Source of the DNA: SAR116 cluster bacterium
GTDB lineage: Bacteria > Pseudomonadota > Alphaproteobacteria > Puniceispirillales > Puniceispirillaceae
Assembly (NCBI GenBank): GCA_004212735.1
Contig: SHBD01000006.1
Location: 1 to 64,000, forward strand
Direction of reading: 5' to 3'
Length of the DNA stretch: 64,000 nucleotides
Position 1 is the first letter of the stretch. Each line of letters opens with the position of its first letter. Below the pieces are notes generated by a model that ran no database searches, had not been told where the DNA came from, and saw only the letters and a list, made by a program, of their open reading frames with translations. The position numbers were made by a program, and so were the translations under genes. Positions 1 to 64,000 of this stretch are shown here, in pieces.

Positions 1-594
1 AAGGCAGGGGCGGATGTCGTTGTTGTTGACGGCATGCAGGGCGGCACCGCAGCAACGCAGGATGTGTTTATTGAACATGTCGGCCAGCCAACGCTTGCCT
101 GCATCCGGCCAGCTGTCAAGGCGCTGCAGGATCTGGGAATGCATCGCACGGTGCAGCTGGTGATCTCCGGCGGCATCCGCACCGGCGCCGATGTGGCCAA
201 GGCATTGGCACTTGGCGCCGATGCAGTGTCCATCGGCTCGGCGGCAATGATCGCACTCGGCGACAATGACCCCCGCTGGGAGGCTGACTATAATGCCCTT
301 GGCACGACCGCCGGTGCCTATGATGACTGGCATGAGGGCAATGATCCCGCCGGCATCACAACACAGGACCCAAACCTGATGGCTCGCTTTGATCCAATTG
401 ACGGCGGCAGACGATTGCGCAACTATCTCAAGGTGATGAGCCTTGAAGCACAGACAATCGCGCGGGCCTGCGGCAAAAACCATGTGTTGAACCTCGAACC
501 AGAGGATCTGTGCGCCCTGACCATCGAGGCAGCTGCAATGGCCGGCGTCCCTTTGGCCGGAACAGACTGGATCCCAGGACGCGATAGATTCTAG
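1..594 (+). CDS. Glutamate synthase-like FMN subunit (GlxD/MgsC type), C-terminal part
   Basis: The reading frame is open from base 1, so only the last 197 residues are in the window. They begin KAGADVVVVDGMQGGTAAT, the FMN/substrate barrel motif of the GltB large-subunit synthase domain. LVISGGIRTGADVAKALALGADAVSIGSAA, the phosphate-binding end of the barrel, follows. Stand-alone proteins of this type are the third subunit of N-methylglutamate synthase (MgsC) or the GlxD protein of rhizobial glxBCD-glnT clusters. They transfer the amide nitrogen or methylamine of glutamine-like donors to 2-oxoglutarate. The next gene is a type III glutamine synthetase, exactly the neighbour expected in both settings. 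Whether the substrate is methylamine cannot be decided without the upstream genes. Confidence 0.85.
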   Translation, partial: KAGADVVVVDGMQGGTAATQDVFIEHVGQPTLACIRPAVKALQDLGMHRTVQLVISGGIRTGADVAKALALGADAVSIGSAAMIALGDNDPRWEADYNALGTTAGAYDDWHEGNDPAGITTQDPNLMARFDPIDGGRRLRNYLKVMSLEAQTIARACGKNHVLNLEPEDLCALTIEAAAMAGVPLAGTDWIPGRDRF

Positions 595-627
595 GCTGAT
601 GGGATAACTGAATAATATTGCATGGCC

Positions 628-700
628 AGACTCCGCAGATAAGCAGACTCCGCAGATAAAACAGACCCCACACATAAAACAGACTCCATAGATAAAAAGG
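628..700 (+). repeat. Four tandem 17-20 bp repeats upstream of glnT
   Basis: Units at 628, 645, 663 and 681 share AGACTCCGCAGATAA with drift. They fill the gap between the synthase stop and the glnT ribosome site, and the last copy runs into the GGAAGGA Shine-Dalgarno (699-705). Confidence 0.85.
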
Positions 701-712
701 AAGGACGCTACC

Positions 713-2020
713 ATGAGCATTGATCTGGCAAATTTTGCCAAAGACAAGGGTGTAAAATATTTCATGATTTCCTACACTGACCTGTTTGGTGGCCAGCGCG
801 CCAAGCTGGTTCCAGCACAGGCCATTGGCGACATGCAGGTTGAGGGCGCAGGCTTTGCCGGCTTTGCGACCTGGCTTGACCTGACACCTGCGCATCCCGA
901 CATGCTCGCGGTGCCGGATTCCAATTCGGTGATCCAGCTGCCGTGGAAACCAGAGGTGGCCTGGGTTGCTGCCGACTGCATGATGGAAGACGCACCCGTA
1001 GCACAGGCCCCGCGTAACGTATTGAGCAGCATAATCGCTGAGGCCGCAAAGGATGGCCTGCATGTTAAAACCGGCATCGAGGCGGAGTTTTTTCTGCTGA
1101 CCCCGGATGGCGAGCAGATTTCCGATGAATATGATATTGCCGCCAAACCCTGCTACGACCAACAGGCGGTGATGCGCCGCTATGATGTGATCGCAGAGAT
1201 CTGTGATTACATGCTTGAGCTGGGCTGGGGCCCTTATCAGAACGACCATGAGGATGCCAATGGCCAGTTCGAAATGAACTGGGAGTTTGATAATGTGCTG
1301 AACACCGCCGACAAGCACAGTTTTTTCAAATTCATGACGAAATCGGTTGCCGAAAAACATGGGTTCCGTGCCACCTTCATGCCAAAGCCAATTGAAGGGC
1401 TGACCGGCAATGGCTGCCATGCGCATATCTCGGTCTGGGACAAGGATGGCAAAACCAACATCTTTGCAGATGACAGTATGGAGCTTGGCCTGTCCGAACA
1501 GGGGCGCCATTTTCTGGGCGGCATCATGAAACATGCAAGCGCACTGGCAGCGATCACCAACCCGACAGTGAACAGCTATAAGCGCATCAATGCGCCGCGC
1601 ACCATGTCGGGTGCGACCTGGGCACCCAATACGGTGACCTGGACCGGCAACAACCGCACACATATGGTGCGGGTTCCCGGACCCGGCCGCTTTGAGCTGC
1701 GACTTCCCGATGGGGCCGCCAACCCCTATCTCTTGCAGGCCGTGATCATCGCCGCCGGCCTTGATGGCGTGCGCAGCAAGGCTGATCCCGGAAAACGCCA
1801 TGACATTGATATGTATGCCGAAGGCCACAAGGTTCGCGGGGCACCAAAACTGCCGCTCAACATGCTTGATGCGCTGCGCGCCTTCGACCGCGACAAGGGG
1901 TTGAAAACAGCGCTCGGTGACGAGTTTTCCACAGCCTATCTGAAAATGAAGATGCAGGAATGGAACTCCTATGTTTCGCATTTTTCCGCATGGGAAAAGG
2001 AGAATACGCTGGACATCTGA
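713..2020 (+). CDS. glnT: Type III glutamine synthetase / gamma-glutamylmethylamide synthetase
   Basis: This 435-residue protein has the GlnT/GmaS length. It lacks the adenylylation-site tail of GlnA. Visible glutamine synthetase signatures are GIEAEFF (residues 121-127, metal-binding Glu), GNGCHAHIS (232-240, ATP/metal histidines) and the KRINAPRTMSGATWAPNT and GRFELRLPDGAANPYL stretches of the active site. The enzyme ligates ammonia or methylamine to glutamate with ATP. Methylamine use (GmaS, first step of the N-methylglutamate pathway) is suggested by the GlxD/MgsC-type gene 118 bp upstream. The start is firm, with GGAAGGA seven bases before ATG. GlnT-type ammonia assimilation in the rhizobial glx-glnT arrangement is the alternative. 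Sequence alone does not separate them. Confidence 0.9.
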   Translation: MSIDLANFAKDKGVKYFMISYTDLFGGQRAKLVPAQAIGDMQVEGAGFAGFATWLDLTPAHPDMLAVPDSNSVIQLPWKPEVAWVAADCMMEDAPVAQAPRNVLSSIIAEAAKDGLHVKTGIEAEFFLLTPDGEQISDEYDIAAKPCYDQQAVMRRYDVIAEICDYMLELGWGPYQNDHEDANGQFEMNWEFDNVLNTADKHSFFKFMTKSVAEKHGFRATFMPKPIEGLTGNGCHAHISVWDKDGKTNIFADDSMELGLSEQGRHFLGGIMKHASALAAITNPTVNSYKRINAPRTMSGATWAPNTVTWTGNNRTHMVRVPGPGRFELRLPDGAANPYLLQAVIIAAGLDGVRSKADPGKRHDIDMYAEGHKVRGAPKLPLNMLDALRAFDRDKGLKTALGDEFSTAYLKMKMQEWNSYVSHFSAWEKENTLDI

Positions 2021-2044
2021 TCCACAGCCGACTTTTGTTAACAG

Positions 2045-3226
2045 ATGCAACCACTTCACCCTGACGCCATAAAAATGCTGGTTGTTCATTGCTCGGATAC
2101 GCCGGATGATGAGCAGCTGCGCGCCATCGACATTCAGCACATGCATCTCGGCTTTGGCTGGGACGGCATTGGCTATCATTACGTCATTGGCCGTGATGGC
2201 CGGTGCGAGGCAGGCCGTCCCGAATTCTGGCAAGGCGCTCATGTCAGGGGCGTGAACGATGTGAGCCTTGGCGTCTGTCTGATCGGTCGCACCAATTTCA
2301 CCACAGCGCAGATGCATCGTCTGGAGCTGTTGCTGCGTGACTGGACCGCACGCTATCCACAGGCCCGCGTGGTTGGCCATCGTGATGCGACCCAAACGGA
2401 CAAGACCTGCCCGAATTTTGACGCCGCCGCATGGTGGCAGACACGCATCACCGCCAGAATGACCCCCGTAGCCGGGTCGGCAGAGATGCTGGCCAAACCT
2501 GAGGATGGGGCCGCGCTGGAAACCGAAAGTCTCTTTGGTGAGTCGCTAGAGGTGTTGGATCGGCATAATGGTTACCTCAGGGTTCGGTTGGCCACAGATG
2601 GCTATGAGGGATGGGTGAAGGCGTTGTCCCTGACGCCAGCCTCAGACACTGACAAAGGACATGAACACCGGCTGATCATTGCCCCGGCGGTGGTTGTCAG
2701 CGCGGCGCCCGATGTAAAATCACGCTGTCTGCTGAAATTATCACTTGGTGCCAGGATCATGATTACCGACGAGCAGGGTGAATGGCTCACCATCGCCTTG
2801 CCCACAGGTGGATCTGGCTATCTGCCAGCTTGTGCCTGCGCACAATTATCGCCGGACGACGATTATGTTGGCGTCGCAGAAACCTTTGCCGGTGTCGCCT
2901 ATCACTATGGCGGACGCAGCCATGACGGACTTGATTGTTCTGCGCTTGTGCAGCTTTCATTGCAGGCCGCGGGAATTGCATGCCCGCGTAACAGCGGTGA
3001 TCAGGAACGCTGGGCGAGAACCGCGGGAACAATCATCGATGCCTCCACGCTTGAGCGCGGCGATCTGTTATTCTGGCCGGGCCATGTTGCCATTTGCCAG
3101 TCTGGCCAGATGATGCTGCATCCCAACGCCCATCATCATGCGGTGACAAGCGAGAGAATTGATGGCGCCCTACCCCGCCTTGCCAACGCCACCGGCTCTC
3201 CCGTTACCGCAATCAGGCTGATGTGA
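2045..3226 (+). CDS. N-acetylmuramoyl-L-alanine amidase fused to SH3 and NlpC/P60 peptidase
   Basis: A 393-residue protein with two peptidoglycan hydrolase domains. Residues 9-135 form an Amidase_2 domain with zinc ligands H15 (VVHCSD), H112 (GHRD) and C122 (KTCPNF). Residues about 150-265 look like two bacterial SH3 repeats (LRVRLATDGYEGWV; WLTIALPTGGSGYL). Residues 272-393 are NlpC/P60, with nucleophile C298 in LDCSALVQ, H347 in PGHVAI and a third polar residue near H359. The amidase would cut the MurNAc-L-Ala bond and the P60 domain a stem-peptide bond. No signal peptide is visible, so it may act on recovered muropeptides in the cytoplasm. The start could be 2045 or the ATG at 2075. Neither has a clear Shine-Dalgarno. 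It opens a run of cell-wall genes. Confidence 0.85.
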   Translation: MQPLHPDAIKMLVVHCSDTPDDEQLRAIDIQHMHLGFGWDGIGYHYVIGRDGRCEAGRPEFWQGAHVRGVNDVSLGVCLIGRTNFTTAQMHRLELLLRDWTARYPQARVVGHRDATQTDKTCPNFDAAAWWQTRITARMTPVAGSAEMLAKPEDGAALETESLFGESLEVLDRHNGYLRVRLATDGYEGWVKALSLTPASDTDKGHEHRLIIAPAVVVSAAPDVKSRCLLKLSLGARIMITDEQGEWLTIALPTGGSGYLPACACAQLSPDDDYVGVAETFAGVAYHYGGRSHDGLDCSALVQLSLQAAGIACPRNSGDQERWARTAGTIIDASTLERGDLLFWPGHVAICQSGQMMLHPNAHHHAVTSERIDGALPRLANATGSPVTAIRLM

Positions 3227-3262
3227 GACTGATTTCCACTGCCTTTTACTTTGCCGAACCGT

Positions 3263-4651
3263 TTATTTCGCCAAATTCTGCAATCTGTGGCGCAATTTCC
3301 ACAGCAGCAGCAATGACGGTATCACCATGATCGCTGTCAGGATGAAAAACAGGCCCCAATCACCACCAAGCCCATCAACTAGCGCCCCCGACGAGGAGGC
3401 TAGCAGCGTGCGTCCCAAGGTTCCGATTGAGGCAAGCAGCGCATATTGCGTTGCGGTGTAGTTGCGATCCACCAGCAGCGAGATGAAAGTGACGAAAGCA
3501 ACCGTAGCAAAGGCGGCGGCAAGATCATCCACGATGACGGCGAAGGCGAACAGCAATTCATTCGGCCCGACCCAGGCAAGAACGCTGAACAGGATGTTGG
3601 TGCCAGCCATGGCAATGCCGGAAATCAGCAGCGCCCGAACAACACCTGTGCGCAGCGCAAAGAACCCCCCAATCAACGTAAAGGTCACGGTGGTAATCCA
3701 GCCAAGACCCTTTGAATAGAGGGCAATATCGGATTTTGAGAAACCGACTTCCTTGTAGAAAACGATCGACATCTTGCCCATGAAGGCCTCGCCAATCTTG
3801 AAAAGGAAGATAAAGGCAAGGATCATGATCCCGATCTGCATGCCGTTTTTCCGGAAAAAGGAGAGAAGCGGGTCAAGAACGGTTGTGACAACAAAGCTGA
3901 AGAGCTTAACCACTGGCCCCTGCCCGCCCATTTTATCGGCCATCGCATCCTGCGCCGCACGCTGGCTGGCCGCGCGTTCAGCAGTGCCTGTTTCCGGAAC
4001 AAACATCAGGGCGATATTGCACAACACAACCAACACGCCCAAAAACAGAAAAGTCATCTGCCAATAATCGGCGATGCCAGCCTTTTGCAGATAATCGGCC
4101 ATCATCAGTGCCAGCATGCCGCCCAGCTTGTAGCCGGACCACCAGCCGACAACGGCAACCGCCGCCCCGGCGGCCATGGCCTTGTTATCATCCCTGTCGA
4201 TCTGTTCGATGCGCAGCGCATCAATGGTAATGTCCTGCGTCGCCGAACAGATGGCAATGATCAGGCCGGCACCGATCACCAACGCCATCGATGTTGTCGG
4301 CTCGAGAGTCGACCAGAGACACAGACAGACAAGGATTACCGCCTGCAGCGTGACAATCCACGCTTTACGGTGGCCAAGCCGGTCCGTCAGCACCGGAATG
4401 CGCAACCGATCAATCAACGGCGCCCAGAGAAAATTGATTGCATAAACGCTGAAAATCAGGCCGGCCCAACCGATGGCGCTACGCGACAGCCCCTCTTCCT
4501 TCAGCCAGAGTGACAGCGACGAGCCGATCAGCACCCATGGCAGGCCACTGATCATCCCCAAAAGCAGAATCCGCGCCATGCGCGGCTCCAGATAGGATGA
4601 GAGGAAATCGCTCACGATCCCCGGTGATGAACTCGTTTGTCCGTTGGCCAT
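3263..4651 (-). CDS. ampG: AmpG-type muropeptide permease (MFS)
   Basis: A 462-residue, roughly 12-helix major facilitator protein. It shows the AmpG hallmarks PRMARILLLGMISGLPW near the N terminus, WAPLIDR at the helix 2-3 loop and SATQDITIDALRIE in helix 5. AmpG imports GlcNAc-anhydroMurNAc peptides across the inner membrane with protons, the entry step of peptidoglycan recycling. It is convergent with the amidase-P60 gene and divergent from the L,D-transpeptidase. A role in muropeptide recycling fits the neighbours (amidase, N-acetylglucosaminidase, dipeptidase). Confidence 0.85.
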   Translation of the reverse strand: MANGQTSSSPGIVSDFLSSYLEPRMARILLLGMISGLPWVLIGSSLSLWLKEEGLSRSAIGWAGLIFSVYAINFLWAPLIDRLRIPVLTDRLGHRKAWIVTLQAVILVCLCLWSTLEPTTSMALVIGAGLIIAICSATQDITIDALRIEQIDRDDNKAMAAGAAVAVVGWWSGYKLGGMLALMMADYLQKAGIADYWQMTFLFLGVLVVLCNIALMFVPETGTAERAASQRAAQDAMADKMGGQGPVVKLFSFVVTTVLDPLLSFFRKNGMQIGIMILAFIFLFKIGEAFMGKMSIVFYKEVGFSKSDIALYSKGLGWITTVTFTLIGGFFALRTGVVRALLISGIAMAGTNILFSVLAWVGPNELLFAFAVIVDDLAAAFATVAFVTFISLLVDRNYTATQYALLASIGTLGRTLLASSSGALVDGLGGDWGLFFILTAIMVIPSLLLLWKLRHRLQNLAK

Positions 4652-4846
4652 CTATTTCTCCCCAATGCGATAAATGCCAGCTTGCATCCCCGCAGCGATC
4701 CCGCTGCGATGATTGTATTCGAAATCGCTTATAAACACCCTTATGCTATTCGCAGATCATCCCAAAAGGCAATTGCTATTGGCAGACTTGCCGCAGATCA
4801 CGTCCAGGACTTGACCCTGTGCCTCCATGCCGCCACGCTCAAACAC

Positions 4847-5389
4847 ATGAACAGATGGACAGTTTCACCGGGCCAAACAGGCTATGCGATCGATGATGCG
4901 CGAACCAGCTACCCGTGCATCATTGGCAAATCCGGCCTGATCGATGCTGCCGCCAAGCGTGAGGGTGATATGGCAACGCCGCTTGGCAGCTGGGTTATGC
5001 GCTGCGTCTATTTTCGCCCCGACCGGACGGCAGCACCGGTGACGGATCTGCCGACCTATCCGCTCAGCGCCGATCTTGGCTGGTGCGATGATCCGGGCGA
5101 TGCCGCCTACAACCAGCTGGTGCGCCGCCCCTATCCCGGCCGCCATGAGCAGCTGTGGCGGGAGGATGAACGCTATGATCTGCTGGTCGTTCTGGGACAT
5201 AATGATGCGCCGCCAATTGCCGGACTTGGCAGTGCCATATTTTTTCATTTATGCACCAAAGACACAGAATTTACGGCAGGTTGTGTTGCCGTCCTGCGTG
5301 ATCATATGATCGAAATTCTGGCCAATTCCAGCCGTGACATGGCGCTTGTCATCACCCGTCTGGCGCCCGCCGAGCCACTGTCCATTTAA
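4847..5389 (+). CDS. L,D-transpeptidase (YkuD domain) family protein
   Basis: Numbering from the ATG at 4847, the protein is 180 residues and nearly all YkuD domain. The motif is FFHLCTKDTEFTAGCVAVL, with catalytic H134 and C146 and a Thr replacing the common Ser of SxGC. VLGHNDAP (115-122) and KREGDMATPLG (38-47) are also typical of the short alphaproteobacterial branch. These enzymes form 3-3 peptidoglycan cross-links or attach proteins, or in short forms may act as carboxypeptidases. The frame is open back to 4637, but that extension would cover the ampG promoter region and does not resemble the family. No Shine-Dalgarno is evident at 4847 and no signal peptide is seen, which is odd for a periplasmic enzyme. 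Confidence 0.75.
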   Translation: MNRWTVSPGQTGYAIDDARTSYPCIIGKSGLIDAAAKREGDMATPLGSWVMRCVYFRPDRTAAPVTDLPTYPLSADLGWCDDPGDAAYNQLVRRPYPGRHEQLWREDERYDLLVVLGHNDAPPIAGLGSAIFFHLCTKDTEFTAGCVAVLRDHMIEILANSSRDMALVITRLAPAEPLSI

Positions 5390-5447
5390 CGCGCCGTCAC
5401 CAGCGCAATGATTTGAACTGGCATGCAGCGATGAAACAGGCCACAGT

Positions 5448-6629
5448 GTGATCATGCTATCTCCTCGACACATGCGCGGCTATATCGAAGGCTATTATGG
5501 GCGTATCCTGTCCTGGCAGGACCGCCACCGGATCATCGACCAGCTGGCAACCCTCGGCATGAGCAGTTATCTCTATGCGCCGAAAGAGGATGTCAGCCAC
5601 CGGCTCCGATGGCGCACCGCCTGGGACGCCGAATGGTGCGCGGCCTTTGCCGATTTCTGTGCCTATGCCGCAACACGCAACATTCAGGTTTTGGCCGGAA
5701 TCGCCCCCGGAATTGATTTTGATTTTCATAATGAAATTAATGAATTCAAAATCCTTGTTAAAAAATCAAATCAACTTGTTGACGCGGGCGCGGATGGTGT
5801 TGTCCTGATGTTTGACGATATCGAACCAGATTCGGAAACATTTGCCGGGCTTGGCCGCAGCGAGGCGCAGTGCCATGGCGAGATTGCCGTAAGGCTGGCC
5901 AGCGAAATCGGTGTGCCGCTTAGTCTTGTGCCACGGATCTATGCGGATGAGATTTCCGGTGAGATTTCCGGTGGGATGGCCCGTGAGGTAGCAGGCCATT
6001 ATCAGGAGCTGGCCACCACCCTGCCCGATGATATGGCGGTGTTTCATTGCGGCGCACATATTGTGGCAGGTGACGCCCCGCTTGATGCCGGCAATAGTGC
6101 GGTGACGGCAGCCGGGTTTGGGCGGCTGGTGCTGTGGGACAATCTCTATTGCAATGATTATTGCCCACGCCGCCTGTTTGTCGGGCCTTATCAACGAAAC
6201 GCCGGGAACGCCGAGTTGATGCTGAACGGCACCGGCATGGTGGAGAGCGATTTGTTGCTGCTGTCGGTGATGCAGGCAGGTGACGATGATCACCGCTGGC
6301 AGGCAGCGCTCCGCGCACATGGGGTGCCAGATGCGTTTTTTGCGGTGGCCGCCTGGTTCGATGCGCCCGTGATCAGCGGGACTATGCCAAAGATATTGCC
6401 ACGCCCGGATGCAGGGCAGATGGCCGCCATCGAGCATTTGTTGTGGCGCTGGAAAACACCGCTTGCCAGAGAATGGTATCCGTTCCTGTTCGGGCTAAAA
6501 CATGACGCATTGATTCAGTCTGGCAAAATGCCGGCCGAGAGAGTGGCAAAAACACAGTTGGCACCGCTTTACCAACATCTGGATCAACAGCTTGATCAGA
6601 ATCTGGATCAAAATCGGGACGGACGGTGA
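5448..6629 (+). CDS. Beta-N-acetylglucosaminidase, GH84/NAGidase family
   Basis: About 393 residues. The N-terminal half has all the GH84 landmarks: RGYIEGYYG (10-18), YLYAPKEDVSHRLRWR (41-56) and the catalytic Asp pair in LMFDDIEP (D123, D124). DNLYCNDYCPRRLF is the sugar-pocket Asn/Tyr region. GH84 enzymes remove terminal beta-linked GlcNAc by substrate-assisted catalysis. The common bacterial recycling enzyme is the unrelated GH3 NagZ. Here the gene lies beside ampG and a dipeptidase, so muropeptide GlcNAc removal is a reasonable guess. No signal peptide is apparent. The start is GTG 5448 or ATG 5454. The last 15 residues are a degenerate 12-bp repeat (LDQQLDQNLDQN). Bases 5711-5780 are only 19% G+C. 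Confidence 0.85.
   Translation: MIMLSPRHMRGYIEGYYGRILSWQDRHRIIDQLATLGMSSYLYAPKEDVSHRLRWRTAWDAEWCAAFADFCAYAATRNIQVLAGIAPGIDFDFHNEINEFKILVKKSNQLVDAGADGVVLMFDDIEPDSETFAGLGRSEAQCHGEIAVRLASEIGVPLSLVPRIYADEISGEISGGMAREVAGHYQELATTLPDDMAVFHCGAHIVAGDAPLDAGNSAVTAAGFGRLVLWDNLYCNDYCPRRLFVGPYQRNAGNAELMLNGTGMVESDLLLLSVMQAGDDDHRWQAALRAHGVPDAFFAVAAWFDAPVISGTMPKILPRPDAGQMAAIEHLLWRWKTPLAREWYPFLFGLKHDALIQSGKMPAERVAKTQLAPLYQHLDQQLDQNLDQNRDGR
6576..6623 (+). repeat. Four degenerate 12-bp repeats at the 3' end of the GH84 gene
   Basis: Units at 6576, 6588, 6600 and 6612 follow AATCTGGATCAA with drift and encode a (Q/N)LDQ tail. The unit is a multiple of three, and the stop codon follows six bases later. Confidence 0.75.
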
Positions 6630-7654
6630 TGACGGTCAGCTTCTTTGACGGGCATAATGATATGCTGCTGCGGCTGTGGCTTCATGATGATTGGGGCGCC
6701 GCCGCTTTTCTGGAGTCTGACGGCAGCGGCCATATCGACCGCGAACGGATGGCAGCTGGCCGCATGACAGGCGGCTTTTTTGCAATCTTCATCCCCGCCG
6801 ACAAGCGCAAGATGCTGGCGGTAGGACCAATCGAGCAGAAACATGCGCTGACACAATGTCTCGAAATGATTGATATCTTCGATCTGATCTGCGAGACCGA
6901 TTTTGCCCCATGCCGCGAAAAGAGCGATGTTGGCAGAAAAACGGGCAAGACACCGGGCAAGACACCGGACAGGATCGGGGCCGTTCTTCATATCGAGGGC
7001 GCGGAGATGATTTCCGACAATCTCGATGAGCTGGATATCCTCTATCAGCGGGGCGTGCGGTCCATCGGGCCACTCTGGTCACGCAGCAATATCTTTGGTC
7101 ATGGCGCTCCTTTCTCCTTTCCCGGTTCACCAGATCAGGGTGACGGGCTGACCGATGCCGGTAAGGCGTTGATCGCCGCCTGTGACGAGCGGCGCATCCT
7201 GGTTGATCTGTCACATCTGAACGAGGCCGGTTTCTGGGACGTCGCCGCGTGCAGCGCGCGCCCATTGATGGCAACCCATTCAAATGCCCATGCGTTGTGT
7301 CCGGCCCCCCGCAATCTGACCGACCGACAGATTGACGCGATTGCCGAACGCGGCGGCATTGTCGGTGCCTGTTTTGCCAGTTCCTATCTTCGTGATGATG
7401 GCAGAAAACTGGCAGACACACCGCTTGAGGTGATCCTGCGCCAGCTTGACCATCTGGTCTCCCGGCTTGGCGAGGATGGTGTCGGGCTTGGCTCAGATTT
7501 TGACGGCGCGGTGATCCCCGCCGCCATTGGTGATTGCAGCGGCTTGCCAGCACTTGGTGAAGCCATGCTGGCAAACGGCTTTGGCACAGAGTTGACACAG
7601 AAAATCTGCGCCGGTAACTGGCAGCGTTTCTTGCGCGAAAATCTGCCAGATTAA
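6629..7654 (+). CDS. Membrane dipeptidase-type M19 metallopeptidase
   Basis: About 341 residues of the renal dipeptidase (M19) family, an amidohydrolase-like barrel with two zincs. Visible ligand motifs are FFDGHNDM (HxD at the N terminus), HIEGAEMI (bridging Glu), LVDLSHL, MATHSNAHAL and GLGSDFDG. The enzyme hydrolyses dipeptides, including ones with a D-residue at the C-terminal side, which suits the end products of peptidoglycan stem peptides. The ATG at 6629 overlaps the stop of the GH84 gene as TGATG, so the two are probably translationally coupled. A GTG three bases earlier is an alternative. No export signal is seen. Confidence 0.85.
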   Translation: MTVSFFDGHNDMLLRLWLHDDWGAAAFLESDGSGHIDRERMAAGRMTGGFFAIFIPADKRKMLAVGPIEQKHALTQCLEMIDIFDLICETDFAPCREKSDVGRKTGKTPGKTPDRIGAVLHIEGAEMISDNLDELDILYQRGVRSIGPLWSRSNIFGHGAPFSFPGSPDQGDGLTDAGKALIAACDERRILVDLSHLNEAGFWDVAACSARPLMATHSNAHALCPAPRNLTDRQIDAIAERGGIVGACFASSYLRDDGRKLADTPLEVILRQLDHLVSRLGEDGVGLGSDFDGAVIPAAIGDCSGLPALGEAMLANGFGTELTQKICAGNWQRFLRENLPD

Positions 7655-7669
7655 TCTGGATGTCTCCAG

Positions 7670-7733
7670 ATCATGCCTCGAGATTATGCCTCAAGATTAT
7701 TCTCAAGATTATGTCTCAAGATTATGTCTCAAG
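7670..7733 (+). repeat. Five 13-bp tandem repeats over the agmatinase stop codon
   Basis: Units at 7670, 7683, 7696 (12 bp), 7708 and 7721 follow ATTATGTCTCAAG. The stop codon of the leftward agmatinase gene (7729-7731) lies inside the last copy. Confidence 0.85.
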
Positions 7734-8712
7734 ATGGGGTTTTGACAGTCTCGGCGATCATCGCAATCATCTCAAACATCACCGCAGCGGCAACCATCGA
7801 GGTGATCTGGTTCGGGCTGTCCTTGGTCGGCATCAGACAGACAACATCACCGCCGATAATGTTCATCCCCCGGACCGCATGCAAAAGGGCCACCGCCTCA
7901 TCCATGGTGAAGCCATTGACGCCCGGTTCAATATTGGAGACCGCCGGGGCCACCGAGGGGTCAAGACAGTCCAGATCGAAGGTGATATAGACAGGCCGCC
8001 CAGCGAGAACGGTCTTGATCTGTTCGATCACATCAAGCGCCCCGCGCTGGCGGTATTCGGCCATGGTCACAACATTATAGCCGTAATCATATGAGGGTTG
8101 CAGCCAGTCAAGGGTGCGGGGATGGCCGCGCAGCCCGACCTGCATCGAATGGGTGGGATCAACCTGGCCCTGATCGACAAGATACGCCCCCCAATGCGCC
8201 GCCGATTTTTTCGCCCCCAGAAAATGATCGACCGTGGTGAACACATCGGTGTGCGCATCAATATGCAGGAAACAGACCTTCTCGCCGCCGGTCAGGGTGC
8301 CATTGCCAAGCGCCTGAATGATCCCGCCGGTGATCGAGTGATCGCCACCGATTGACACCGGCCGTGTGTTGGCAGCATCAATCGGCCGGTAGAAATCGGT
8401 GATCTGCTGGATGCAATCCTCATTGTCATTGGCGCGGGGAAACGGCACATCACCAGCGTCAACAATGGTGGTACTGGCCCAGGGATCAAAACCGAATCCA
8501 CCATGTGCCCGGCGTTGCAGGGCCGACATGTTGCGCACCGCACGGGGGCCTAGATGCTGGTCGCGTTCAGTGGTGCCATTGCCAGTTGAATGCGGCACCC
8601 CGACAAGCGCAATGTCGGCGGTGGCGACATCATCCTGGGGACAGCGGAACAGGGTTGGCACCCCCCACCAATAGAGATTGTTCATCATGCTTGCATCATG
8701 CTGTTCGGCCAT
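7729..8712 (-). CDS. Agmatinase/guanidino-acid hydrolase family enzyme A
   Basis: 327 residues of the arginase/agmatinase (ureohydrolase) fold. The manganese ligands are intact in GGDHSITGG, LHIDAHTDVF and TFDLDCLDPSVAPAV. It hydrolyses a guanidino compound to urea plus an amine. Agmatine, guanidinobutyrate and guanidinopropionate are all handled by this branch and cannot be told apart here. The start at 8712 is preferred over a GTG at 8739 because AAAGGA lies eight bases before the ATG at 8712. The C terminus (KTPS-stop) runs into a 13-bp repeat tract. A second family member starts divergently at 9043. Confidence 0.85.
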   Translation of the reverse strand: MAEQHDASMMNNLYWWGVPTLFRCPQDDVATADIALVGVPHSTGNGTTERDQHLGPRAVRNMSALQRRAHGGFGFDPWASTTIVDAGDVPFPRANDNEDCIQQITDFYRPIDAANTRPVSIGGDHSITGGIIQALGNGTLTGGEKVCFLHIDAHTDVFTTVDHFLGAKKSAAHWGAYLVDQGQVDPTHSMQVGLRGHPRTLDWLQPSYDYGYNVVTMAEYRQRGALDVIEQIKTVLAGRPVYITFDLDCLDPSVAPAVSNIEPGVNGFTMDEAVALLHAVRGMNIIGGDVVCLMPTKDSPNQITSMVAAAVMFEMIAMIAETVKTPS

Positions 8713-8771
8713 CTTCCTGTTCCTTTCATCAAAAATCACCAGTCACGGTGACGGGCGGTGTTTTATGTTTT

Positions 8772-8799
8772 GTCTTGTGTCTTGTGTCTTGTGTCTTGT
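8772..8799 (+). repeat. Four 7-bp tandem repeats (GTCTTGT)
   Basis: Four uninterrupted copies lie in the 330-bp divergent gap between the two agmatinase-family genes. The unit length is not a multiple of three, as expected outside coding DNA. Confidence 0.85.
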
Positions 8800-8951
8800 G
8801 CTTCTTATCCGTGCGCCTGTCACATTTCAGCTTAGCCGCACATTGGGTGCTGCCAAGTCTGAAAATTTGCTTCGATCCGGTGATCCAGCCGGAACAAAGC
8901 AGTGGCCCCAATGACACCGGCATGTCAGACTATAGTTATCAGACTGTGGGC

Positions 8952-8995
8952 AAATTCCCGGTAAATTCCCGGTAAATTCCCGGTAAATTCCCGGT
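8952..8995 (+). repeat. Four perfect 11-bp tandem repeats (AAATTCCCGGT)
   Basis: Four identical copies end about 47 bp before the start of the second agmatinase-family gene. The 11-bp period puts each copy on nearly the same helix face, so a row of regulator sites is possible. No regulator is encoded next to it. Confidence 0.9.
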
Positions 8996-9042
8996 AACTT
9001 GCCGGCATACAGATGGCGGACAGCAGACAGGACGCGGTGATG

Positions 9043-10059
9043 AGCAAAAAGACAGACACACCCGACGCGGCTTCATCTGGAGATGACGCCTTTTTTCAAC
9101 CGGTTTCGGCGATTGAAATGCCGCGCTTTGCCGGCATGCCAAGTTTCATGCGCCTGCCGCATCTTGAGCTTGACGCCCCCCGCATCAACGAGGTCGATAT
9201 GGGGCTGGTTGGCGTGCCCTGGGATGCCGGAACGACCAACCGGCCCGGCCCCCGCCATGGCCCCCGGCAATTGCGCGATCTTTCAACAATGATCCGGGCG
9301 TTGAATCCGGTGACCGGTGTGAACCCTTTTGCCACGGTCAACTGCGCCGACCTGGGCGATGTCGGGCCAAACCCGATCGACCTTGCCGACAGCATGGCGC
9401 GGATCACCTCTTTCTACAGCGAGATCAGCAGACGCGGCATTGCGCCGATGACAGCCGGTGGCGACCATCTTGTCTCATTGCCTGTGCTGCGCGGCCTGAA
9501 AGCTGGCCGTCCTGAGCGCGGGGCGCTGGCGATGATCCATTTCGATGCGCATACCGATTTGTTCGACAGCTATTTCGGCGGTTTCAAATACACCCATGGC
9601 ACCCCGTTCCGGCGGGCCATTGAGGAAGGGCTGCTCGATCCGAAGAAGATTGTGCAGATCGGCATCCGTGGCACCGCCTATAATTATGACGATATCGAAT
9701 GGGGCGAGGCGCAAGGCGTGCGGATCATCAGGATCGAGGAATTGTTTGATCGCGGCATTCCGACAATCATGGCCGAGGCCAGAGCCATTGTCGGCGATCA
9801 CCCGACCTATTGTTCCTATGACATTGATTTTGTCGATCCCGCCTACGCGCCCGGCACCGGAACACCGGAAATTGGCGGCCCTAACAGCCATCAGGCCCAG
9901 CAGGTGGTGCGCGAATTGCACGGTGTCAATCTGGTAGGAGCCGACCTTGTCGAGGTCTCACCGCCTTTTGACGCCGATGGTGGCACCGCCTGGCTTGGCG
10001 TTTCATTGATGTTCGAGCTGATGTGCGTGTTGGCAAATGCAATCTCCGCCCGCCGCTAG
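9043..10059 (+). CDS. Agmatinase/guanidino-acid hydrolase family enzyme B
   Basis: 338 residues (348 if started at ATG 9013), a ureohydrolase distinct from enzyme A. Manganese-ligand motifs are TAGGDHLVSLP, IHFDAHTDLFD and YDIDFVDPAYAPGTGTPE. The last matches the substrate-loop pattern of agmatinases and guanidinobutyrases. ATG 9043 has AGGA seven bases upstream, whereas 9013 has none. The N terminus to about residue 25 is low-complexity and probably disordered. It is divergent from enzyme A, separated by a gap full of short repeats. Two paralogs side by side suggest different guanidino substrates or an uneven hetero-oligomer. Neither can be shown here. Confidence 0.85.
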   Translation, partial: SKKTDTPDAASSGDDAFFQPVSAIEMPRFAGMPSFMRLPHLELDAPRINEVDMGLVGVPWDAGTTNRPGPRHGPRQLRDLSTMIRALNPVTGVNPFATVNCADLGDVGPNPIDLADSMARITSFYSEISRRGIAPMTAGGDHLVSLPVLRGLKAGRPERGALAMIHFDAHTDLFDSYFGGFKYTHGTPFRRAIEEGLLDPKKIVQIGIRGTAYNYDDIEWGEAQGVRIIRIEELFDRGIPTIMAEARAIVGDHPTYCSYDIDFVDPAYAPGTGTPEIGGPNSHQAQQVVRELHGVNLVGADLVEVSPPFDADGGTAWLGVSLMFELMCVLANAISARR

Positions 10060-10128
10060 ACAGACGCGCCACAGCAAAAAGCGTTAAAGTATTTTCGGCC
10101 TCCTTTTTGGGTTTGTGGTCAATTATGC

Positions 10129-10158
10129 GTTCAGTGATGTGTTCAGTGATGTGTTCAG
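10129..10158 (+). repeat. 12-bp tandem repeats (GTTCAGTGATGT), two and a half copies
   Basis: Copies at 10129 and 10141 plus a half copy at 10153, in the gap between the convergent agmatinase and isomerase genes. Confidence 0.8.
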
Positions 10159-10169
10159 TTGCATCACTA

Positions 10170-10235
10170 TTATTTGGGCATCACCTCTATCGAGGCCGCA
10201 CCCGTGATCCGGGTCAGCCGGACCTTTTTGGCCAA
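10170..10235 (-). other. Possible 21-residue peptide or 5' remnant of a lost gene
   Basis: Starting at TTG 10235 a short frame reads MAKKVRLTRITGAASIEVMP-K and stops at 10170. It begins a few bases after the likely start point of the promoter described next. It has no Shine-Dalgarno, so it would be leaderless from a TTG codon, which is unlikely. A regulator gene truncated after its first codons is an alternative. The peptide is not recognised. Confidence 0.15.
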
Positions 10236-10242
10236 GCGTGAG

Positions 10243-10298
10243 ATAGGGTATATCCTATTTTGTGCCAAATGTCAAGATATTTTTTAGGATATTTCCTA
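10243..10298 (-). promoter_or_regulatory. Sigma-70-like promoter with two palindromes, pointing left
   Basis: On the minus strand TTGACA (10275-10270) is followed after 17 bases by TATACC (10252-10247). The -10 lies inside the palindrome ATAGGGTATATCCTAT (10243-10258). A second palindrome, TAGGATATTTCCTA (10285-10298), sits upstream of the -35 and overlaps the end of the isomerase gene. Both palindromes contain ATATCCTA. This is the layout of a repressed promoter, yet it lies between convergent genes and drives no obvious gene. Confidence 0.45.
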
Positions 10299-11153
10299 TT
10301 TTTGATCAGAAACCGGCTTTGCCTCAAGCCCGGCCCAGATATCCGCGACCCAGTTTTTGATCGTCAGCGCCTCTTCCCAGCGGTTTGACAGCTCCCGGCC
10401 ATCTGGCCCTGTCATCGCATATTCGGGGGGTCCCAATTCACACAGAAAAACGCAGTCACCCGCCGCATTGCGCGCCCGCCAGCTTTCCAGCCCGTCATGC
10501 CACCACCCCTGAAACAGCTCAACCCATTTCTGGTGCTGCGGGAAATCAAGCTGAAGCTGGATTTGCTGGCGGCTGGCGACACGGCCCTGAAAGCTGTCGG
10601 AGCGGTCCAGAATGCGCTGGATCAGCCCCTGATCGCGGTGGTCAAGCGGCAGTTTGAACTCCCGGTCAACAACAAAATGCGATAGATCGGCGCAGAGCCG
10701 CATTTCCGGAACCGCATCAATCAGACAGAGCGTGGCATAGAGATCATTGGTGATGCAGTTGCGATGGGTTTCAAACTGGATCGGCATGCCAATTTCATCG
10801 GACATATCTATCCAGCGGCGGATCACCGGGATCATGCCCTCGACAGAAAGCGGCATCACCTGACCAATGACATCGACAAAGGGCGCGTCAAAATCCTTTG
10901 CCATGATCAGCGTCTCACGAAGATCTTCAATGGTTTTAGGAAAGGCGACAATCAGCGGGGTCAGCCCGGCACGCGCCATATGGGGTTGAACCTCGCGCGC
11001 CTGTGCCACGTCACCGGCACCAAGATCAAGCGCCATGCCATCATAGCCGGCCCCGGCGACCATCTGGCAGATGGTCTCATAGGGCAGAATGGCGCCGGAT
11101 TGGTCATGCGGCATCATCGCCCAGAGCGAGGTGTAGAATTTCAACGAACGCAT
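10296..11153 (-). CDS. Sugar phosphate isomerase/epimerase-like TIM-barrel protein
   Basis: 285 residues of the xylose isomerase-like / AP endonuclease 2 barrel superfamily. Recognisable pieces are the N-terminal strand LKFYTSLWAMM, IQFETHRNC (metal-ligand strand with Glu and His), CADLSHFVVDRE (metal Asp/His) and CELGPPEYAMT near the C-terminal end. The substrate is unknown. Members isomerise or epimerise sugars, inosose or hydroxypyruvate, or dehydrate 3-dehydroshikimate. It is the last gene of the leftward transporter operon, 75 bp after the desaturase-family gene. GGGGAGG lies six bases before the ATG. Confidence 0.75.
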   Translation of the reverse strand: MRSLKFYTSLWAMMPHDQSGAILPYETICQMVAGAGYDGMALDLGAGDVAQAREVQPHMARAGLTPLIVAFPKTIEDLRETLIMAKDFDAPFVDVIGQVMPLSVEGMIPVIRRWIDMSDEIGMPIQFETHRNCITNDLYATLCLIDAVPEMRLCADLSHFVVDREFKLPLDHRDQGLIQRILDRSDSFQGRVASRQQIQLQLDFPQHQKWVELFQGWWHDGLESWRARNAAGDCVFLCELGPPEYAMTGPDGRELSNRWEEALTIKNWVADIWAGLEAKPVSDQK

Positions 11154-11228
11154 TTGCGCCTCCCCCTTGAAAGCGGTGATCGGTCTGCGGATGGCGCTGG
11201 TGGTCTCAACGCTGTTTTGGGCGCTGTG

Positions 11229-12236
11229 TTAAGCCTCCAGTTTGACCGGTTTGCCCTGTTTGCCCTGTTTGCCATGTTTGCCAGATGGCGAGGGCACGAT
11301 CCACACCTCATTTTCCGGCCATTGACTCTCATCCTTGCTGGCAAGACGGCGGAACGCCTCAATCTGGAACTCAATCCAGCCCATGCGGTGAATCTCGCCG
11401 CCGCGCTGATCAATCAGATGATCAAGTTTGCGGAGCTGCCAGAATGGCACGGATGGGTAGCTGTGATGCGCGGTGTGATAGGGCATCTGCCAGCACAGCC
11501 AGCGCATGAAGGCGTTTGTCCGGGTCGATCTGGTGTTTTGCAGGATGTCAGTTTTGTGGGTGAGCCCCAGATGCTCAATCGAGTTCTGTAACTGATGCAC
11601 CGGCTTGGTCAGCAGCATCGGCAACAGCCAGAAGGTCAGCGCGGCCCAGCTCTGAAAATAGAGCGACAGCCCAGCAATTACCGCATAGCCAAGCAGATGC
11701 AGGCGGGATTCGCGGATGATCCGGGCCTCATGCGCGGCACCGATATAAGGCTCAATGATGATGCCGCGCGCGCGTCTGATGATGCCAACAACGCGGTTGT
11801 ACCAATAGGTCGTGCCAAGCATCCATTTGGCAAAGCTCTGCCATGTATAGGGCTCACGCGTTAACTCGCCATCGCGCTCCCAATCCTGGGTCCAGCGATG
11901 ATGGGCAAAGTGCATGACCTGATCGTAATCACGGGGAAAGAGCATGGCAAAGCCAATGACACGGCCGAAAAATTCGTTCAACCCCTTGGTCTTGAACACC
12001 GACCAATGGGACAATTCATGCTGCGCGGCATAGAGAAAATTGAGCGCTACGCCAAGGGCAAAGCCGGTTGCCAGCACCCACCAGCTTCCCATTACCAGAT
12101 AATGCAGGGCCGCAACGCCGGCAATCAGGCCGAGATGGCTGGCCATCTGCAGGCCGCCGCGCAGGTTGGATTTGGCGTTAAGGGCTTTCAACTCTGCCGG
12201 TTTGATCAATTTGCGGGTGGCAAAGGCTTCTTCCAT
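11229..12236 (-). CDS. Membrane fatty acid desaturase/hydroxylase family protein
   Basis: 335 residues from ATG 12236, which has GAGGAG eight bases upstream. A TTG two codons earlier is an alternative. The three histidine boxes of membrane di-iron oxidases are present: HELSH (73-77), HFAHH (109-113) and HTAHH (254-258). Hydrophobic pairs lie near residues 32-70 and 184-212. These enzymes desaturate or hydroxylate lipids, or oxygenate small molecules. The gene sits inside an ABC transporter operon rather than with lipid genes, so an oxygenase acting on the imported compound is a reasonable alternative to lipid desaturation. The lysine/glycine tail comes from a 9-bp repeat expansion. Confidence 0.8.
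   Translation of the reverse strand: MEEAFATRKLIKPAELKALNAKSNLRGGLQMASHLGLIAGVAALHYLVMGSWWVLATGFALGVALNFLYAAQHELSHWSVFKTKGLNEFFGRVIGFAMLFPRDYDQVMHFAHHRWTQDWERDGELTREPYTWQSFAKWMLGTTYWYNRVVGIIRRARGIIIEPYIGAAHEARIIRESRLHLLGYAVIAGLSLYFQSWAALTFWLLPMLLTKPVHQLQNSIEHLGLTHKTDILQNTRSTRTNAFMRWLCWQMPYHTAHHSYPSVPFWQLRKLDHLIDQRGGEIHRMGWIEFQIEAFRRLASKDESQWPENEVWIVPSPSGKHGKQGKQGKPVKLEA
11241..11285 (-). repeat. Five 9-bp repeats encoding the desaturase tail
   Basis: Units of TTTGCCCTG (plus-strand reading) at 11241, 11250, 11259, 11268 and 11277 encode a GKxGKxGKx tail at the C terminus of the desaturase-family protein. The frame is kept because the unit is three codons. Confidence 0.85.
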
Positions 12237-12320
12237 TATCAAATCTCCTCAATCTCCGCCGTGCGGCGGTTGCCCCCTATTATAATCGAATTCTATTCAT
12301 TTAGGCTCTATTCATTAAGG

Positions 12321-12397
12321 CCCTATTTCATCCGGGCTTGTTTCATTTGGCCCTATTTCATCCGGGCTTGTTTCATTTGGCCCTATTTCATCCGGGC
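12321..12397 (-). repeat. 30-bp tandem repeat over the ABC ATPase stop codon
   Basis: Two full copies (12321-12350, 12351-12380) and a 17-bp third copy (12381-12397). The third copy contains the end of the ATPase gene with its stop codon, so the gene terminus itself has been duplicated downstream. Confidence 0.9.
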
Positions 12398-14059
12398 GAT
12401 GGCCGCATCGCCGATATTGTCGGCACCGCGACTTTCAAGCAGCCTGTCGAGCCATTTTGGATCCATCTCCGGCACCGAGCCAAGCAGCAACTCTGTATAG
12501 GCGTGGTGTGGCGGGACAAACATCTCTGATTTCGGCCCCTGTTCCACCACATTACCATCCTTCATCACCACGACTTCATCGGCAATGGCGCGAACTGTCG
12601 CAAGGTCATGGGTGATAAACATATAGGAAAGATCAAGCTCACTTTGAAGTCTGTCAAGCAGCTTGAGAATGCCCTCGGCGACAAGCTGGTCAAGCGCGCT
12701 TGTCACCTCGTCACAGATGATGAAGCCGGGCTCGGCGGCAATCGCCCGGGCGATGCCGATGCGCTGTTTCTGGCCGCCTGATAATTCGGAGGGCAGACGG
12801 TCAATATATTGATCGGGCTCCATCTCGATCATCCGCAGAAGATCACGCACGCGGTCCTCCAGCGCGCGGCCTGACAGCCCCAGATACATCGCCGCTGGCC
12901 GGGCGATCAGATCACGGATGCGCAGCTTTGGATTGAGCGCGGTATCGGCCATCTGATAAATCATCTGGACATGGCGGAGCTGGTCACGGGTGCGGTCCTG
13001 ATAATTGGCAGGAAGCGGTGCTCCGGCAAAGCTGACGCTGCCCATGCGCGGCTCCAGCAGGCCGGTGATCACCCGCGCCGTGGTCGATTTACCACTGCCG
13101 GACTCGCCAACAACGGCCACCGTGCGGCGCTTGTGAATGGCAAAGGAGACGTCCTTTAGAATGTCCTGACGCGGGGAATAGCCGGCGGTGACATTGGTAA
13201 TCTCGATCACCGGCTGCTGGCCGGTCACGAGCGGCTGCTCGGCGCGCGCATATTCGCGCACCGCCCAGAGTGATTTGGTGTAATCCTCTTTCGGGCTTTT
13301 CAGCATCTTTGCCGTTGTCGCCTGTTCGACCTCATCGCCCTTGAGAAGCACTTTGATGGTGTCTGCCATCTGGGCAACGACAGCCAGATCGTGGCTGATA
13401 TAGATGGCGGCCGTATTGAATTGTTTGACAATATCACGGATCGCGGCAAGCACCTCGATCTGGGTGGTGACGTCAAGCGCCGTTGTCGGTTCATCAAAAA
13501 TGATCAGATCGGGACGGCAGGAAAGCGCCATCGCGGTCATCGCGCGCTGGAGCTGGCCACCAGACACCTCATGCGGGTAGCGCAGCCCGAACTCATCCGG
13601 ATCTGGCAGATTCATCCTCTCATAAAGGCTGGTTGCGTAGGTTTCAGCCTCCGACCGGGCCATCACATCATGCTTCAACGGTGCCTCGCAAAACTGGTCG
13701 ATCAGACGATGCGCCGGATTGAAGCTGGCAGCCGCCGATTGGGCGACATAGGCGATGCGGCGGCCGCGAAGCTGGCGCAATTGCTGTCTGGACTGGCTGA
13801 GCAGGTCAAGCCCGTCAAATTCGATGGAGCCATCGGTGATCTTGCAACCATCCCGGCAAAACCCCATCGCGGCAAGGCCAAGGGTCGATTTGCCAGCCCC
13901 GGACTCACCGATCAGGCCAAGCACCTCGCCCCGGTTGAGATCAAGATCGACACCATTGATGATATCGACCCAGGTCTCGTCACTCAGCCCCTTGATATGG
14001 ACATTGCGCATGGTCAGGAGCGGCGCGGAGGAGCTGGTGTTGGTGGTTTTGGGTGACAT
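12383..14059 (-). CDS. Dipeptide/oligopeptide-type ABC transporter, fused double ATPase
   Basis: 558 residues with two complete ABC ATPase domains, equal to DppD and DppF joined (YejF/GsiA type). Domain 1 has GESGAGKST, signature [10 protein letters not shown] and Walker [13 protein letters not shown]. Domain 2 has [23 protein letters not shown] and [12 protein letters not shown]. It powers import through the two permeases encoded upstream. AGGAGG precedes the ATG at 14059 by six bases. The C-terminal few codons lie in a 30-bp tandem repeat. Confidence 0.9.
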
Positions 14060-14068
14060 CGGCGCCTC

Positions 14069-14992
14069 CTAATCCTTGAGACCGCTGGCGCGGTGCAGCA
14101 ACCAGTCAACGACGAAATTGACCGCAATTGTCAGAATGGCAATGGCCCCCGCCGGAATCAGTGGTGTGATATCGCCAAAGCTGATCAGCTCTGCATTGTC
14201 GCGCACCATCGAACCCCAGTCAGCGGTCGGCGGTTGCAGGCCAAGACCAAGAAAGGACAGCGAGGAAATCATCAGGAACACAAAGCAGAAACGCAGGCCA
14301 AATTCGGCAGCCAGCGGCGCCGTCGCGTTTGGCAGAATCTCGCGGGTGATCAGATAGACCGTGCTCTCGCCGCGCAGCTTTGCCGCCTCGATATAGTCCA
14401 GCTGGACGATGTTGAGCGCCACCGAACGCGCCAGACGAAACACCCGGGTCGAATCGATTGTCGCAATCACCAGAACAAGCGAGATCACCGAGGTGCCGAA
14501 AATGGTCAGCATCAGGAGTGAGAAAATCAGCGACGGAATGGCCATCAGCACATCAATCAGCCGGCCCACCACCTGGTCGATGATGCCGCCCTTGAGCGCC
14601 GAATAAATGCCAAGAAGCGTCCCCGCGACAAAGGCAAGCGCGGTGATCAGAAAGGCAATGCCAACCGTGTTGCGCGCGCCATAGACAAGCCGGGTAAAGA
14701 CATCACGCCCAAGATTGTCGGTGCCAAGAATATAGGGCGCGGCCCATGGCTCAAAGGAGGCAGACAGAATTTCAGACTCGCCAAACGGCGCGATCAGTGG
14801 CGCAAAAACGGCGCAGGTCACATAAATGGTGATGGTTAGCATGCCAAAACTGGCAGTGAGCGGTGCCGTGCGCAGGAATTTCGCCGTCGGCGCATTGACC
14901 AGACGGATCAATGTCTGGCGAAACAGCCAGCCAGCGCCAAGCGATACCGCGACAACAATTGGCAACCAGATCAGGACGGAGATCAGACTCAT
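14069..14992 (-). CDS. ABC transporter permease, DppC-like
   Basis: 307 residues with about six membrane segments, starting with LISVLIWLPIVVAVSLGAGW. The DppC hallmarks are LGTDNLGRDVFTRLVYGAR and the EAA loop around IEAAKLRGESTVYLITREILPNA. It pairs with the DppB-like permease 12 bp upstream and precedes the ATPase by 9 bp, all in one operon. The substrate class of this family includes peptides, nickel chelates, opines and other small amides. Nothing in the permease identifies the ligand. Confidence 0.9.
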   Translation of the reverse strand: MSLISVLIWLPIVVAVSLGAGWLFRQTLIRLVNAPTAKFLRTAPLTASFGMLTITIYVTCAVFAPLIAPFGESEILSASFEPWAAPYILGTDNLGRDVFTRLVYGARNTVGIAFLITALAFVAGTLLGIYSALKGGIIDQVVGRLIDVLMAIPSLIFSLLMLTIFGTSVISLVLVIATIDSTRVFRLARSVALNIVQLDYIEAAKLRGESTVYLITREILPNATAPLAAEFGLRFCFVFLMISSLSFLGLGLQPPTADWGSMVRDNAELISFGDITPLIPAGAIAILTIAVNFVVDWLLHRASGLKD

Positions 14993-15004
14993 CGCTCCCC
15001 TCCC

Positions 15005-15958
15005 CTATTTCTGTCGCATCAGGCGGGGGTTGGTCGCCGTCGAGATAATGTCGGCCAGCAGATTGAGACCGACATAGGCGCTGGCGAACACCAGCGAGGA
15101 CGCCTGCACCACCGGCACATCCCGGAACCGGACACCATCAACCATCAACTGACCAAGCCCGGGAAAGACAAAGACAATCTCGACAATCACCACGCCGGTG
15201 ATCAGATAGGCCAGATTGAGCGCAACAACATTGACGATCGGCGCCAGCGCATTCGGCAGCGCATGGCGGAAAATGATGCGCGAGGGCTTGATGCCTTTCA
15301 GGTGCGCCATTTCTATATAGGGAAGCGCCAGAATATTGATGATCGCAGCCCGCGTCATGCGCATCATATGGGCGGTAACCACCAGCGTCAGGGTGAGCGC
15401 CGGCAGGAAACAGGCATAGAGCTTTTCAAGAAGCGGCGTCGAGGGGGTGATGTTCGCCATCGACGGGAAATAGCCGGACAGCGCCAGAAAATAAATCAGG
15501 ATATAGCCAACGAAAAATTCCGGCATCGAAATTGCCGAAAGCGCCGTTGCATTGCTGATCCGGTCAAAATAGCTGTTGCGGAACAGCGATGCCATCATGC
15601 CAAGGATAATCGCCAGGGGAACGGCGATGCAGGCCGTGTAAAGGGTCAGGAACAGGGTGTTCTGAAGGCGCGGCGCAATCAGATCAATGATCGGCCGCTT
15701 GAGCGCCAGCGATGTGCCAAAATCACCCTGCACCATGCCGCCAAGCCATTCGATATAGCGTATGTGAGGCGGCAGATCGAGGCCAAGCTGACGGCGGATC
15801 GCCGCGACCGCTTCAGGCGTGGCCTGCTGGCCAAGAATTTCCTGCGCCAAATCGCCGGGAAGCGCCTCAACGGACAGAAAAATCAACAAAGACAGCAGAA
15901 ACAGGGTCAACACCCCCAACGCCAGTCTTTTGATGATCATGATTATCAGGTTTTTCAT
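15005..15958 (-). CDS. ABC transporter permease, DppB-like
   Basis: 317 residues. RLALGVLTLFLLSLLIFLSVEALPGD is the first helix with the conserved PGD. The ATPase-contact loop is YIEMAHLKGIKPSRIIFRHALPNA, and FPGLGQLMVDGVRFRDVPVVQ lies near the end, as in DppB/OppB. It is separated from the binding-protein gene by 177 bp containing a strong hairpin, so it is probably expressed below the level of that gene. The start could also be the ATG at 15940. Confidence 0.9.
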   Translation of the reverse strand: MKNLIIMIIKRLALGVLTLFLLSLLIFLSVEALPGDLAQEILGQQATPEAVAAIRRQLGLDLPPHIRYIEWLGGMVQGDFGTSLALKRPIIDLIAPRLQNTLFLTLYTACIAVPLAIILGMMASLFRNSYFDRISNATALSAISMPEFFVGYILIYFLALSGYFPSMANITPSTPLLEKLYACFLPALTLTLVVTAHMMRMTRAAIINILALPYIEMAHLKGIKPSRIIFRHALPNALAPIVNVVALNLAYLITGVVIVEIVFVFPGLGQLMVDGVRFRDVPVVQASSLVFASAYVGLNLLADIISTATNPRLMRQK

Positions 15959-16080
15959 GGTGCCGGTTAAATTTCAGTCAGAATGGCAGCGGCATGACGG
16001 GACCCTCGAGAGATACCTGTCAGCCTCCAGCCAAGCAGATAAAAACAGTGCAAAAAAATCAAAGCGGAGAAAGCGGAGAA

Positions 16081-16106
16081 GGAAAGCCATCTGTTGATGG
16101 CTTTCC
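16081..16106 (-). terminator. Strong intercistronic hairpin after the binding-protein gene
   Basis: GGAAAGCCATC and GATGGCTTTCC form a perfect 11-bp stem with a 4-base loop, 30 bp beyond the binding-protein stop. No tight T run follows, so partial termination or 3' mRNA protection, common after binding-protein genes, is more likely than full stop. Confidence 0.75.
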
Positions 16107-16135
16107 CCGCACTATGTAGGACAAATCGCTGTCTC

Positions 16136-17800
16136 TTATGTTTTCCACCAGCGAAGTGAACAGCGGTGGCCGTCCAGCTCCCAGTCGTTGCCGACAACAT
16201 CCGGAACACCCACGGAAGTGCGGTATCCCATCAGCTCTGACTGGAACAATGGCAGACACAGACCGCCATCATTATGCACGATCTGCTGCATCTCGACATA
16301 CATCGAACGACGCTTTGAGGTGTCTGTCTCGGCGCGTGCCTCGAGCAGCAGCTTGTCAAAGCCGGCATTCTTCCAATTGGTGTCGTTCCAGCCTGCATCG
16401 GAGGCATAGATCAATGAGAAGATCCAGTCTTCGGTAGGCCGGCCACTCCAGTAACAGGCGGAAAAGGCCTTCTGCATCCAGACATTTGACCAGTAGCCAT
16501 CATTCGGCTCACGCACAACCTCGATGTTGATGCCCGCAGCCTTGGCAGATTCTGCCATCAGCGAGCCCGCATCGACAGCGCCGGCAAAGCCGGTGTCAGC
16601 CGCGTGGAACTTGATGGACAGACCGTCATGACCTGCTTTTTTCAGCAATGATTTCGCCAATTCCGGGTCATATTCACGCTGTGGCAGCTCATCGGTGGTT
16701 GCCCGGTAGATGTTGGCAGGACCGATCGGGTTGTCGTTGCCAAGTTCACCATAGCCGAAAAGCACCTTGTCCAGCCATTCCTGACGGTTGACGATGTGCT
16801 TGATCGCGTTCCGAACATTGGGATCCGTAAATGGCTCCTTGTCGCAATGCATCGGCAGGGTAACCTGCTTGTTGCCTGTCGAGATCAGCGTCTTGACGTT
16901 GGGCATCTGCTTCAGCCGTGACGCCGTTTTCGGTGGCACGTTGTTGATACAGTCGATCGCACCGGTTGACAGCGCCGACATACGGGCTGTCGGGTCGATG
17001 ATGCCAAGCGTCTCAACCTCATCGAAATACGCCTCATTACCAGTGTTCCAGTAATTCGGGTTTTTCGTTGTGAAGGCACGGACACCCGGATCATATTCCT
17101 CAAGAACATAACCACCAGCGCCAACGCCAGACTGCCAGTCGATGGTGCCATCACCATTTGATGGGCAGATATTGAGGTGATAGTCAGACAGCGCAACCGG
17201 AATATCGGCATTGCCCTCATTCAGCTCAACGATGACGGTATTCTTGCCATCAGCCGTGATTGACTTGATGCCGCTGACAATACCTTTGGCCGCTGATGTT
17301 GACTCCTCGCCCATATGGTGACGGATGGAGTCAACGATGTCCTCGGAGGTCATGGATTTTCCATTATGGAACTCGACACCCTGACGGACGTTGAATTTCC
17401 ATGTCTTACCACCGTTTGACGGCTCAAAGCTCTCACACAGATCGCCTTCGATCTGGCCATCTGGCCGGATCCGGGTCATGTTGCCGCGTGTCTGGCCCAT
17501 CAACACGTTGATGTTAAAGGCGTCAAGAATCTGGCCCGGGTCAAGAACGTCACTTGTCGAACCACCGGTGATGCCAATTTTGAGGCGGCCACCAGCCTTT
17601 GGTGTTGCAGCGAGCGCCTGCTCAACAACGGTTGATGCGCCGGTCATGGACACACCAAGCGCCAGAGCGCCCGTCATGAAGCCGCGACGACTGATGTTTC
17701 CTGACAGAAAGCCGGTCTGCAGCTTGTCAGCTTTAATCTGAGTTTCCTTGTCCGCTACTTCCGAAGCAATATCGTACATCGGATTTCTTGGATCTTCCAT
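16136..17800 (-). CDS. ABC transporter substrate-binding protein, family 5, Tat-exported
   Basis: 554 residues from ATG 17800, chosen because GGGAGGA lies just upstream. The open frame extends to 17911 but that part lacks family similarity. A twin-arginine signal is visible (SRRGFM at 37-42, hydrophobic run to about 57, ALA-A near 62-65). The mature part is an SBP_bac_5 protein: GRLKIGITGG, the FEPSNGGKTWKFNVRQGVEF strand and SIRHHM follow the DppA/OppA pattern. It would capture the transported compound in the periplasm. The long 30-residue region before the twin arginines is unusual. Confidence 0.9.
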   Translation of the reverse strand: MEDPRNPMYDIASEVADKETQIKADKLQTGFLSGNISRRGFMTGALALGVSMTGASTVVEQALAATPKAGGRLKIGITGGSTSDVLDPGQILDAFNINVLMGQTRGNMTRIRPDGQIEGDLCESFEPSNGGKTWKFNVRQGVEFHNGKSMTSEDIVDSIRHHMGEESTSAAKGIVSGIKSITADGKNTVIVELNEGNADIPVALSDYHLNICPSNGDGTIDWQSGVGAGGYVLEEYDPGVRAFTTKNPNYWNTGNEAYFDEVETLGIIDPTARMSALSTGAIDCINNVPPKTASRLKQMPNVKTLISTGNKQVTLPMHCDKEPFTDPNVRNAIKHIVNRQEWLDKVLFGYGELGNDNPIGPANIYRATTDELPQREYDPELAKSLLKKAGHDGLSIKFHAADTGFAGAVDAGSLMAESAKAAGINIEVVREPNDGYWSNVWMQKAFSACYWSGRPTEDWIFSLIYASDAGWNDTNWKNAGFDKLLLEARAETDTSKRRSMYVEMQQIVHNDGGLCLPLFQSELMGYRTSVGVPDVVGNDWELDGHRCSLRWWKT

Positions 17801-18096
17801 TTTATCCTCCCAGGAAGTTTTTATGAAAATTAGTAAAAGGTGAAGCGCGTGCTTTTGCAAGCCCTTATCACCAGAAAAGCCAAGGGAAATCGTCTTTATT
17901 CTGACCAGCACTCATAAAACTGACCAAAAGTAAGTCAATCTGCCACATGCACCCATCATTTTACCGAAACGGGAATGGGAGATTGACGGGCGCTGGGGAG
18001 GTGAAGATGAAAATCATCTCTGCTCAAACATCAATGGTGGAAGATTGTGAATCCGGATGATCGGGAGAAATATGGCCAGTGTCATTGATATGGGTA
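17801..18096. other. 296-bp gap between binding protein and EamA gene
   Basis: It should hold the leftward promoter of the transporter operon, though no convincing -35/-10 pair was picked. A strong GGGGAGGTG ribosome site precedes ATG 18007, but that frame ends after 17 codons (MKIISAQTSMVED...). This looks like the start of a lost gene. An overlapping frame reads HQWWKIVNPDDREKYGQ, also protein-like and unrecognised. Confidence 0.3.
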
Positions 18097-18945
18097 TCAC
18101 CGTTTTACCAGAGCAACGAAACCTGCACACATGATGATCGCACCACCCAACATTGTCGAACTGGAGGGAATGGTGTTCAACATGAGGAACGCAAAGACGG
18201 GGGCCAGAGGGGTTTCAAGCGCGCTGAGCAGAGCTGACTCCGCAGGAGAGATCCATTTCGAGCCTTCTGCCAATAATAAGGCCGCTGCACAGAATGAAAG
18301 TGAAAACAGAGCAATCAACCACAGATCATCCGGGTTCACCGTCACATCCATTTTGATCAACAATGTCACAAACAATGGCACTAAATTGGCCAGAACAAGG
18401 GGCAAGGTGACAGGTGTTTCAGGGAATCGCCGATAGATGCAAAGATATGATGCCATGCCCAAAGTCATGACAAGAGCCAGGACATCACCAAAAATCCCGC
18501 CACCGTCAGTCGAGTCACGCATGATGATTGCCACCCCGAGAAGAGACACCATGCCGGCGACCATGACCACCGGTCGGGGACGTTCAGCGAACCATGTCCA
18601 GGCGATGACAGCGGCGAGAAAGGGTGCGGTGGCATAAATCAGCGCAACATTCGCAACCGAAGTATGTTTGAACGCAAGAATAAAGGCAGTCCCGCTAACC
18701 GCAGCGAAAAATGTGGCAACCCACGCCGCACCCCGAAACGCGTCTATCTCCTCTGCCAGCCTTTTGCGCACCATCAGCAAGCCACCAAAGAACATGGTGA
18801 TAAACACGCCGCGCAGAACGACGATGGTCCATCCGTCAGCCGGGATCAGTTTTACAAAGACGCCGGTCAGGCTGAAAAACACCGCCGAGGCAACCACCAT
18901 GACCCTGCCCCGCTTTGCGGAATAATCATAGGGCGGAATAATCAT
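18097..18945 (-). CDS. EamA-family (DMT) transporter
   Basis: 282 residues, ten predicted helices in two EamA halves, starting RVMVVASAVFFSLTGVFVKL and with the second half from about FGDVLALVMTLGMASYL. Such permeases export or import amino acids and other small metabolites. The substrate is not predictable. The start region is itself duplicated: a 16-bp unit containing ATG is repeated, so 18945 may be a repeat-created start and ATG 18900 the older one. It is the most downstream gene of the leftward group with the AA_synth, hydrolase and RidA genes. Confidence 0.8.
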   Translation of the reverse strand: MIIPPYDYSAKRGRVMVVASAVFFSLTGVFVKLIPADGWTIVVLRGVFITMFFGGLLMVRKRLAEEIDAFRGAAWVATFFAAVSGTAFILAFKHTSVANVALIYATAPFLAAVIAWTWFAERPRPVVMVAGMVSLLGVAIIMRDSTDGGGIFGDVLALVMTLGMASYLCIYRRFPETPVTLPLVLANLVPLFVTLLIKMDVTVNPDDLWLIALFSLSFCAAALLLAEGSKWISPAESALLSALETPLAPVFAFLMLNTIPSSSTMLGGAIIMCAGFVALVKR

Positions 18946-18966
18946 AGGGCGGTATCATCATGCAGG
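18919..18966 (-). repeat. 16-bp repeat around the EamA start codon
   Basis: GGAATAATCATAGGGC at 18919-18934 and 18935-18950, with a diverged third copy to 18966. Each copy carries an ATG on the minus strand, in different frames because 16 is not a multiple of three. Confidence 0.8.
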
Positions 18967-19022
18967 AAGGGGCTGGATCGCTTTAGGTCCGTCATCGACC
19001 TCAGGTTACACAGGGGTAATAA

Positions 19023-19625
19023 TCAGACACCAGCCGGATTATCAACATCGGCGCCGATGGCGGCAAGATCGGTATAGCGGTCGCCAATGCGATGATGCGG
19101 GCGGCCGCCACTGGCCCCACCAAAGGCGGCGATCAGCTCATCAGCGGCGGGCGCATCATGAACCGACATCTGCACGGTCAGATAATGCGAGCGGCGGCCG
19201 GTGTCATTCTTGTCCATCAGGGGGATGTTGATCTGGGTGTTGGCCGGACCGCGTGTGTTGGTAAAGCCGAGATAGCTCTTGCCAGCAACCGCCTGGCGAA
19301 AGAAATTGCCGAAATGCAGCGTGTGGATCAGCGCGGAGGCATGTTCAAGCTCGCAATCGGTGCCCGACATGGCGGCCTTGCCAAACGCCTCAATGGCGTC
19401 ACCGCCGCCACCCATCTTCAGCATCTCATCCGTCAGGCGCTGGCCAAGAATGGGGCCAAAAGCCTGAATTTCCGGGGACAGGTCCTCGACAAAGCCGCGC
19501 CCGGCCCACGGGTTTTTGACGATCGCCGCCGCAGCAAAAATATCCAGCGGCCGGGGCGCATCGCGCCCACCCTCGACCAAAATGGTTTCTTTATAGGTTA
19601 CGATCTTGCGGATGGTCAATTTCAT
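19023..19625 (-). CDS. Amino acid synthesis (AA_synth, former DUF1185) family protein
   Basis: 200 residues matching the AA_synth/DUF1185 pattern. It starts with IRKIVTYKETILVEGG, followed by AAAAIVKNPWAGRGFVEDLS, a glycine-rich KMGGGGDAIEAFGKAA and KSYLGFTNTRGPAN. Despite the family name the biochemical role is not established to my knowledge. Members are found in catabolic clusters with RidA proteins and hydrolases, as here: the hydrolase gene lies 27 bp upstream and RidA before it. GGAG seven bases before ATG supports the start. A step in breakdown of a nitrogen compound is inferred from context only. Confidence 0.8.
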   Translation of the reverse strand: MKLTIRKIVTYKETILVEGGRDAPRPLDIFAAAAIVKNPWAGRGFVEDLSPEIQAFGPILGQRLTDEMLKMGGGGDAIEAFGKAAMSGTDCELEHASALIHTLHFGNFFRQAVAGKSYLGFTNTRGPANTQINIPLMDKNDTGRRSHYLTVQMSVHDAPAADELIAAFGGASGGRPHHRIGDRYTDLAAIGADVDNPAGV

Positions 19626-19652
19626 CGGTGGCTCCAGCGAGGTTGGTTCGAA

Positions 19653-20522
19653 TCAGCGGGGGATGGTGGCACAGAATTGTGCCAAATGGTGATTAAAAAT
19701 GTCCGGCGCCTCACACATCGCCATATGGCGCAGACCCGGCAGAATGACCAGTGAGGCCCCGGCAATCTCTGCCGCTATGGCGGCGCTCATCGCCGGGTTG
19801 TTGCCGTAATCCTCATCCCCGGTGAGAACAAGGCAGGGTGCGGCAATCGGCGGGGATGGCGCGACCAGCTCGGCAACGCCATCAACCAGCACCTGATAAA
19901 TGGCGGGATAGATTTGTGGATCATTGGCCAGCACCCAATCACGCACATCCTGCATGACCGCCGGATTGGCCGCGTGAAAACCGGGCGTGAACCAGCGTTC
20001 AAGCGCCGCATCAATTGTGGCCCCCGGCCCGGCCGCCGCCGCCTGATAAACGCGCGCCTGAATGGCATCCTGTTCGGCTTTGGTTCGGGCATGGGGTGAA
20101 TTGAGGATGGCAAGACCGCTGACCAGATGTGGCATATCCATGGCGATCCGCCGGACGATCATGCCGCCAAGCGAAAACCCGGCAATGATCGCATGGGGCA
20201 GATCAAAATGCGTCATGACGCCGGCAAACTGGCGGGCAAAGAGTGCCAGCGAGGGAGGTTCGGGCGGCGCCGGCGAGTCACCATGGCCGTAGAGGTCATA
20301 GGTGATGATGTGCCGGTCTTGCGACAGGGCGGGTGTCTGTTCGCGCCACATTGCCCGATTGAGACCAAGGCCATGGATCAGGATCAAAGGTGGGCGTGAG
20401 GGTGATGGAGCCGCATCCGGGCCGAAAAGCTGGCAGGCGGTGCCATCAGCACAATGGATGGGCGCATGGCTGATCATCGGGGTGGCCATCGGGGGGGCCA
20501 TCGGAGGGGCGCTTGTCACCAC
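19653..20522 (-). CDS. Alpha/beta hydrolase (RutD/PcaD-like)
   Basis: About 289 residues. Oxyanion strand LILIHGLGLNRAMW, nucleophile elbow GFSLGG, acid in VLTGDEDYGNNPA and histidine in GLRHMAM make a complete catalytic triad. The best general match is the 3-oxoadipate enol-lactonase / aminoacrylate hydrolase group. The gene abuts RidA: the GTG at 20522 follows the RidA stop directly. The first 15 residues derive from a 12-bp repeat (MAPPMATPM), and ATG 20477 may be the older start. Pairing of RidA with such a hydrolase recalls RutC-RutD of pyrimidine breakdown. Confidence 0.8.
   Translation of the reverse strand: MVTSAPPMAPPMATPMISHAPIHCADGTACQLFGPDAAPSPSRPPLILIHGLGLNRAMWREQTPALSQDRHIITYDLYGHGDSPAPPEPPSLALFARQFAGVMTHFDLPHAIIAGFSLGGMIVRRIAMDMPHLVSGLAILNSPHARTKAEQDAIQARVYQAAAAGPGATIDAALERWFTPGFHAANPAVMQDVRDWVLANDPQIYPAIYQVLVDGVAELVAPSPPIAAPCLVLTGDEDYGNNPAMSAAIAAEIAGASLVILPGLRHMAMCEAPDIFNHHLAQFCATIPR
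20472..20507 (-). repeat. Three 12-bp repeats at the hydrolase N terminus
   Basis: Units at 20472, 20484 and 20496 related to GGCCATCGGGGG. Each adds a possible in-frame ATG to the N terminus of the hydrolase. Confidence 0.75.
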
Positions 20523-20948
20523 TCAATCCCCGGATGAAGTTGTGGGGGTTTGGGGATGATAGGCGATCACCTCAATCTCGATCTTCACATCGACCAGCAG
20601 ATCGCTGACCACGGCTGAGCGTGCCGGTGGCGCATGCGGGAAATATTCGGCATAGACAGCGTTGAAGCCGGGGAAATCATCGCGCGAGGTTAACCAGACC
20701 ATAGATTTGACCACATCCGCCAGAGCGCAGCCGGCAAGCGCCAGCGTCGCGGCGATATCATCAAGAACGGCGCGGGTCTGATCCTCTATGCTGCCATCAG
20801 TCATCACCGCGCCATCCCGCATCGGCACCTGTCCGGTCAGATAAACCATATCGCCAGCGCGCACCGCACGCGATAGTGACAGGGTACGCCCATTGATTAC
20901 GACCGGCCCGCCAATCACCTGTTTTGCCATCATTGCCTCACTTGTCAT
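20523..20948 (-). CDS. RidA/YjgF/RutC-family enamine-imine deaminase
   Basis: 141 residues or slightly fewer. RidA features are VYLTGQVPMRDG, QTRAVLDDIAATLALAG and the active-site arginine in PPARSAVVSDLLVDVKIEIEVIA. RidA proteins hydrolyse reactive enamines/imines. Relatives include 2-aminomuconate deaminase and RutC. It is divergent from an aldehyde dehydrogenase and directly followed by an alpha/beta hydrolase, a set that suits stepwise breakdown of a nitrogen heterocycle or aminomuconate-like intermediate. The ribosome site and start exist twice: ATG 20948 and ATG 20933 are each preceded by AAGTGAGGCA because of an 18-bp duplication. Confidence 0.85.
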   Translation of the reverse strand: MTSEAMMAKQVIGGPVVINGRTLSLSRAVRAGDMVYLTGQVPMRDGAVMTDGSIEDQTRAVLDDIAATLALAGCALADVVKSMVWLTSRDDFPGFNAVYAEYFPHAPPARSAVVSDLLVDVKIEIEVIAYHPQTPTTSSGD

Positions 20949-20963
20949 CAGTGCCTCACTTGA
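20928..20963 (-). repeat. 18-bp duplication of the RidA ribosome site and start
   Basis: CATCATTGCCTCACTTGT (20928-20945) and CATCAGTGCCTCACTTGA (20946-20963) differ at two positions. On the minus strand each supplies a Shine-Dalgarno-like GAGGCA and a nearby ATG. Confidence 0.85.
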
Positions 20964-20979
20964 ATTTTTGTAGCCTTAA

Positions 20980-21044
20980 TTGGAGTCTCTTGTTGGAGTC
21001 CCTTGTTGGAGTCCCTTGTTGGAGTCTCTTGTTGGAGTATCTGG
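20980..21044 (+). repeat. Five 13-bp tandem repeats (TTGGAGTCCCTTG)
   Basis: Copies at 20980, 20993, 21006, 21019 and 21032 in the divergent gap between RidA and the aldehyde dehydrogenase, with one or two changes each. Confidence 0.9.
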
Positions 21045-21209
21045 CCAAGCCTAGGGGATGTTGCATTTGCGGTGCAAGCCCCCTCAAACCTTCAGAATGG
21101 CCAGTCATAGGCTGGCGAGGGATTTTCTTGGGAGCAGAATTATGCAAGCATCGCACAGGTTTGAAATCCACGCGTCCGATGACGCGCATTTTTTTCGAGG
21201 GAGAGGTAA

Positions 21210-22694
21210 ATGTCTGAGCCAATTCACTATCGTATGCTGATCAATGGAGAGTGGGTCGACGCCAGCGATGGCGCCCGGTTCGACAGTATCAACCCGGCGA
21301 CCGAACAGGCGTGGTGCAGCATCCCCGAGGCCACCGCCGATGATATCAACCGCGCCGTTGAAACCGCGCATGACGCCTTTAGCAGCGGCGAATGGGCCAG
21401 CCTAACGCCGACAGCACGGGGCAAATATCTGCGCCGTCTGGCCGAATTGCTGGATGAGCAGTCCGAGCATCTTGGCCGGATTGAGACGATCGATACGGGG
21501 AAAATGCTGAAGGAAACCCGGTGGCAGGCAAAATATATTGCCGAGTTTTTTCAGTTCTATGCCGGGTGTGCCGACAAGATCAGCGGCCAGACATTGCCGA
21601 TCGACAAGCCGGATATGATGACGATCACCCTGCGCGAGCCGCTTGGGGTGGTGGCCGCCGTGGTGCCGTGGAATTCGCAATTGTTTCTGGTCGCGGTGAA
21701 GATCGGGCCAGCGTTGGCGGCGGGGAACGTTGTGGTGCTGAAAGCGTCCGAGCATGCGTCGGCGGCAATGCTGGAATTTGGCAAGCTGGTCGAGGCCGCA
21801 GGCTTTCCCCCCGGCGTGATCAACATCGTCACCGGCCATGCCGACCCATGCGGCAAGGTGCTGACATCGCATCCGCTGGTCCAGCGAATCAGCTTTACCG
21901 GGGGCACCGGGGCGGCAAAACATGTGGTGCGCAATTCGGCAGAGAATTTTGCCCAGGTGTCGCTGGAGCTTGGCGGTAAATCGCCCTTTATCGTGTTTGG
22001 CGATGCCAATATCGAGAGCGCGGTCAATGGCTCCATCGCTGGTATTTTTGGTGCCAGCGGCCAGAGCTGTGTCGCCGGATCACGGCTGTATCTGCATAAC
22101 AGCATCGCCGACGAGTTTCTGGAACGGATGCTGGCGGTGACAGCCACGATCCGCATTGGCGATCCGCTGGCCGAAGAGACGCAGATGGGACCGCTGGCAA
22201 CGCTGGCGCAGATTGAGCATATCGAGAGGCAGGTCGCGCTGGCACAGGAACAGGGCGGCACGGTGCTTAGCGGTGGCAAGCGTCCGCAAACGCCAAATCA
22301 GGGCTGGTTCTATGAGCCGACAATCATCGCCTGCCCGGACCAGAAAATGACGATTGTCGATACCGAGCTGTTCGGGCCGGTGTTGAGCGTGCTGCGCTTT
22401 GACGATGAGGATGAGGTAACGGCGCTGGCGAATGACAGCAAGTTTGGCCTTGCCGCTGGTGTGTTTACGCAGAATGGCGCGCGCGCCATGCGCATGACCA
22501 AGGCGTTGCGGGCAGGTATTGTCTGGGTCAACACCTACCGCGTCGTCTCGCCAATCGCCGAATTTGGTGGTTACAAGGAGTCCGGCTATGGGCGGGAAAG
22601 CGGCATGCAGGCGATCTATGACTATACGCGGCCAAAAACCGCCTGGATCAACATTTCGGATGAGGCCATGGCCAACCCGTTCGTCATGCGCTAA
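21210..22694 (+). CDS. Aldehyde dehydrogenase family protein
   Basis: 494 residues, full-length NAD(P)-dependent aldehyde dehydrogenase. It shows the cofactor/fold motif VVPWNSQLFL, catalytic Glu in LELGGKSP and catalytic Cys in GASGQSCVAGSRL. The C-terminal GGYKESGYGRESG is typical. GGGAGAGG lies just upstream of the ATG. It belongs to the branch that oxidises semialdehydes (2-hydroxymuconate, betaine, succinate types). The substrate cannot be read off. It is divergent from RidA and probably shares control with it. Confidence 0.9.
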   Translation: MSEPIHYRMLINGEWVDASDGARFDSINPATEQAWCSIPEATADDINRAVETAHDAFSSGEWASLTPTARGKYLRRLAELLDEQSEHLGRIETIDTGKMLKETRWQAKYIAEFFQFYAGCADKISGQTLPIDKPDMMTITLREPLGVVAAVVPWNSQLFLVAVKIGPALAAGNVVVLKASEHASAAMLEFGKLVEAAGFPPGVINIVTGHADPCGKVLTSHPLVQRISFTGGTGAAKHVVRNSAENFAQVSLELGGKSPFIVFGDANIESAVNGSIAGIFGASGQSCVAGSRLYLHNSIADEFLERMLAVTATIRIGDPLAEETQMGPLATLAQIEHIERQVALAQEQGGTVLSGGKRPQTPNQGWFYEPTIIACPDQKMTIVDTELFGPVLSVLRFDDEDEVTALANDSKFGLAAGVFTQNGARAMRMTKALRAGIVWVNTYRVVSPIAEFGGYKESGYGRESGMQAIYDYTRPKTAWINISDEAMANPFVMR

Positions 22695-22703
22695 GCCGCC
22701 TGA

Positions 22704-25046
22704 TCACCGCATGATCACCGCATCGACAGCGGTGACGCCATCAGTGCCGACAAACAGCGGATTGATCTCGACAAGTGACAGGCCGGGATCATCCGCCAAC
22801 GCCGTTGTCAGCTGATTGATCGCAGTGATCAGGGGCGCTAAATCAGCCACATCGCCGCCGCGATAACCACGCAGGATCCGGGCCATGGCAAGCCGGTCGA
22901 TGGCAGCGGCAATCACATCATCAGAGGCTGGCACCAACAAGGTGACAGCATCGCCCAGAAGCTCAACCAGAACCCCGCCAGAAGCCAGCGTCAGGACAAG
23001 ACCAAAGGCCGGATCACGGCGCAGGCTCAGCATCAGCTCACCAAGGGGGGATGGCTGCATCGCCTCAACCAGATAGCCGGTGCGGCGCGCGGTGGGGGCA
23101 TGCTGGGTGAGGTTGGCGTCAATGGTGGCAAGCGCGGCCAGCAGTTCATCGCCTGAGCCGATATTGAGGACCACCGCGCCAACCTCCGATTTATGCGGCA
23201 GATCGGGGCTGAGTGCCTTGGCAACAAGCGGATAATCCAGCCCGGGGGGAAGCGCTGGCGGCATCTGGGTTTGGGTCGGCAAATCGGCAAGAATGAGCGA
23301 TGGTGGCACGGAAATCTGCCAGCTGCTCAGCAGGGCTTTTGCCGCCGCCTCATCGAGCATTACGGCATCAAAAGTGGCGGCAGCGCTGATGGGCGGCGTG
23401 TCATCAAGACTCTTGTCATCAAAACTCTTGTCATCAAGATTCGGGTCATCAAGATTCTTGTCATCAAGACTCTTATCATCAAGATTCGGGTCATCAAGAT
23501 TCGGGTCATCAAGACTCTTGTCATCAAGATTCGGGTCATCAAGATTCGGGTCATCAAGACTCTTGTCATCAAGATACGGGTCATCAAGATTCGGGTCATC
23601 AAGATTCGGGTCATCAAGGATCAGGGGGGGCGGTGGATCGGCAAGCAGCCGGCGGCGCGCCGCGCCGTATCTGGCCGCAGCGGCAATCGCACGGACGCAA
23701 TCGCCAATGCCCTGCATCGGGGCGACGTTTTTTGCCACTAGAAACGCCCGCGTTTCGACATCCAGATTTTCTGCAATCGTGCTACAGACCGCAGCCGGAA
23801 GGCCCGCCGCCGCCGCCGCGTTGAGGAAGCTGATGGAATCATTGCGGTAGAATGGCTTGCTCTCATCAAGGCCGGCGGCTGGATAATCCTGAATGATCAC
23901 GGCGGCATCATAGCCATCGGCAAAAAGCGTGGAGAACACCGGCTCAGTCTTGTCCGGCACGCCCCAGATCGGCGTCGTGTAATCAAGCGGATTGGAGACG
24001 GTGGCGGTCAATGGCAATTGGGTGCGCAGACGTTCAGCGGTGGCAGCGCTTGGGCGGGGCAAATCAAGCCCATGGGCCTCAGCAGCATCAGCAAGCATGG
24101 TCGCGCCGCCCCCCGAACAGGCAAGACCGGCCAAGCGGCGGCCAGCCGGCACCCCGGCAACGGTGAGGAATTTCAGCGTCTCCAGCATCTCGGACGGTTC
24201 AGTAACCCGGATCATGCCGAGCCGGTCAAAGAACGCATCATAAACCTCATCCGCGCCAGAGAGTGACCCGGTGTGGCTGACCGTCAACTCGCTGCCAAGC
24301 GCCGAAGTGCCGGTCTTGAGAGCGACAAGCGGGACGTTGTTTGCCAGAGCTTTCAAACCCGCTGCCTGAAAACGCTGGGGATCGCGGATGCCTTCGATAT
24401 GGACGCCGATGGCGCTGACCTCAGGCAAGTCGGCAAGGGTGTCGATGAAATCCTCGATGCGGAGCACCGCCTGATTGCCAACCGAGAGCATATAGCTGAG
24501 CGGCAGGCCGCGCTGCGCCATTGTCAGATCGGAGGAGAGCATGCCGCTCTGGGTGATGATCGCGGCACCGCGCCCATGAAAACCGCCGCCATGGGCAAAG
24601 GGCCAGAGCGCCACACGATCTACATAATTGATCAGCCCATAGCAGTTCGGGCCAATGATCGCCATATCGCCAGCCGCCTCGATCAGCGCCGCCTCCATCG
24701 CCGGGCCATCGCCGCCAATCTCGGCAAAACCGGCGGTATAAATGATGGCACCGCCTGCCCCCATCGCACTGAGGCGGGCAAGGCTGTCAATCGCCTGTTC
24801 ACGCGGCACGGCGATAAACACAGCATCCGGCGGTTCGGGCAGATCATCAACCGATGGGAAACAGGCAAAACCGCCAATGGTCTCGCGCTTTGGATTGACC
24901 GGCCAGAACGGGCCATCATAGCCGATGCGCCGACATTCACCGGCCACCGTCTCGGCATCAACGCCGCCAAGAACGGCGACATGACGCGGGCGCAGCAGCC
25001 GGCGCAGATTGGCCTGTAGGGATGGGCTGTCGGGTGCCGGTGTCAT
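22704..25046 (-). CDS. ADP-forming acyl-CoA synthetase (acetate-CoA ligase family), alpha-beta fusion
   Basis: 780 residues. Order: CoA-binding domain (about 10-130, RHVAVLGG, FWPVNPKRETIGG), succinyl-CoA-ligase-like domains (about 140-465, IGPNCYGLIN near the start, THDGS-like VSHTGSLSGADEVYDAFF) and an ATP-grasp domain (about 555-780, PLVAKALSPDLPHKSEVGAVVLN). It makes an acyl-CoA from acid, CoA and ATP through a phosphohistidine. Between the halves, residues 475-549 are fifteen pentapeptides (DDPNL/DDKSL) from a 15-bp repeat, about 75 residues of acidic linker. Context with acyl-CoA dehydrogenase and CaiD-like genes suggests activation of gamma-butyrobetaine, carnitine or a related acid. 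Confidence 0.88.
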   Translation of the reverse strand: MTPAPDSPSLQANLRRLLRPRHVAVLGGVDAETVAGECRRIGYDGPFWPVNPKRETIGGFACFPSVDDLPEPPDAVFIAVPREQAIDSLARLSAMGAGGAIIYTAGFAEIGGDGPAMEAALIEAAGDMAIIGPNCYGLINYVDRVALWPFAHGGGFHGRGAAIITQSGMLSSDLTMAQRGLPLSYMLSVGNQAVLRIEDFIDTLADLPEVSAIGVHIEGIRDPQRFQAAGLKALANNVPLVALKTGTSALGSELTVSHTGSLSGADEVYDAFFDRLGMIRVTEPSEMLETLKFLTVAGVPAGRRLAGLACSGGGATMLADAAEAHGLDLPRPSAATAERLRTQLPLTATVSNPLDYTTPIWGVPDKTEPVFSTLFADGYDAAVIIQDYPAAGLDESKPFYRNDSISFLNAAAAAGLPAAVCSTIAENLDVETRAFLVAKNVAPMQGIGDCVRAIAAAARYGAARRRLLADPPPPLILDDPNLDDPNLDDPYLDDKSLDDPNLDDPNLDDKSLDDPNLDDPNLDDKSLDDKNLDDPNLDDKSFDDKSLDDTPPISAAATFDAVMLDEAAAKALLSSWQISVPPSLILADLPTQTQMPPALPPGLDYPLVAKALSPDLPHKSEVGAVVLNIGSGDELLAALATIDANLTQHAPTARRTGYLVEAMQPSPLGELMLSLRRDPAFGLVLTLASGGVLVELLGDAVTLLVPASDDVIAAAIDRLAMARILRGYRGGDVADLAPLITAINQLTTALADDPGLSLVEINPLFVGTDGVTAVDAVIMR
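23401..23625 (-). repeat. Fifteen 15-bp tandem repeats in the acyl-CoA synthetase linker
   Basis: Contiguous units of TCATCAAGATTCGGG or TCATCAAGACTCTTG (plus-strand reading) with few other variants. Each encodes five residues, DDPNL or DDKSL. The two variants alternate in blocks, which suggests unequal exchange as well as slippage. It is the longest repeat in the window. Confidence 0.95.
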
Positions 25047-25152
25047 TATGATGTCATTAGGGTGTCATTACGAGGTCATCAAAAGTGGCGTCAAAAGTGG
25101 GGGCGTCAAAAGTGGCAACATCAGGGTTTTATGAGGAAGTCATGAGGGTGTC
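25040..25152. repeat. Degenerate repeats before the acyl-CoA synthetase gene
   Basis: Two families: GTGTCATTA-type units around 25040-25070 and 25148, and GCGTCAAAAGTGG units at about 25075-25115. They fill much of the 163-bp gap to the acyl-CoA dehydrogenase. No clear ribosome site is left for the synthetase. Confidence 0.6.
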
Positions 25153-25209
25153 ATCTGACGATCAGTCGCCATGGCATGAGCCATTTTACGAGTCATATTG
25201 GTCGCCATA

Positions 25210-26385
25210 TTACGCACCGAGCGGCCGCAGGATCGACCGGGTGATGATATGGCGCTGAATCTCCGAGGTGCCATCCCAGATGCGTTCCAGCCGCGAATCA
25301 CGCCACAGCCGGTGGATCGGCATTTCCTCCATCAGGCCCATGCCACCATAAATCTGCACAGCATCATCGGCTGTCCGGCACAGCATTTCAGAGCAATAGA
25401 GCTTGACCATAGCAGCGTCGCTGTCGCTCATCTGGCCCTCATTGGCGCGGGCGATGGCGTCCTTGACCATCAATTGTCCAGCGCGCAGGCCAACCGCCAT
25501 ATCAGCAAGTTTGAAGCCGGTCGCCTGAAATTTACCGATGGCCTGGCCGAATTGCTTGCGATTGGCCGCCCAGTCACAGGCCATGTCGTAAATCCGTTCC
25601 GCCTTGCCGCAACAGGTTGCGCCAACCCAAATCCGGCCCATGCCAAGCCATTTGCCAGCCAGCTCCAGCCCCCGGCCCTCTTCACCCAGAACATGCGCCG
25701 AGGACAGGCGGACATCATCAAAATCCAGCCGGAAATTCAGATAGCCGCGATAGCTGGTGCAGTTATAGCCGATGCTGACCTCAAAGCCCGGCATGCCGAC
25801 ATCGACCAGAAAGGCGGTGATGCGGGGCCGTGGTCCGCGCGGTGTCTCATCATGCCCGGTGGCGGCAAAGACAATGGCGAAATCAGGCGTTACCGGGCCG
25901 GAGATAAAATGTTTCGAGCCATTGAGGATCCAGTCATCGCCATCACGCCGCGCATTGCTTTTCATTGACATGATATCGGACCCGGCCTCTGGCTCGCTCA
26001 GACCAAACAATTCGCGTTTCTCGCCGGTGACGCAGGGCAGCAGATAGGTGTCCCGCTGATCGCCCTCACAGGCAAGCAGAATCTCGGTCGGGCGCGCCAC
26101 CCATGAATGCAGCGCGTGCGAGGTTTTGCCAAATTCATATTCGATCAGGCCCATCTGTTCATAATCAAGGCCGCCGCCGCCGATCTCGGCTGGCAGGTTG
26201 GCGGCAAACAGCCCGACCTCACGCGCCCGTTGCTCAATCTGGCGACCAAGCTCAATCGGCACATGCGCATCGCGGTCAATAGCCTCCTCATGGGGGAACA
26301 TCTCAGCGTCCATGAAGCGACGCACTGTTTCTTGCAGCATCTGCTGTTCGTGATTGAAATTATCGAGCATGATCTTGGCTTTCAT
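25210..26385 (-). CDS. Acyl-CoA dehydrogenase family protein
   Basis: 391 residues. ACAD features: FGLSEPEAGSDIMSMKSNA (FAD/substrate strand), ANRKQFGQAIGKFQATGFKLADM, AVQIYGGMGLMEEMPIHRL and the C-terminal WDGTSEIQRHIITRSI. The family introduces a 2,3-double bond into acyl-CoAs using FAD and ETF. It lies between an ADP-forming acyl-CoA synthetase and a beta-keto acid cleavage enzyme, with CaiD-like and carnitine dehydrogenase-like genes beyond the regulator. A gamma-butyrobetainyl-CoA dehydrogenase is therefore a plausible role. ATG 26370 is an alternative start. Confidence 0.88.
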   Translation of the reverse strand: MKAKIMLDNFNHEQQMLQETVRRFMDAEMFPHEEAIDRDAHVPIELGRQIEQRAREVGLFAANLPAEIGGGGLDYEQMGLIEYEFGKTSHALHSWVARPTEILLACEGDQRDTYLLPCVTGEKRELFGLSEPEAGSDIMSMKSNARRDGDDWILNGSKHFISGPVTPDFAIVFAATGHDETPRGPRPRITAFLVDVGMPGFEVSIGYNCTSYRGYLNFRLDFDDVRLSSAHVLGEEGRGLELAGKWLGMGRIWVGATCCGKAERIYDMACDWAANRKQFGQAIGKFQATGFKLADMAVGLRAGQLMVKDAIARANEGQMSDSDAAMVKLYCSEMLCRTADDAVQIYGGMGLMEEMPIHRLWRDSRLERIWDGTSEIQRHIITRSILRPLGA

Positions 26386-26438
26386 CCGGTCTGGGTCAGT
26401 GGTGGCGGGATTTGGGTGGTACAGGCAATCGGACAGTT

Positions 26439-27323
26439 CTAGCGCTTGCGAAGGCCGAGTTTTTCGCGCGCTTCTGCCGGGGTTAAAATGGTGGCACCCA
26501 TGCGCTCAATAATCTCCCTGGCGCGTGTCACAAGCTGGGCATTGGTCGCCAATACGCCGCGATCAAGATAGATATTATCTTCCAGACCAACGCGCACATT
26601 GCCGCCAAGTGCCACCGCAGCGGCGGCCATCGGCATCTGCATGCGGGAAATGCCAAAGGAGGCCCAGGACGCATCGGCGGGCAGTTCATCCTTCATCACC
26701 TTCATATTATCGACCGATTGGTCAGCCCCCCACGGAATGCCAAGACAAATCTGGAACATCGGCGGGGCGTCGATAATGCCCTCGGCGATCATCTGTCTGG
26801 CGAAGCGAATCTGGCCAAGCTCAAAGACTTCAAGTTCCGGCTTGACGCCCAATTCCTGAACAATGCTGGCCATTTTGCGCAAATAGGCCGGGGTCGAGAT
26901 GTAAATCTCGTTGCCATTGCCGAAATTCATCGTGCCACAATCAAGCGAACAGATTTCCGGCAGCAACGCGGTGACATGGGCCAGACGTTCCTCCGGTCCG
27001 ATCATGTCGGTTCCGGGACCGGGCAATGCCGGGTCTGTATCAGACGGCACCCAATCACCGCCCATGCCAGCGGTCAAATTGATCACCACGTCGGTGTCGC
27101 TGTCGCGAATCCGATCAACCGCCTCGCGGAACAGCGCGACATCACGCGACCCCTGCCCGGTCTCAGGATCGCGGACATGAATATGGGCAGATGTTGCCCC
27201 AGCCTTTGCCGCATCAATCGCGGCGGTGGCAATTTCAGCAGGTGTCACCGGAACATGCGGATTTTTGCCGGTGGTATCACCCGCCCCGGTAACCGCACAG
27301 GTCAGAACAACGTCAAAATTCAT
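26439..27323 (-). CDS. Beta-keto acid cleavage enzyme (BKACE), dehydrocarnitine cleavage type
   Basis: 294 residues from ATG 27323, which has GGGGAG six bases upstream. The family (3-keto-5-aminohexanoate cleavage, PF05853) is recognised from [14 protein letters not shown], the zinc histidines in [10 protein letters not shown], the NLTAGMG strand, [12 protein letters not shown] and LEVFELGQI. BKACEs exchange acetyl-CoA with a beta-keto acid, giving acetoacetate and a new acyl-CoA. With a carnitine dehydrogenase-like gene and an AraC/GATase regulator next door, 3-dehydrocarnitine is the likely substrate, giving betainyl-CoA. No thioesterase for that product is seen in the window. Confidence 0.88.
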
Positions 27324-27524
27324 TTCGATCTCCCCCACGGCCCTTCTTTGAAGTGGTATCACGTCAAATTGTCATCAGGCCCGTTGGTCATTGCATGATT
27401 ATTGCCTGATTTTTCACCCGGCAACCGGGTTCGCTTGTAAATATTTCGCCAAAATGGATATTTTTTCGTAAGGTGATCACAGGTAAGCGATCAGGGATGC
27501 GATCAGAGGGTGGCGGGGCGTAAA

Positions 27525-28706
27525 ATGAGCAATGAGGCAAAAGACCCAACTGCCAAGACAACTGCTAAGTCAACGGCCAAGTCAACGACCAAGTCAACTG
27601 CTAAGCCAACGGCCAAGCCAACAATAAACTCAATGATGGCACCGAAAAGCCGTGAAATGCGCTTTGTGCTGTTGCCGCGTTTCAACATGGCGACGCTGGC
27701 AACGATGATCGAACCGATGCGGATCGCCAATTATGTCAGCGGCGAGACGCTGTATCGGTGGGAGTTTCTGACGCCAGATGGCAGCCCGGATGGCAAAAAT
27801 GTACAGGCAAGCAACATGATGGAGATTGCCTGTCATGGGCTGGACCACCCGGTCAGGCAGGACGCCACGCTGGATTGTGTGGCCCTGCTCGGCAGCTGGG
27901 GGGCGGAGCGTTTGTTTGACAACCGGCTGGCCAACTGGCTGCGCGGGCATGAGCGGCATGGCGTGGCGCTGATCGGGGTCGAGATTGGTTCCTACATCTT
28001 TGCCCGGGCAGGTTTGCTGACCGCGCGTCAAGCGACAACCCATTGGTCATTTTTTGCCGGTTTCGCCGAGAGTTTTCCGAAGGTTGACACCAGAGAGCAG
28101 ATGTTCACCATCGACAAGCAGATCATGACCTGCGCCGGGGGATTGGCCGGGATTGATCTGGTGCTGCATCGCATCGCCGCCGCGCATGACGAGGAGCTGG
28201 CGGCAGAAATTGCCAGCCAGATGCTACATCACCTACGCGCCGAACCGCATTTCGCCCAGCGCCCGCCCACAGGAGCGGCAACGCCCGATGTGCATCCAGT
28301 GATCAGACGGGTCAGCCAGATTCTTGAGGAGCGGATCGAGGACGGCATTTCAATTCCCGAATTGTGCCGCCAGATGAAGATGCCGCAACGCAAGCTGGAA
28401 CGGCTGTTCAACAAGCATGTCGGCTGTACGATCGTGCAGTTCTACCGGTTTGTAAAATTACAATATGCGCGCACGCTTCTGGTCAGCACGAACATGGATA
28501 TCCGCGAGATATCAGTGGCGTCCGGCTTTAACTCGATGTCCTATTTCTCGCATTGCTTTGCCAAGGTCTTTGGGCGCAAGCCAAGCCACTATCGCCTTGC
28601 CTGGCCAGAGGCCGAAACCTCGCCATCCTGGCCGGGAACAATGTATGCGCTGACGCATGCGGCAAAAGCCTATCAGGCGGAAAAATCACTCGGCGAGACA
28701 GAATGA
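27525..28706 (+). CDS. GATase1-AraC transcriptional regulator (CdhR/GbdR-like)
   Basis: About 393 residues from ATG 27525. Residues about 35-220 are the DJ-1/PfpI-like ligand domain (MRFVLLPRFNMATLATMIEP, ALIGVEIGSYIFARAGLLTARQATTHW). The C-terminal hundred residues carry the AraC helices (ISIPELCRQMKMPQRKLERLF; DIREISVASGFNSMSYFSHCF). CdhR and GbdR of Pseudomonas, which sense carnitine and betaines, have this architecture. It is divergent from the BKACE gene, so it probably controls that promoter and the flanking operon. The start is extended by a TAKS-type 12-bp repeat, residues 9-32. The next in-frame ATG, after the repeat, is an alternative. Confidence 0.88.
   Translation: MSNEAKDPTAKTTAKSTAKSTTKSTAKPTAKPTINSMMAPKSREMRFVLLPRFNMATLATMIEPMRIANYVSGETLYRWEFLTPDGSPDGKNVQASNMMEIACHGLDHPVRQDATLDCVALLGSWGAERLFDNRLANWLRGHERHGVALIGVEIGSYIFARAGLLTARQATTHWSFFAGFAESFPKVDTREQMFTIDKQIMTCAGGLAGIDLVLHRIAAAHDEELAAEIASQMLHHLRAEPHFAQRPPTGAATPDVHPVIRRVSQILEERIEDGISIPELCRQMKMPQRKLERLFNKHVGCTIVQFYRFVKLQYARTLLVSTNMDIREISVASGFNSMSYFSHCFAKVFGRKPSHYRLAWPEAETSPSWPGTMYALTHAAKAYQAEKSLGETE
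27549..27620 (+). repeat. Six 12-bp repeats at the regulator N terminus
   Basis: Units ACxGCCAAGTCA at 27549, 27561, 27573, 27585, 27597 and 27609 encode six (T)(A/T)K(T/S/P) tetrapeptides, a basic disordered head. Confidence 0.9.
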
Positions 28707-28775
28707 CGAAATAGAAGGTTTTTATATATTTCAATATGTTGAACTATTAAACTTCATTATATTAATTAAGATGAA

Positions 28776-29711
28776 TCAGTCGGTGCAGGCCTTGATGATC
28801 TTGACGATGCGGCGGTCACGTTCGGCGGCCATATCGGCAAAGGATCTGTCGCCAGCCATTTCATTGCAGCCATCAACCATAGCGTCACGCAGGGATTTTG
28901 TCAGTTCCGGCGCGTCAAGACGGGTCCAGGGCAGTTTGAGTGCGGGGCCAAACTGATCAAGGTTTGTTGCCATACCGCCCTCGCCGCAGGCCACATGAAA
29001 GGCCATACATTGCCCCTGAATCGCCATCCGGGGCGCCGGGCCAAAACGCAGGGCCCGGTCGATATCCTCTGGGCTGGCCTCGCCATTGGCGACCATGTGC
29101 AGGGCCTCGCGCCACAGCGCTTCCTGCAGACGCGTGGCGATGAAACCGGGAATCTCCTTTTTCAAACGCAGCGGCTCCTTGCCCGCATGCGCATAGAACG
29201 CAACGGCCCAGTCAAGCGCCGTCTCATCCGTTGCCGCGCCACCAACAATTTCGACAAGGGGCAGCAGGTAGGGCGGGTTGAAGGGATGGCCGACAATGGT
29301 GCGCTGAGGTGTTGGGCAATCGGCCTGAATGTCGGTCATCGGCAGGCCGGAGGTGCTGGAGGCGATCACCACATCAGCCGGGACGAGCGCACCGAGGCGG
29401 GCATAAAGCGCCTGCTTGATCGCCAGACGTTCAGGCGCGGATTCCTGGACAAACTGGGTGCCGGCAACAGCCTGTTCCAAATCATCTGTGATCAGGAGGT
29501 TGTCACGGCTGGCCCCGACGGCAAGGCCAATCTCTGCAAGGCTTTGCCAGGCGGTGTCGATAACCGCGCGAAAGATGGGTTCTTCATCCATGCTGTGAAG
29601 ATAGGCGCGGACCTGATAGCCACGGGAGAGGAAAAAGGCGGCCCAGCCACCACCGATTGGCCCGGCACCAATGCTGGTCACGGTATGGATTTCGCGGGGT
29701 GATGGGCGCAT
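28776..29711 (-). CDS. 3-hydroxyacyl-CoA dehydrogenase family, carnitine dehydrogenase-like
   Basis: 311 residues, the compact size of L-carnitine 3-dehydrogenase. NAD motif IGAGPIGGGWAAFFLSRGY, then QESAPERLAIKQALYARLG, IASSTSGLPM and VGHPFNPPYLLPLVEIVGG all match that group. The C-terminal domain has IPGFIATRLQEALWREALHMV. It oxidises the 3-hydroxyl of carnitine (or a similar 3-hydroxy acid) with NAD. The product, 3-dehydrocarnitine, is the substrate proposed for the BKACE on the other side of the regulator. A 64-bp AT-rich gap separates its stop from the regulator stop (convergent). Confidence 0.85.
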   Translation of the reverse strand: MRPSPREIHTVTSIGAGPIGGGWAAFFLSRGYQVRAYLHSMDEEPIFRAVIDTAWQSLAEIGLAVGASRDNLLITDDLEQAVAGTQFVQESAPERLAIKQALYARLGALVPADVVIASSTSGLPMTDIQADCPTPQRTIVGHPFNPPYLLPLVEIVGGAATDETALDWAVAFYAHAGKEPLRLKKEIPGFIATRLQEALWREALHMVANGEASPEDIDRALRFGPAPRMAIQGQCMAFHVACGEGGMATNLDQFGPALKLPWTRLDAPELTKSLRDAMVDGCNEMAGDRSFADMAAERDRRIVKIIKACTD

Positions 29712-29745
29712 CTCGGGATCCCTTTCGGCTTGGTGGTTACCGGCT

Positions 29746-29783
29746 GGTTACTTGTTTTTTGGGTGGTTACTTGTTTTTTGGGT
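29746..29783 (-). repeat. Two 19-bp tandem repeats at the CaiD-like gene end
   Basis: GGTTACTTGTTTTTTGGGT twice without change. The partial third copy (GGTTA) contains the stop codon of the CaiD-like gene. Confidence 0.85.
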
Positions 29784-29785
29784 GG

Positions 29786-30589
29786 TTAATGGCCTTTGAA
29801 AACGGGTTCGCGCTTTTCAACAAACGCCTTGATGCCCTCAGCCGCATCGTCTGATTTCAGCATCGCCCGGTAGGTTGGCAGATCATCCTTGCGCATGGCG
29901 GCAAAGGCGGCCTCGGTCGGGCGGCATTCGATGTGGCGAATGACCTCTTTGACCGACTGCATCGCCAGCGGCGCGGCCCAGGCAAGCTGGCCCGCCCATT
30001 CACGCGCCTCACGCATCAAATCAGCGGCCGGCACGACCTTGTTGACAAGCCCGTAATGCGCGGCCTCATCGGCCTTCATCCGGCGGCCAAGAAACAGCAT
30101 TTCCATGGCAATATTATGCGGGATCCGGCGGGGTAGACGCTGGATGGCGCCAGCATCGGGGATGATGCCAAGCGGCATTTCGGGAAGCGCAAATTCAACA
30201 TGCTCTGCGGCGATCAGCAGATCACAGGCAAGCGCGATCTCAAAGCCACCGCCAATGACAAGACCGTTGAGCGCGCCGATAACCGGCTTGTTCAATGACC
30301 AGTTTTCGGTAAGGCCGGCAAAGCCACCCTCGCCATAATCGCCATCATCCCACCATTCATCAAGCTTGGCCTCACCGCTGTCGAGCGATTTCAGATCCCA
30401 GCCGGCAGAAAAAATCCGCTCACCGGCTGCGGTGATGATGCCAACGCGCAGATCATCGTCATCACGAAGCTGGCGAAACGCCTCACCAAGCGCGCGGCTC
30501 ATCTCATGATCAATGGCGTTGACTTTCGGCTTGTTCAGCCGCACCTCAAGGACATGGCCGTCCCTGCTGATTTCAACCATTTCTGACAT
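29786..30589 (-). CDS. caiD: Enoyl-CoA hydratase, carnitinyl-CoA dehydratase (CaiD)-like
   Basis: 267 residues from ATG 30589, which has GGGGAGA eight bases upstream. Line-by-line it resembles CaiD: RLNKPKVNAID, ERIFSAGWDLKS, GGFAGLTENWSLNKPVIGALNG, GGGFEIALACDLLIA, FALPEMPLGIIPDAGAIQRL and the ending VEKREPVFKGH. CaiD hydrates crotonobetainyl-CoA to carnitinyl-CoA. With the acyl-CoA synthetase and acyl-CoA dehydrogenase in the same region this could complete a gamma-butyrobetaine to carnitine route through CoA esters. No CaiB-type CoA transferase is present. It lies 74 bp downstream of the carnitine dehydrogenase-like gene's start side, in the same direction. Confidence 0.82.
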   Translation of the reverse strand: MSEMVEISRDGHVLEVRLNKPKVNAIDHEMSRALGEAFRQLRDDDDLRVGIITAAGERIFSAGWDLKSLDSGEAKLDEWWDDGDYGEGGFAGLTENWSLNKPVIGALNGLVIGGGFEIALACDLLIAAEHVEFALPEMPLGIIPDAGAIQRLPRRIPHNIAMEMLFLGRRMKADEAAHYGLVNKVVPAADLMREAREWAGQLAWAAPLAMQSVKEVIRHIECRPTEAAFAAMRKDDLPTYRAMLKSDDAAEGIKAFVEKREPVFKGH

Positions 30590-30688
30590 CACAAATTTCT
30601 CCCCTGGTGGATTTTTATGGGCCGGCATGACGGCATATTTTGCGGCAGATAGTGTCGTAGCTGGTGCCGCGCATGGTGTCGTATCTGG

Positions 30689-31726
30689 TTAGGCAAAGGC
30701 CGGCATGACCTCGTCGATGAACAGCTCCAGCGAGCGTTTCTGTTCGGGTCGGCCAAGCCCCATGCTGGCGTAATAGGTGAATTGATCAACGCCAAGCGCC
30801 TCATATTTGCGCAGTTTCGCGATCACCTCATCCGGTGTGCCAAACATCAGATTTTCCTGCAACATGGCCGGGTTGTATTCCTCGCGGTTTTCCAGCTCTT
30901 TCAGCTCAATGCTGGCCGGAAAGCCATTTTGCACATCGCCAAGATTTTTGTACAGATTCTCGAACTGGCTCAACACTGCCTGCACCGCACGCACCGGAAC
31001 CATATGATCCGCCCCGCTGTCATAGACCGCGGTATGGCGCATCATCGCAAAGACAGGGCGCGGCTTGCCCGGGTTGTTGGCCATCGCCTCGTCAAGACGC
31101 TCGCGGTAGAGCTCAGCCTCAGCCATTGGCCGGGTGAAGGGCCAGGACAGGATGTTGACCGAGTTCTTAACGGCGAAATCATAGGTGATCGGCGCACGAG
31201 CCGCCGCCCAGATGGGAGGATGCGGCTGTTGCAGGGGCTTGGGCACCGAGGTTGAAAGCGGAAAGGACCAGAACTCGCCCTGATGTTCGTAATCGCCCTG
31301 CCAGAGAGCTTTGACTGCTGGCAGCATCTCGTGCATGTAGCGCCAGCTGTCGCTCTGTTTGAGGCCCGGGTGCATGCGGTCAAACTCGCGCTGGTACGCA
31401 CCAGAGCCAATGCCAAACTCAAGCCGGCCACCGGAAATCAGATCGGCCATCGCCGCCTCACCGGCCAGTTTGATCGGATGCCAGTAGGCAGCATTGACAA
31501 CCGCCGTGCCAAGCCGGATGTCGGAGGTGTTCGCCCCCCACCAGGCAAGCAGCTGGAATGGGTCCGGGGCGATGGTCATCTCGATGGCGTGATGCTCAGC
31601 CGCCCAGACAATGTGAAACCCGCCACGGTCGGCCATCTGCACCATCTCAAGAGTGTGCGCGGCGACATCGCGCATGTCATCGCTGTCATCGAGGCGTTCC
31701 AGATTGATCGCAAGTTGAAACTTCAT
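30689..31726 (-). CDS. Luciferase-like (LLM class) flavin-dependent oxidoreductase
   Basis: 345 residues from ATG 31726. GGGGAG nine bases upstream favours this over ATG 31735, which touches the same site. Bacterial luciferase-type barrel: FHIVWAAEHH, IRLGTAVVNAAYWHPI, RLEFGIGSGAYQREFDRM and HPPIWAAARAP. These enzymes use reduced FMN and oxygen, often to open rings or cleave C-N or C-S bonds. It is first in the leftward group with the CaiD-like and dehydrogenase genes. The substrate is unknown. Removing the trimethylammonium group or opening an N-heterocycle would fit the neighbourhood but is not shown. Confidence 0.8.
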   Translation of the reverse strand: MKFQLAINLERLDDSDDMRDVAAHTLEMVQMADRGGFHIVWAAEHHAIEMTIAPDPFQLLAWWGANTSDIRLGTAVVNAAYWHPIKLAGEAAMADLISGGRLEFGIGSGAYQREFDRMHPGLKQSDSWRYMHEMLPAVKALWQGDYEHQGEFWSFPLSTSVPKPLQQPHPPIWAAARAPITYDFAVKNSVNILSWPFTRPMAEAELYRERLDEAMANNPGKPRPVFAMMRHTAVYDSGADHMVPVRAVQAVLSQFENLYKNLGDVQNGFPASIELKELENREEYNPAMLQENLMFGTPDEVIAKLRKYEALGVDQFTYYASMGLGRPEQKRSLELFIDEVMPAFA

Positions 31727-31973
31727 GTCTTTCATCTCCCCACCGCACCGTCACAAAGCCGGACCGAACAGCTCATCATGTCGGGGAACAGCACCCCAAA
31801 TAACCACATTTTTGACGTTAACAAAAATTTTTGGACAGAATGCACCGGTAAAATGGCACAAAATCGTCATTTCACGCCAGTTTTGGGCATGGACGACCAC
31901 TGCAATCAGAACCAATAGCACGCAGCGGATTATTTGATTTGATTTCGGGTGGCAATACTCTCACACTCCGCCG

Positions 31974-32960
31974 ATGATCTCCGACCGCCCCCTGATAGGC
32001 CTGCTGTTTGTTTTTGCCTTTTGCCTTTTGGCACCGCTTGGTGACGCCTTGGTGAAGGTGGTGGGGATGGGCGCGCCGCTGATGGTTTTGCTGCTCTCGC
32101 GCTTCGTCTTTCAGGCGGTATCCCTCGCCCCTGTCGTGCTGCTGTCAGGGCGCGAATTTCCGACAGACCGGCGCATTTTCGGGCTGATCTGCCTGCGCAG
32201 CCTGTTTCACATTCTGGGCATCGGCATGATGTTCACCGCGCTCCGGTTGCTGCCGCTCGCCGATGCCATCGCCATCGTCTTTGTGTTTCCCTTCATTCTG
32301 CTGTTTCTGGGGCGGTTCGTGCTTGGCGAAGAAGTTGGCCGCGACCGGATTATCGCCTGCGTGCTTGGGTTTGGTGGCTGTCTGCTGGTGATCAAGCCGA
32401 GCTTTGCCGAGGTTGGGATTGTGGCGCTGCTGCCGGTTGCGGTGGCGTTTGCCTTTTCCATCTTCATGCTGATCACCAGATCAATTGCCAAGGAATGCGA
32501 TCCGATCAGCCTGCAGGCAACAAGCGGTGGAATCTCAACGGCCATGTTGCTGTTTGTCTGGCTGGTTGCCGGACTGGGTGCCGGACTGGGTGCCGGACTG
32601 GGTGTGGGACATGCTGCGCCCTATGATTTGACGATCATGCTGCCGGCCAGTGAGAGAATTGCCTGGCTGCTGCTTGCCATTGGCGCGCTTGGTACGGCCG
32701 GGCATCTGTGCATGACCATCGCCCTGCGCTTTGCCCCCTCGGCAACGCTGGCACCGCTGCAATATGTGGAAATTCCGATTGCCACCTTTTTAGGGTGGCT
32801 GTTTTTCGAGGAGCTTCCCGATGGGCTTGCCGCGCTTGGCATCATGATCACCATCGGTGCGGGCATTTTTGTCGTGATGAGTGAGCGCCAGACGCTCTCC
32901 ACGCAAGCGGCAAAAAAAGCAGAAACGGCAGAAAAATCAATTGGGGCGGCCTCCAAATGA
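31974..32960 (+). CDS. EamA-family (DMT) transporter, first of a coupled pair
   Basis: 328 residues, ten helices in two EamA halves, starting PLIGLLFVFAFCLLAPLGDAL and with the second half near PLQYVEIPIATFLGWLFFEEL. A glycine-rich insert AGLGAGLGAGLGVGH between helices comes from a 12-bp repeat. The lysine/alanine-rich C terminus is cytoplasmic. The stop overlaps the next EamA gene by four bases (ATGA), so the two are probably made together and may form a paired permease. The substrate is unknown. Confidence 0.82.
   Translation: MISDRPLIGLLFVFAFCLLAPLGDALVKVVGMGAPLMVLLLSRFVFQAVSLAPVVLLSGREFPTDRRIFGLICLRSLFHILGIGMMFTALRLLPLADAIAIVFVFPFILLFLGRFVLGEEVGRDRIIACVLGFGGCLLVIKPSFAEVGIVALLPVAVAFAFSIFMLITRSIAKECDPISLQATSGGISTAMLLFVWLVAGLGAGLGAGLGVGHAAPYDLTIMLPASERIAWLLLAIGALGTAGHLCMTIALRFAPSATLAPLQYVEIPIATFLGWLFFEELPDGLAALGIMITIGAGIFVVMSERQTLSTQAAKKAETAEKSIGAASK
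32568..32603 (+). repeat. Three perfect 12-bp repeats in the EamA gene
   Basis: GCCGGACTGGGT at 32568, 32580 and 32592, encoding AGLG three times in an inter-helix loop. Confidence 0.9.
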
Positions 32961-33880
32961 TCCGCCAGCCTGTGACGAAATCACCGATGTTTGGGATCGG
33001 TCTGGCGCTGCTTGGGGCGCTGATCATCACGCCGGATACGCTGTTGATCCGGCTGTCCGGGCTGGAGGGCTGGCCGCTGACGGCGTGGCGTGGGCTGCTG
33101 ATCGGTGGGGGCATGCTGCTCGGCTGGATGATCCTGTCCGGACGGCAGATGGGCGCCGATCTCAGGCAAATACCGACAATGCCGTTTCTGGTGATCATGC
33201 TGGCAAATGGCGGGAACACGATGTGTTTCAATTTTGCCGTCGTCGAGACTTCGATCATCGTTGTGCTGACAGCGCTGGCGACAGTACCGGTGCTGGCGGC
33301 GCTGCTGAGCTTTGTGATCCTCGGCGAGGCGACAACGCGGCGTACATGGCAGGCGATCGGCATGACAATGGCCGGGGTGCTGATTGTCATTTTCAATGGT
33401 GAGGGCGCGGTGGCAGCACCTGACGGCAGTGTCTTTCTGGGGGGCTTTCTAGGGGTGATGACGGCATTTTGCATCGCCGTGGTTTTTGTCGTCACGCGCC
33501 GCTATCCACAAACGCCAGTCCTGCTGGCGGTCTCGCTGGGGACGCTTGGCACCGGTTTTATCGGGTTTGGTGGAACCACTCTGGACGAGATGATGGCCGG
33601 CACGCTGTGGGCGGTGCTGGTGATGTGTCTACTGGTGATGCCGCTGGCCTGGTGTCTGCTGTCACTGGCCCCGCGCTATACCGCGCCGACCAATGTAAGC
33701 CTGCTGATGCTGCTGGAGATGGTGCTGGGGCCATTCTGGGTCTGGCTTGGCACCGGCGAGCGGCCAAGCCCGATGATGCTGGTGGGAGCGGCGATCGTTC
33801 TGCTGACGCTGGCCAGCTACATCATCGCCACAGCGCGCGCCGAGGCACGGCTCAGGGCTGAGGATGAGCCGGAAACATAA
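32957..33880 (+). CDS. EamA-family (DMT) transporter, second of a coupled pair
   Basis: 307 residues with the usual ten-helix plan: FGIGLALLGALIITPDTLLI, NGGNTMCFNFAVVETSIIVV, and PTNVSLLMLLEMVLGPFWVWLG in the second half. The ATG lies in the ATGA overlap with the preceding EamA gene. It converges with the glutathione transferase gene, the two coding ends overlapping by 29 bp on opposite strands. The transported compound cannot be inferred. Confidence 0.82.
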   Translation: MIRQPVTKSPMFGIGLALLGALIITPDTLLIRLSGLEGWPLTAWRGLLIGGGMLLGWMILSGRQMGADLRQIPTMPFLVIMLANGGNTMCFNFAVVETSIIVVLTALATVPVLAALLSFVILGEATTRRTWQAIGMTMAGVLIVIFNGEGAVAAPDGSVFLGGFLGVMTAFCIAVVFVVTRRYPQTPVLLAVSLGTLGTGFIGFGGTTLDEMMAGTLWAVLVMCLLVMPLAWCLLSLAPRYTAPTNVSLLMLLEMVLGPFWVWLGTGERPSPMMLVGAAIVLLTLASYIIATARAEARLRAEDEPET

Positions 33881-34625
33881 TGCCCGGTGTGCCCTCCTGC
33901 CAGGGGCTGTATTTTTGCATGATCGCGGCAAAGCGTGGTGAGTCCAGAAAATCTGACAGCCAGTGATGGAGATGTGGCCAGGGCTGGGCGTCAAACCAGC
34001 CAGGATCAGCAATGCGGAATTGGCGCACAAAGGGCAGGCTGGCAAAATCGAGGAGCGCAAGATGCGCCCCTGACAGCGCCGGCTGGCTGGCCAGCAGCTG
34101 TTCAAAATCGGCAAGTGTGGCCGCGCCCGTGGTGCGATGCGTGAACGCCGCATCCGGATCGAAGCGGCTGGCATATTTATAGCGGTCGAGATGGGCCTTG
34201 AACGGCCCGTCAAGCCTGTCAAAAAACGCGTCAACATGGCCGCTGTCGGCAACAAGGGGCGCACACCAGCCCTCCGGGTCATGCTGATCAAGCGCCCAAA
34301 ACATGATGTCGCGGCTCTGGTCAATCACCCGGCCATCAGTGCATTGCAGAACCGGAACCGTGGCCTTTTCGGAGACCGCCAGAAACGCCGCCGGTTTGTC
34401 GCGCAGCAGAATCTCGCGCAGTTCAACCGTAATGCCGGCAGCGGCAATGGCAAGGCGCGCCCGCATTGCATAGGGGCAACGGCGAAAACTCCAGAGGATT
34501 GGCAGCGGCGCATTCTGGCTCATGGTAGAGGTCTCGTGATCCGATGGGCACAGGCGATCATTATCGGGAGTTGGGGTTGGAGTTGGAGTTGGAGTTGGGT
34601 TTGGGTTTGGGGTTGGGGTGGTCAT
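33852..34625 (-). CDS. Glutathione S-transferase family protein
   Basis: Up to 257 residues. After a repeat-derived head (TPTPTP, residues 3-20) and a spacer, a thioredoxin-fold domain begins at about residue 42: ILWSFRRCPYAMRARLAIAAAG with the CPYA active site. ATVPVLQCTDGRVIDQSRDI (the cis-Pro and Ser-binding segment) follows, then an all-helical C-terminal domain. The start at 34625 overlaps the upstream stop as TGATG, arguing that the odd N terminus is translated. ATG 34523 would give a standard-length 223-residue enzyme. The substrate is unknown. Confidence 0.82.
   Translation of the reverse strand: MTTPTPNPNPTPTPTPTPTPDNDRLCPSDHETSTMSQNAPLPILWSFRRCPYAMRARLAIAAAGITVELREILLRDKPAAFLAVSEKATVPVLQCTDGRVIDQSRDIMFWALDQHDPEGWCAPLVADSGHVDAFFDRLDGPFKAHLDRYKYASRFDPDAAFTHRTTGAATLADFEQLLASQPALSGAHLALLDFASLPFVRQFRIADPGWFDAQPWPHLHHWLSDFLDSPRFAAIMQKYSPWQEGTPGIMFPAHPQP
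34567..34620 (-). repeat. 6-bp repeats encoding a Pro-Thr/Pro-Asn head
   Basis: Nine or so units of GGAGTT, GGGTTT or GGGGTT (plus-strand reading). On the minus strand they encode alternating Pro-Thr or Pro-Asn at the N terminus of the GST protein. Confidence 0.85.
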
Positions 34626-35116
34626 CAGCTGTTTTTCAGATGTTCGGTGATGGTGAAATCCGCGCCCTCAACACGGTAGGCGCGGGCAAAGCCGGTGACA
34701 AGCACGCCATGGCGGGGACGGAGGCGCAGCATGTGAAAATCGGTGAAATCCCGGATCAGCCCCATGGTTGGCCCATGCGCCGTGGCAAATTCATCACATA
34801 GCGGGCCGAATGATGCGTCCCCACGGTCAATCTCGGTGATATCTGCGTCAAATTTGAGGCGCACCCGTGCCCAGATGTTCTGCGCCGTCTGTTCATCCTC
34901 GATCAGCAGAAACTGCCCCTCGCCGCGCGCCAGCACCGCACGAACATGCGCCGACAGGCGGCTTGGATAGATGAACAGCCCGTCATTATTGCGGATAAAA
35001 GGCGTAACCCCCATTTCCGGCTGATCAGACGAGCCGCGCGCGCTGATCAGAATCGTTTTCTGGGCAAGAAGCCGGTCACGCTGGCGGTTGAGGGACGCAT
35101 GTTCAGATTTTTCCAT
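34625..35116 (-). CDS. Pyridoxamine phosphate oxidase-like FMN split-barrel protein (HugZ-like)
   Basis: 163 residues from ATG 35116 (a TTG at 35131 is possible). A single split-barrel domain: MGVTPFIRNNDGLFIYPSRLSAH, GQFLLIEDEQTAQNIWARVRL and the ending FHMLRLRPRHGVLVTGFARAYRV. The last segment matches the HugZ/heme-utilisation group in which FDFHxWRLxPxxGxFVxGFGxA is usual. The C-terminal heme-binding domain of HugZ is absent. Function could be FMN reductase-like, heme handling or stress-related. It is coupled by TGATG to the downstream GST gene. Confidence 0.75.
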   Translation of the reverse strand: MEKSEHASLNRQRDRLLAQKTILISARGSSDQPEMGVTPFIRNNDGLFIYPSRLSAHVRAVLARGEGQFLLIEDEQTAQNIWARVRLKFDADITEIDRGDASFGPLCDEFATAHGPTMGLIRDFTDFHMLRLRPRHGVLVTGFARAYRVEGADFTITEHLKNS

Positions 35117-35140
35117 CACGCTCTTTTCCAAAAGGAGGCG

Positions 35141-35172
35141 ACCAGATTACCAGATTGCCAGATTGCCAAAAT
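35141..35172 (+). repeat. Four 8-bp tandem repeats (ACCAGATT)
   Basis: Copies at 35141, 35149, 35157 and a worn one at 35165, between the divergent split-barrel and DsbA genes. Confidence 0.8.
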
Positions 35173-35298
35173 ACAAGATTAGGCGTGAGGCTTGTGAAGT
35201 GGCCAGACCACATACATATTGTCTGGAGTGCGTCATTATCAAGTCATCCACCCGCCAGACATGCGGCCACCAGCAACCGGGAAGACTCAGGGGAGCAA

Positions 35299-35937
35299 AT
35301 GAGCAGCCAGAGTTCAGCCAGCCCGCAGAGCCTGCGGATCGAGATTTTTGCCGATGTCATCTGCCCCTGGTGCTATATCGGCAAAAAACGGCTTGATGCG
35401 GCGTTGGCGAAGCGACCGCATATCACCCCGCGCATCGTCTGGCGGACCTTTTTGTTGAACCCGACAATGCCGGAGGATGGCATGCACCGCGCCTCGTATC
35501 TGGCGGCAAAATTCGGCCATTCCGCCGCCGCCATCTATGGCCGCATTGCCGCCGCCGGGCTGGATAGCGGGATCAGGTTCAATTTTGATGCGATCTCCCG
35601 CACCCCGGACAGCCGCAAGGCGCAGAAGATGCTGCTGGTCGCCGGTGGTGATACTGATCGGTTGTCAGAGGCGCTGTACCACGCTTACTTTCTGGCTGGC
35701 AGGGATATTGGCGAGCGCGATGTGCTGGCCGGGATTGCAGCAGAAATCGGACGGCCGGAATTGATTGAGGCGCTGGAGACCGAGACGGTGCAGCGCCAGC
35801 TGGAAACCGACATTGCACGGGCGCATCAGCTCAATCTTGATGGCGTTCCCTATTTCATCTTTGGTGAAGCCTATGCCATTGCTGGGGCGCATATACCCGA
35901 ACATCTGATCCCGGCGATTGATGCGGCGACTGCCTGA
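35299..35937 (+). CDS. DsbA-family oxidoreductase (FrnE/HCCA isomerase-like)
   Basis: 212 residues from ATG 35299, preceded by GGGGAG. The open frame upstream to 35155 is not family-like. Thioredoxin fold: IEIFADVICPWCYIGKKRL with the CPWC redox pair (C22, C25), the helical insert, and DGVPYFIFGEAYAIAGAHIPE with the cis-Pro. FrnE-type DsbA proteins are cytoplasmic thiol oxidoreductases. No signal peptide is seen. Its stop touches the mfd stop (TGATCA), so convergent transcripts overlap without a terminator. Confidence 0.88.
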   Translation: MSSQSSASPQSLRIEIFADVICPWCYIGKKRLDAALAKRPHITPRIVWRTFLLNPTMPEDGMHRASYLAAKFGHSAAAIYGRIAAAGLDSGIRFNFDAISRTPDSRKAQKMLLVAGGDTDRLSEALYHAYFLAGRDIGERDVLAGIAAEIGRPELIEALETETVQRQLETDIARAHQLNLDGVPYFIFGEAYAIAGAHIPEHLIPAIDAATA

Positions 35938-38900
35938 TCAGGCCAGAAGCGCGACCATCTCGCCAAGCAGCTCATTGCAGATTGGCGGCCGTAAATCAGG
36001 GGCTGGCAGGGTCTGTTTGACGATCAGCTTGTGATCAGCACGCAGTTGCACCCGGCCAGCCTGACCGGCAATCCAACCGATCAGCTGGTCCGGTTTGGCG
36101 AATTGATTGTCACGGAAACCGATGGCAAGCCCCTTTGGCCCGGCATCAATCTTTTCGACATTCGCCAGCTTGCAGAGCTGTTTGAGCGCGATAATGGCAA
36201 ATAGATTGCGGACCGAGGCCGGCAATTTGCCGAACCGGTCAACCAGCTCGGCAAGCAGCATGTCGGTGTCTTCCTCGCTGGCGAGATTGGCAATCCGACG
36301 ATAGAGCGAGAGGCGGACCGACAGATCGGTGACATAAGATTCCGGAATGCGCACCTCCAGACCGAGATTGATCTGCGGTGTCCATTCAAGCGCCGCCTCG
36401 CCGCCGCCATCACCCTCGCCCGCCCGGGCAGCATCAACCGCCTGGCGCAGCATCTCCTGATACAGCTCGACGCCGACCTCGCGTACATGGCCGGATTGTT
36501 CATCCCCCAGTAAATTGCCCGCCCCGCGAATGTCCATATCATAGGACGCAAGAGTGAAGCCGGCCCCCAATGTATCCAGAGTCTGCATCACCTCCAGCCG
36601 GCGGCGCGCCTGCGGCGTGAGCAGACGGTTCGGATCCGAGGTCAGATAGGCATAGGCGCGTTGACGTCCCCGGCCAACACGGCCGCGCAGCTGATAGAGC
36701 TGGGAGAGGCCAAACATATCAGCGCGGTGGATGATCATGGTGTTGGCGGACGGAATGTCGATACCGGATTCAACGATATTGGTGGAAAGCAGGATATCCG
36801 CCTCTCCATCGGCAAAGCGTGTCATCACATCATCAAGCTCGCTTGCCGCCATCCGGCCATGCGCTGCCAGAATGCGCGCTTCGGGCGCCAGTTTCGTCAC
36901 CCGGTCATAGACACGCTGAAGATCGTCAATGCGCGGACAGACGCAGAAAATCTGGCCGCCACGAAACATCTCGCGCTGGATTGCCTCGCGTAGGACAACG
37001 CCGTCCCAGGGGCCGACAAAGGTGCGCACAGCCAGCCTGTCAACCGGCGGTGTGGCAATGAGTGACATTTCACGCACCCCGGACAAAGCCATTTGCAGGG
37101 TGCGGGGGATTGGCGTTGCCGAGAGGGTGACAACATGGATATCGCCGCGCAATTCCTTCAAACGTTCTTTCTGGCCGACGCCGAAATGCTGTTCCTCATC
37201 GACAATCAACAGCCCGAGATTGTTGAATTTGATGGATTTTGCCAGCAGCGCATGGGTGCCAATGACGATCTGCACATCGCCGGTTTCCATATCGGCCCTG
37301 GTTTGTTTTGCGGTGGCGGTTGGCGTCATCCGCGACAGCACACCGATTTTTATCGGAAAGCCGGCAAAACGGTCAGCAAAGACGCGGCCATGCTGGCGCG
37401 CCAGAAGCGTTGTCGGCGCAACCAGCGCGACCTGATAGCCCGACATGGCGGCAATGAAAGCGGCGCGCAGCGCGACCTCGGTCTTGCCAAAACCAACATC
37501 GCCGCAGATCAGCCGGTCCGTTGCCTTGCCTGACGCCAGATCGCCAACAACATCGGCGATGGCATTGATCTGGTCCTCGGTCTCGACAAAGCCGAACCGG
37601 TCACAAAATTCGGCATAGGGTCCGTCCTGAATCGACAGTGGTTCGGCATTGGCTGTCTGGCGTTGGGCGGCGATCTTGATCAATTGTTCAGCCATGATCC
37701 GCACACGGCCCTTGATCCGGGCGACACGCGCCTGCCAGGCGGCACCGCCAAGACGGTCAAGTTGGGAGTCACTGCCGGTATTCCCATAGCGGGACAGCAT
37801 CTCGATGTTCTCGACCGGCAGATAGAGCTTGTCACCCCCGGCATAGATCAGTTGCAGGCAATCATGCGCCCCACCTGAGGAATTGATGATCACCAGCCCC
37901 TCATAACGGCCAATGCCATGTTCGGCATGAACGACAAGGTCGCCGGTTTCGAGCGAGCTGACCTCACGCAGGAAATCATCACCCCGGGCGCGCTTGGCCT
38001 GGGGGCGGGACAGACGCTGGCCAAAAATATCGGTCTCGCTGATCACCAGCAGATTGTCAGTCTGAAAGCCGGTTTCCAGCCCCCATTGCATCAGATACAC
38101 ACCCGGACCGGCAATGGCGTCCAGCCGGTCAATGGTGGCAAGACCCCCGGCGCCCAGATGCGGGCTCAGCAGATCATCAAGACGCGCCGCCGCGCCCTCT
38201 CCCGAAACGGTCAGCAAAATCGGCCGGTTGGCCGCGCTGCGTTCGCTCTGGATGGCCTGTGCGACCTCGGCAACGGTGCTGTTGCCAGCAGCGCGTGACC
38301 GGGAAAAGACCAGACCCGCACGCCCGCCGGCATCGCCGGTTTTGGCTCCATCAGGGCTGGGCGCAGTAAATTGAAAAAGACGGCAGGCCGACGCCAGCTG
38401 AGATTCGGCCTCCTCACGGCGAAGATAGAGCTGGTCGGCGGGAAGCGGGCGGTAGGGCGCGCTGCCATCGCCGGTGTCGCTCTCATGGCGGGCCTGATGG
38501 AAATCCATGATCTGATCAAACCGCGCGGCAATGGCACCATCAGCCTCGTGATCGAGATAGATGTGCCAGCCCGGACAATAATCCGACAAAGTGTGCAAAT
38601 TGGCGTGAAACAATGGCAGCCAATGTTCCACACCCGGGTGCATGCGCCCGGCAGACACCGATTCATAGAGGCTGTCACGGCTGGCCGCAGCGCCGAACGC
38701 AACGAGGTAACCACTGCGGAAGCGTTCGATGGTTTCGGCATCAAGCTGGAACTCGGCAACCGGGCGCAGCGTCAGATGCGGGCATGTCTCACCGCCGCGC
38801 TGGCTGGCAGCATCAAAATTGCGGATCGTTTCAAGCTCATCGCCGAAAAAATCCAGCCTGACTGGCGCTGGGCTGCCCGGTGGGAAAATATCGACAATCC

Positions 38901-39498
38901 CGCCGCGAACGGCAAATTCACCGGTCTCGCGGACCGTATCGGTGCGCAGATAATTGAGGTTGCCAAGAAAGGAGGCAAGGCCAGCCGGACCAATCTCATC
39001 GCCGGGAGACAAGGTGAGCGCCTGATCAGCGAAATAGGTCTGCGGCGGCACACGCTGGATAAAGGCATTGACCGTGGTCAGCAGCACGGCTGGGGGGGTG
39101 GCGGTGTCTTTGTTTTTGGTAACAGATGTGGGGTTATCTGGGTTGGGGTTATCTGGAGCGTTGTCTGGAGCGTTATCTGGAGCGTTGTCTGGAGCGTTGT
39201 CTGGGGTGGGGATCAGCCCGCGCAGACGCGCCAGTGTTTCAATGCGCTGGCCAACAAGGCTGCCCTGCGGCGAGAGACGATCGAAAGGCAGACAATCCCA
39301 CGCCGGAAACATCAGCACCTCAGCCTGCGGCGCCAGAAGCGCCAACGCATCGCGCATCGCCATCATTCGCACATCATCACGGGCGACATAGACAAGCGGC
39401 CCGCCAGCGCCAACACGATCGGCAAGGGCGAGCATATTGGCACCGTCCGGACAGCCCCAGATCTGGTTTGAAAATTCAATTTTATTTATAAATTTCAT
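35938..39498 (-). CDS. mfd: Transcription-repair coupling factor Mfd
   Basis: 1186 residues, slightly longer than usual. N-terminal UvrB-like module (WGCPDGANMLALADRV; FPAWDCLPFDRLSP), RNA polymerase-binding domain (DLVVHAEHGIGRYEGL), helicase with Walker A CGDVGFGKTEVALRAA and DEEQHFGV box, and motif VI LYQLRGRVGRGRQRAYAYL. Mfd removes RNA polymerase stalled at lesions and recruits UvrA. Residues 99-123 (PDNA repeats) are a 12-bp repeat expansion in a loop of the UvrB-like module, which accounts for the extra length. SdhE is encoded 13 bp upstream, with recG divergent beyond it, the common alphaproteobacterial order. Confidence 0.95.
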   Translation of the reverse strand: MKFINKIEFSNQIWGCPDGANMLALADRVGAGGPLVYVARDDVRMMAMRDALALLAPQAEVLMFPAWDCLPFDRLSPQGSLVGQRIETLARLRGLIPTPDNAPDNAPDNAPDNAPDNPNPDNPTSVTKNKDTATPPAVLLTTVNAFIQRVPPQTYFADQALTLSPGDEIGPAGLASFLGNLNYLRTDTVRETGEFAVRGGIVDIFPPGSPAPVRLDFFGDELETIRNFDAASQRGGETCPHLTLRPVAEFQLDAETIERFRSGYLVAFGAAASRDSLYESVSAGRMHPGVEHWLPLFHANLHTLSDYCPGWHIYLDHEADGAIAARFDQIMDFHQARHESDTGDGSAPYRPLPADQLYLRREEAESQLASACRLFQFTAPSPDGAKTGDAGGRAGLVFSRSRAAGNSTVAEVAQAIQSERSAANRPILLTVSGEGAAARLDDLLSPHLGAGGLATIDRLDAIAGPGVYLMQWGLETGFQTDNLLVISETDIFGQRLSRPQAKRARGDDFLREVSSLETGDLVVHAEHGIGRYEGLVIINSSGGAHDCLQLIYAGGDKLYLPVENIEMLSRYGNTGSDSQLDRLGGAAWQARVARIKGRVRIMAEQLIKIAAQRQTANAEPLSIQDGPYAEFCDRFGFVETEDQINAIADVVGDLASGKATDRLICGDVGFGKTEVALRAAFIAAMSGYQVALVAPTTLLARQHGRVFADRFAGFPIKIGVLSRMTPTATAKQTRADMETGDVQIVIGTHALLAKSIKFNNLGLLIVDEEQHFGVGQKERLKELRGDIHVVTLSATPIPRTLQMALSGVREMSLIATPPVDRLAVRTFVGPWDGVVLREAIQREMFRGGQIFCVCPRIDDLQRVYDRVTKLAPEARILAAHGRMAASELDDVMTRFADGEADILLSTNIVESGIDIPSANTMIIHRADMFGLSQLYQLRGRVGRGRQRAYAYLTSDPNRLLTPQARRRLEVMQTLDTLGAGFTLASYDMDIRGAGNLLGDEQSGHVREVGVELYQEMLRQAVDAARAGEGDGGGEAALEWTPQINLGLEVRIPESYVTDLSVRLSLYRRIANLASEEDTDMLLAELVDRFGKLPASVRNLFAIIALKQLCKLANVEKIDAGPKGLAIGFRDNQFAKPDQLIGWIAGQAGRVQLRADHKLIVKQTLPAPDLRPPICNELLGEMVALLA
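39148..39207 (-). repeat. Five 12-bp repeats inside mfd
   Basis: GTTGTCTGGAGC-type units at 39148, 39160, 39172, 39184 and 39196, encoding APDN tetrapeptides. The frame is kept. Confidence 0.9.
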
Positions 39499-39511
39499 TA
39501 TATAATGACAT

Positions 39512-39766
39512 TTATTTAAAGTTTTTAATTAAGTGAAAAACATCTGTGTCATAGACGTCTGGCAATGGCTCACTCTCCATCACCCAGGCATGGATGCGGT
39601 CATCACCAGCAGCCAGCAGCGCCTCAAAATCATCAAGCTGCCGGTCGCTGAGACCGGGCAGATGGGCCTTGGCGAAATGCCCAAGTAAAAGGTCGGTTTC
39701 CTTCATGCCGGTATAGCTTGCCTGATAGACAAGGCGGCGCAACCGGTTGGTTCTCTGTTCGTCCAC
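39512..39766 (-). CDS. sdhE: FAD assembly factor SdhE (Sdh5/CptB)
   Basis: 84 residues starting at GTG 39766, with AGAGGG about seven bases upstream. The family motif is clear: RRLVYQASYTGMKETDLLLG (RxxYxSxxRGxxExD pattern with Thr for Arg) followed by FAKAHLPGLSDRQLDDFEALL and HAWV. SdhE attaches FAD covalently to succinate dehydrogenase subunit A. The TG in place of the usual RG of the RGxxE motif is worth noting, as that region contacts SdhA. It sits between recG (divergent) and mfd. The 3' end lies in a very AT-rich stretch shared with the mfd start. Confidence 0.9.
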   Translation of the reverse strand: MDEQRTNRLRRLVYQASYTGMKETDLLLGHFAKAHLPGLSDRQLDDFEALLAAGDDRIHAWVMESEPLPDVYDTDVFHLIKNFK

Positions 39767-40096
39767 GACCGCCCTCTTGATCCTGTTCTGTTGATCTTGA
39801 CTTGTTGATCTTGGTTTGTTTTGGCACCAAACGCAGGCACACCCCCGCAAAAGAGGCAGCGCCACATCAATTCTGTCTGCAATATGGGGATTTGCCCGGC
39901 TAAAGCAAGCAGAACAAAACCCCGCTGGCAAATCCAGCCGCCATGGCGATGATTGTTGCTTTGCATCATTGTCGGCTTTTCTGTTATTTTGGGAGCGGCT
40001 GTCTTCAGCTCTGGTCGTTTCTGGCAGCGTTGAATGACATGCCAAAAACCGCAATCCGGCAAGCCCATAGCTGGACCGCGCCCAGAGACGGCCCAG

Positions 40097-40150
40097 ACAA
40101 CAAAGATAGCCCGAACAACAAAGACAGCCCGAACAACAAAGACGGCCCGA
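40097..40150 (+). repeat. Three 18-bp repeats upstream of recG
   Basis: ACAACAAAGACAGCCCGA-type units at 40097, 40115 and 40133, followed by worn copies and GAAACCAAGGCAC repeats to about 40195. The tract is open in the recG frame and would encode a basic R/T/K head if translation began at ATG 40034. Confidence 0.85.
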
Positions 40151-40210
40151 ATAACCAAAGACGCGAAACCAAGGCACGAAACCAAGGCACGAGAGCAGGC
40201 AACGCAGCCC

Positions 40211-42337
40211 ATGCAGGCAATGCACCCAAAACGCCCCCAGGAGATTTTTCCGCTGTTTGCCGCAACGACAGCCCTGCCGGGCGTTGGCGCAAAACTGGCC
40301 GGCATTCTGGAAAAGCGGATTGGCACGCATGTGATTGATGTCCTGCGGCACCTGCCCATCGGCCTGATCGACCGCAGCGCCCGGCCGGCGTTGAACGAGG
40401 TTGAAGATGGCGCGGTGGCGACCTTTGATGTGCTGGTGATCAAGCATGACCAACCGCCGCGCGGCGTGCGCCGCCCCTGGCGCGTGCTGTGCGAGAACGA
40501 GACGGGACAGCTTGAGCTGGTGTTCTTTCATGCGCGGGATGATTATATCACGCGGCTGCTGCCAGTTGGTGAGCGCCGCCTTGTCTCTGGCCGCGCAGAG
40601 CATTTTCAGGGCCGCATCCAGATGGCACATCCCGACCATGTGATCAAGCCAAGCGAGGCGGCGACAATGCCGGTCTTTGAGCCGGTCTACCCGCTGACCG
40701 CCGGGTTGACGCCAAAGGTGCTGCGCCGTGCGATCACCGGGGCGCTGGACCGGGTGCCGGTTCTGGCGGAATGGATTCCGGAGACAATCATCAGGGACAA
40801 AGACTGGCCGAGCTTTGATGCCGCGCTTGTAACCGCCCATAACCCGCAGAGCGATGCCGATCTGGAGCCGACACACCCGGCCCGGGCGCGGCTTGCCTTT
40901 GATGAATTGCTGGCAAACCAGCTGGCGCTCTCGATGGTCCGCCACCGTGCCAGCGACAGCACACCTGGACGCCGCTTTGCCGGCACGGGCGCGCTCACAG
41001 ATGCGTTGCGCGCGGCCCTGCCCTTCAGCCTGACAGGGGCGCAGGATGGGGCCATCGCCGAAATTGGCGAGGATCAGGACAGCACGACCCGGATGTTGCG
41101 GATGCTGCAGGGCGATGTCGGGTCGGGCAAGACGCTGGTGGCACTGATGGCGATGTTGCGGGCGGTTGAGAGCGGCGCGCAGGCGGCGTTGCTGGCCCCG
41201 ACCGAAGTGTTGGCGCGCCAGCACCACAAGACGATCAACGGCCTGTTGGCACCGCTTGGCCGGGAGGCGGCGCTGCTGCTTGGCAAGGGGCGTGGGCGAG
41301 CAGGAAGTGGTGGTGGTGGGGCTGGCGGTAAGCGCAGCGAGATCACCGCCGGGCTGGCCAGTGGCGAGATTTCGCTGGTTGTGGGAACGCATGCGCTGTT
41401 GTCCGAGGATGTGCGCTTTGCCGATCTCGGCCTTGCCGTGGTTGACGAGCAGCACCGGTTTGGCGTGCGCCAGCGGATCATCCTCGGCCAGAAAGGCACA
41501 GGCGTTGATGTGATCGTGATGACGGCAACGCCGATCCCGCGCTCGCTGGCAATGACAGCCTATGGCGATCTTGATCATTCCCGCCTCGATGAAAAGCCGG
41601 CTGGCCGCCTGCCGATCGACACCAGGGTGATGCCGGATGACAGGCTTGGCGAGGTGATTGCTGGACTTGGGCGGGCGCTGGCCGCTGGTAAGCGCGCCTA
41701 TTGGATCTGTCCGCTGGTCGAGGAATCGGACAAGATCGACATTACCGCTGCCGAGAACCGGCATGCCAGCCTTGTACGCGCCCTGCCCGACCAGCAGGTT
41801 GCACTGGCGCATGGAAAGATGAAAGCTGATGACCGTGACGCCGCAATGACCGCCTTTCGCGATGGCAGCGCCCAATTGCTCGTTGCGACAACGGTTGTCG
41901 AGGTTGGCGTCGATGTACCCGAGGCCAGCATCATCGTGATCGAACATGCCGAACGTTTTGGGCTGGCGCAACTGCACCAGCTGCGCGGCCGCGTTGGCCG
42001 CAGTGATGCGCAATCCTCCTGTCTGCTGGTCTATCATGGGCCGATGTCAGAAACGGCAAGCCGCCGCCTTGCGGTGATGCGCGAGACAAATGACGGCTTT
42101 GTCATCGCCGAGGAAGATCTGGAACTGCGCGGCCCGGGCGAGTTTCTGGGCCAGCGGCAATCAGGCGTTCCCGAATTTGTGCTGGCCGATCTGTCGGCGC
42201 ATCGCGATCTGCTGTCACTCGCCAGACGTGAGGCGCAGCATATGCTGGCCGCCGGCCAGACGATAGCAGCGCACCGGGACATGCTGCTCAGCCTGTTTGA
42301 ACGCGATGAGGCGGTGCGCTTTCTGGCGTCGGGCTAG
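40211..42337 (+). CDS. recG: ATP-dependent DNA helicase RecG
   Basis: About 708 residues from ATG 40211 (40220 and 40034 are alternatives). The usual RecG start is matched by RPQEIFPLFAATTALPGVGAKLAG. The wedge/OB domain follows (LELVFFHARDDYITRLLPVGE). The helicase has Walker A GDVGSGKTLVALMAML, the DEQHRFGVRQR box, TATPIPRSLAMTAYGDLD and motif VI QLHQLRGRVGRS. RecG reverses stalled forks and processes branched DNA. Residues near 41300 carry a Gly-rich insert (GRAGSGGGGAGG). The stop codon is inside an 18-bp tandem repeat, so it is present three times in frame. Confidence 0.93.
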   Translation: MQAMHPKRPQEIFPLFAATTALPGVGAKLAGILEKRIGTHVIDVLRHLPIGLIDRSARPALNEVEDGAVATFDVLVIKHDQPPRGVRRPWRVLCENETGQLELVFFHARDDYITRLLPVGERRLVSGRAEHFQGRIQMAHPDHVIKPSEAATMPVFEPVYPLTAGLTPKVLRRAITGALDRVPVLAEWIPETIIRDKDWPSFDAALVTAHNPQSDADLEPTHPARARLAFDELLANQLALSMVRHRASDSTPGRRFAGTGALTDALRAALPFSLTGAQDGAIAEIGEDQDSTTRMLRMLQGDVGSGKTLVALMAMLRAVESGAQAALLAPTEVLARQHHKTINGLLAPLGREAALLLGKGRGRAGSGGGGAGGKRSEITAGLASGEISLVVGTHALLSEDVRFADLGLAVVDEQHRFGVRQRIILGQKGTGVDVIVMTATPIPRSLAMTAYGDLDHSRLDEKPAGRLPIDTRVMPDDRLGEVIAGLGRALAAGKRAYWICPLVEESDKIDITAAENRHASLVRALPDQQVALAHGKMKADDRDAAMTAFRDGSAQLLVATTVVEVGVDVPEASIIVIEHAERFGLAQLHQLRGRVGRSDAQSSCLLVYHGPMSETASRRLAVMRETNDGFVIAEEDLELRGPGEFLGQRQSGVPEFVLADLSAHRDLLSLARREAQHMLAAGQTIAAHRDMLLSLFERDEAVRFLASG

Positions 42338-42392
42338 GGGCTGGCGTCGGGCTAGGGGCTGGCGTCGGGCTAGGGGCTGGTATCAGGCTGGG
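42323..42392 (+). repeat. Three 18-bp repeats carrying the recG stop codon
   Basis: CTGGCGTCGGGCTAGGGG at 42323, 42341 and 42359, plus a worn fourth copy. The TAG of the first copy ends recG; the others repeat the stop in the same frame. Confidence 0.92.
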
Positions 42393-42398
42393 ATGGCG

Positions 42399-43238
42399 TC
42401 AGCTTGTGGTGGCTTTTTTTGCGGCTGCTTTCTTGGTGACCGCTTTTTTAGTGACCGCTTTCTTGGCGGTGCCCTTCTTGGCGACTGCTTTCTTGGCGGT
42501 GACTTTTTTGGCGGCAGATTTTTTGGCGGTGCCCTTCTTGGCGACCGCTTTCTTGGCGGTGACTTTTTTGGCGGCTTTACGGGCAGAGGCGGACGTGCCG
42601 CCATCAGGCGGGGTCACGATCCCGCCAGAGACAACCAGCTTGACCGCTTCCTCAACACTCATCTCCATGAAGATGACCTCGGACCGGGGACAGAACAGCA
42701 GAAAACCGGAGGTGGGGTTGGGCGTTGTCGGGACAAAGACATTGACCATGTCCTTATCGACCAGACGGCGCACTTCGCCTTTCGTTCCGCCAGTGACGAA
42801 ACCGATGACCCACAATTCCCTGCGGGGATATTCAACAAGGACGACCTCACGGAAGGCGTCTGACTGGCTGGAAATGATCGTTTCCAGAATCTGCTTGCTG
42901 GCACCATAGATGGTGCGCACCACCGGCATCCGGTTAAGCATTGATTCACCAAGCCGGATAATCCAGCGCCCCATAAAACCGGCAGCCACAGCACCGATCA
43001 GGGTGATCAGGACAACGCCGATAACAAGCCCGACACCCGGGATCTGCAACCCGTTCCAATCCTTTAGCACTGGCAGAAGACTGACGACCTGTCCATCAAT
43101 AAGCTGGATCGCGGCCCAGGTGATGTAAACGGTGAGCAGCACCGGTGCCGTCACCAGAATGCCGGTGAAAAACCAAGAGCGCAGACGACCAAAAAATCCG
43201 GATTTGCGCGTTGTGCTGGGGTTACCCTTTGCGTTCAT
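42399..43238 (-). CDS. DUF502 membrane protein with lysine/alanine histone-like tail
   Basis: 279 residues. Residues 1-215 are a DUF502 protein: helix SWFFTGILVTAPVLLTVYITW (about 21-41), a second helix at about 68-90 and the conserved RMPVVRTIYGASKQILETI and VFVPTTPNPTSGFL. The function of DUF502 proteins is not established. The last 60 residues are (A)AKK(A/V/G)xx repeats resembling histone H1/HctB-like or polyhydroxyalkanoate-associated tails, which would bind DNA, RNA or acidic surfaces at the inner membrane. The tail is encoded by 24- and 60-bp-scale internal repeats (42411-42580). It ends just after the recG repeats, convergent. Confidence 0.85.
   Translation of the reverse strand: MNAKGNPSTTRKSGFFGRLRSWFFTGILVTAPVLLTVYITWAAIQLIDGQVVSLLPVLKDWNGLQIPGVGLVIGVVLITLIGAVAAGFMGRWIIRLGESMLNRMPVVRTIYGASKQILETIISSQSDAFREVVLVEYPRRELWVIGFVTGGTKGEVRRLVDKDMVNVFVPTTPNPTSGFLLFCPRSEVIFMEMSVEEAVKLVVSGGIVTPPDGGTSASARKAAKKVTAKKAVAKKGTAKKSAAKKVTAKKAVAKKGTAKKAVTKKAVTKKAAAKKATTS
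42411..42580 (-). repeat. Repeats encoding the AKK tail of the DUF502 protein
   Basis: Segments such as CCCTTCTTGGCGACTGCTTT and GTGACTTTTTTGGCGGC recur every 60 bp or so (for example 42471 and 42531), with shorter 15-bp units inside. All keep the frame. Confidence 0.75.
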
Positions 43239-43414
43239 GAAACTGCCTTTTAAAGCTGTTGCCGTGTCACGGAGACGCCCATGACCACCTGTCTATCCGA
43301 CTATATGCTCACTTCGAATATATGCGCCGAAAATAAATTTAAAAAACAGGTAATCGACAAAATCGATGCGCCATCACTGTTCCGTTCTTCGATTTTCCGT
43401 TCTACACTGTCGCC

Positions 43415-44365
43415 ATGCAAAATCCCAGCCCCAATTCTAACACACACCATAGCACCGCCAGCATCACCCGCACCGATGCCGCGCTGCGCCGGATCATTGA
43501 CATCATGGTCCAACTGCGCGACCCGGAAACGGGATGTCCGTGGGATGTCAAACAGACTTTTGAGACGATTGCCCCCTACACAATCGAGGAAGCCTATGAG
43601 GCAGCCGATGCCATCCAGCGCGGCAATTTGGAGGATATCCGCGATGAATTGGGTGATCTGCTGCTGCAAGTGGTGTTTCAGGCCAGAATTGCCGAGGAAG
43701 CAGGGCATTTCGACCTTGCCGATATCGCCACCAGCATCTCGGAAAAAATGATTGCCCGGCATCCGCACATTTTCACTGAAGATTCCGATACACCAAATGC
43801 GACAAGACCAAATGCGACAAGACCAAGTGCCGCACAACCAAGTGCCGCACAACCAAGTGCCGCACAACCAAGTGCAGACGGGCAAAAACAGATCTGGGAA
43901 GAGATCAAAGCTGAGGAACGGGCCGCCAAGGGCAAAACCGGGGTGCTGGATGATGTTGCCATCGGCCTGTCACCGATGCTGCGGGCGCTAAAGCTGCAGA
44001 AACGGGCGGCGCGCGTTGGCTTTGACTGGCCGGAATTTGCCCAGCTGCGCGACAAGCTGCATGAGGAGACTGCCGAGCTGGAGGCCGAACTCAGCGCCGG
44101 CACCGCCGACAGGCAGAAAATCAGCGACGAGGTTGGCGACATTCTGTTTGTCGCGGTCAACATCGCCCGCAAGGCAGGCGTTGACCCGGAAACAGCCTTG
44201 CTTGGCTGTAATCAAAAGTTCGAGCAAAGATTTAGATATATTGAACAAAATATTGAAAAATATAATAAATTTATTGAGGATTCATCTCTGGAAGAGATGG
44301 AGTCCCTCTGGCAGGAAGCCAAGAGTGCCACAAAATCCGGCCGGTCACCTGATGAGGCTGATTAG
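43415..44365 (+). CDS. mazG: Nucleoside triphosphate pyrophosphohydrolase MazG
   Basis: 316 residues against about 265 usual. Two MazG domains: first with CPWDVKQTFETIAPYTIEEAYE and EDIRDELGDLLLQVVF (metal-binding Glu/Asp), second with VGFDWPEFAQLRDKLHEE and ISDEVGDILFVAVNIARK. It hydrolyses NTPs to NMP and pyrophosphate, cleaning abnormal nucleotides. Between the domains, residues 127-154 are NATRP and SAAQP pentapeptides from a 15-bp repeat, explaining part of the extra length. Near the end, bases 44231-44280 are only 14% G+C and encode a charged helix, unlike the rest. Confidence 0.93.
   Translation: MQNPSPNSNTHHSTASITRTDAALRRIIDIMVQLRDPETGCPWDVKQTFETIAPYTIEEAYEAADAIQRGNLEDIRDELGDLLLQVVFQARIAEEAGHFDLADIATSISEKMIARHPHIFTEDSDTPNATRPNATRPSAAQPSAAQPSAAQPSADGQKQIWEEIKAEERAAKGKTGVLDDVAIGLSPMLRALKLQKRAARVGFDWPEFAQLRDKLHEETAELEAELSAGTADRQKISDEVGDILFVAVNIARKAGVDPETALLGCNQKFEQRFRYIEQNIEKYNKFIEDSSLEEMESLWQEAKSATKSGRSPDEAD
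43793..43875 (+). repeat. Five and a half 15-bp repeats in the mazG linker
   Basis: CCAAATGCGACAAGA twice, then CCAAGTGCCGCACAA three times and a partial copy. The two variants lie in separate blocks. Each unit is five codons. Confidence 0.92.
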
Positions 44366-44380
44366 GGTGACGGGGCGTGC

Positions 44381-45205
44381 CTATGCGCCGAATCCAGCCC
44401 AGAGCGTGTCGGCAAGATGGTTCCATATGTCCTGATTGGCGGTAACCATGAAAGGCTCGTTATTGCCCGTGTGATAGGGCGCGCCCGTCGTCACCATCGC
44501 GGCGTGACATCCGGCCTCACGGCATAGCAGATCGACAGGTGCGTGGTCCCACGGCGTACAGCGACCATGCGCCATATAATCATCACTGCCACTGGCCAGC
44601 ATGCTTGCCTGCACACCGGCGCTGCCGGTAAAGCGGCGGCCCGGCAGGGTGCGCAAACGCTGCTGGATGAGGTCTTTCTGCTCCCCTTCAAGCCCCTTTA
44701 CATTGCCGCCGCCAACAAGCGCGTCAAAGGATGGGGATGAGGCCGCAGCGCTGAGGGAGCTTGTGGTGCCATCAAGCATTTTCTCAGCACCGCCACCGGC
44801 GACAGCGTGATAGAGCGCCCGTTCCAGCGGCAGCCAGATCCAGCTTTGCTGTGGCACGCCATCACTTGCAAGGGCGACCATGACGCAGAAGCGCTCATTG
44901 CCTTTGACGAAATTAGCGGTACCGTCAACCGGATCGACCGTCCAGACCATGCCGGTTCCGGCCTTGTCACGCAAATCGGGGTTAAGCGCCACGGCCTCCT
45001 CGCCAATCACCGGACAATCAAGAATGGATTGCAGGCGCGGTGTCAGCCACGCCTCAGCCTCGCGGTCGGCAATGGTGACAAAATCGGTTTCCGAGGATTT
45101 TGTGGAAATATCGTCCGCGCGCAGATTCTGATAGCGCGGGAGGATGGCAGTATCGGCAACTTCGGCCAACAGACGCCCCACGGCGTCACGCGGAATGGTA
45201 CGCAT
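44381..45205 (-). CDS. Inositol monophosphatase-family phosphatase
   Basis: 274 residues from ATG 45205 (GAGGG nearby upstream; the frame extends to 45268). IMPase superfamily: DFVTIADREAEAWL, IGEEAV (metal Glu pair), WTVDPVDGTANFVKG (DPxDGT motif) and the C-terminal CTPWDHAPVDLLCREAG. Members dephosphorylate inositol phosphates, histidinol phosphate (HisN), PAP (CysQ) or fructose-1,6-bisphosphate. The substrate here is unknown. It is downstream of hfq in the same direction. Confidence 0.88.
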   Translation of the reverse strand: MRTIPRDAVGRLLAEVADTAILPRYQNLRADDISTKSSETDFVTIADREAEAWLTPRLQSILDCPVIGEEAVALNPDLRDKAGTGMVWTVDPVDGTANFVKGNERFCVMVALASDGVPQQSWIWLPLERALYHAVAGGGAEKMLDGTTSSLSAAASSPSFDALVGGGNVKGLEGEQKDLIQQRLRTLPGRRFTGSAGVQASMLASGSDDYMAHGRCTPWDHAPVDLLCREAGCHAAMVTTGAPYHTGNNEPFMVTANQDIWNHLADTLWAGFGA

Positions 45206-45291
45206 AAAAGTCCCTCGTTTCCAACCAGCCTTCACGTCCAAAGGGCCTGGATTCCAACCGGCAACCAAATCATCCGTGACTCTGGTCGTAA

Positions 45292-45335
45292 GCTGGTCTT
45301 TGGTTAGTCTTTGGCTAGTCTGTGGCTGGTCTCTT
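45292..45335 (-). repeat. Four 11-bp repeats at the hfq 3' end
   Basis: GCTGGTCTTTG-type units at 45292, 45303, 45314 and 45325, drifted. They end one base short of the hfq stop codon. Confidence 0.75.
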
Positions 45336-45336
45336 G

Positions 45337-45588
45337 CTATTCTTCGGAACCCTCACCATCAAGTTCCTGCATCTGGATTGGCGATACCGGCATGATTGTT
45401 GAGATTGCGTGCTTATAAACAAGCTGTACATGCTGGTCCCGACGCAACAGGATCGAGAAATTATCAAACCAGGTGATCACACCTTGCAATTTCACACCGT
45501 TGACCAAAAAGACGGTCACGGCTGCATGCGACTTGCGTACATTGTTTAAAAACAGTTCCTGAAGATTTCGGCTCTTATCTCCGGCCAT
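45337..45588 (-). CDS. hfq: RNA chaperone Hfq
   Basis: 83 residues, the normal alphaproteobacterial size. Sm1 motif [20 protein letters not shown] and Sm2 with YKHAIST; N-terminal [14 protein letters not shown]. Hfq hexamers pair small RNAs with mRNAs. GGGGGAG lies seven bases before ATG. The order trkA-hfq after the ntr genes is conserved in alphaproteobacteria, although the usual following gene hflX is replaced here by a phosphatase. Confidence 0.96.
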
Positions 45589-45682
45589 TATTTACTCCCC
45601 CTATTTGAGGGTAGACTACACAGTCGCGTGACATTCCACAATGGGGACAAGGCGCGGTTTGGCAGAATAAATCGGGGAGTGA

Positions 45683-47062
45683 CTAGAATATATCGAGGCG
45701 CACCGACAGCAGCTTCTCGACCTGAGTGATTTTTCCACGCGCGGCGAAAATCACCACCGTATCGCCGGATTCGATCACCGTATCACCCCGCGCCGCAATC
45801 ACCCGGCCATCACGCAGAACACCGCCAACGGCAATGCCCTTTGGAATTTTCGCAAGGCGCAAGGACTTGCCGACAAGCAGCGAGGATGGCAGCGCCTCTG
45901 CCTCCAGAACCTCACCCAAATCCTCGATCACCGGATGTACATCCCTGATCCGGCCCCGCCGGACATGTTCGAGGATGGAGGATACGGTGATCTGTGACGG
46001 GTTGATCACAGCATCGACACCAAGCGTTCCGACCAGAGGAATGAAGCCGGGAATATTGACCAGCGCCACCGCATGTTTGGCCCCTGTCCGTTTGGCCAGC
46101 AATGCCGAGAGGATATTGACCTCATCATCCTCGGTCACCGACACGAAGGTTTCGGTGTTGTGGACACCTGCCTCACGCAGGATGGCGCTGTCGAGTGCAT
46201 CGCCATTGATAATGCCGGTGTTTTGCAGTTCCTCGGCAAGGGTGCGGGCGCGCGAGGCATGCAGCTCAATGATCTGCACCGCGGTGTTCTCAAAATTGCT
46301 GCCAATCTCGCGGGCGAGCATCTGGCCAATGCTGCCGCCGCCAGCAATCACCACCGAGCGCGCCTCCGGCTCCTCATGACCAAAGCTGGCCATGGCCCTG
46401 TGCAGATGTGTAGCATCGCAGACAAAATAGACACGATCGCCTGTCTGCATGGATTCGTTGCCTGATCGGGGGATCACCACCTTGCCATCACGGATAATCG
46501 CCAGCACGGTGATCAACAGATCGGGGAACAAATTGGTCAGATGACGAAGCGAAACATCGCGAATGGGGCTGTCATCGGTTAACAGCACACCGACAAGACT
46601 CATCTTGCCATCGCACATATCCTTGACGTCAAAGGCGCCGGGAACACGCAGCTGGTTCGAGACGGCCGCCGACACCTCGCGTTCCGGCGAAATGATATGG
46701 TCGATCGGCATGTCATCCGGCGCGTAAAGATCGCCATAGAGCGGATTGAGATAGGCCTGGCTACGGATCCGGGCAATTTTTACCGGCGTGTTGAAAATCG
46801 TGTGGCTGACCTGACAGGCGACCATGTTGATCTCATCTGAGTCGGTCACCGCAATGAGCAGTTCCGCATCGCCAACGCCGGCCTCGGCCAGCCTGTCCGG
46901 ATGCGAGGCAACACCGACAACGCCATGCACATCGACCTGATCGGTGAGGCGCTGGATGTTCTCCTGCGAGGCGTCAACGACAGTGACGTCGTTATGCTCC
47001 TCCGACAAATGGCTGGCAATCGCACTGCCGACAAGACCGGCACCACATATGACAATTTTCAT
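45683..47062 (-). CDS. trkA: Trk potassium uptake regulatory protein TrkA
   Basis: 459 residues with two RCK_N/RCK_C units. NAD-binding motifs are KIVICGAGLVGSAIASHL at the start and SVVIAGGGSIGQMLAREIG at mid-protein. TrkA gates the TrkH/G potassium channel in response to NAD(H)/ATP. The gene follows ntrX by 29 bp and probably shares its transcript. The link of potassium uptake to the ntr operon is a known alphaproteobacterial arrangement. Confidence 0.95.
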   Translation of the reverse strand: MKIVICGAGLVGSAIASHLSEEHNDVTVVDASQENIQRLTDQVDVHGVVGVASHPDRLAEAGVGDAELLIAVTDSDEINMVACQVSHTIFNTPVKIARIRSQAYLNPLYGDLYAPDDMPIDHIISPEREVSAAVSNQLRVPGAFDVKDMCDGKMSLVGVLLTDDSPIRDVSLRHLTNLFPDLLITVLAIIRDGKVVIPRSGNESMQTGDRVYFVCDATHLHRAMASFGHEEPEARSVVIAGGGSIGQMLAREIGSNFENTAVQIIELHASRARTLAEELQNTGIINGDALDSAILREAGVHNTETFVSVTEDDEVNILSALLAKRTGAKHAVALVNIPGFIPLVGTLGVDAVINPSQITVSSILEHVRRGRIRDVHPVIEDLGEVLEAEALPSSLLVGKSLRLAKIPKGIAVGGVLRDGRVIAARGDTVIESGDTVVIFAARGKITQVEKLLSVRLDIF

Positions 47063-47091
47063 GATATCTCACCCATAGCCGCACCCTGGTC

Positions 47092-48471
47092 TCACACTTC
47101 GCCATCAACGCCGAGCAATTTCAACTTGCGATGCAACGCCGAGCGCTCCATCCCCACAAAAACAGCCATCCGCGAGACGTTGCCACCGAACCGTTTGAGC
47201 TGGGCGGCCATGTAAGCGCGCTCAAACTCCTCGCGGGCGCCGCGCAGCGGCAAGGCCCAAAACCCTTCCATATCAGAATTGATCCCGGCTTGCGAGATTT
47301 TCTGAATTTCAGCCGGTAGGGCAGACAGCCCCACCGGGCTATCATCATCGGCCGGCATCATAATCAGCATATTCTCGACCGTGTTCAGCAATTGCCGGAC
47401 ATTGCCCGGCCATTCATAGCCCTGCATGGCGGCTAGAACCTCGTCGGAGAATCTGAGCGGTGACATGCCGAGGCGGCGCGAGACAGTTTTGGCAAAATAT
47501 TTGGCAAGGCGCGGAATGTCATCGCGTCTGTCGGCAAGCGGCGACATCATCAAAGGTACCACACCAAGCCGGTAATACAGATCCTCGCGCAGAGCCCCCT
47601 GTCTGATCTTGTCCGCAAGATCGCGGCTTGAGGCAGAAATCACCCGGACATCGACCTCGACCTGGACATTGCCACCAACCCGGCGAAAGCGCTGTTCGGT
47701 GATGGCTCGGACAATCTTGCCCTGTGTTTCCAGCGGCAGATCACAAATTTCGTCAAAATATAATGTTCCTTTGTGGGCCTGTTCAAACAACCCGACAATC
47801 CGCCGGTTGGATTGCAGGCTTTCAGAGCCAAACAATTCTGCATCGACCTTTTCCGGGGCAAGACGGGCACAATTGGCAACAACGAAACGGGCATCGCGGC
47901 GCTCAGATTTATGGTGGATCAGACGTGCCGCCAGCTCTTTGCCACTGCCATTTGGACCGTTAATCAAAACCCGGCTGGCGGTCGGTGCAATGCGCGCAAT
48001 CGCGGTATGCAGCGCCTTGATGGCGTTCGACTGGCCGATAATCTCAGGTTCACTCTCCTCCGGCGCGCGGGCCCGCAACTCGGCATTTTCTCGGGCCAGC
48101 CGGTTTGCCTGCAAGGCCCGCTCAACCATCAGCAGAAGCCGGTCCTCCTTAAAGGGTTTCTCGATGAAATCATAGGCACCCTCACGGATTGCCTGCACCG
48201 CTGTCTCGATGGTGCCATGGCCGGAAATCATCACCACAGGAAGGTCGGGGTAAATGCCTTTGACCCAGGCCAGCAGTTCCAGACCATCCATGTCGGAATC
48301 GCGCATCCAGATATCGAGAATGGCAAGGCTTGGCGGTTGCGCGGCCAGCATGTCGCGCGCATCACGCGCATTTGCCGCCTCATGCGTCGAATAGCCCTCA
48401 TCCTGCAATGTCATGCCAATCAGCGAGCGGATGTCGCGCTCGTCATCAACAATGAGAATGTCGCCCACCAT
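47092..48471 (-). CDS. ntrX: Response regulator NtrX
   Basis: 459 residues. Receiver domain with phospho-Asp D53 (LAILDIWMRDSD) and K105 (FIEKPF), AAA+ domain with NGPNGSGKE and GTLYFDEICDLPLE, and a C-terminal Fis-type helix-turn-helix. The sigma-54 loop is missing (SESLQSNRRIVGLFEQAHKG), as is usual for NtrX. It therefore probably works with the housekeeping sigma factor. Walker A has NGPNGSGKE where GESGTGKE is common. The start overlaps the ntrY stop as TGATG. NtrY/NtrX control nitrogen and redox-related genes. Confidence 0.93.
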   Translation of the reverse strand: MVGDILIVDDERDIRSLIGMTLQDEGYSTHEAANARDARDMLAAQPPSLAILDIWMRDSDMDGLELLAWVKGIYPDLPVVMISGHGTIETAVQAIREGAYDFIEKPFKEDRLLLMVERALQANRLARENAELRARAPEESEPEIIGQSNAIKALHTAIARIAPTASRVLINGPNGSGKELAARLIHHKSERRDARFVVANCARLAPEKVDAELFGSESLQSNRRIVGLFEQAHKGTLYFDEICDLPLETQGKIVRAITEQRFRRVGGNVQVEVDVRVISASSRDLADKIRQGALREDLYYRLGVVPLMMSPLADRRDDIPRLAKYFAKTVSRRLGMSPLRFSDEVLAAMQGYEWPGNVRQLLNTVENMLIMMPADDDSPVGLSALPAEIQKISQAGINSDMEGFWALPLRGAREEFERAYMAAQLKRFGGNVSRMAVFVGMERSALHRKLKLLGVDGEV

Positions 48472-50654
48472 CAGCCCTTTGCCTCCTGCTGCGTGTCGAA
48501 CATTGGAATTCGCATGGTTACCAGAGCGCCCTCCTCAGACCCGGCCGATCCCAAGACAAGGCCGCCAGCATGATCCTCGACAACCTTGCTGACAATCGCC
48601 AGCCCCAACCCGGTTCCCTTGTCGCGTTTGGTGACATAGGGCTCAAGCAGCTGGTTGAGATCCATGTCGGGGAATCCGGCACCATTGTCAGCAACCGTTA
48701 TGATGACAAAACCATCATTAATCGACAGTGACAAATCAATTCTCTGGTTCGGTGTGCCGGCATCGGCCATGCTGTCGGCGGCGTTCTGGATGAGGTTGGT
48801 CAGGGCCTGACGCAAAAGGCCGGGATCACCAAAAACGGTGAAGGGCTGATCATCTGGCTCAGCCGTCACCAAAACCGCCAGAGTCTCGGTCTCGAACAGA
48901 TTCGCCTGACCAACGACAAGCTCGCGCATCGAGACGGGCTGCATCACCGGTTGCGGCATACGGGCAAAGGCCGAAAATTCATCGACCATGCGGCCAATAT
49001 CACCAACCTGACGTGAGATGATCGAGAGATATTCGGTGAATTGTTCGGCCGCCTTGCTATCATCAGGCTTGAATTTGCGCAGCAGCCGGTCCGAGGCAAG
49101 CTGGATCGGGGTCAGTGGATTCTTGATTTCATGGGCGATGCGCCGGGCGATGTCTGACCAGGCCGCCTTGCGCTGGGCGTTGAGCAAATCGGTAACGTCA
49201 TCAAAGGTCACAACATAGCCAATGATACGGCCATCAACGATTTCCGAGGCAATTTTCGCGCGGATGGTGAGCCGGTTGGCACCCCGTGACAGAACAATCT
49301 GCTCCTCCGTCAGGCGGCGCATTTTACGGCCAACAACAGTGAGCAGCGATTTGAATTCGGGGACAACATCATCAAGACGCTTGCCGATCATCGTGACATC
49401 ATCGAGGCCAAGAAGCGCCAACGCCGCTACATTTGGCAGGGTCACCTTGCCATCGCGATCAAGACCAATGACGCCCGAGGAGACGCCGCCAAGCACCGCC
49501 TCGGTAAATTCGCGCCGCCTGTCCAATTGGGTGTTGGCCTGAACAAGCTGTTCGCGGCTGCGGGTGAGCTGGTCCAGCATGCGGTTGAAGGAGGCACCAA
49601 GCTGAGAAATCTCCTCAAGCTCCAGATTTTCGGGAACGCGTTGTGACAGATCACCGGTGCGCACCTGCTCGGCAACAGAAATCACCGAGCCAAGAGGCTC
49701 AACAATCGCATTTGCCAGATTGAGGCCAATCCACAAGGCGGCAATCAGCAGCAGCAACAGGACAAGGCCAAACAGAAAGGCAAAGCTGACCTGTAGATCA
49801 AGCTGTCTTATGCCAATCTGTTGATAATCTGAGGCGGCAAGCCGCGTCGTATCAACGGCCTCGAGAACCGATTTGTCGATGAAACGCCCGACAAACAGAT
49901 AGGCATCAACATAGCTCGTCAGCTTAACCACAGCGCGCAGTTTGTTGGTATCATCCGAGCGCAGCAGGACAATCTCACCGTCTCTGGCGCGGTCAACCCA
50001 GTCACTGCGCAGATTGGTGAAGGTCACGGCAAAGGCAAACCGCGATTTCGCCAGCACCTCACCCGTGCCGTCAAAAATAATTGCCTCGGACAAATTGCGC
50101 AACACCACCTGATTGTTGAGATAGGTGTCCATCTGCACAGGGTCATTGGCAAGGCGAAATGCCTCGCGGTTGACATCATTGGCCATCGTCAGGACATCGC
50201 TCCTGATCGAGCTTGCATGTTCCTCAAAATAGGAATCGGCGACCTGGACCGAACCGGTGACAGCTGTTGAAATGCGCTCAGCAAACCAGCCCCGCAATGA
50301 ATAATCGACGACAAACAGCGCAAACAGCGTGATGATGATGGCCGGCATCATGGTCACACCGCCAAACAGAATGGCAAGACGCCAATGCAGCTGATGGCCG
50401 GCAAGACGCTGGCGGCGTTCCGACCAGAGCCGCCAAATCTGGCGGACAACAAGCGAGCCAAGAACGATCACGGCGACAAGGTCAACCAGAAGCAGGCCTG
50501 TCAGAATTTCGGTGTTGTCGTCAAAACTGTCGATGCGCGACAGGCTGTAGGCGGTGATCGCCCCCATGCCAAGGGTGAACAGGATCGTCAAATAGGCAAG
50601 ATTATCCTCGCGCCACCAGCGCCGTGTCGCTATTTTTGCGCCCTCGATACTCAT
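48471..50654 (-). CDS. ntrY: Sensor histidine kinase NtrY
   Basis: 727 residues. Three N-terminal membrane segments (about 18-40, 52-73, 88-115), a periplasmic sensor region, a fourth at about 288-312, HAMP ([22 protein letters not shown]), PAS ([23 protein letters not shown]), HisKA with [20 protein letters not shown] and HATPase with [17 protein letters not shown] and [12 protein letters not shown]. It phosphorylates NtrX. It overlaps the ntrC stop by four bases. Confidence 0.94.
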
Positions 50655-52087
50655 CGCCCTGCCCTGATGTGGAGATCACGGATTTTCTTGCGCAGGGTGT
50701 TGCGGTTCATCCCCAGAATGTCCGCCGCGCGCACCTGATTGCCCCGGGTGATTTCAAGCGTTGCAACAATCAGTGGATGCTCGACCTCCCGCAGAACACG
50801 GCCATAGAGGCCGGGCGCCGGCAAACCACCGTCAAGCGCCTCGAAATAACGCCGGATATGCTGTTCGACCGAGGCCGCCAGACTCTCGGTTTCAATCTCG
50901 CGTGTGGCCTCACTGCTGGCAGCCTTGAACTCAGCCTCCACCGCCTCGCCGGAGATGGCATCCTCGCCGCGCAGAACCAGCAGCCGGCGGACCAGATTTT
51001 CCAGCTCGCGCACATTTCCCGGCCATGACCAGACCTTGAGCGCCCGCATCGCATCAGGCGTAAACCGCTTGTTCGGCAGGCCAGCCTGATTGGCTTGCAT
51101 CAGGAAATGATTGACCAGCGGCCCGATATCCTCGGCGCGCTCCCGCAGCGGTGGCAAGCGTAGCGGCACCACATTCAGACGATAGAACAGGTCCTCGCGG
51201 AACAATCCCTGCTGCATCAGATGCTGTAAATCATGATTGGTCGCGGCGATAATGCGGACATTGGCCCGAACCGGCCGGTGCGCCCCGACAGGCAGATATT
51301 CACCATCCTGCAGGACACGCAACAGCCGCGTCTGTGCCTCGGGCGGCATATCGCCCACCTCGTCAAGGAACAGGCTGCCACCCTCGGCCTGTTCAAAGCG
51401 GCCCGGCTGGCGGCTGTCTGCCCCCACAAACGCGCCTTTTTCATGGCCAAAAAGCTCAGATTCGATCAGATCCCGCGGGATGGCCGCCATATTGATGGCA
51501 ACAAAAGAGCCAGACCGGCGCGAGCCCAGATCATGCAGGGCACGGGCCACCAGCTCTTTGCCAGTGCCACTCTCACCGGTGACCAGAACCGTCAGATCGG
51601 TGCGGACCACGCGGGCCATTGCCTTGAAAATTTCCTGCATCGGGCGTGACCGGCCAACAAGGGGGCCGGCCTCCTCGCCCTGCCCTTTTGGCGCCGGCGT
51701 TCCCGCGGGGGTGCCGATGCTGGCCAAACCGCGCGCCGTCACCTCGATCAGGGCGCGCAATTCAAAGGGTTTTGGCAGGTACTCAAAAACCCCGGTTTCC
51801 TGTGCCTTGACCGCGGTCAGCAAGGTCGAACGCGCACTCATCACGATCACCGGCATGTCTGGCCGACGCTCCATGATGCGGGGCAACAGATCAAGCGCAT
51901 CTCCATCCGGCAGAGCCACATCAGTGATCAACACATCGCCCTTGCCAGACTCAATCAGTTTCCACAAACCGGCGGCATTGCCGCTTGACTGCACGGCATA
52001 GCCCTGTCGCGCCAACGCCTGTTGAACGACAAGGCGAACCGATTTGTCGTCCTCGGCAACGAGAATATGGGGTTGCTGCTCACTCAT
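50651..52087 (-). CDS. ntrC: Nitrogen regulator NtrC with altered sigma-54 loop
   Basis: 478 residues. Receiver with D56 ([12 protein letters not shown]) and KPF at 106-108, AAA+ with Walker A GESGTGKE (171-178), Walker B LFLDEVGD (239-246), R-finger region and a Fis-type HTH ([16 protein letters not shown]). The loop that touches sigma-54 normally reads GAFTGA. Here residues 218-223 are GAFVGA (codon GTG at the Thr position). That Thr is considered critical for opening sigma-54 promoters. Some alphaproteobacterial NtrC proteins work without sigma-54, so the protein may be functional in another mode. It overlaps ntrB and ntrY by four bases each. Confidence 0.93.
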
Positions 52088-53226
52088 CGGCGCGGCTCAC
52101 CGCCGCGCAGGCCCGTCACATTATGCGCCGGATCCTCGCCAAGGGGAAAATTGATCCGGAACACGGTCCCACCACGGGCGGAATCAACCTCGACCATGCC
52201 GCCATGATCGGCAACAACGCTGGCGACCATCGCCAGCCCGAGCCCGGAGCCACCGGCCTTTGCGGTCACGAAGGGATCGAAGATATGATCCCTGATATCG
52301 GGAGAAATGCCTGGCCCATTGTCGATAATCTCCACCTGAATTGGCACATGGAGCTGTGTGCGCATCGCCCCGGCAGACAGGCGGCGCCCCCGGGAGTAAG
52401 ATGTTTTTATATTTAATTCACCATTATTATCAGTTACTTCAGAGGCGTTCTTTATTATATTTATGAATGCCTGAATGAGCAAATCTCGATGCCCTTCCAT
52501 CACCGGCAGTGAAGGATCATAGGACCGCAACACCGACAGATGCGCGCCAAAGGACGCGCTGGCAATCGCCAGACAATGATCGAGAATCTCGTGGATGTTG
52601 ACCGGTGCCAGAACGACATTTGCACCGCCGGCAAACCCTTCCATCCGATCAAGAAGCGCGGTGATGCGGTCTGTCTCCTCAACAATCATGCGGGTCAACT
52701 CAGCATCATCCGCACCAAGATCGGCCTGCAACAGCTGAGCCGCCCCCTTGATGCCAGCAAGCGGGTTTTTTACCTCATGCGCCAGAAGCGCCGCCATTGC
52801 CGAGATCGAACGTGCCGCCCCATGAAAAACCGATTGTCCACGCAGACGTTCAGCAAGGGCGCGTTCCTGAATGGTCACCAAGAGCTGTCCTTCAGCAGGG
52901 CCGCGCTCGCCATAGGGCGAGATCTGCACATTGACCAGCTTCATGCCGATGCGTGGACTGGCAAATTCAACGCCCTGGTCGGCTACCGACACCTGTTGCG
53001 AGCGCGCCCGTGACAGCATGGAGAACAGCGGCGAATCCGCAGGGATCAATGTTGCTAACGGCGCCCCAATCAACATCACCTGTGAGGAGTGAAAGAACAT
53101 TTCTGCGGCATTGTTGAGATAGGTGAAATGATCCTGATCATCAATGACAAAGACCGGGTTGGGCAAATGCGCCAGAATGCTGACGGCGCCGGTATCACCG
53201 GATGTAACAAGCTGGCCCTCCATCAT
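52084..53226 (-). CDS. ntrB: Nitrogen sensor kinase NtrB
   Basis: 380 residues, cytosolic. PAS domain ([19 protein letters not shown]), HisKA with [20 protein letters not shown], and HATPase with [20 protein letters not shown] and [19 protein letters not shown]. NtrB phosphorylates or dephosphorylates NtrC under control of PII proteins. The N-box region is encoded by an abrupt AT-rich patch (52401-52470, 24% G+C). It overlaps dusB and ntrC by four bases each, so the operon is tightly coupled. Confidence 0.94.
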
Positions 53227-54227
53227 GCGGCCTCGCTCTCGCCCTCGTACTTACAGGCAGCAAGGGCGGTGAAGAAACTGTCAACAGCGGCAAAGACAGC
53301 GGTGGCGTCGGTGCTGTTATTGGCGATGTCACGCAGCCGCGCCGCGCCGGGAAGGCCGTTGGCATACCAGGCGATGTGTTTGCGCGCCAGACGCATGGCG
53401 TTGTCGCCATAATGGCTGAGCATATCATCGAGATGCAGCTTCATCAGCAGATGCCGCTGGGCTATATCGGGTTCGGGACGGACAGCACGGCCAGCCAGCA
53501 GATCACCCGCCTGCGCCAACAGCCAGGGCCGTCCCTGTGCGCCGCGCCCGATCATCACGCCGCTGGCCCCGCTTTCGACCATGGCAGCGCGCACATCGGC
53601 AAGATTGCGGATATCGCCATTGGCCAGAACCGGCAGGCGGGTCGCGGCCACGACATCGGCGATCCTGTGCCAATCGGCGGCCCCGTTATACATCTGGCAG
53701 CGGGTGCGCCCATGGACCGCCAGCATCTGGATGCCGGCCTCCTCGGCGATGACGGCAAACCGGTCGGCATTCAGGCTGTCATCATCCCAGCCAAGCCGCA
53801 TTTTCAGCGTGACCGGAATATCCACCGCGCCGACCACAGCCTCCATGATCGCGCCGGCAAGATGCTCATCACGCATCAGCGCAGAGCCGGACAGTTTTCC
53901 GGTGACCTTCTTCGCCGGGCAGCCCATATTGATGTCAATGAAACTGGCCCCAAGCGCGGCGGCAATGCGGGCTGCCTCAGCCATGACAGGTGGCTCCCAG
54001 CCGGCAAGCTGCACCGACAGAGGTGCCTCGCTGACCGCCTCGGTACGCAATTTCCGCATTTCCGAGCGCACCTCGCGCAGGATCGCCGCGCTGGCGATCA
54101 TCTCGGTGACGACAAGACCGCCACCGGCCCGCCGCACAGCACGGCGAAACGGCAAATCCGTGACCCCGGACATCGGCGCCAGAACCGCCGCATGTGCCAT
54201 CTCAACAGTGCCGATCGTCAGCGTCAT
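53223..54227 (-). CDS. dusB: tRNA-dihydrouridine synthase DusB (NifR3)
   Basis: 334 residues from ATG 54227. FMN barrel: AHAAVLAPMSGVTDLPFRR, FIDINMGCPAKKVTGKLSGS with catalytic Cys, TLKMRLGWDD and the phosphate loop PVLANGDIRNLADV. DusB reduces U17 of tRNA. It leads the ntrBC operon, the classic nifR3-ntrB-ntrC order. An open frame to 54329 exists but is not family-like. AGGGGA lies 11 bases upstream of the chosen ATG. Confidence 0.93.
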   Translation of the reverse strand: MTLTIGTVEMAHAAVLAPMSGVTDLPFRRAVRRAGGGLVVTEMIASAAILREVRSEMRKLRTEAVSEAPLSVQLAGWEPPVMAEAARIAAALGASFIDINMGCPAKKVTGKLSGSALMRDEHLAGAIMEAVVGAVDIPVTLKMRLGWDDDSLNADRFAVIAEEAGIQMLAVHGRTRCQMYNGAADWHRIADVVAATRLPVLANGDIRNLADVRAAMVESGASGVMIGRGAQGRPWLLAQAGDLLAGRAVRPEPDIAQRHLLMKLHLDDMLSHYGDNAMRLARKHIAWYANGLPGAARLRDIANNSTDATAVFAAVDSFFTALAACKYEGESEAA

Positions 54228-54386
54228 TCGGTATTGGTCCCCTTTTGGGTTTATGAGGTTGCGGTGTGGTTGCGGATACGTTCGCCACAATGGATTGCCT
54301 ATAAAGTGAGCATTGCAACGGCTGGCCAAGCGATCAAACGCCTAAATATTAAGCAAGTCGTAGCAAAATTTGCCGAAAAAGCCAAA

Positions 54387-54475
54387 TGATCAAAGGACAT
54401 GATCACCGCCTGATGATCAAGGGCACATGATCAGCGGCAAAGGACCAACGCCTAATGATCAAAAGCAAATGATCA
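54387..54475 (+). repeat. Cluster of six TGATCA sites in the dusB-ispDF gap
   Basis: TGATCA at 54387, 54400, 54414, 54428, 54456 and 54470, with a worn copy (GGACCA) between the fourth and fifth. They form a degenerate 13-15 bp tandem repeat containing a palindrome. Confidence 0.75.
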
Positions 54476-54571
54476 AAGATACGGCCAGGCCGGGGGATGG
54501 GCTTTGGTTTGCTCAATTTTCTATTTTCTCCCGGCCTTTACTTTATCCCGGCCTTTGGGGATAAGTGGCAT

Positions 54572-55993
54572 ATGAGCGCCGCATCGGACAAAAACCCCGG
54601 AACGCCTATGCCGCCAGCCATCGCCGCGGTGATTGTTGCCGCCGGTTCGGGCAGCCGCATGGCGGGGGCAACGCCGAAACAGTTTCTGGATTTGTGCGGC
54701 AAGCCGGTGCTCTGTCACAGTGTCGATAATTTTGCCAGCCATGCGGCGGTGGTGGAGATTGTCATCGTTGGCCCGCCCGATGATCTGACCAGCGTCCGGC
54801 GCGCGCTTGGCCACCAGCGAATGCAGGATGAGCGTCTGCGGATTGTCGCCGGCGGTGCAACACGGCAGCAATCGGTCAAGGCCGGGCTGGCCGCGCTTGG
54901 TGGCAGCAATGGTGGCAACAGGGCCGGCGACATGACCAGAAATCGGGCGAGTCTGGTTGGCATTCACGATGCGGCACGCCCGCTTGTAAGCCACGCGGTG
55001 ATTGACCGGCTGGCCGCAGCGATCAGCGATGAAGTGCCGGCGGCACTGCCTGTTCTGCCAGTGGCTGATACACTCAAATCAACGCATGTCCAAGAGTCAG
55101 TGCATATCCAAGAGTCAGTGCATATCCAAGAATCAGTGCGGGTCGGACGCATCAGTGGCACCATTGACCGTAATGGCGTGTGGGCGGCACAGACGCCGCA
55201 GATGTTTGACCTGGCAACCATTCTGGCGCTTCATGAGGGGTATGAGCGGCATGAAGGGCATGACGGCAGCACACAGCCCGTCACCGATGATGTCAGCCTC
55301 GCCGAGGGCGCTGGGTTGGCGATCGCTGCCATTGAGGGTGATCGCAGATTGATGAAATTGACGCATCAGGATGATCTGGCCATGCTGGTCGCGCTGGCCC
55401 AAAATGACCCAGCAAATAATGACCCAGCAAAAGAAGATTTGGCAAAAGAAGATTTGGCAAAAGATGATTTGGCGGGAGGAAGCGGAGCGATGGCGGAGAT
55501 GATGGATTTGCGCGTTGGCAATGGCTTTGACGTGCATAAATTCGCCGATACGTCCGGGCCGATTATGCTGGCCGGGATCAGCGTGCCCAGCGCGCATGGC
55601 ATGCTGGCGCATTCGGATGGTGATGTCGGGCTGCATGCGCTGTGTGATGCGATTTTCGGGGCGCTTGGCGATGGCGACATCGGCTTTCATTTCCCGCCTT
55701 CGGATGCCCGGTGGAAAAACGCAGACAGCGCCCAATTCCTGCGCTTTGCCGTTGAACGCTGCGCCCAGCACAACGCCGAATTACGGCATCTTGACCTGAC
55801 CATCATCTGTGAGACGCCAAAAATCACGCCGCATCGTGACGCGATGCGCGCCCGCATTGCCGAGATCAGCGGCCTGCCGATCGCTCGTATTGGCGTGAAG
55901 GCGACAACATCCGAGGGGCTTGGCTTTACCGGCCGGGGCGAGGGCATTGCCGCGCAGGCCACGGCCAGCGTTCTGTTTAGAGGCGGCGCATGA
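54572..55993 (+). CDS. ispDF: Bifunctional IspD-IspF (MEP pathway)
   Basis: About 473 residues from ATG 54572 (54497 and 54608 are alternatives). IspD half: [30 protein letters not shown] and [16 protein letters not shown]. IspF half from about residue 311: [10 protein letters not shown] (zinc Asp/His), [20 protein letters not shown] and [16 protein letters not shown]. IspD makes CDP-ME and IspF the cyclodiphosphate; the fusion is common in alphaproteobacteria. Two repeat expansions are present: three hexapeptides (HIQESV) inside the IspD domain and NDPAN/EDLAK pentapeptides in the interdomain linker. It is coupled to pgpA by ATGA. Confidence 0.94.
55085..55138 (+). repeat. Three 18-bp repeats inside the IspD domain
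   Basis: CATATCCAAGAGTCAGTG-type units at 55085, 55103 and 55121, encoding H(V/I)QESV three times between VADTLK and [10 protein letters not shown]. Confidence 0.92.
55403..55477 (+). repeat. Five 15-bp repeats in the IspD-IspF linker
   Basis: AATGACCCAGCAAAT-type units at 55403 and 55418, then GAAGATTTGGCAAAA-type units at 55433, 55448 and 55463. Confidence 0.9.
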
Positions 55994-56448
55994 CTCCGGC
56001 GCTGTGGTGTGCGCTGGCGACGGTCGGCCCGGTTGGCAAGATGCGCCCTGCGCCCGGCAGCTGGGGCTCACTTTTTGGCGTTGTGACCGGCTTTGGCCTT
56101 GCCAGCCTGTCATCCGGCCTGTTGGAGATCGCTATTTTGCTGGTGATAGTCTTTGGCACGATCGCCGCCAACCATCATCAAAGCGAAACAGGCAGCAAGG
56201 ATGCCTCCGAGGTGGTGATCGACGAGGTTGCCGGACAATGGATCGCGCTGCTGGTGATCCCGCTTGACTGGCGCTGGGCGCTGGCAGCCTTTGTGCTGTT
56301 CCGGCTTTTCGACATCACCAAGATCGGGCCGATTGGCATGGTCGAGAAATGGCCGGGCGGCGTTGGCGTCATGGCGGATGATGTGATTGCCGGCGTGTTT
56401 GCCGCGCTATGCCTGTGGCTGGCACAATGGTTCCTGCTTGCAGGCTGA
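55990..56448 (+). CDS. pgpA: Phosphatidylglycerophosphatase A
   Basis: 152 residues. PgpA pattern: [41 protein letters not shown] (catalytic-site DExxG), [21 protein letters not shown] and [13 protein letters not shown], with three to four membrane segments. It removes phosphate from phosphatidylglycerophosphate. The ATG overlaps the ispDF stop (ATGA) and cinA follows after 21 bp, so the three genes are one operon. Confidence 0.93.
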
Positions 56449-56469
56449 CCAGGGCAACAGAGGGACAAG

Positions 56470-56979
56470 ATGACGATAATGGCAGATGTTTCGGCAGATA
56501 TTTCAGAACTGGCAGCGCAGATCGTGGCGCAGGCAAGCGCCCGCAACAGCCCGATTGTCACCGCCGAATCCTGTACCGGTGGCATGGTGGCGGCGGCGCT
56601 GACCGATATTGCCGGGTCCTCGGCGGTGCTGGAACGCGGGCTGGTGACCTATAGCAATGAAGCGAAGATGGAGCTGCTTGGCGTGACCACTGACACATTG
56701 GCAGCACATGGCGCGGTGTCAGCAGAGTGCGCGGCGGAGATGGTTGCCGGTGCGCTGACGAAAACGCAGCCGGCGATGCTGGCGGTGGCCATCACCGGGA
56801 TTGCCGGTCCGGGTGGCGGCAGTCCAGAAAAGCCGGTGGGGCTGGTGCATTTCGCCAGCCAGCGCCGTGGGGGGACAGCGCTGCTGGACAAGGTTGTTTT
56901 CGCCGGAGACAGGGCCGCGGTCAGAGCGCAGGCAACACGGCACGCCCTACAGCTTCTGGCGGGGCTGATGCCTGAATAA
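56470..56979 (+). CDS. pncC: Nicotinamide-nucleotide amidase, CinA C-terminal domain (PncC)
   Basis: 169 residues, one CinA C-terminal domain without the N-terminal MoaB-like half. Motifs: VTAESCTGGMVAAALTDIAGSS, LVTYSNEAKMELLGV and AVAITGIAGPGGGSPEKPVGLVH. It hydrolyses NMN to nicotinate mononucleotide, salvaging NAD breakdown product. It follows pgpA closely and converges with the ratA gene. Confidence 0.93.
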   Translation: MTIMADVSADISELAAQIVAQASARNSPIVTAESCTGGMVAAALTDIAGSSAVLERGLVTYSNEAKMELLGVTTDTLAAHGAVSAECAAEMVAGALTKTQPAMLAVAITGIAGPGGGSPEKPVGLVHFASQRRGGTALLDKVVFAGDRAAVRAQATRHALQLLAGLMPE

Positions 56980-57010
56980 CTGACCGGCTATCAGCTGGGT
57001 GATTGATAGG

Positions 57011-57460
57011 CTATTTTGCGGCGAGCCGTTTTCCGTAGAGCGCATCCGCACGTGTCTCAAACGCCTGAACCATGCGGCGCACGGCCTCGGTAAACAAGGT
57101 CTCAATCACCGACTGCAGGAGCCGTGAGTTAAACTCAAAATCGACATAGAAATCGATCTCGCAGCCTTCTTCATGCGGCAGAAACCGCCATTTGTTGGTC
57201 AGATATCTGAATGGCCCCTCGGCATAGCGGACATTGATTTCGAGCGTGTCCGCGTCAAGATCGACATAGGAGGTGAATTTCTCGCGGAACATGCGAAACC
57301 CGATGATCAGATCGGCGGCAAGCGAGATTTCATCCTGATGGCGAATCCGCGCGGCAAGGCACCAGGGCAGGAATTGCGGATAGGAGCGCACATCGGCGAC
57401 CAGCGCGTAAAGCTGTTCCGGGCTGTGCCGGACAACCCGTTTTTCTGCGTGAACCGTCAT
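57011..57460 (-). CDS. RatA/COQ10-family START-domain protein
   Basis: 149 residues. Polyketide cyclase/START fold: VVRHSPEQLYALVADVRSYPQFLPWC, FREKFTSYVDLD, RYLTNKWRFLP and FYVDFEFNSRLLQSVIETLF, all typical of Coq10/RatA. In alphaproteobacteria this protein is more likely a ubiquinone-binding chaperone (COQ10-like) than a ribosome toxin. It is one base after lipA in the pdh-lipA operon, which supports a respiratory role. Confidence 0.88.
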   Translation of the reverse strand: MTVHAEKRVVRHSPEQLYALVADVRSYPQFLPWCLAARIRHQDEISLAADLIIGFRMFREKFTSYVDLDADTLEINVRYAEGPFRYLTNKWRFLPHEEGCEIDFYVDFEFNSRLLQSVIETLFTEAVRRMVQAFETRADALYGKRLAAK

Positions 57461-57461
57461 C

Positions 57462-58415
57462 TCAACTGGCTGCCAATACCGCGTTACGGGCCTGCTGCAA
57501 GGCGGCGAAATCCTCGTCAGCGTGATAGGAGGAGCGCGTCAGCGGTGTCGATGACATCAGCAAAAAGCCCTTGGCCCGGCCCTGCGCGGCATAGCCGTCA
57601 AACAGCTCTGGTTCGACAAAGCGGTCAACCGAGGCGTGTTTGGGCGTGGGTTGCAGATATTGGCCAATAGTCATGAAATCGACATCGGCACTGCGCAGAT
57701 CATCCATCAGTTGTCCAACCTCGTCATCCTCCTCGCCAAGGCCAACCATGATCCCTGATTTGGTGAAAATGGAGGGGTCGAGCTTTTTGACCTGCTGCAG
57801 GATTGATAGCGAGTGGAAATAACGGGCACCGGGCCGGATCTGGGGGTAGAGGCGCGGCACGGTTTCCATATTGTGATTGAACACGTCCGGGCGGGCTGCA
57901 ACGACAACCTCAAGCGCGCCCTCTTTGCGCAAAAAATCAGGAGTGAGAATTTCAATTGTCGTGCCAGCGGAATAAAGGCGGATGAATTCGATGGTGCGGG
58001 CAAAATGCGCGGCACCACCATCGGCAAGATCATCACGGTCAACCGAGGTGATGACAACATGGCGCAGACCAAGCGAGGCGACGGCTTTTGCCACATTTTC
58101 CGGCTCATCCATATCCAGCGCATCAGGCCGACCCGTGGCAACATTGCAGAACGCACAGGCGCGCGTGCAGACGGACCCAAGGATCATCATGGTGGCATGT
58201 TTCTGCGCCCAGCATTCACCGATATTGGGGCAGGCCGCCTCCTCGCATACGGTGACGAGATTGAGGTCACGCATCAGCGCCCGCGTTTCGGCATAGGCGG
58301 CCGACACCGGTGCTTTTACCCGCAGCCATTCCGGGCGACGCGGCTGCGGCCGGTCGGGATTTCGGCGTTTTTCCGGATGGCGCTTGGCACCCTTGGCGGT
58401 GTTGAGTTGGGGCAT
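57462..58415 (-). CDS. lipA: Lipoyl synthase
   Basis: 317 residues. Radical SAM enzyme with both clusters: auxiliary Cys set in [13 protein letters not shown] and the CxxxCxxC of [29 protein letters not shown] and the terminal [10 protein letters not shown] (with the conserved RSSY serine ligand) are also present. It inserts sulfur at C6 and C8 of protein-bound octanoate. Placement directly after lpd supplies the lipoyl groups needed by the pdhB and pdhC products. Confidence 0.96.
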
Positions 58416-58457
58416 TGCAGATCAACCAGCGTATGAGGCGAGGGTTAACATTTCCCC

Positions 58458-59876
58458 CTAGAAATGGATGGCCCGGTCAAAGGCGTCAAGGACTGATTCG
58501 TGCATTGCCTCAGATAAGGTCGGATGCGGGAAGATGGTTTGCATCAATTCGGTCTCCGTTGCCTCAAGCGTGCGGGCTATGGCATAGCCCTGAATGAGCT
58601 CGGTCACTTCCGGGCCGACCATGTGCGCGCCAAGCAATTCACCCGTTTTCTCATCAAAAATGGTTTTGACAAGGCCCTGATCATCACCCATGGCAATCGC
58701 CTTGCCATTACCGACAAACGGAAAGCGCCCGACCTTAATCTTATATCCAGCCTCGGTTGCGGCGGTCTCAGTCATGCCGACAGAGGCCACTTGGGGCCGA
58801 CAATAGGTGCAGCCCGGCACCGCGCCATCACCAAGCGGATGGGCCTGTTTCAACCCAGCTATTTTTTCGACACACATGATGCCCTCATGGCTGGCCTTGT
58901 GCGCCAGCCATGGTGGCCCCGTCACATCACCAATGGCATAGATGCCCGGCTCAGCCGTCGCCGCCCATTGATCTGTGACAATATGCCCACGATCAATAAC
59001 CACGGCGCTGCCCTCAAGGCCCAAATTCTCGGTATTGCCGATAATGCCGACAGCCAGAATGGCGCGCTCGGCGATCAAATCCTCGCCTGATCCCTCAAGA
59101 GTGGCGGTAACACTTGTTTTGCTCGCGTCTGTTTTGCTGGTATTGGTCAGGCTGCGCAATTTCGCCCCGGTGATGATCTTGATGCCACGCTTGGCAAAGG
59201 CCTTTTGGACGATGGCGGAAATCTCCGCATCCTCGACAGGCAGAATTGTGTCCATCGCCTCAATCAACGTCACCTCAACGCCCATGTCATGATAGAAGGA
59301 GGCAAATTCAGCGCCGATCGCGCCTGACCCGATGATCAGCAGCGATTTTGGCATGGTTTCAGGGACCATCGCCTCGCGGTAGGTGAGGATGGATTTGCCA
59401 TCGGCAACAATGCCGGGAAGGCTGCGCGCCCGCGCCCCGGTGGCGATAATCACATGCGGTGCGGTGATGCTCTCGCCAGTGGACAGGGTGACGGTGCGCA
59501 GACCATCGGCCACAGCGCCGATTTTTGCCTCGGCATCGAACAGGGCAACTTTGTTCTTTTTCAGCAGATGCTGAACGCCAGCAGATAGACGGCCAGCCAC
59601 TTTGCGCGAGCGTTTGACAACCTTGGCAAGATCAATTGAGATTTCGCCGCCAATGGTGATGCCGAAATCCTGCATCTCGTCCAGAGAATGGCGCAGTTCC
59701 GCCGCCCGCAACAGCGCCTTTGTCGGAATGCAGCCCCAGTTCAGGCAAACACCGCCCAGATGCTCACGTTCCACAACGCTAACACGCATACCAAGCTGCG
59801 CCGCCCGGATCGCCGCCACATAACCGCCCGGCCCGCCGCCAATCACTATGATATCAAAACTCTGTTTGTCTGTCAT
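58458..59876 (-). CDS. lpdA: Dihydrolipoyl dehydrogenase (E3)
   Basis: 472 residues. FAD motif IIVIGGGPGGYVAAIRAAQLG, redox disulfide GGVCLNWGCIPTKALL, NAD motif LLIIGSGAIGAEFASFY and the C-terminal HPTLSEAMHESVLDAF with the catalytic His-Glu. It reoxidises dihydrolipoyl groups of the pyruvate dehydrogenase complex with NAD. A short KTDASKTSVTATL insertion near residue 250 is repeat-like. Confidence 0.96.
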   Translation of the reverse strand: MTDKQSFDIIVIGGGPGGYVAAIRAAQLGMRVSVVEREHLGGVCLNWGCIPTKALLRAAELRHSLDEMQDFGITIGGEISIDLAKVVKRSRKVAGRLSAGVQHLLKKNKVALFDAEAKIGAVADGLRTVTLSTGESITAPHVIIATGARARSLPGIVADGKSILTYREAMVPETMPKSLLIIGSGAIGAEFASFYHDMGVEVTLIEAMDTILPVEDAEISAIVQKAFAKRGIKIITGAKLRSLTNTSKTDASKTSVTATLEGSGEDLIAERAILAVGIIGNTENLGLEGSAVVIDRGHIVTDQWAATAEPGIYAIGDVTGPPWLAHKASHEGIMCVEKIAGLKQAHPLGDGAVPGCTYCRPQVASVGMTETAATEAGYKIKVGRFPFVGNGKAIAMGDDQGLVKTIFDEKTGELLGAHMVGPEVTELIQGYAIARTLEATETELMQTIFPHPTLSEAMHESVLDAFDRAIHF

Positions 59877-59927
59877 TTTCCAACCTGACTGGAGAATCCG
59901 GTAACGGACAATCCCAAAAAAAACCGC

Positions 59928-61295
59928 CTAGAGAAGCATCGTCACCGGATTCTCGATGTAGGATTTGAATGATTGCAGCCACCGCGCCCCAACCGCACCA
60001 TCCACAGCCCGGTGATCACAGGACAATGTGACAGTCATCACCGTGGCAACAGCAAGTGCGCCATCACGGACAATCGGGCGTTGCTCGCCAGCGCCAACAG
60101 CCAGAATGGCCCCTTGCGGCGGGTTGATCACGGCGGCAAATTCCCGCACGCCAAACATGCCAAGGTTGGAGATGGTGAAGCTGCCGCCGGTGTATTCCTC
60201 AGGCGCAAGGCTGCCGGAGCGTGCGCGCGCCGCCAGATCGCGGCTGATCTGCGATAACTCGGCAAGGCCCTTTTTCTCCGCCGCCCAAATCACCGGCGTG
60301 ATCAGACCGCCGTCAATGGCCACCGCCATCGAGATATCGGCATGCGTAAAGAGGCGGGTGTGATCACCCTCCCATGAGGCATTTGCCTCCGGCACCTTGA
60401 TCAATGCCTGCGCCGCCGCACGTATCACCAGATCATTTACCGATATTTTCACACCATCCTCGGCAAGTGCATTGAGCTGTTTACGCGACTGCAGAAGCTG
60501 GTCGATCTCACAATCGACCGTCAGATAGAAATGCGGGGCTATCTGTTTGGATTGTTGCAGACGCTCGGCAATGATTTTGCGCATCTGGCTATTGGGTATC
60601 AGCTCGCTGGCACCCGGAGTCGCCAGAGGCACGCCGATTGCGGCAGGAACGCCCATGCCACCAGAGGTCACGCCCGGTGCAATGTCGGGTGCAGTGGCTG
60701 AGGCAATAACCGCAGCCTCAACATCGGCCCGCAAAATCCGCCCATGGGGACCACTGCCGGAAAGGGCCGCCAGATCAAGATTGTGGTCTGCCGCAATGCG
60801 CCGCGCAAGCGGGCTGGCGAAGATCCGGCCTGCGCCGCCGCTCGATCCCACGGACGAAGATGCTGCCGGCTGGACCGAGGACGCGGTTGCAGCTGGGGCT
60901 GGAGTTTCGGGTGCTGATACGGGTGCTGATACGGGGGCTGTTTCGGGAGTTGATGCGGGGGCTTGTTCGGAAGCTGAGTGAAGTGCAGCGTCAGGCTGGT
61001 TGGTTGTGGGGGCGGGCTGTTGCGGGGCCGCAGCAACGCTGGCCACATCCTCGCCATCCTCGGCAAGACGGGCGATCACCGTGCCGACAGCGACATTTTC
61101 ACTGCCAGCGGCGATCAGGATGCTGGCAATGACGCCCTCTTCCACCGCCTCGACCTCCATTGTTGCCTTGTCGGTCTCGATCTCGGCAATCACATCGCCA
61201 GAGCGCACTTCATCACCAACAGCGACATTCCAAGTGGCCAATGTTCCGGTCTCCATGGTCGGAGAGAGAGCAGGCATTTTGATCTCGACTGCCAT
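59928..61295 (-). CDS. pdhC: Pyruvate dehydrogenase E2, dihydrolipoyl acetyltransferase
   Basis: 455 residues from ATG 61295, preceded by GGGGAGCG. One lipoyl domain (1-78, lipoyl Lys in [17 protein letters not shown]), a long Pro/Ala linker, a peripheral subunit-binding domain ([33 protein letters not shown]) and the catalytic domain ending with [16 protein letters not shown] (HxxxDG). The linker includes [11 protein letters not shown]-type repeats. The ribosome site overlaps the end of pdhB, spacing one base between genes. Confidence 0.95.
60905..60980 (-). repeat. 12-bp repeats in the pdhC linker
   Basis: Worn units of GGTGCTGATACG and GGGGCTGTTTCG between about 60905 and 60980 encode a Pro/Ala/Ser/Glu-rich hinge. 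Mobile hinges of this kind are normal for E2 proteins. Confidence 0.65.
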
Positions 61296-61296
61296 C

Positions 61297-62697
61297 TTAC
61301 GCTCCCCTGAACCCATCGCAGGTCGCCTGTACCGTGGCGACGATATCGTCAAGCTGCGGCAATGCCAGCTTTTCCAGATTGGCCGCATAGGGCATCGGCA
61401 CATCCTTACCGGTCACACGGGCAATCGGCGCATCAAGCCAGTCGAAGGCCTGTTCCATGACCTGCATGGCAATCTCGGAGCCAAGACCGGCAAAAGGAAA
61501 ACCCTCCTCGCAGGTGACAAGCCGAGAGGTCTTGCGAACGGAGGCGATGATGGTTTCGCTGTCCAACGGCCGGATTGTCCGAAGATCAATCACCTCGGCG
61601 GAAATTCCCTGTTCGGCCAGTGTCTCGGCCGCGGCAAGGGCGCGGCCAACCATGATCGAAAAGGCAACAATCGTGACGTCACTTCCCTCACGGACGATTT
61701 TGGCCTTGCCGATCGGCACGACCCACTCATCATCCTCGGGGATATCGAAGCTCTGGCCATACATCACCTCATTTTCGAGAAAGATCACCGGATTGGGATC
61801 ACGGATGGCAGCTTTCAACAATCCCTTGGCATCGGCAGCCGACCACGGCGCGACAACCTTCAGCCCCGGACAATGCGCATACCAGCTGGCATAGCATTGC
61901 GAATGCTGGGCGGCGACACGGCTGGCGGCCCCATTCGGCCCGCGAAAGACGATCGGACAACCCATCTGACCACCCGACATATAGAGCGTCTTGGCAGCGG
62001 AATTGATGATCTGGTCAATCGCCTGCATGGCGAAATTGAAGGTCATGAACTCGATCACCGGGCGCAGCTCGCCAAAGGCAGCGCCAACGCCGAGACCGGC
62101 AAAACCCTGTTCGGTGATCGGCGTATCAATCACGCGCTTTGGCCCAAATTCGGCAAGCAGACCCTGGGTGACCTTGTAGGCACCCTGATATTCAGCAACT
62201 TCCTCGCCCATCACGAACACATTTTCATCGCGGCGCATTTCCTCAGCCATCGCGTCACGCAAAGCCTCGCGCACGGTGACATTGGCCGTTGCCCCGGTCC
62301 AGTCAGCCTCAGCTGCAATCGCCTCAACAGCTGGCGCCGGTGCGGGGGGTGAAACCGGTGCCGGTATCGGCGCTTCGGGAGTATTGGATGCTTCAGGTGT
62401 GGGCGCTTCGGGGGTATTGGGTGGTTCGGGTGCGGGTGTGGTGCCTGCCGGCTCACCCTCGGCCAGCAGAATGGCGATCGGCGCATTGACCTTGACGTTC
62501 TGGGCACCGGCGGCAACAAGCAGCGTTCCCACACGGCCATCGTCAACGGCCTCGACCTCCATCGTCGCCTTGTCGGTTTCGATCTCGGCAATCACATCGC
62601 CAGAGCGCACCTCATCACCCTCAGCGACAAGCCATTTGGCCAAAGTTCCCTCTTCCATTGTCGGCGAAAGCGCCGGCATCCTGATTTCGATGGCCAT
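61297..62697 (-). CDS. pdhB: Pyruvate dehydrogenase E1 beta with N-terminal lipoyl domain
   Basis: 466 residues. Residues 1-78 are a lipoyl domain ([17 protein letters not shown]), 80-135 a Pro/Thr/Glu hinge ([18 protein letters not shown]), and the rest an E1-beta transketolase-like subunit ([52 protein letters not shown]). It forms the thiamine diphosphate site with PdhA. A lipoylated E1-beta is characteristic of alphaproteobacteria. The genes on both sides are spaced one to two bases. Confidence 0.96.
62330..62450 (-). repeat. Degenerate repeats in the pdhB hinge
   Basis: GGTGCCGGTATCGGCGCTTC and GGGTATTGGATGCTTCAGGT-like stretches recur (for example 62376 and 62412) and encode the NTPEAP units of the hinge. 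Confidence 0.65.
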
Positions 62698-62699
62698 GA

Positions 62700-63770
62700 T
62701 TACGCCTCCGTTGATGCGGCTGTGCCGGCAGACACCGGCAAAAGGATATCGGTGAACAATTCAGACGGATCGGGCTCCGGGCTGTTCTGGGCAAATTCGG
62801 TGGCCTTGGTAACCACGGCCTTGACCTCGCCATCAATGGCCTTGAGCGCCTCTTCCTTGACGTTCTGCTTGATCAGAAGCTCACGCAGCTGGTCGATCGG
62901 ATCATGCTGCTTGCGCATGGCGTCAACCTCCTCGCGGGTGCGGTACTTCGCTGGATCAGACATTGAATGACCGCGATAGCGATAGGTCTTCATCTCAAGG
63001 ATATAGGGGCCTTTTCCCTCGCGGCAATGCGCCAGCGCCTCAAGCCCGGCCTCGCGAACGGCTAGCACATCCATGCCATCGACCTGTTTGCCCGGAATGC
63101 CATACGCCGAGCCACGTTCCGCAAGGGCAGGCCCCGCTGCGGCTCTGGTCACCGCTGTTCCCATGCCATATTGGTTGTTCTCAATGACGAACAGGCAGGG
63201 CAGATCCCACAGGGCGGCCATGTTGAAACTCTCATAGACCTGTCCCTGATTGACCGCCCCATCCCCGAGGTAGGTCATGCAGACATTGGCCTCGTCTTTG
63301 TATTTGTGGGAAAAAGCCAGACCACAACCGATCGGCACCTGAGCACCGACAATGCCGTGGCCACCAAAGAATTTCTTTTCCCGGCTGAACATGTGCATCG
63401 AGCCACCCTTGCCGCGCGAATAGCCACCCTCGCGGCCCGTCAGCTCAGCCATCACACCATCAGCATCCATGCCGCAGGCGAGCATGTGACCGTGGTCGCG
63501 GTAGGAGGTGACAACCGTGTCACCGGGCTTTGACGCCGATTGCAGACCGACAACGACAGCTTCCTGACCAATATAGAGGTGGCAAAACCCGCCAATTTGC
63601 CCCATGCCGTAAAGCTGTCCAGCCTTTTCCTCAAACCGGCGGATCAACAGCATGTCGTGATACATCGCGGTCAAATCTTCGGTGGCCGGCATATCGTTCC
63701 GGCCGGTGGCGATGGCCTTTGGCGGACGACCGGGTTTCTTTTTGCGCGGTGTTGTCGCTTTCTGCACCAT
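62700..63770 (-). CDS. pdhA: Pyruvate dehydrogenase E1 alpha
   Basis: 356 residues. Basic N terminus ([10 protein letters not shown]), then [31 protein letters not shown], and the thiamine diphosphate motif starting [19 protein letters not shown] and ending [23 protein letters not shown] is the phosphorylation-loop region of mitochondrial homologs. It oxidatively decarboxylates pyruvate. AGGGAGC precedes the ATG. First gene of pdhABC-lpd-lipA-ratA. Confidence 0.96.
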
Positions 63771-63949
63771 TTATCTGCTCCCTAGAACCAAAGTAATGGA
63801 ACCTGACAGCAATGCCGGACGGCACCTGTTCCATGAAGCAAGAATTTAACGAATTTGATATTTTTGCAATATTTTTATTTTATTGTTTTTATTGTATTTT
63901 TTATAAATAAACCAGATTTTAGTTTACTGAACGAATGCGGACATCATTC
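63771..63949 (-). promoter_or_regulatory. AT-rich gap upstream of pdhA
   Basis: About 180 bp, with 63855-63920 almost pure A/T. It should contain the pdh operon promoter and possibly the end of the upstream transcript. No convincing -35/-10 pair or operator palindrome could be fixed by eye. Confidence 0.4.
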
Positions 63950-64000
63950 CTAAAATTTCAAATCTGAAAGATCAATTGAAATAATCACATCATCGGGAGA
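63950..64000 (-). CDS. C-terminal end of an upstream gene, possibly ftsB
   Basis: A frame entering from the right edge reads SPDDVIISIDLSDLKF then stops at 63950. The septum initiator FtsB usually precedes pdhA in alphaproteobacteria, and its C terminus commonly has a Pro-x-Asp/Glu-Val-Ile pattern. Only sixteen residues are visible, so the call rests mainly on position. Confidence 0.4.
   Translation of the reverse strand, partial: SPDDVIISIDLSDLKF

Follow-up and report, generated by a model that had tools for sequence, protein, structure and literature searches.

We examined a window of 64,000 nucleotides from a SAR116 cluster bacterium, in which a preliminary description had marked positions 18097-22694 as a four-gene module. 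ORF and Pfam checks confirm that the module is genuine: genes for a RidA-family protein, an alpha/beta hydrolase (ABH) and an AA_synth protein (PF06684, DUF1185) form a compact run on the minus strand, and an aldehyde dehydrogenase (ALDH) gene diverges from RidA across a gap of 261 bp. The span holds for these four genes and fails at its left edge, where an EamA (DMT) permease (18097-18945) was rejected as a module member. It has no relative of at least 50% identity in 80 AA_synth loci, and it is absent in the near relative L031, where OppA comes after AA_synth.

AA_synth scores 214.7 bits against PF06684, over the gathering score of 27, and its solved relatives are 2qtp and 3byq; a chorismate-mutase-like fold is described for solved relatives (PMC2954203). 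ABH carries S117 in a GFSLGG motif and H266 in LRHM, and reaches 162.7 bits with the PcaD model, below the cut-off of 255.85. RidA directly abuts ABH (0-bp gap), matches PF01042 at 97.8 bits and falls narrowly below the TIGR00004 cut-off (91.9 against 106.25). Its Arg110, in a PARS motif aligned with the PAR of 2dyy, corresponds to the catalytic arginine of the family. The best solved relatives of ALDH, 4go3 and 4go4, are annotated as putative gamma-hydroxymuconic semialdehyde dehydrogenase. BADH is its best model (492 bits, below the cut-off of 669); HpaE gives 449 (cut-off 638) and TIGR03216 gives 361 (cut-off 693), and the likeness to aminomuconate breakdown drawn earlier appears to hold at the family level only.

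Table 1 Features of the island and its surroundings in the window.
Feature	Position	Strand	Profile match or occurrence
mgsC-like (N-methylglutamate synthase, glutamate-synthase domain), cut	1-594	+	PF01645 2e-34
gmaS-like type III glutamine synthetase (gamma-glutamylmethylamide synthetase)	713-2020	+	TIGR03105 669 bits, cut-off 469.6
OppDF, Opp-type ABC transporter, candidate importer	12383-14059	-	
OppC, same transporter	14069-14992	-	
OppB, same transporter	15005-15958	-	
OppA, same transporter	16136-17911	-	
AA_synth (PF06684, DUF1185), TgnF-like, putative role	19023-19625	-	Pfam E 8.3e-64
ABH, PcaD-like; candidate formamide/lactone hydrolase	19653-20522	-	Abhydrolase_1 2.1e-23
RidA-family (Ribonuc_L-PSP), candidate enamine/imine hydrolase	20523-20948	-	PF01042 5.5e-28
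ALDH, aldehyde dehydrogenase	21210-22694	+	PF00171
ACD, ADP-forming acyl-CoA synthetase-like	22704-25046	-	PF13607, PF13549; 12/80 loci
ACAD, acyl-CoA dehydrogenase	25210-26385	-	19/80 loci
BKACE, beta-keto acid cleavage enzyme	26439-27362	-	PF05853 1.5e-102; 28/80 loci
GlxA/GbdR-like AraC-type regulator, candidate island regulator	27510-28706	+	GbdR model 226 bits, cut-off 480
CDH, L-carnitine dehydrogenase-like 3-hydroxyacid dehydrogenase	28776-29711	-	NF005471 311.1 bits, cut-off 414; 32/80 loci
ECH, crotonobetainyl-CoA-hydratase-like enoyl-CoA hydratase	29786-30628	-	NF002936 306 bits, cut-off 500; 31/80 loci
LLM, luciferase-like monooxygenase, candidate ring-opening oxygenase	30689-31735	-	PF00296 6.4e-54

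The module sits within a larger island of 13 kb that spans 19023-31735. The luciferase-like monooxygenase (LLM) that the preliminary description had placed about 9 kb away is present 8 kb past ALDH, belongs to the same island and travels with the module in Roseobacters and some SAR116. It shares a strand with ECH and CDH, with gaps of 60 and 74 bp. Its family includes ring-opening enzymes; the oxygenase that the proposed pathway requires has a candidate within the island, and the gene logic of oxygenase, ALDH, hydrolase and RidA stands. The window's island contains no flavin reductase, and the genome's four PF01613 matches lie on contigs other than the window's (C56); only two of the four could be matched to reductases from the clusters, at 26-42% identity. 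The same genome holds a second LLM cluster whose LLM falls in the same clade (G000:C23). The Opp transporter likewise comes after AA_synth in L031/L033 and in L042, a locus of genome G124 from another family, and the Aminobacter and Parasedimentitalea islands have another ABC transporter instead.

Conservation was measured in 80 named loci fetched by AA_synth, including those shortened by contig ends. Since our naive ORF picker is misled by antisense ORFs and overlooks genes in loci of high GC content, tblastn counts are used for the numbers. ALDH is found in 70/80 loci (at least 50% identity), ABH in 75/80 (at least 25%), RidA in 45/80 (at least 60%), and LLM in 61/80 at 30% or above and 42/80 at 55% or above; the gene set goes beyond chance association. 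We compared 52 loci assigned to architecture A1 with 19 tgn-like loci (A2), omitting the nine that belong to neither. RidA occurs in 45 of 52 A1 and 0 of 19 A2 loci, a contrast that is partly circular, as are the LLM counts, because A1 was defined by RidA at 58% or above or LLM at 55% or above. The counts for CDH (32/52), ECH (31/52) and BKACE (28/52), each against 0/19 in A2, are free of this circularity, as are those for GlxA; ACAD and ACD are likewise missing from all 19 A2 loci. A flavin reductase is present in 26/52 A1 loci. Roseobacters and an Aminobacter plasmid carry CDH, ECH, BKACE and GlxA in a single island with the core, and the GlxA regulator stays next to LLM-ALDH in loci that lack CDH, ECH and BKACE (e.g. 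L092, L108, L115, L127). Type-B AA_synth clusters, 32-37% identical, were set apart as a different system. In one of them, L043, AA_synth stands with a molybdenum hydroxylase, a PRK04334-type protein and an unnamed 487-aa protein, together with genes that by eye resemble an FAD subunit, XdhC and MobA.

The LLM tree, built after removing duplicates and any match that scored below 150 bits or was shorter than 280 residues, places the window LLM outside the tgn-like A2 clade of Acinetobacter, rhizobia and Ruegeria (support 100/100). Labels for A2 and A3 were taken from the best LLM query and those of other rows from neighbouring genes. A2 would correspond to the TgnB clade, in a tree drawn without TgnB itself. 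Rows labelled A4 are nested in A1, which needs at least six changes; A1 is therefore not a clade by LLM. The genome of Ruegeria denitrificans, a cultured Roseobacter that bears the island, carries an A1 as well as an A2 LLM.

The N-methylglutamate genes reported earlier at the left end of the window are present as gmaS and as mgsC, the latter cut because the window begins at a contig end. As these genes build N-methylglutamate from methylamine, they are a more direct sign that methylamine is released than that the ring itself ends up as N-methylglutamate, as had been supposed. The association sought in other genomes was found. In three genomes of g20, a different SAR116 genus, the methylamine-to-N-methylglutamate genes lie directly upstream of the island's ECH-CDH, in a run mgsA-mgsB-mgsC-gmaS-ECH-CDH that was checked by domains in L210, by gene order in L211 and by gene order up to the contig end in L213; in this genus, gmaS takes the place of LLM, which is on a separate contig. 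mgs-gmaS also stands beside AA_synth in a Roseobacter-family genome (L214), in L102 the two are 3 kb apart, and mgsC relatives adjoin gmaS in L102, L210, L211 and L213. LLM occurs in 18/20 gmaS-bearing SAR116 genomes against 30/136 overall (by genus, 8/8 against 11/20, p 0.0013), and in the Roseobacter-family sample gmaS is found in 21/26 LLM-bearing genomes against 80/248; these co-occurrence tests ignore shared descent, and E-value limits varied between searches (LLM 1e-60 and 1e-130, gmaS 1e-120 and 1e-150). Matches to gmaS are missing in 12/30 LLM-bearing SAR116 genomes. Either gmaS or mgsC is close to the island in only 7/80 loci, gmaS is within 10 kb of LLM in only 2/21 Roseobacter-family genomes that have both, and in the one-contig genome G124 it is 0.5 Mb away from the island.

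The island may well degrade an N-methylated nitrogen-containing ring betaine of the pyridinium type (the homarine/trigonelline class) and release methylamine, a reading to which we give about an even chance. Gene content, the conserved set, the clade structure and the linkage to gmaS/mgs are observations; we infer the substrate class and the following reactions. The neighbouring ABC transporter would import the substrate, LLM with FMNH2 would open the ring, and ALDH would oxidise the resulting semialdehyde. ABH and RidA would then cleave formyl or lactone and enamine or imine bonds, freeing methylamine, while AA_synth, by analogy with the auxiliary role reported for TgnF, may act on or stabilise an unstable intermediate. 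ACD, ACAD, ECH, CDH and BKACE would oxidise and cleave the leftover acid in a carnitine-like sequence, and GmaS and Mgs would capture methylamine as N-methylglutamate. In favour of this reading are the core shared with tgn-like operons, the published properties of the Tgn proteins, the single island of Roseobacters and the Aminobacter plasmid, and the methylamine link. Against it, it is hard to see what the CoA genes would do in a pyridinium route, the island has no flavin reductase, ABH and LLM are distant from the tgn-like proteins, seven of ten genomes searched lack CDH above 41% identity, LLM lies on another contig in g20, and gmaS is missing from 12/30 LLM-bearing SAR116 genomes and seldom close to the island.

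Homarine (N-methylpicolinate) would be a special case, in which RidA hydrolyses an intermediate of the alpha-imino or 2-(methylamino)muconate type, and GmaS and Mgs turn the methylamine into N-methylglutamate. The difference in RidA between A1 and tgn-like loci (45/52 against 0/19, with RidA partly defining A1) and the closeness of ALDH to proteins named hydroxymuconic semialdehyde dehydrogenase are in its favour. TgnA/TgnB are held unlikely to act on homarine in a passage of PMC8269262, so another oxygenase is expected, and Mgd is reported as a participant in homarine catabolism in a passage of PMC13390433. The CoA genes again lack a clear place, however, the second LLM cluster of the genome is an equally good candidate, and the published operon enters this comparison by its citation; we consider homarine a possible but doubtful substrate. 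The growth of Ruegeria pomeroyi on homarine and trigonelline (PMC8269262) was set aside, as the sentence and experiment were deleted by a correction (PMC10134881) prompted by a contaminated homarine standard.

The CoA genes invite a different reading, that of a carnitine/gamma-butyrobetaine pathway with an upstream branch. LLM, RidA, ABH and AA_synth would turn a precursor, for instance trimethyllysine, into trimethylaminobutyraldehyde, ALDH would convert this to gamma-butyrobetaine, ACD, ACAD and ECH would lead to carnitine, and CDH and BKACE would cleave it. In NCBIfam, CDH indeed matches L-carnitine dehydrogenase best, ECH crotonobetainyl-CoA hydratase and the regulator GbdR, with BADH the best model for ALDH, and LLM-ECH-CDH are co-directional. 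Yet all four scores lie below their curated cut-offs (311/414, 306/500, 226/480 and 492/669), the A2 cousins have the same core with none of CDH, ECH, BKACE, ACAD or ACD (0/19), and the island is linked to genes that capture methylamine, whereas carnitine would yield glycine betaine; we hold this pathway to be unlikely. The crotonobetainyl-CoA dehydrogenase equivalog reaches 162.7 bits against a cut-off of 540. We find it equally hard to credit that the island is two independent pathways, ring opening by LLM and a carnitine-like route, placed side by side under a common regulator. In seven loci (L081, L083, L092, L093, L108, L115 and L127), LLM and ALDH do occur together with RidA, ABH or AA_synth while CDH and BKACE are missing from the neighbourhood, and among ten genomes searched, CDH above 41% identity is absent from these seven and 71-72% identical in the other three; against this stand the frequencies of CDH, ECH and BKACE in A1 (32/52, 31/52 and 28/52) against 0/19 in A2, often in one strand run with LLM. 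The Rut pyrimidine logic suggested earlier has next to no probability: RidA, ABH and LLM agree at the family level, but the two RutA matches in the genome, both to proteins other than the window LLM, reach 49 and 28.4 bits (cut-off 498.3), and the RutC (56.3 against 169.1) and RutD (58.7 against 238.5) scores are likewise far below cut-off, which excludes it.

Returning to ring-betaine degradation, we tentatively suggest, at somewhat less than an even chance, that clusters of LLM and DUF1185 are widespread and largely unrecognised N-methyl ring-betaine degraders of at least four architectures. A1, the type to which the window belongs, would be an undescribed hybrid: LLM would open the ring, carnitine-like CoA chemistry would complete the breakdown, and GmaS/Mgs, encoded by the same operon in some SAR116, would capture the methylamine. 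If the ring-betaine reading is right, SAR116, Planktomarina and other Roseobacters would convert an N-methylated phytoplankton metabolite to carbon, nitrogen and methylamine, SAR116 and the Roseobacters would have one more source of methylamine, and DUF1185 would move from supposed amino-acid synthesis to a catabolic role. Separate LLM clades might distinguish users of different N-methyl betaines in metagenomes, and the operonic gmaS/mgs link predicts that methylamine is formed from the substrate, which can be tested directly.

Among known systems, the Rut pathway resembles the window only in the RidA, ABH and LLM superfamilies, its RutA, RutC and RutD models falling short. The Pseudomonas carnitine operon of the cdh type comprises CDH, BKACE and an AraC-type regulator. 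The island shares these three gene families and also has ECH and ACAD, both related to gamma-butyrobetaine enzymes; unlike in that operon, CDH, ECH, ACAD and the regulator score below equivalog cut-offs and are set among LLM, RidA and AA_synth. The homarine operon (Ferrer-Gonzalez et al. 2026, Nat Microbiol, as cited in PMC13390433) may share the link to N-methylglutamate metabolism, which concerns the synthesis side (mgs, gmaS) in the window and Mgd in the citing passage.

The trigonelline (tgn) pathway is the nearest described relative. To our knowledge, CoA genes are not required for trigonelline. The ring is opened by TgnA/TgnB according to a passage in PMC8269262, TgnB is assigned to a luciferase-like network in an excerpt of PMC11354265, and a passage of PMC7913881 reports homology between TgnF and a DUF1185 protein. 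Our comparison was made with A2 operons rather than with the Acinetobacter baylyi genes themselves. The window differs in that its LLM lies outside the A2 clade (100/100), RidA, GlxA and CoA genes are added, and the flavin reductase (TgnA) is missing from the cluster. Identity to the A2 operons is low for LLM (40-42%) and ABH (27-29%) and higher for AA_synth (59-64.5%) and ALDH (54-56%). As in the A2 operons of the Acinetobacter venetianus plasmid (CP060162) and Sinorhizobium pSymA, where a five-family core of AA_synth, ABH, flavin reductase, LLM and ALDH is compact, the window groups LLM, ALDH, ABH and a DUF1185 protein.

The module is real, conserved and larger than the preliminary description reported: it is an LLM/DUF1185 variant resembling the trigonelline (tgn) pathway, extended by carnitine-like genes and linked to methylamine (LLM, luciferase-like monooxygenase). 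Open reading frames and domains agree with that description on RidA, the alpha/beta hydrolase (ABH), the AA_synth (DUF1185) protein and the divergent aldehyde dehydrogenase (ALDH). RidA and ABH are separated by 0 bp, ABH and AA_synth by 27 bp, and the ALDH diverges over 261 bp. AA_synth is single-copy in the window's genome, and some AA_synth protein is present in 61 of the 136 genomes of its order. The EamA permease, considered as a further module gene, is missing at the same place in the close relative L031, and tblastn found no relatives of it at ≥50% in 80 AA_synth loci (the best 80 of at least 476). Short tandem repeats are numerous in the window, with 52 TRF rows that partly overlap. Several have a period divisible by three and fall within long ORFs; an example is an LDDPNLDD-type stretch within the acyl-CoA synthetase-like (ACD) gene.

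Coordinates of features in the window and of compared loci
Feature	Position	Strand or orientation	Basis or remark
RidA	20523-20948	minus	ORF + domain
Alpha/beta hydrolase	19653-20522	minus	ORF + domain
AA_synth/DUF1185 protein	19023-19625	minus	ORF + domain
Aldehyde dehydrogenase	21210-22694	divergent from RidA-ABH-AA_synth run	ORF + domain
EamA permease	18097-18945		first gene of the interval in the preliminary description
Arginase-family gene pair	7729-10059	divergent	
Tandem repeats	23400-23618, 27546-27622, 39148-39204, 42408-42575, 43792-43875, 55084-55139		TRF
L146, A4 cluster	G000:C23:56088-62332		window's own genome
L155, LLM-ALDH-RidA group with its flanking sets	G087:C47:115000-134900		
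Type-B AA_synth cluster	L043:514-9745		SAR116 genus g20

Neighbours were counted by tblastn in 80 named loci with AA_synth relatives, the best 80 of at least 476, many of the 80 ending at contig ends. ABH occurs in 75 of them, ALDH in 70, LLM in 61 (42 at ≥55%), RidA in 45, flavin reductase in 44, a carnitine-like dehydrogenase (CDH) in 32 and hydratase (ECH) in 31, a beta-keto acid cleavage enzyme (BKACE) and the regulator GlxA in 28 each, an acyl-CoA dehydrogenase (ACAD) in 19 and ACD in 12. Two main architectures emerge among these best 80 of at least 476. A1, the window type (RidA ≥58% or LLM ≥55%), comprises 52 loci, mostly from Roseobacters and SAR116, ordered BKACE-(GlxA)-CDH-ECH-LLM-ALDH facing RidA-ABH-(flavin reductase)-AA_synth. 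A2 comprises 19 loci from Ruegeria, Rhizobium, Leucothrix and others, ordered AA_synth-ABH-flavin reductase-LLM-ALDH; many of them also have a LysR-like gene (by eye). All CDH, ECH, BKACE and GlxA matches (32, 31, 28 and 28) fall in A1; tblastn found none in the 19 A2 loci. Thus the LLM, which the preliminary description placed 9 kb off, belongs to this conserved set. In the window, ECH and CDH point the same way as the LLM (gaps of 60 and 74 bp), which also lies in or near the island in SAR116 genomes G073, G124, G087 and G005. Aminobacter and Parasedimentitalea plasmids carry the A1 island with an ABC transporter other than the window's.

Several loci show variations. In Roseobacter A1 loci L080, L089 and L143, one gene joins the flavin reductase to a CaiB-type CoA-transferase (by eye); its 2.1-kb counterpart in Parasedimentitalea is annotated as a CoA transferase. 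In L155, two paralogous ACD/ACAD/ECH/CDH/BKACE sets flank a single LLM-ALDH-RidA group, a doubling that suggests degradation of two similar acids. In L043, a type-B AA_synth (36% identical) lies beside the A1 island. The genes immediately before it encode a molybdenum hydroxylase, an unnamed 487-aa protein and a PRK04334-type protein, and XdhC- and MobA-like genes (by eye) accompany them; this set is possibly another N-heterocycle cluster.

From the gene families, the LLM would open a ring in an FMNH2-dependent step, the ALDH would oxidise the resulting semialdehyde, and the PcaD-like hydrolase and RidA would carry out hydrolysis. The nearest solved relatives of the ALDH carry the name hydroxymuconic semialdehyde dehydrogenase, the ABH is PcaD-like by profile comparison, and RidA retains the arginine of the PAR motif. 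AA_synth proteins are described in PMC2954203 as having a chorismate-mutase-like fold with conserved salt-bridge and histidine residues; it is a guess that AA_synth acts on some unstable intermediate. Relatives (≥60%) of the first arginase-family gene of the window occur in 11 of the best 80 of at least 476 AA_synth loci as well as close to A4 clusters (L153, L195), so a ureohydrolase may take part in the pathway.

The preliminary description had proposed looking for the module beside N-methylglutamate genes in other genomes, and such neighbourhoods exist. In g20 genomes G130 and G134, mgsA-mgsB-mgsC-gmaS-ECH-CDH lie on a single strand, followed by the remaining A1 island without LLM; G131 keeps this order up to CDH at the contig end (domains of mgsA, mgsB, mgsC, gmaS and ECH were checked in L210 alone). 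The mgs-gmaS genes adjoin AA_synth in one Roseobacter-family genome (L214) and lie 3 kb from it in Shimia (L102); gmaS or mgsC at ≥69% occurs in 7 of the best 80 of at least 476 loci (L102, L103, L104, L111, L114, L118, L122). In the window the distance is 17 kb. Across 136 SAR116 genomes, gmaS occurs in 20, an A1/A4 LLM in 30 and both in 18 (hypergeometric 1e-12 for genomes and 0.0013 for genera, the LLM being in 8/8 gmaS genera), in tests that ignore shared descent and genome incompleteness. Among 248 Roseobacter-family genomes, LLM occurs in 26, gmaS in 80 and both in 21, against 8.4 expected with shared descent and incompleteness ignored. A2 LLMs occur with gmaS in 26 of 41, against 13.2 expected with shared descent and incompleteness ignored, as expected if A2 released methylamine and equally if both are mere markers of marine lineages. 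Other figures speak against a tight link: gmaS has no match in 12 of the 30 SAR116 genomes with the LLM, the two genes are 0.5 Mb apart in the one-contig genome G124, and gmaS is ≤10 kb from LLM in only 2 of the 21 Roseobacter-family genomes with both (G568, G615). PMC13390433 places GmaS and Mgs on a route from methylamine through N-methylglutamate; therefore, release of methylamine by the island is the simplest reading.

The weakest point of reading the island as one pathway is its inconstant, carnitine-like CoA part. These genes resemble carnitine enzymes, and CDH, ECH, ACAD and the regulator all score below curated cut-offs. In the ten A1-locus genomes searched, CDH is present at 71-72% in three and absent above 41% in seven (those of L081, L083, L092, L093, L108, L115 and L127), so this part is not constant. 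Homarine is a live candidate for the substrate, not a result; a homarine operon reportedly bears the name homABCDER, the preliminary description ascribes to such an operon similar gene families and an occurrence in SAR116, and the island's substrate may turn out already published. The preliminary description had raised the possible absence of a ring-opening oxygenase from the genome, and the LLM provides a candidate of the right family. PMC13390433, citing Ferrer-Gonzalez et al. 2026, has Mgd taking part in homarine catabolism.

Two further groups of LLM clusters accompany A1 and A2. A3 lies on plasmids of Agrobacterium, Azospirillum and Rhizobium. A4 combines ALDH-LLM-(AA_synth)-ABH and an Xsc-like ThDP enzyme (420 bits, below the cut-off of 620). 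One A4 cluster, L146, belongs to the window's own genome and lacks AA_synth; in it a LysR-like gene (by eye) faces ALDH-LLM-ABH-ThDP (Xsc-like) and the LLM is 65% identical to the window's. In a 110-row LLM tree, A4 LLMs fall within the A1 group, and the 32 A2 rows group together as a single clade (100/100) that excludes the window's LLM. A2, carried by Acinetobacter venetianus and Sinorhizobium pSymA, is by its gene families probably the trigonelline operon. As the literature describes that pathway, TgnA/TgnB open the ring (PMC8269262), TgnB is assigned to a luciferase-like network (PMC11354265), and TgnF of A. baylyi, which stimulates TgnE, has a homologue in the DUF1185 protein HcdD of coumarin degradation, for which the same paper reports that a similar stimulating effect could not be shown (PMC7913881). 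Pairwise identity of the window's LLM with two A2 LLMs is 40-42%.
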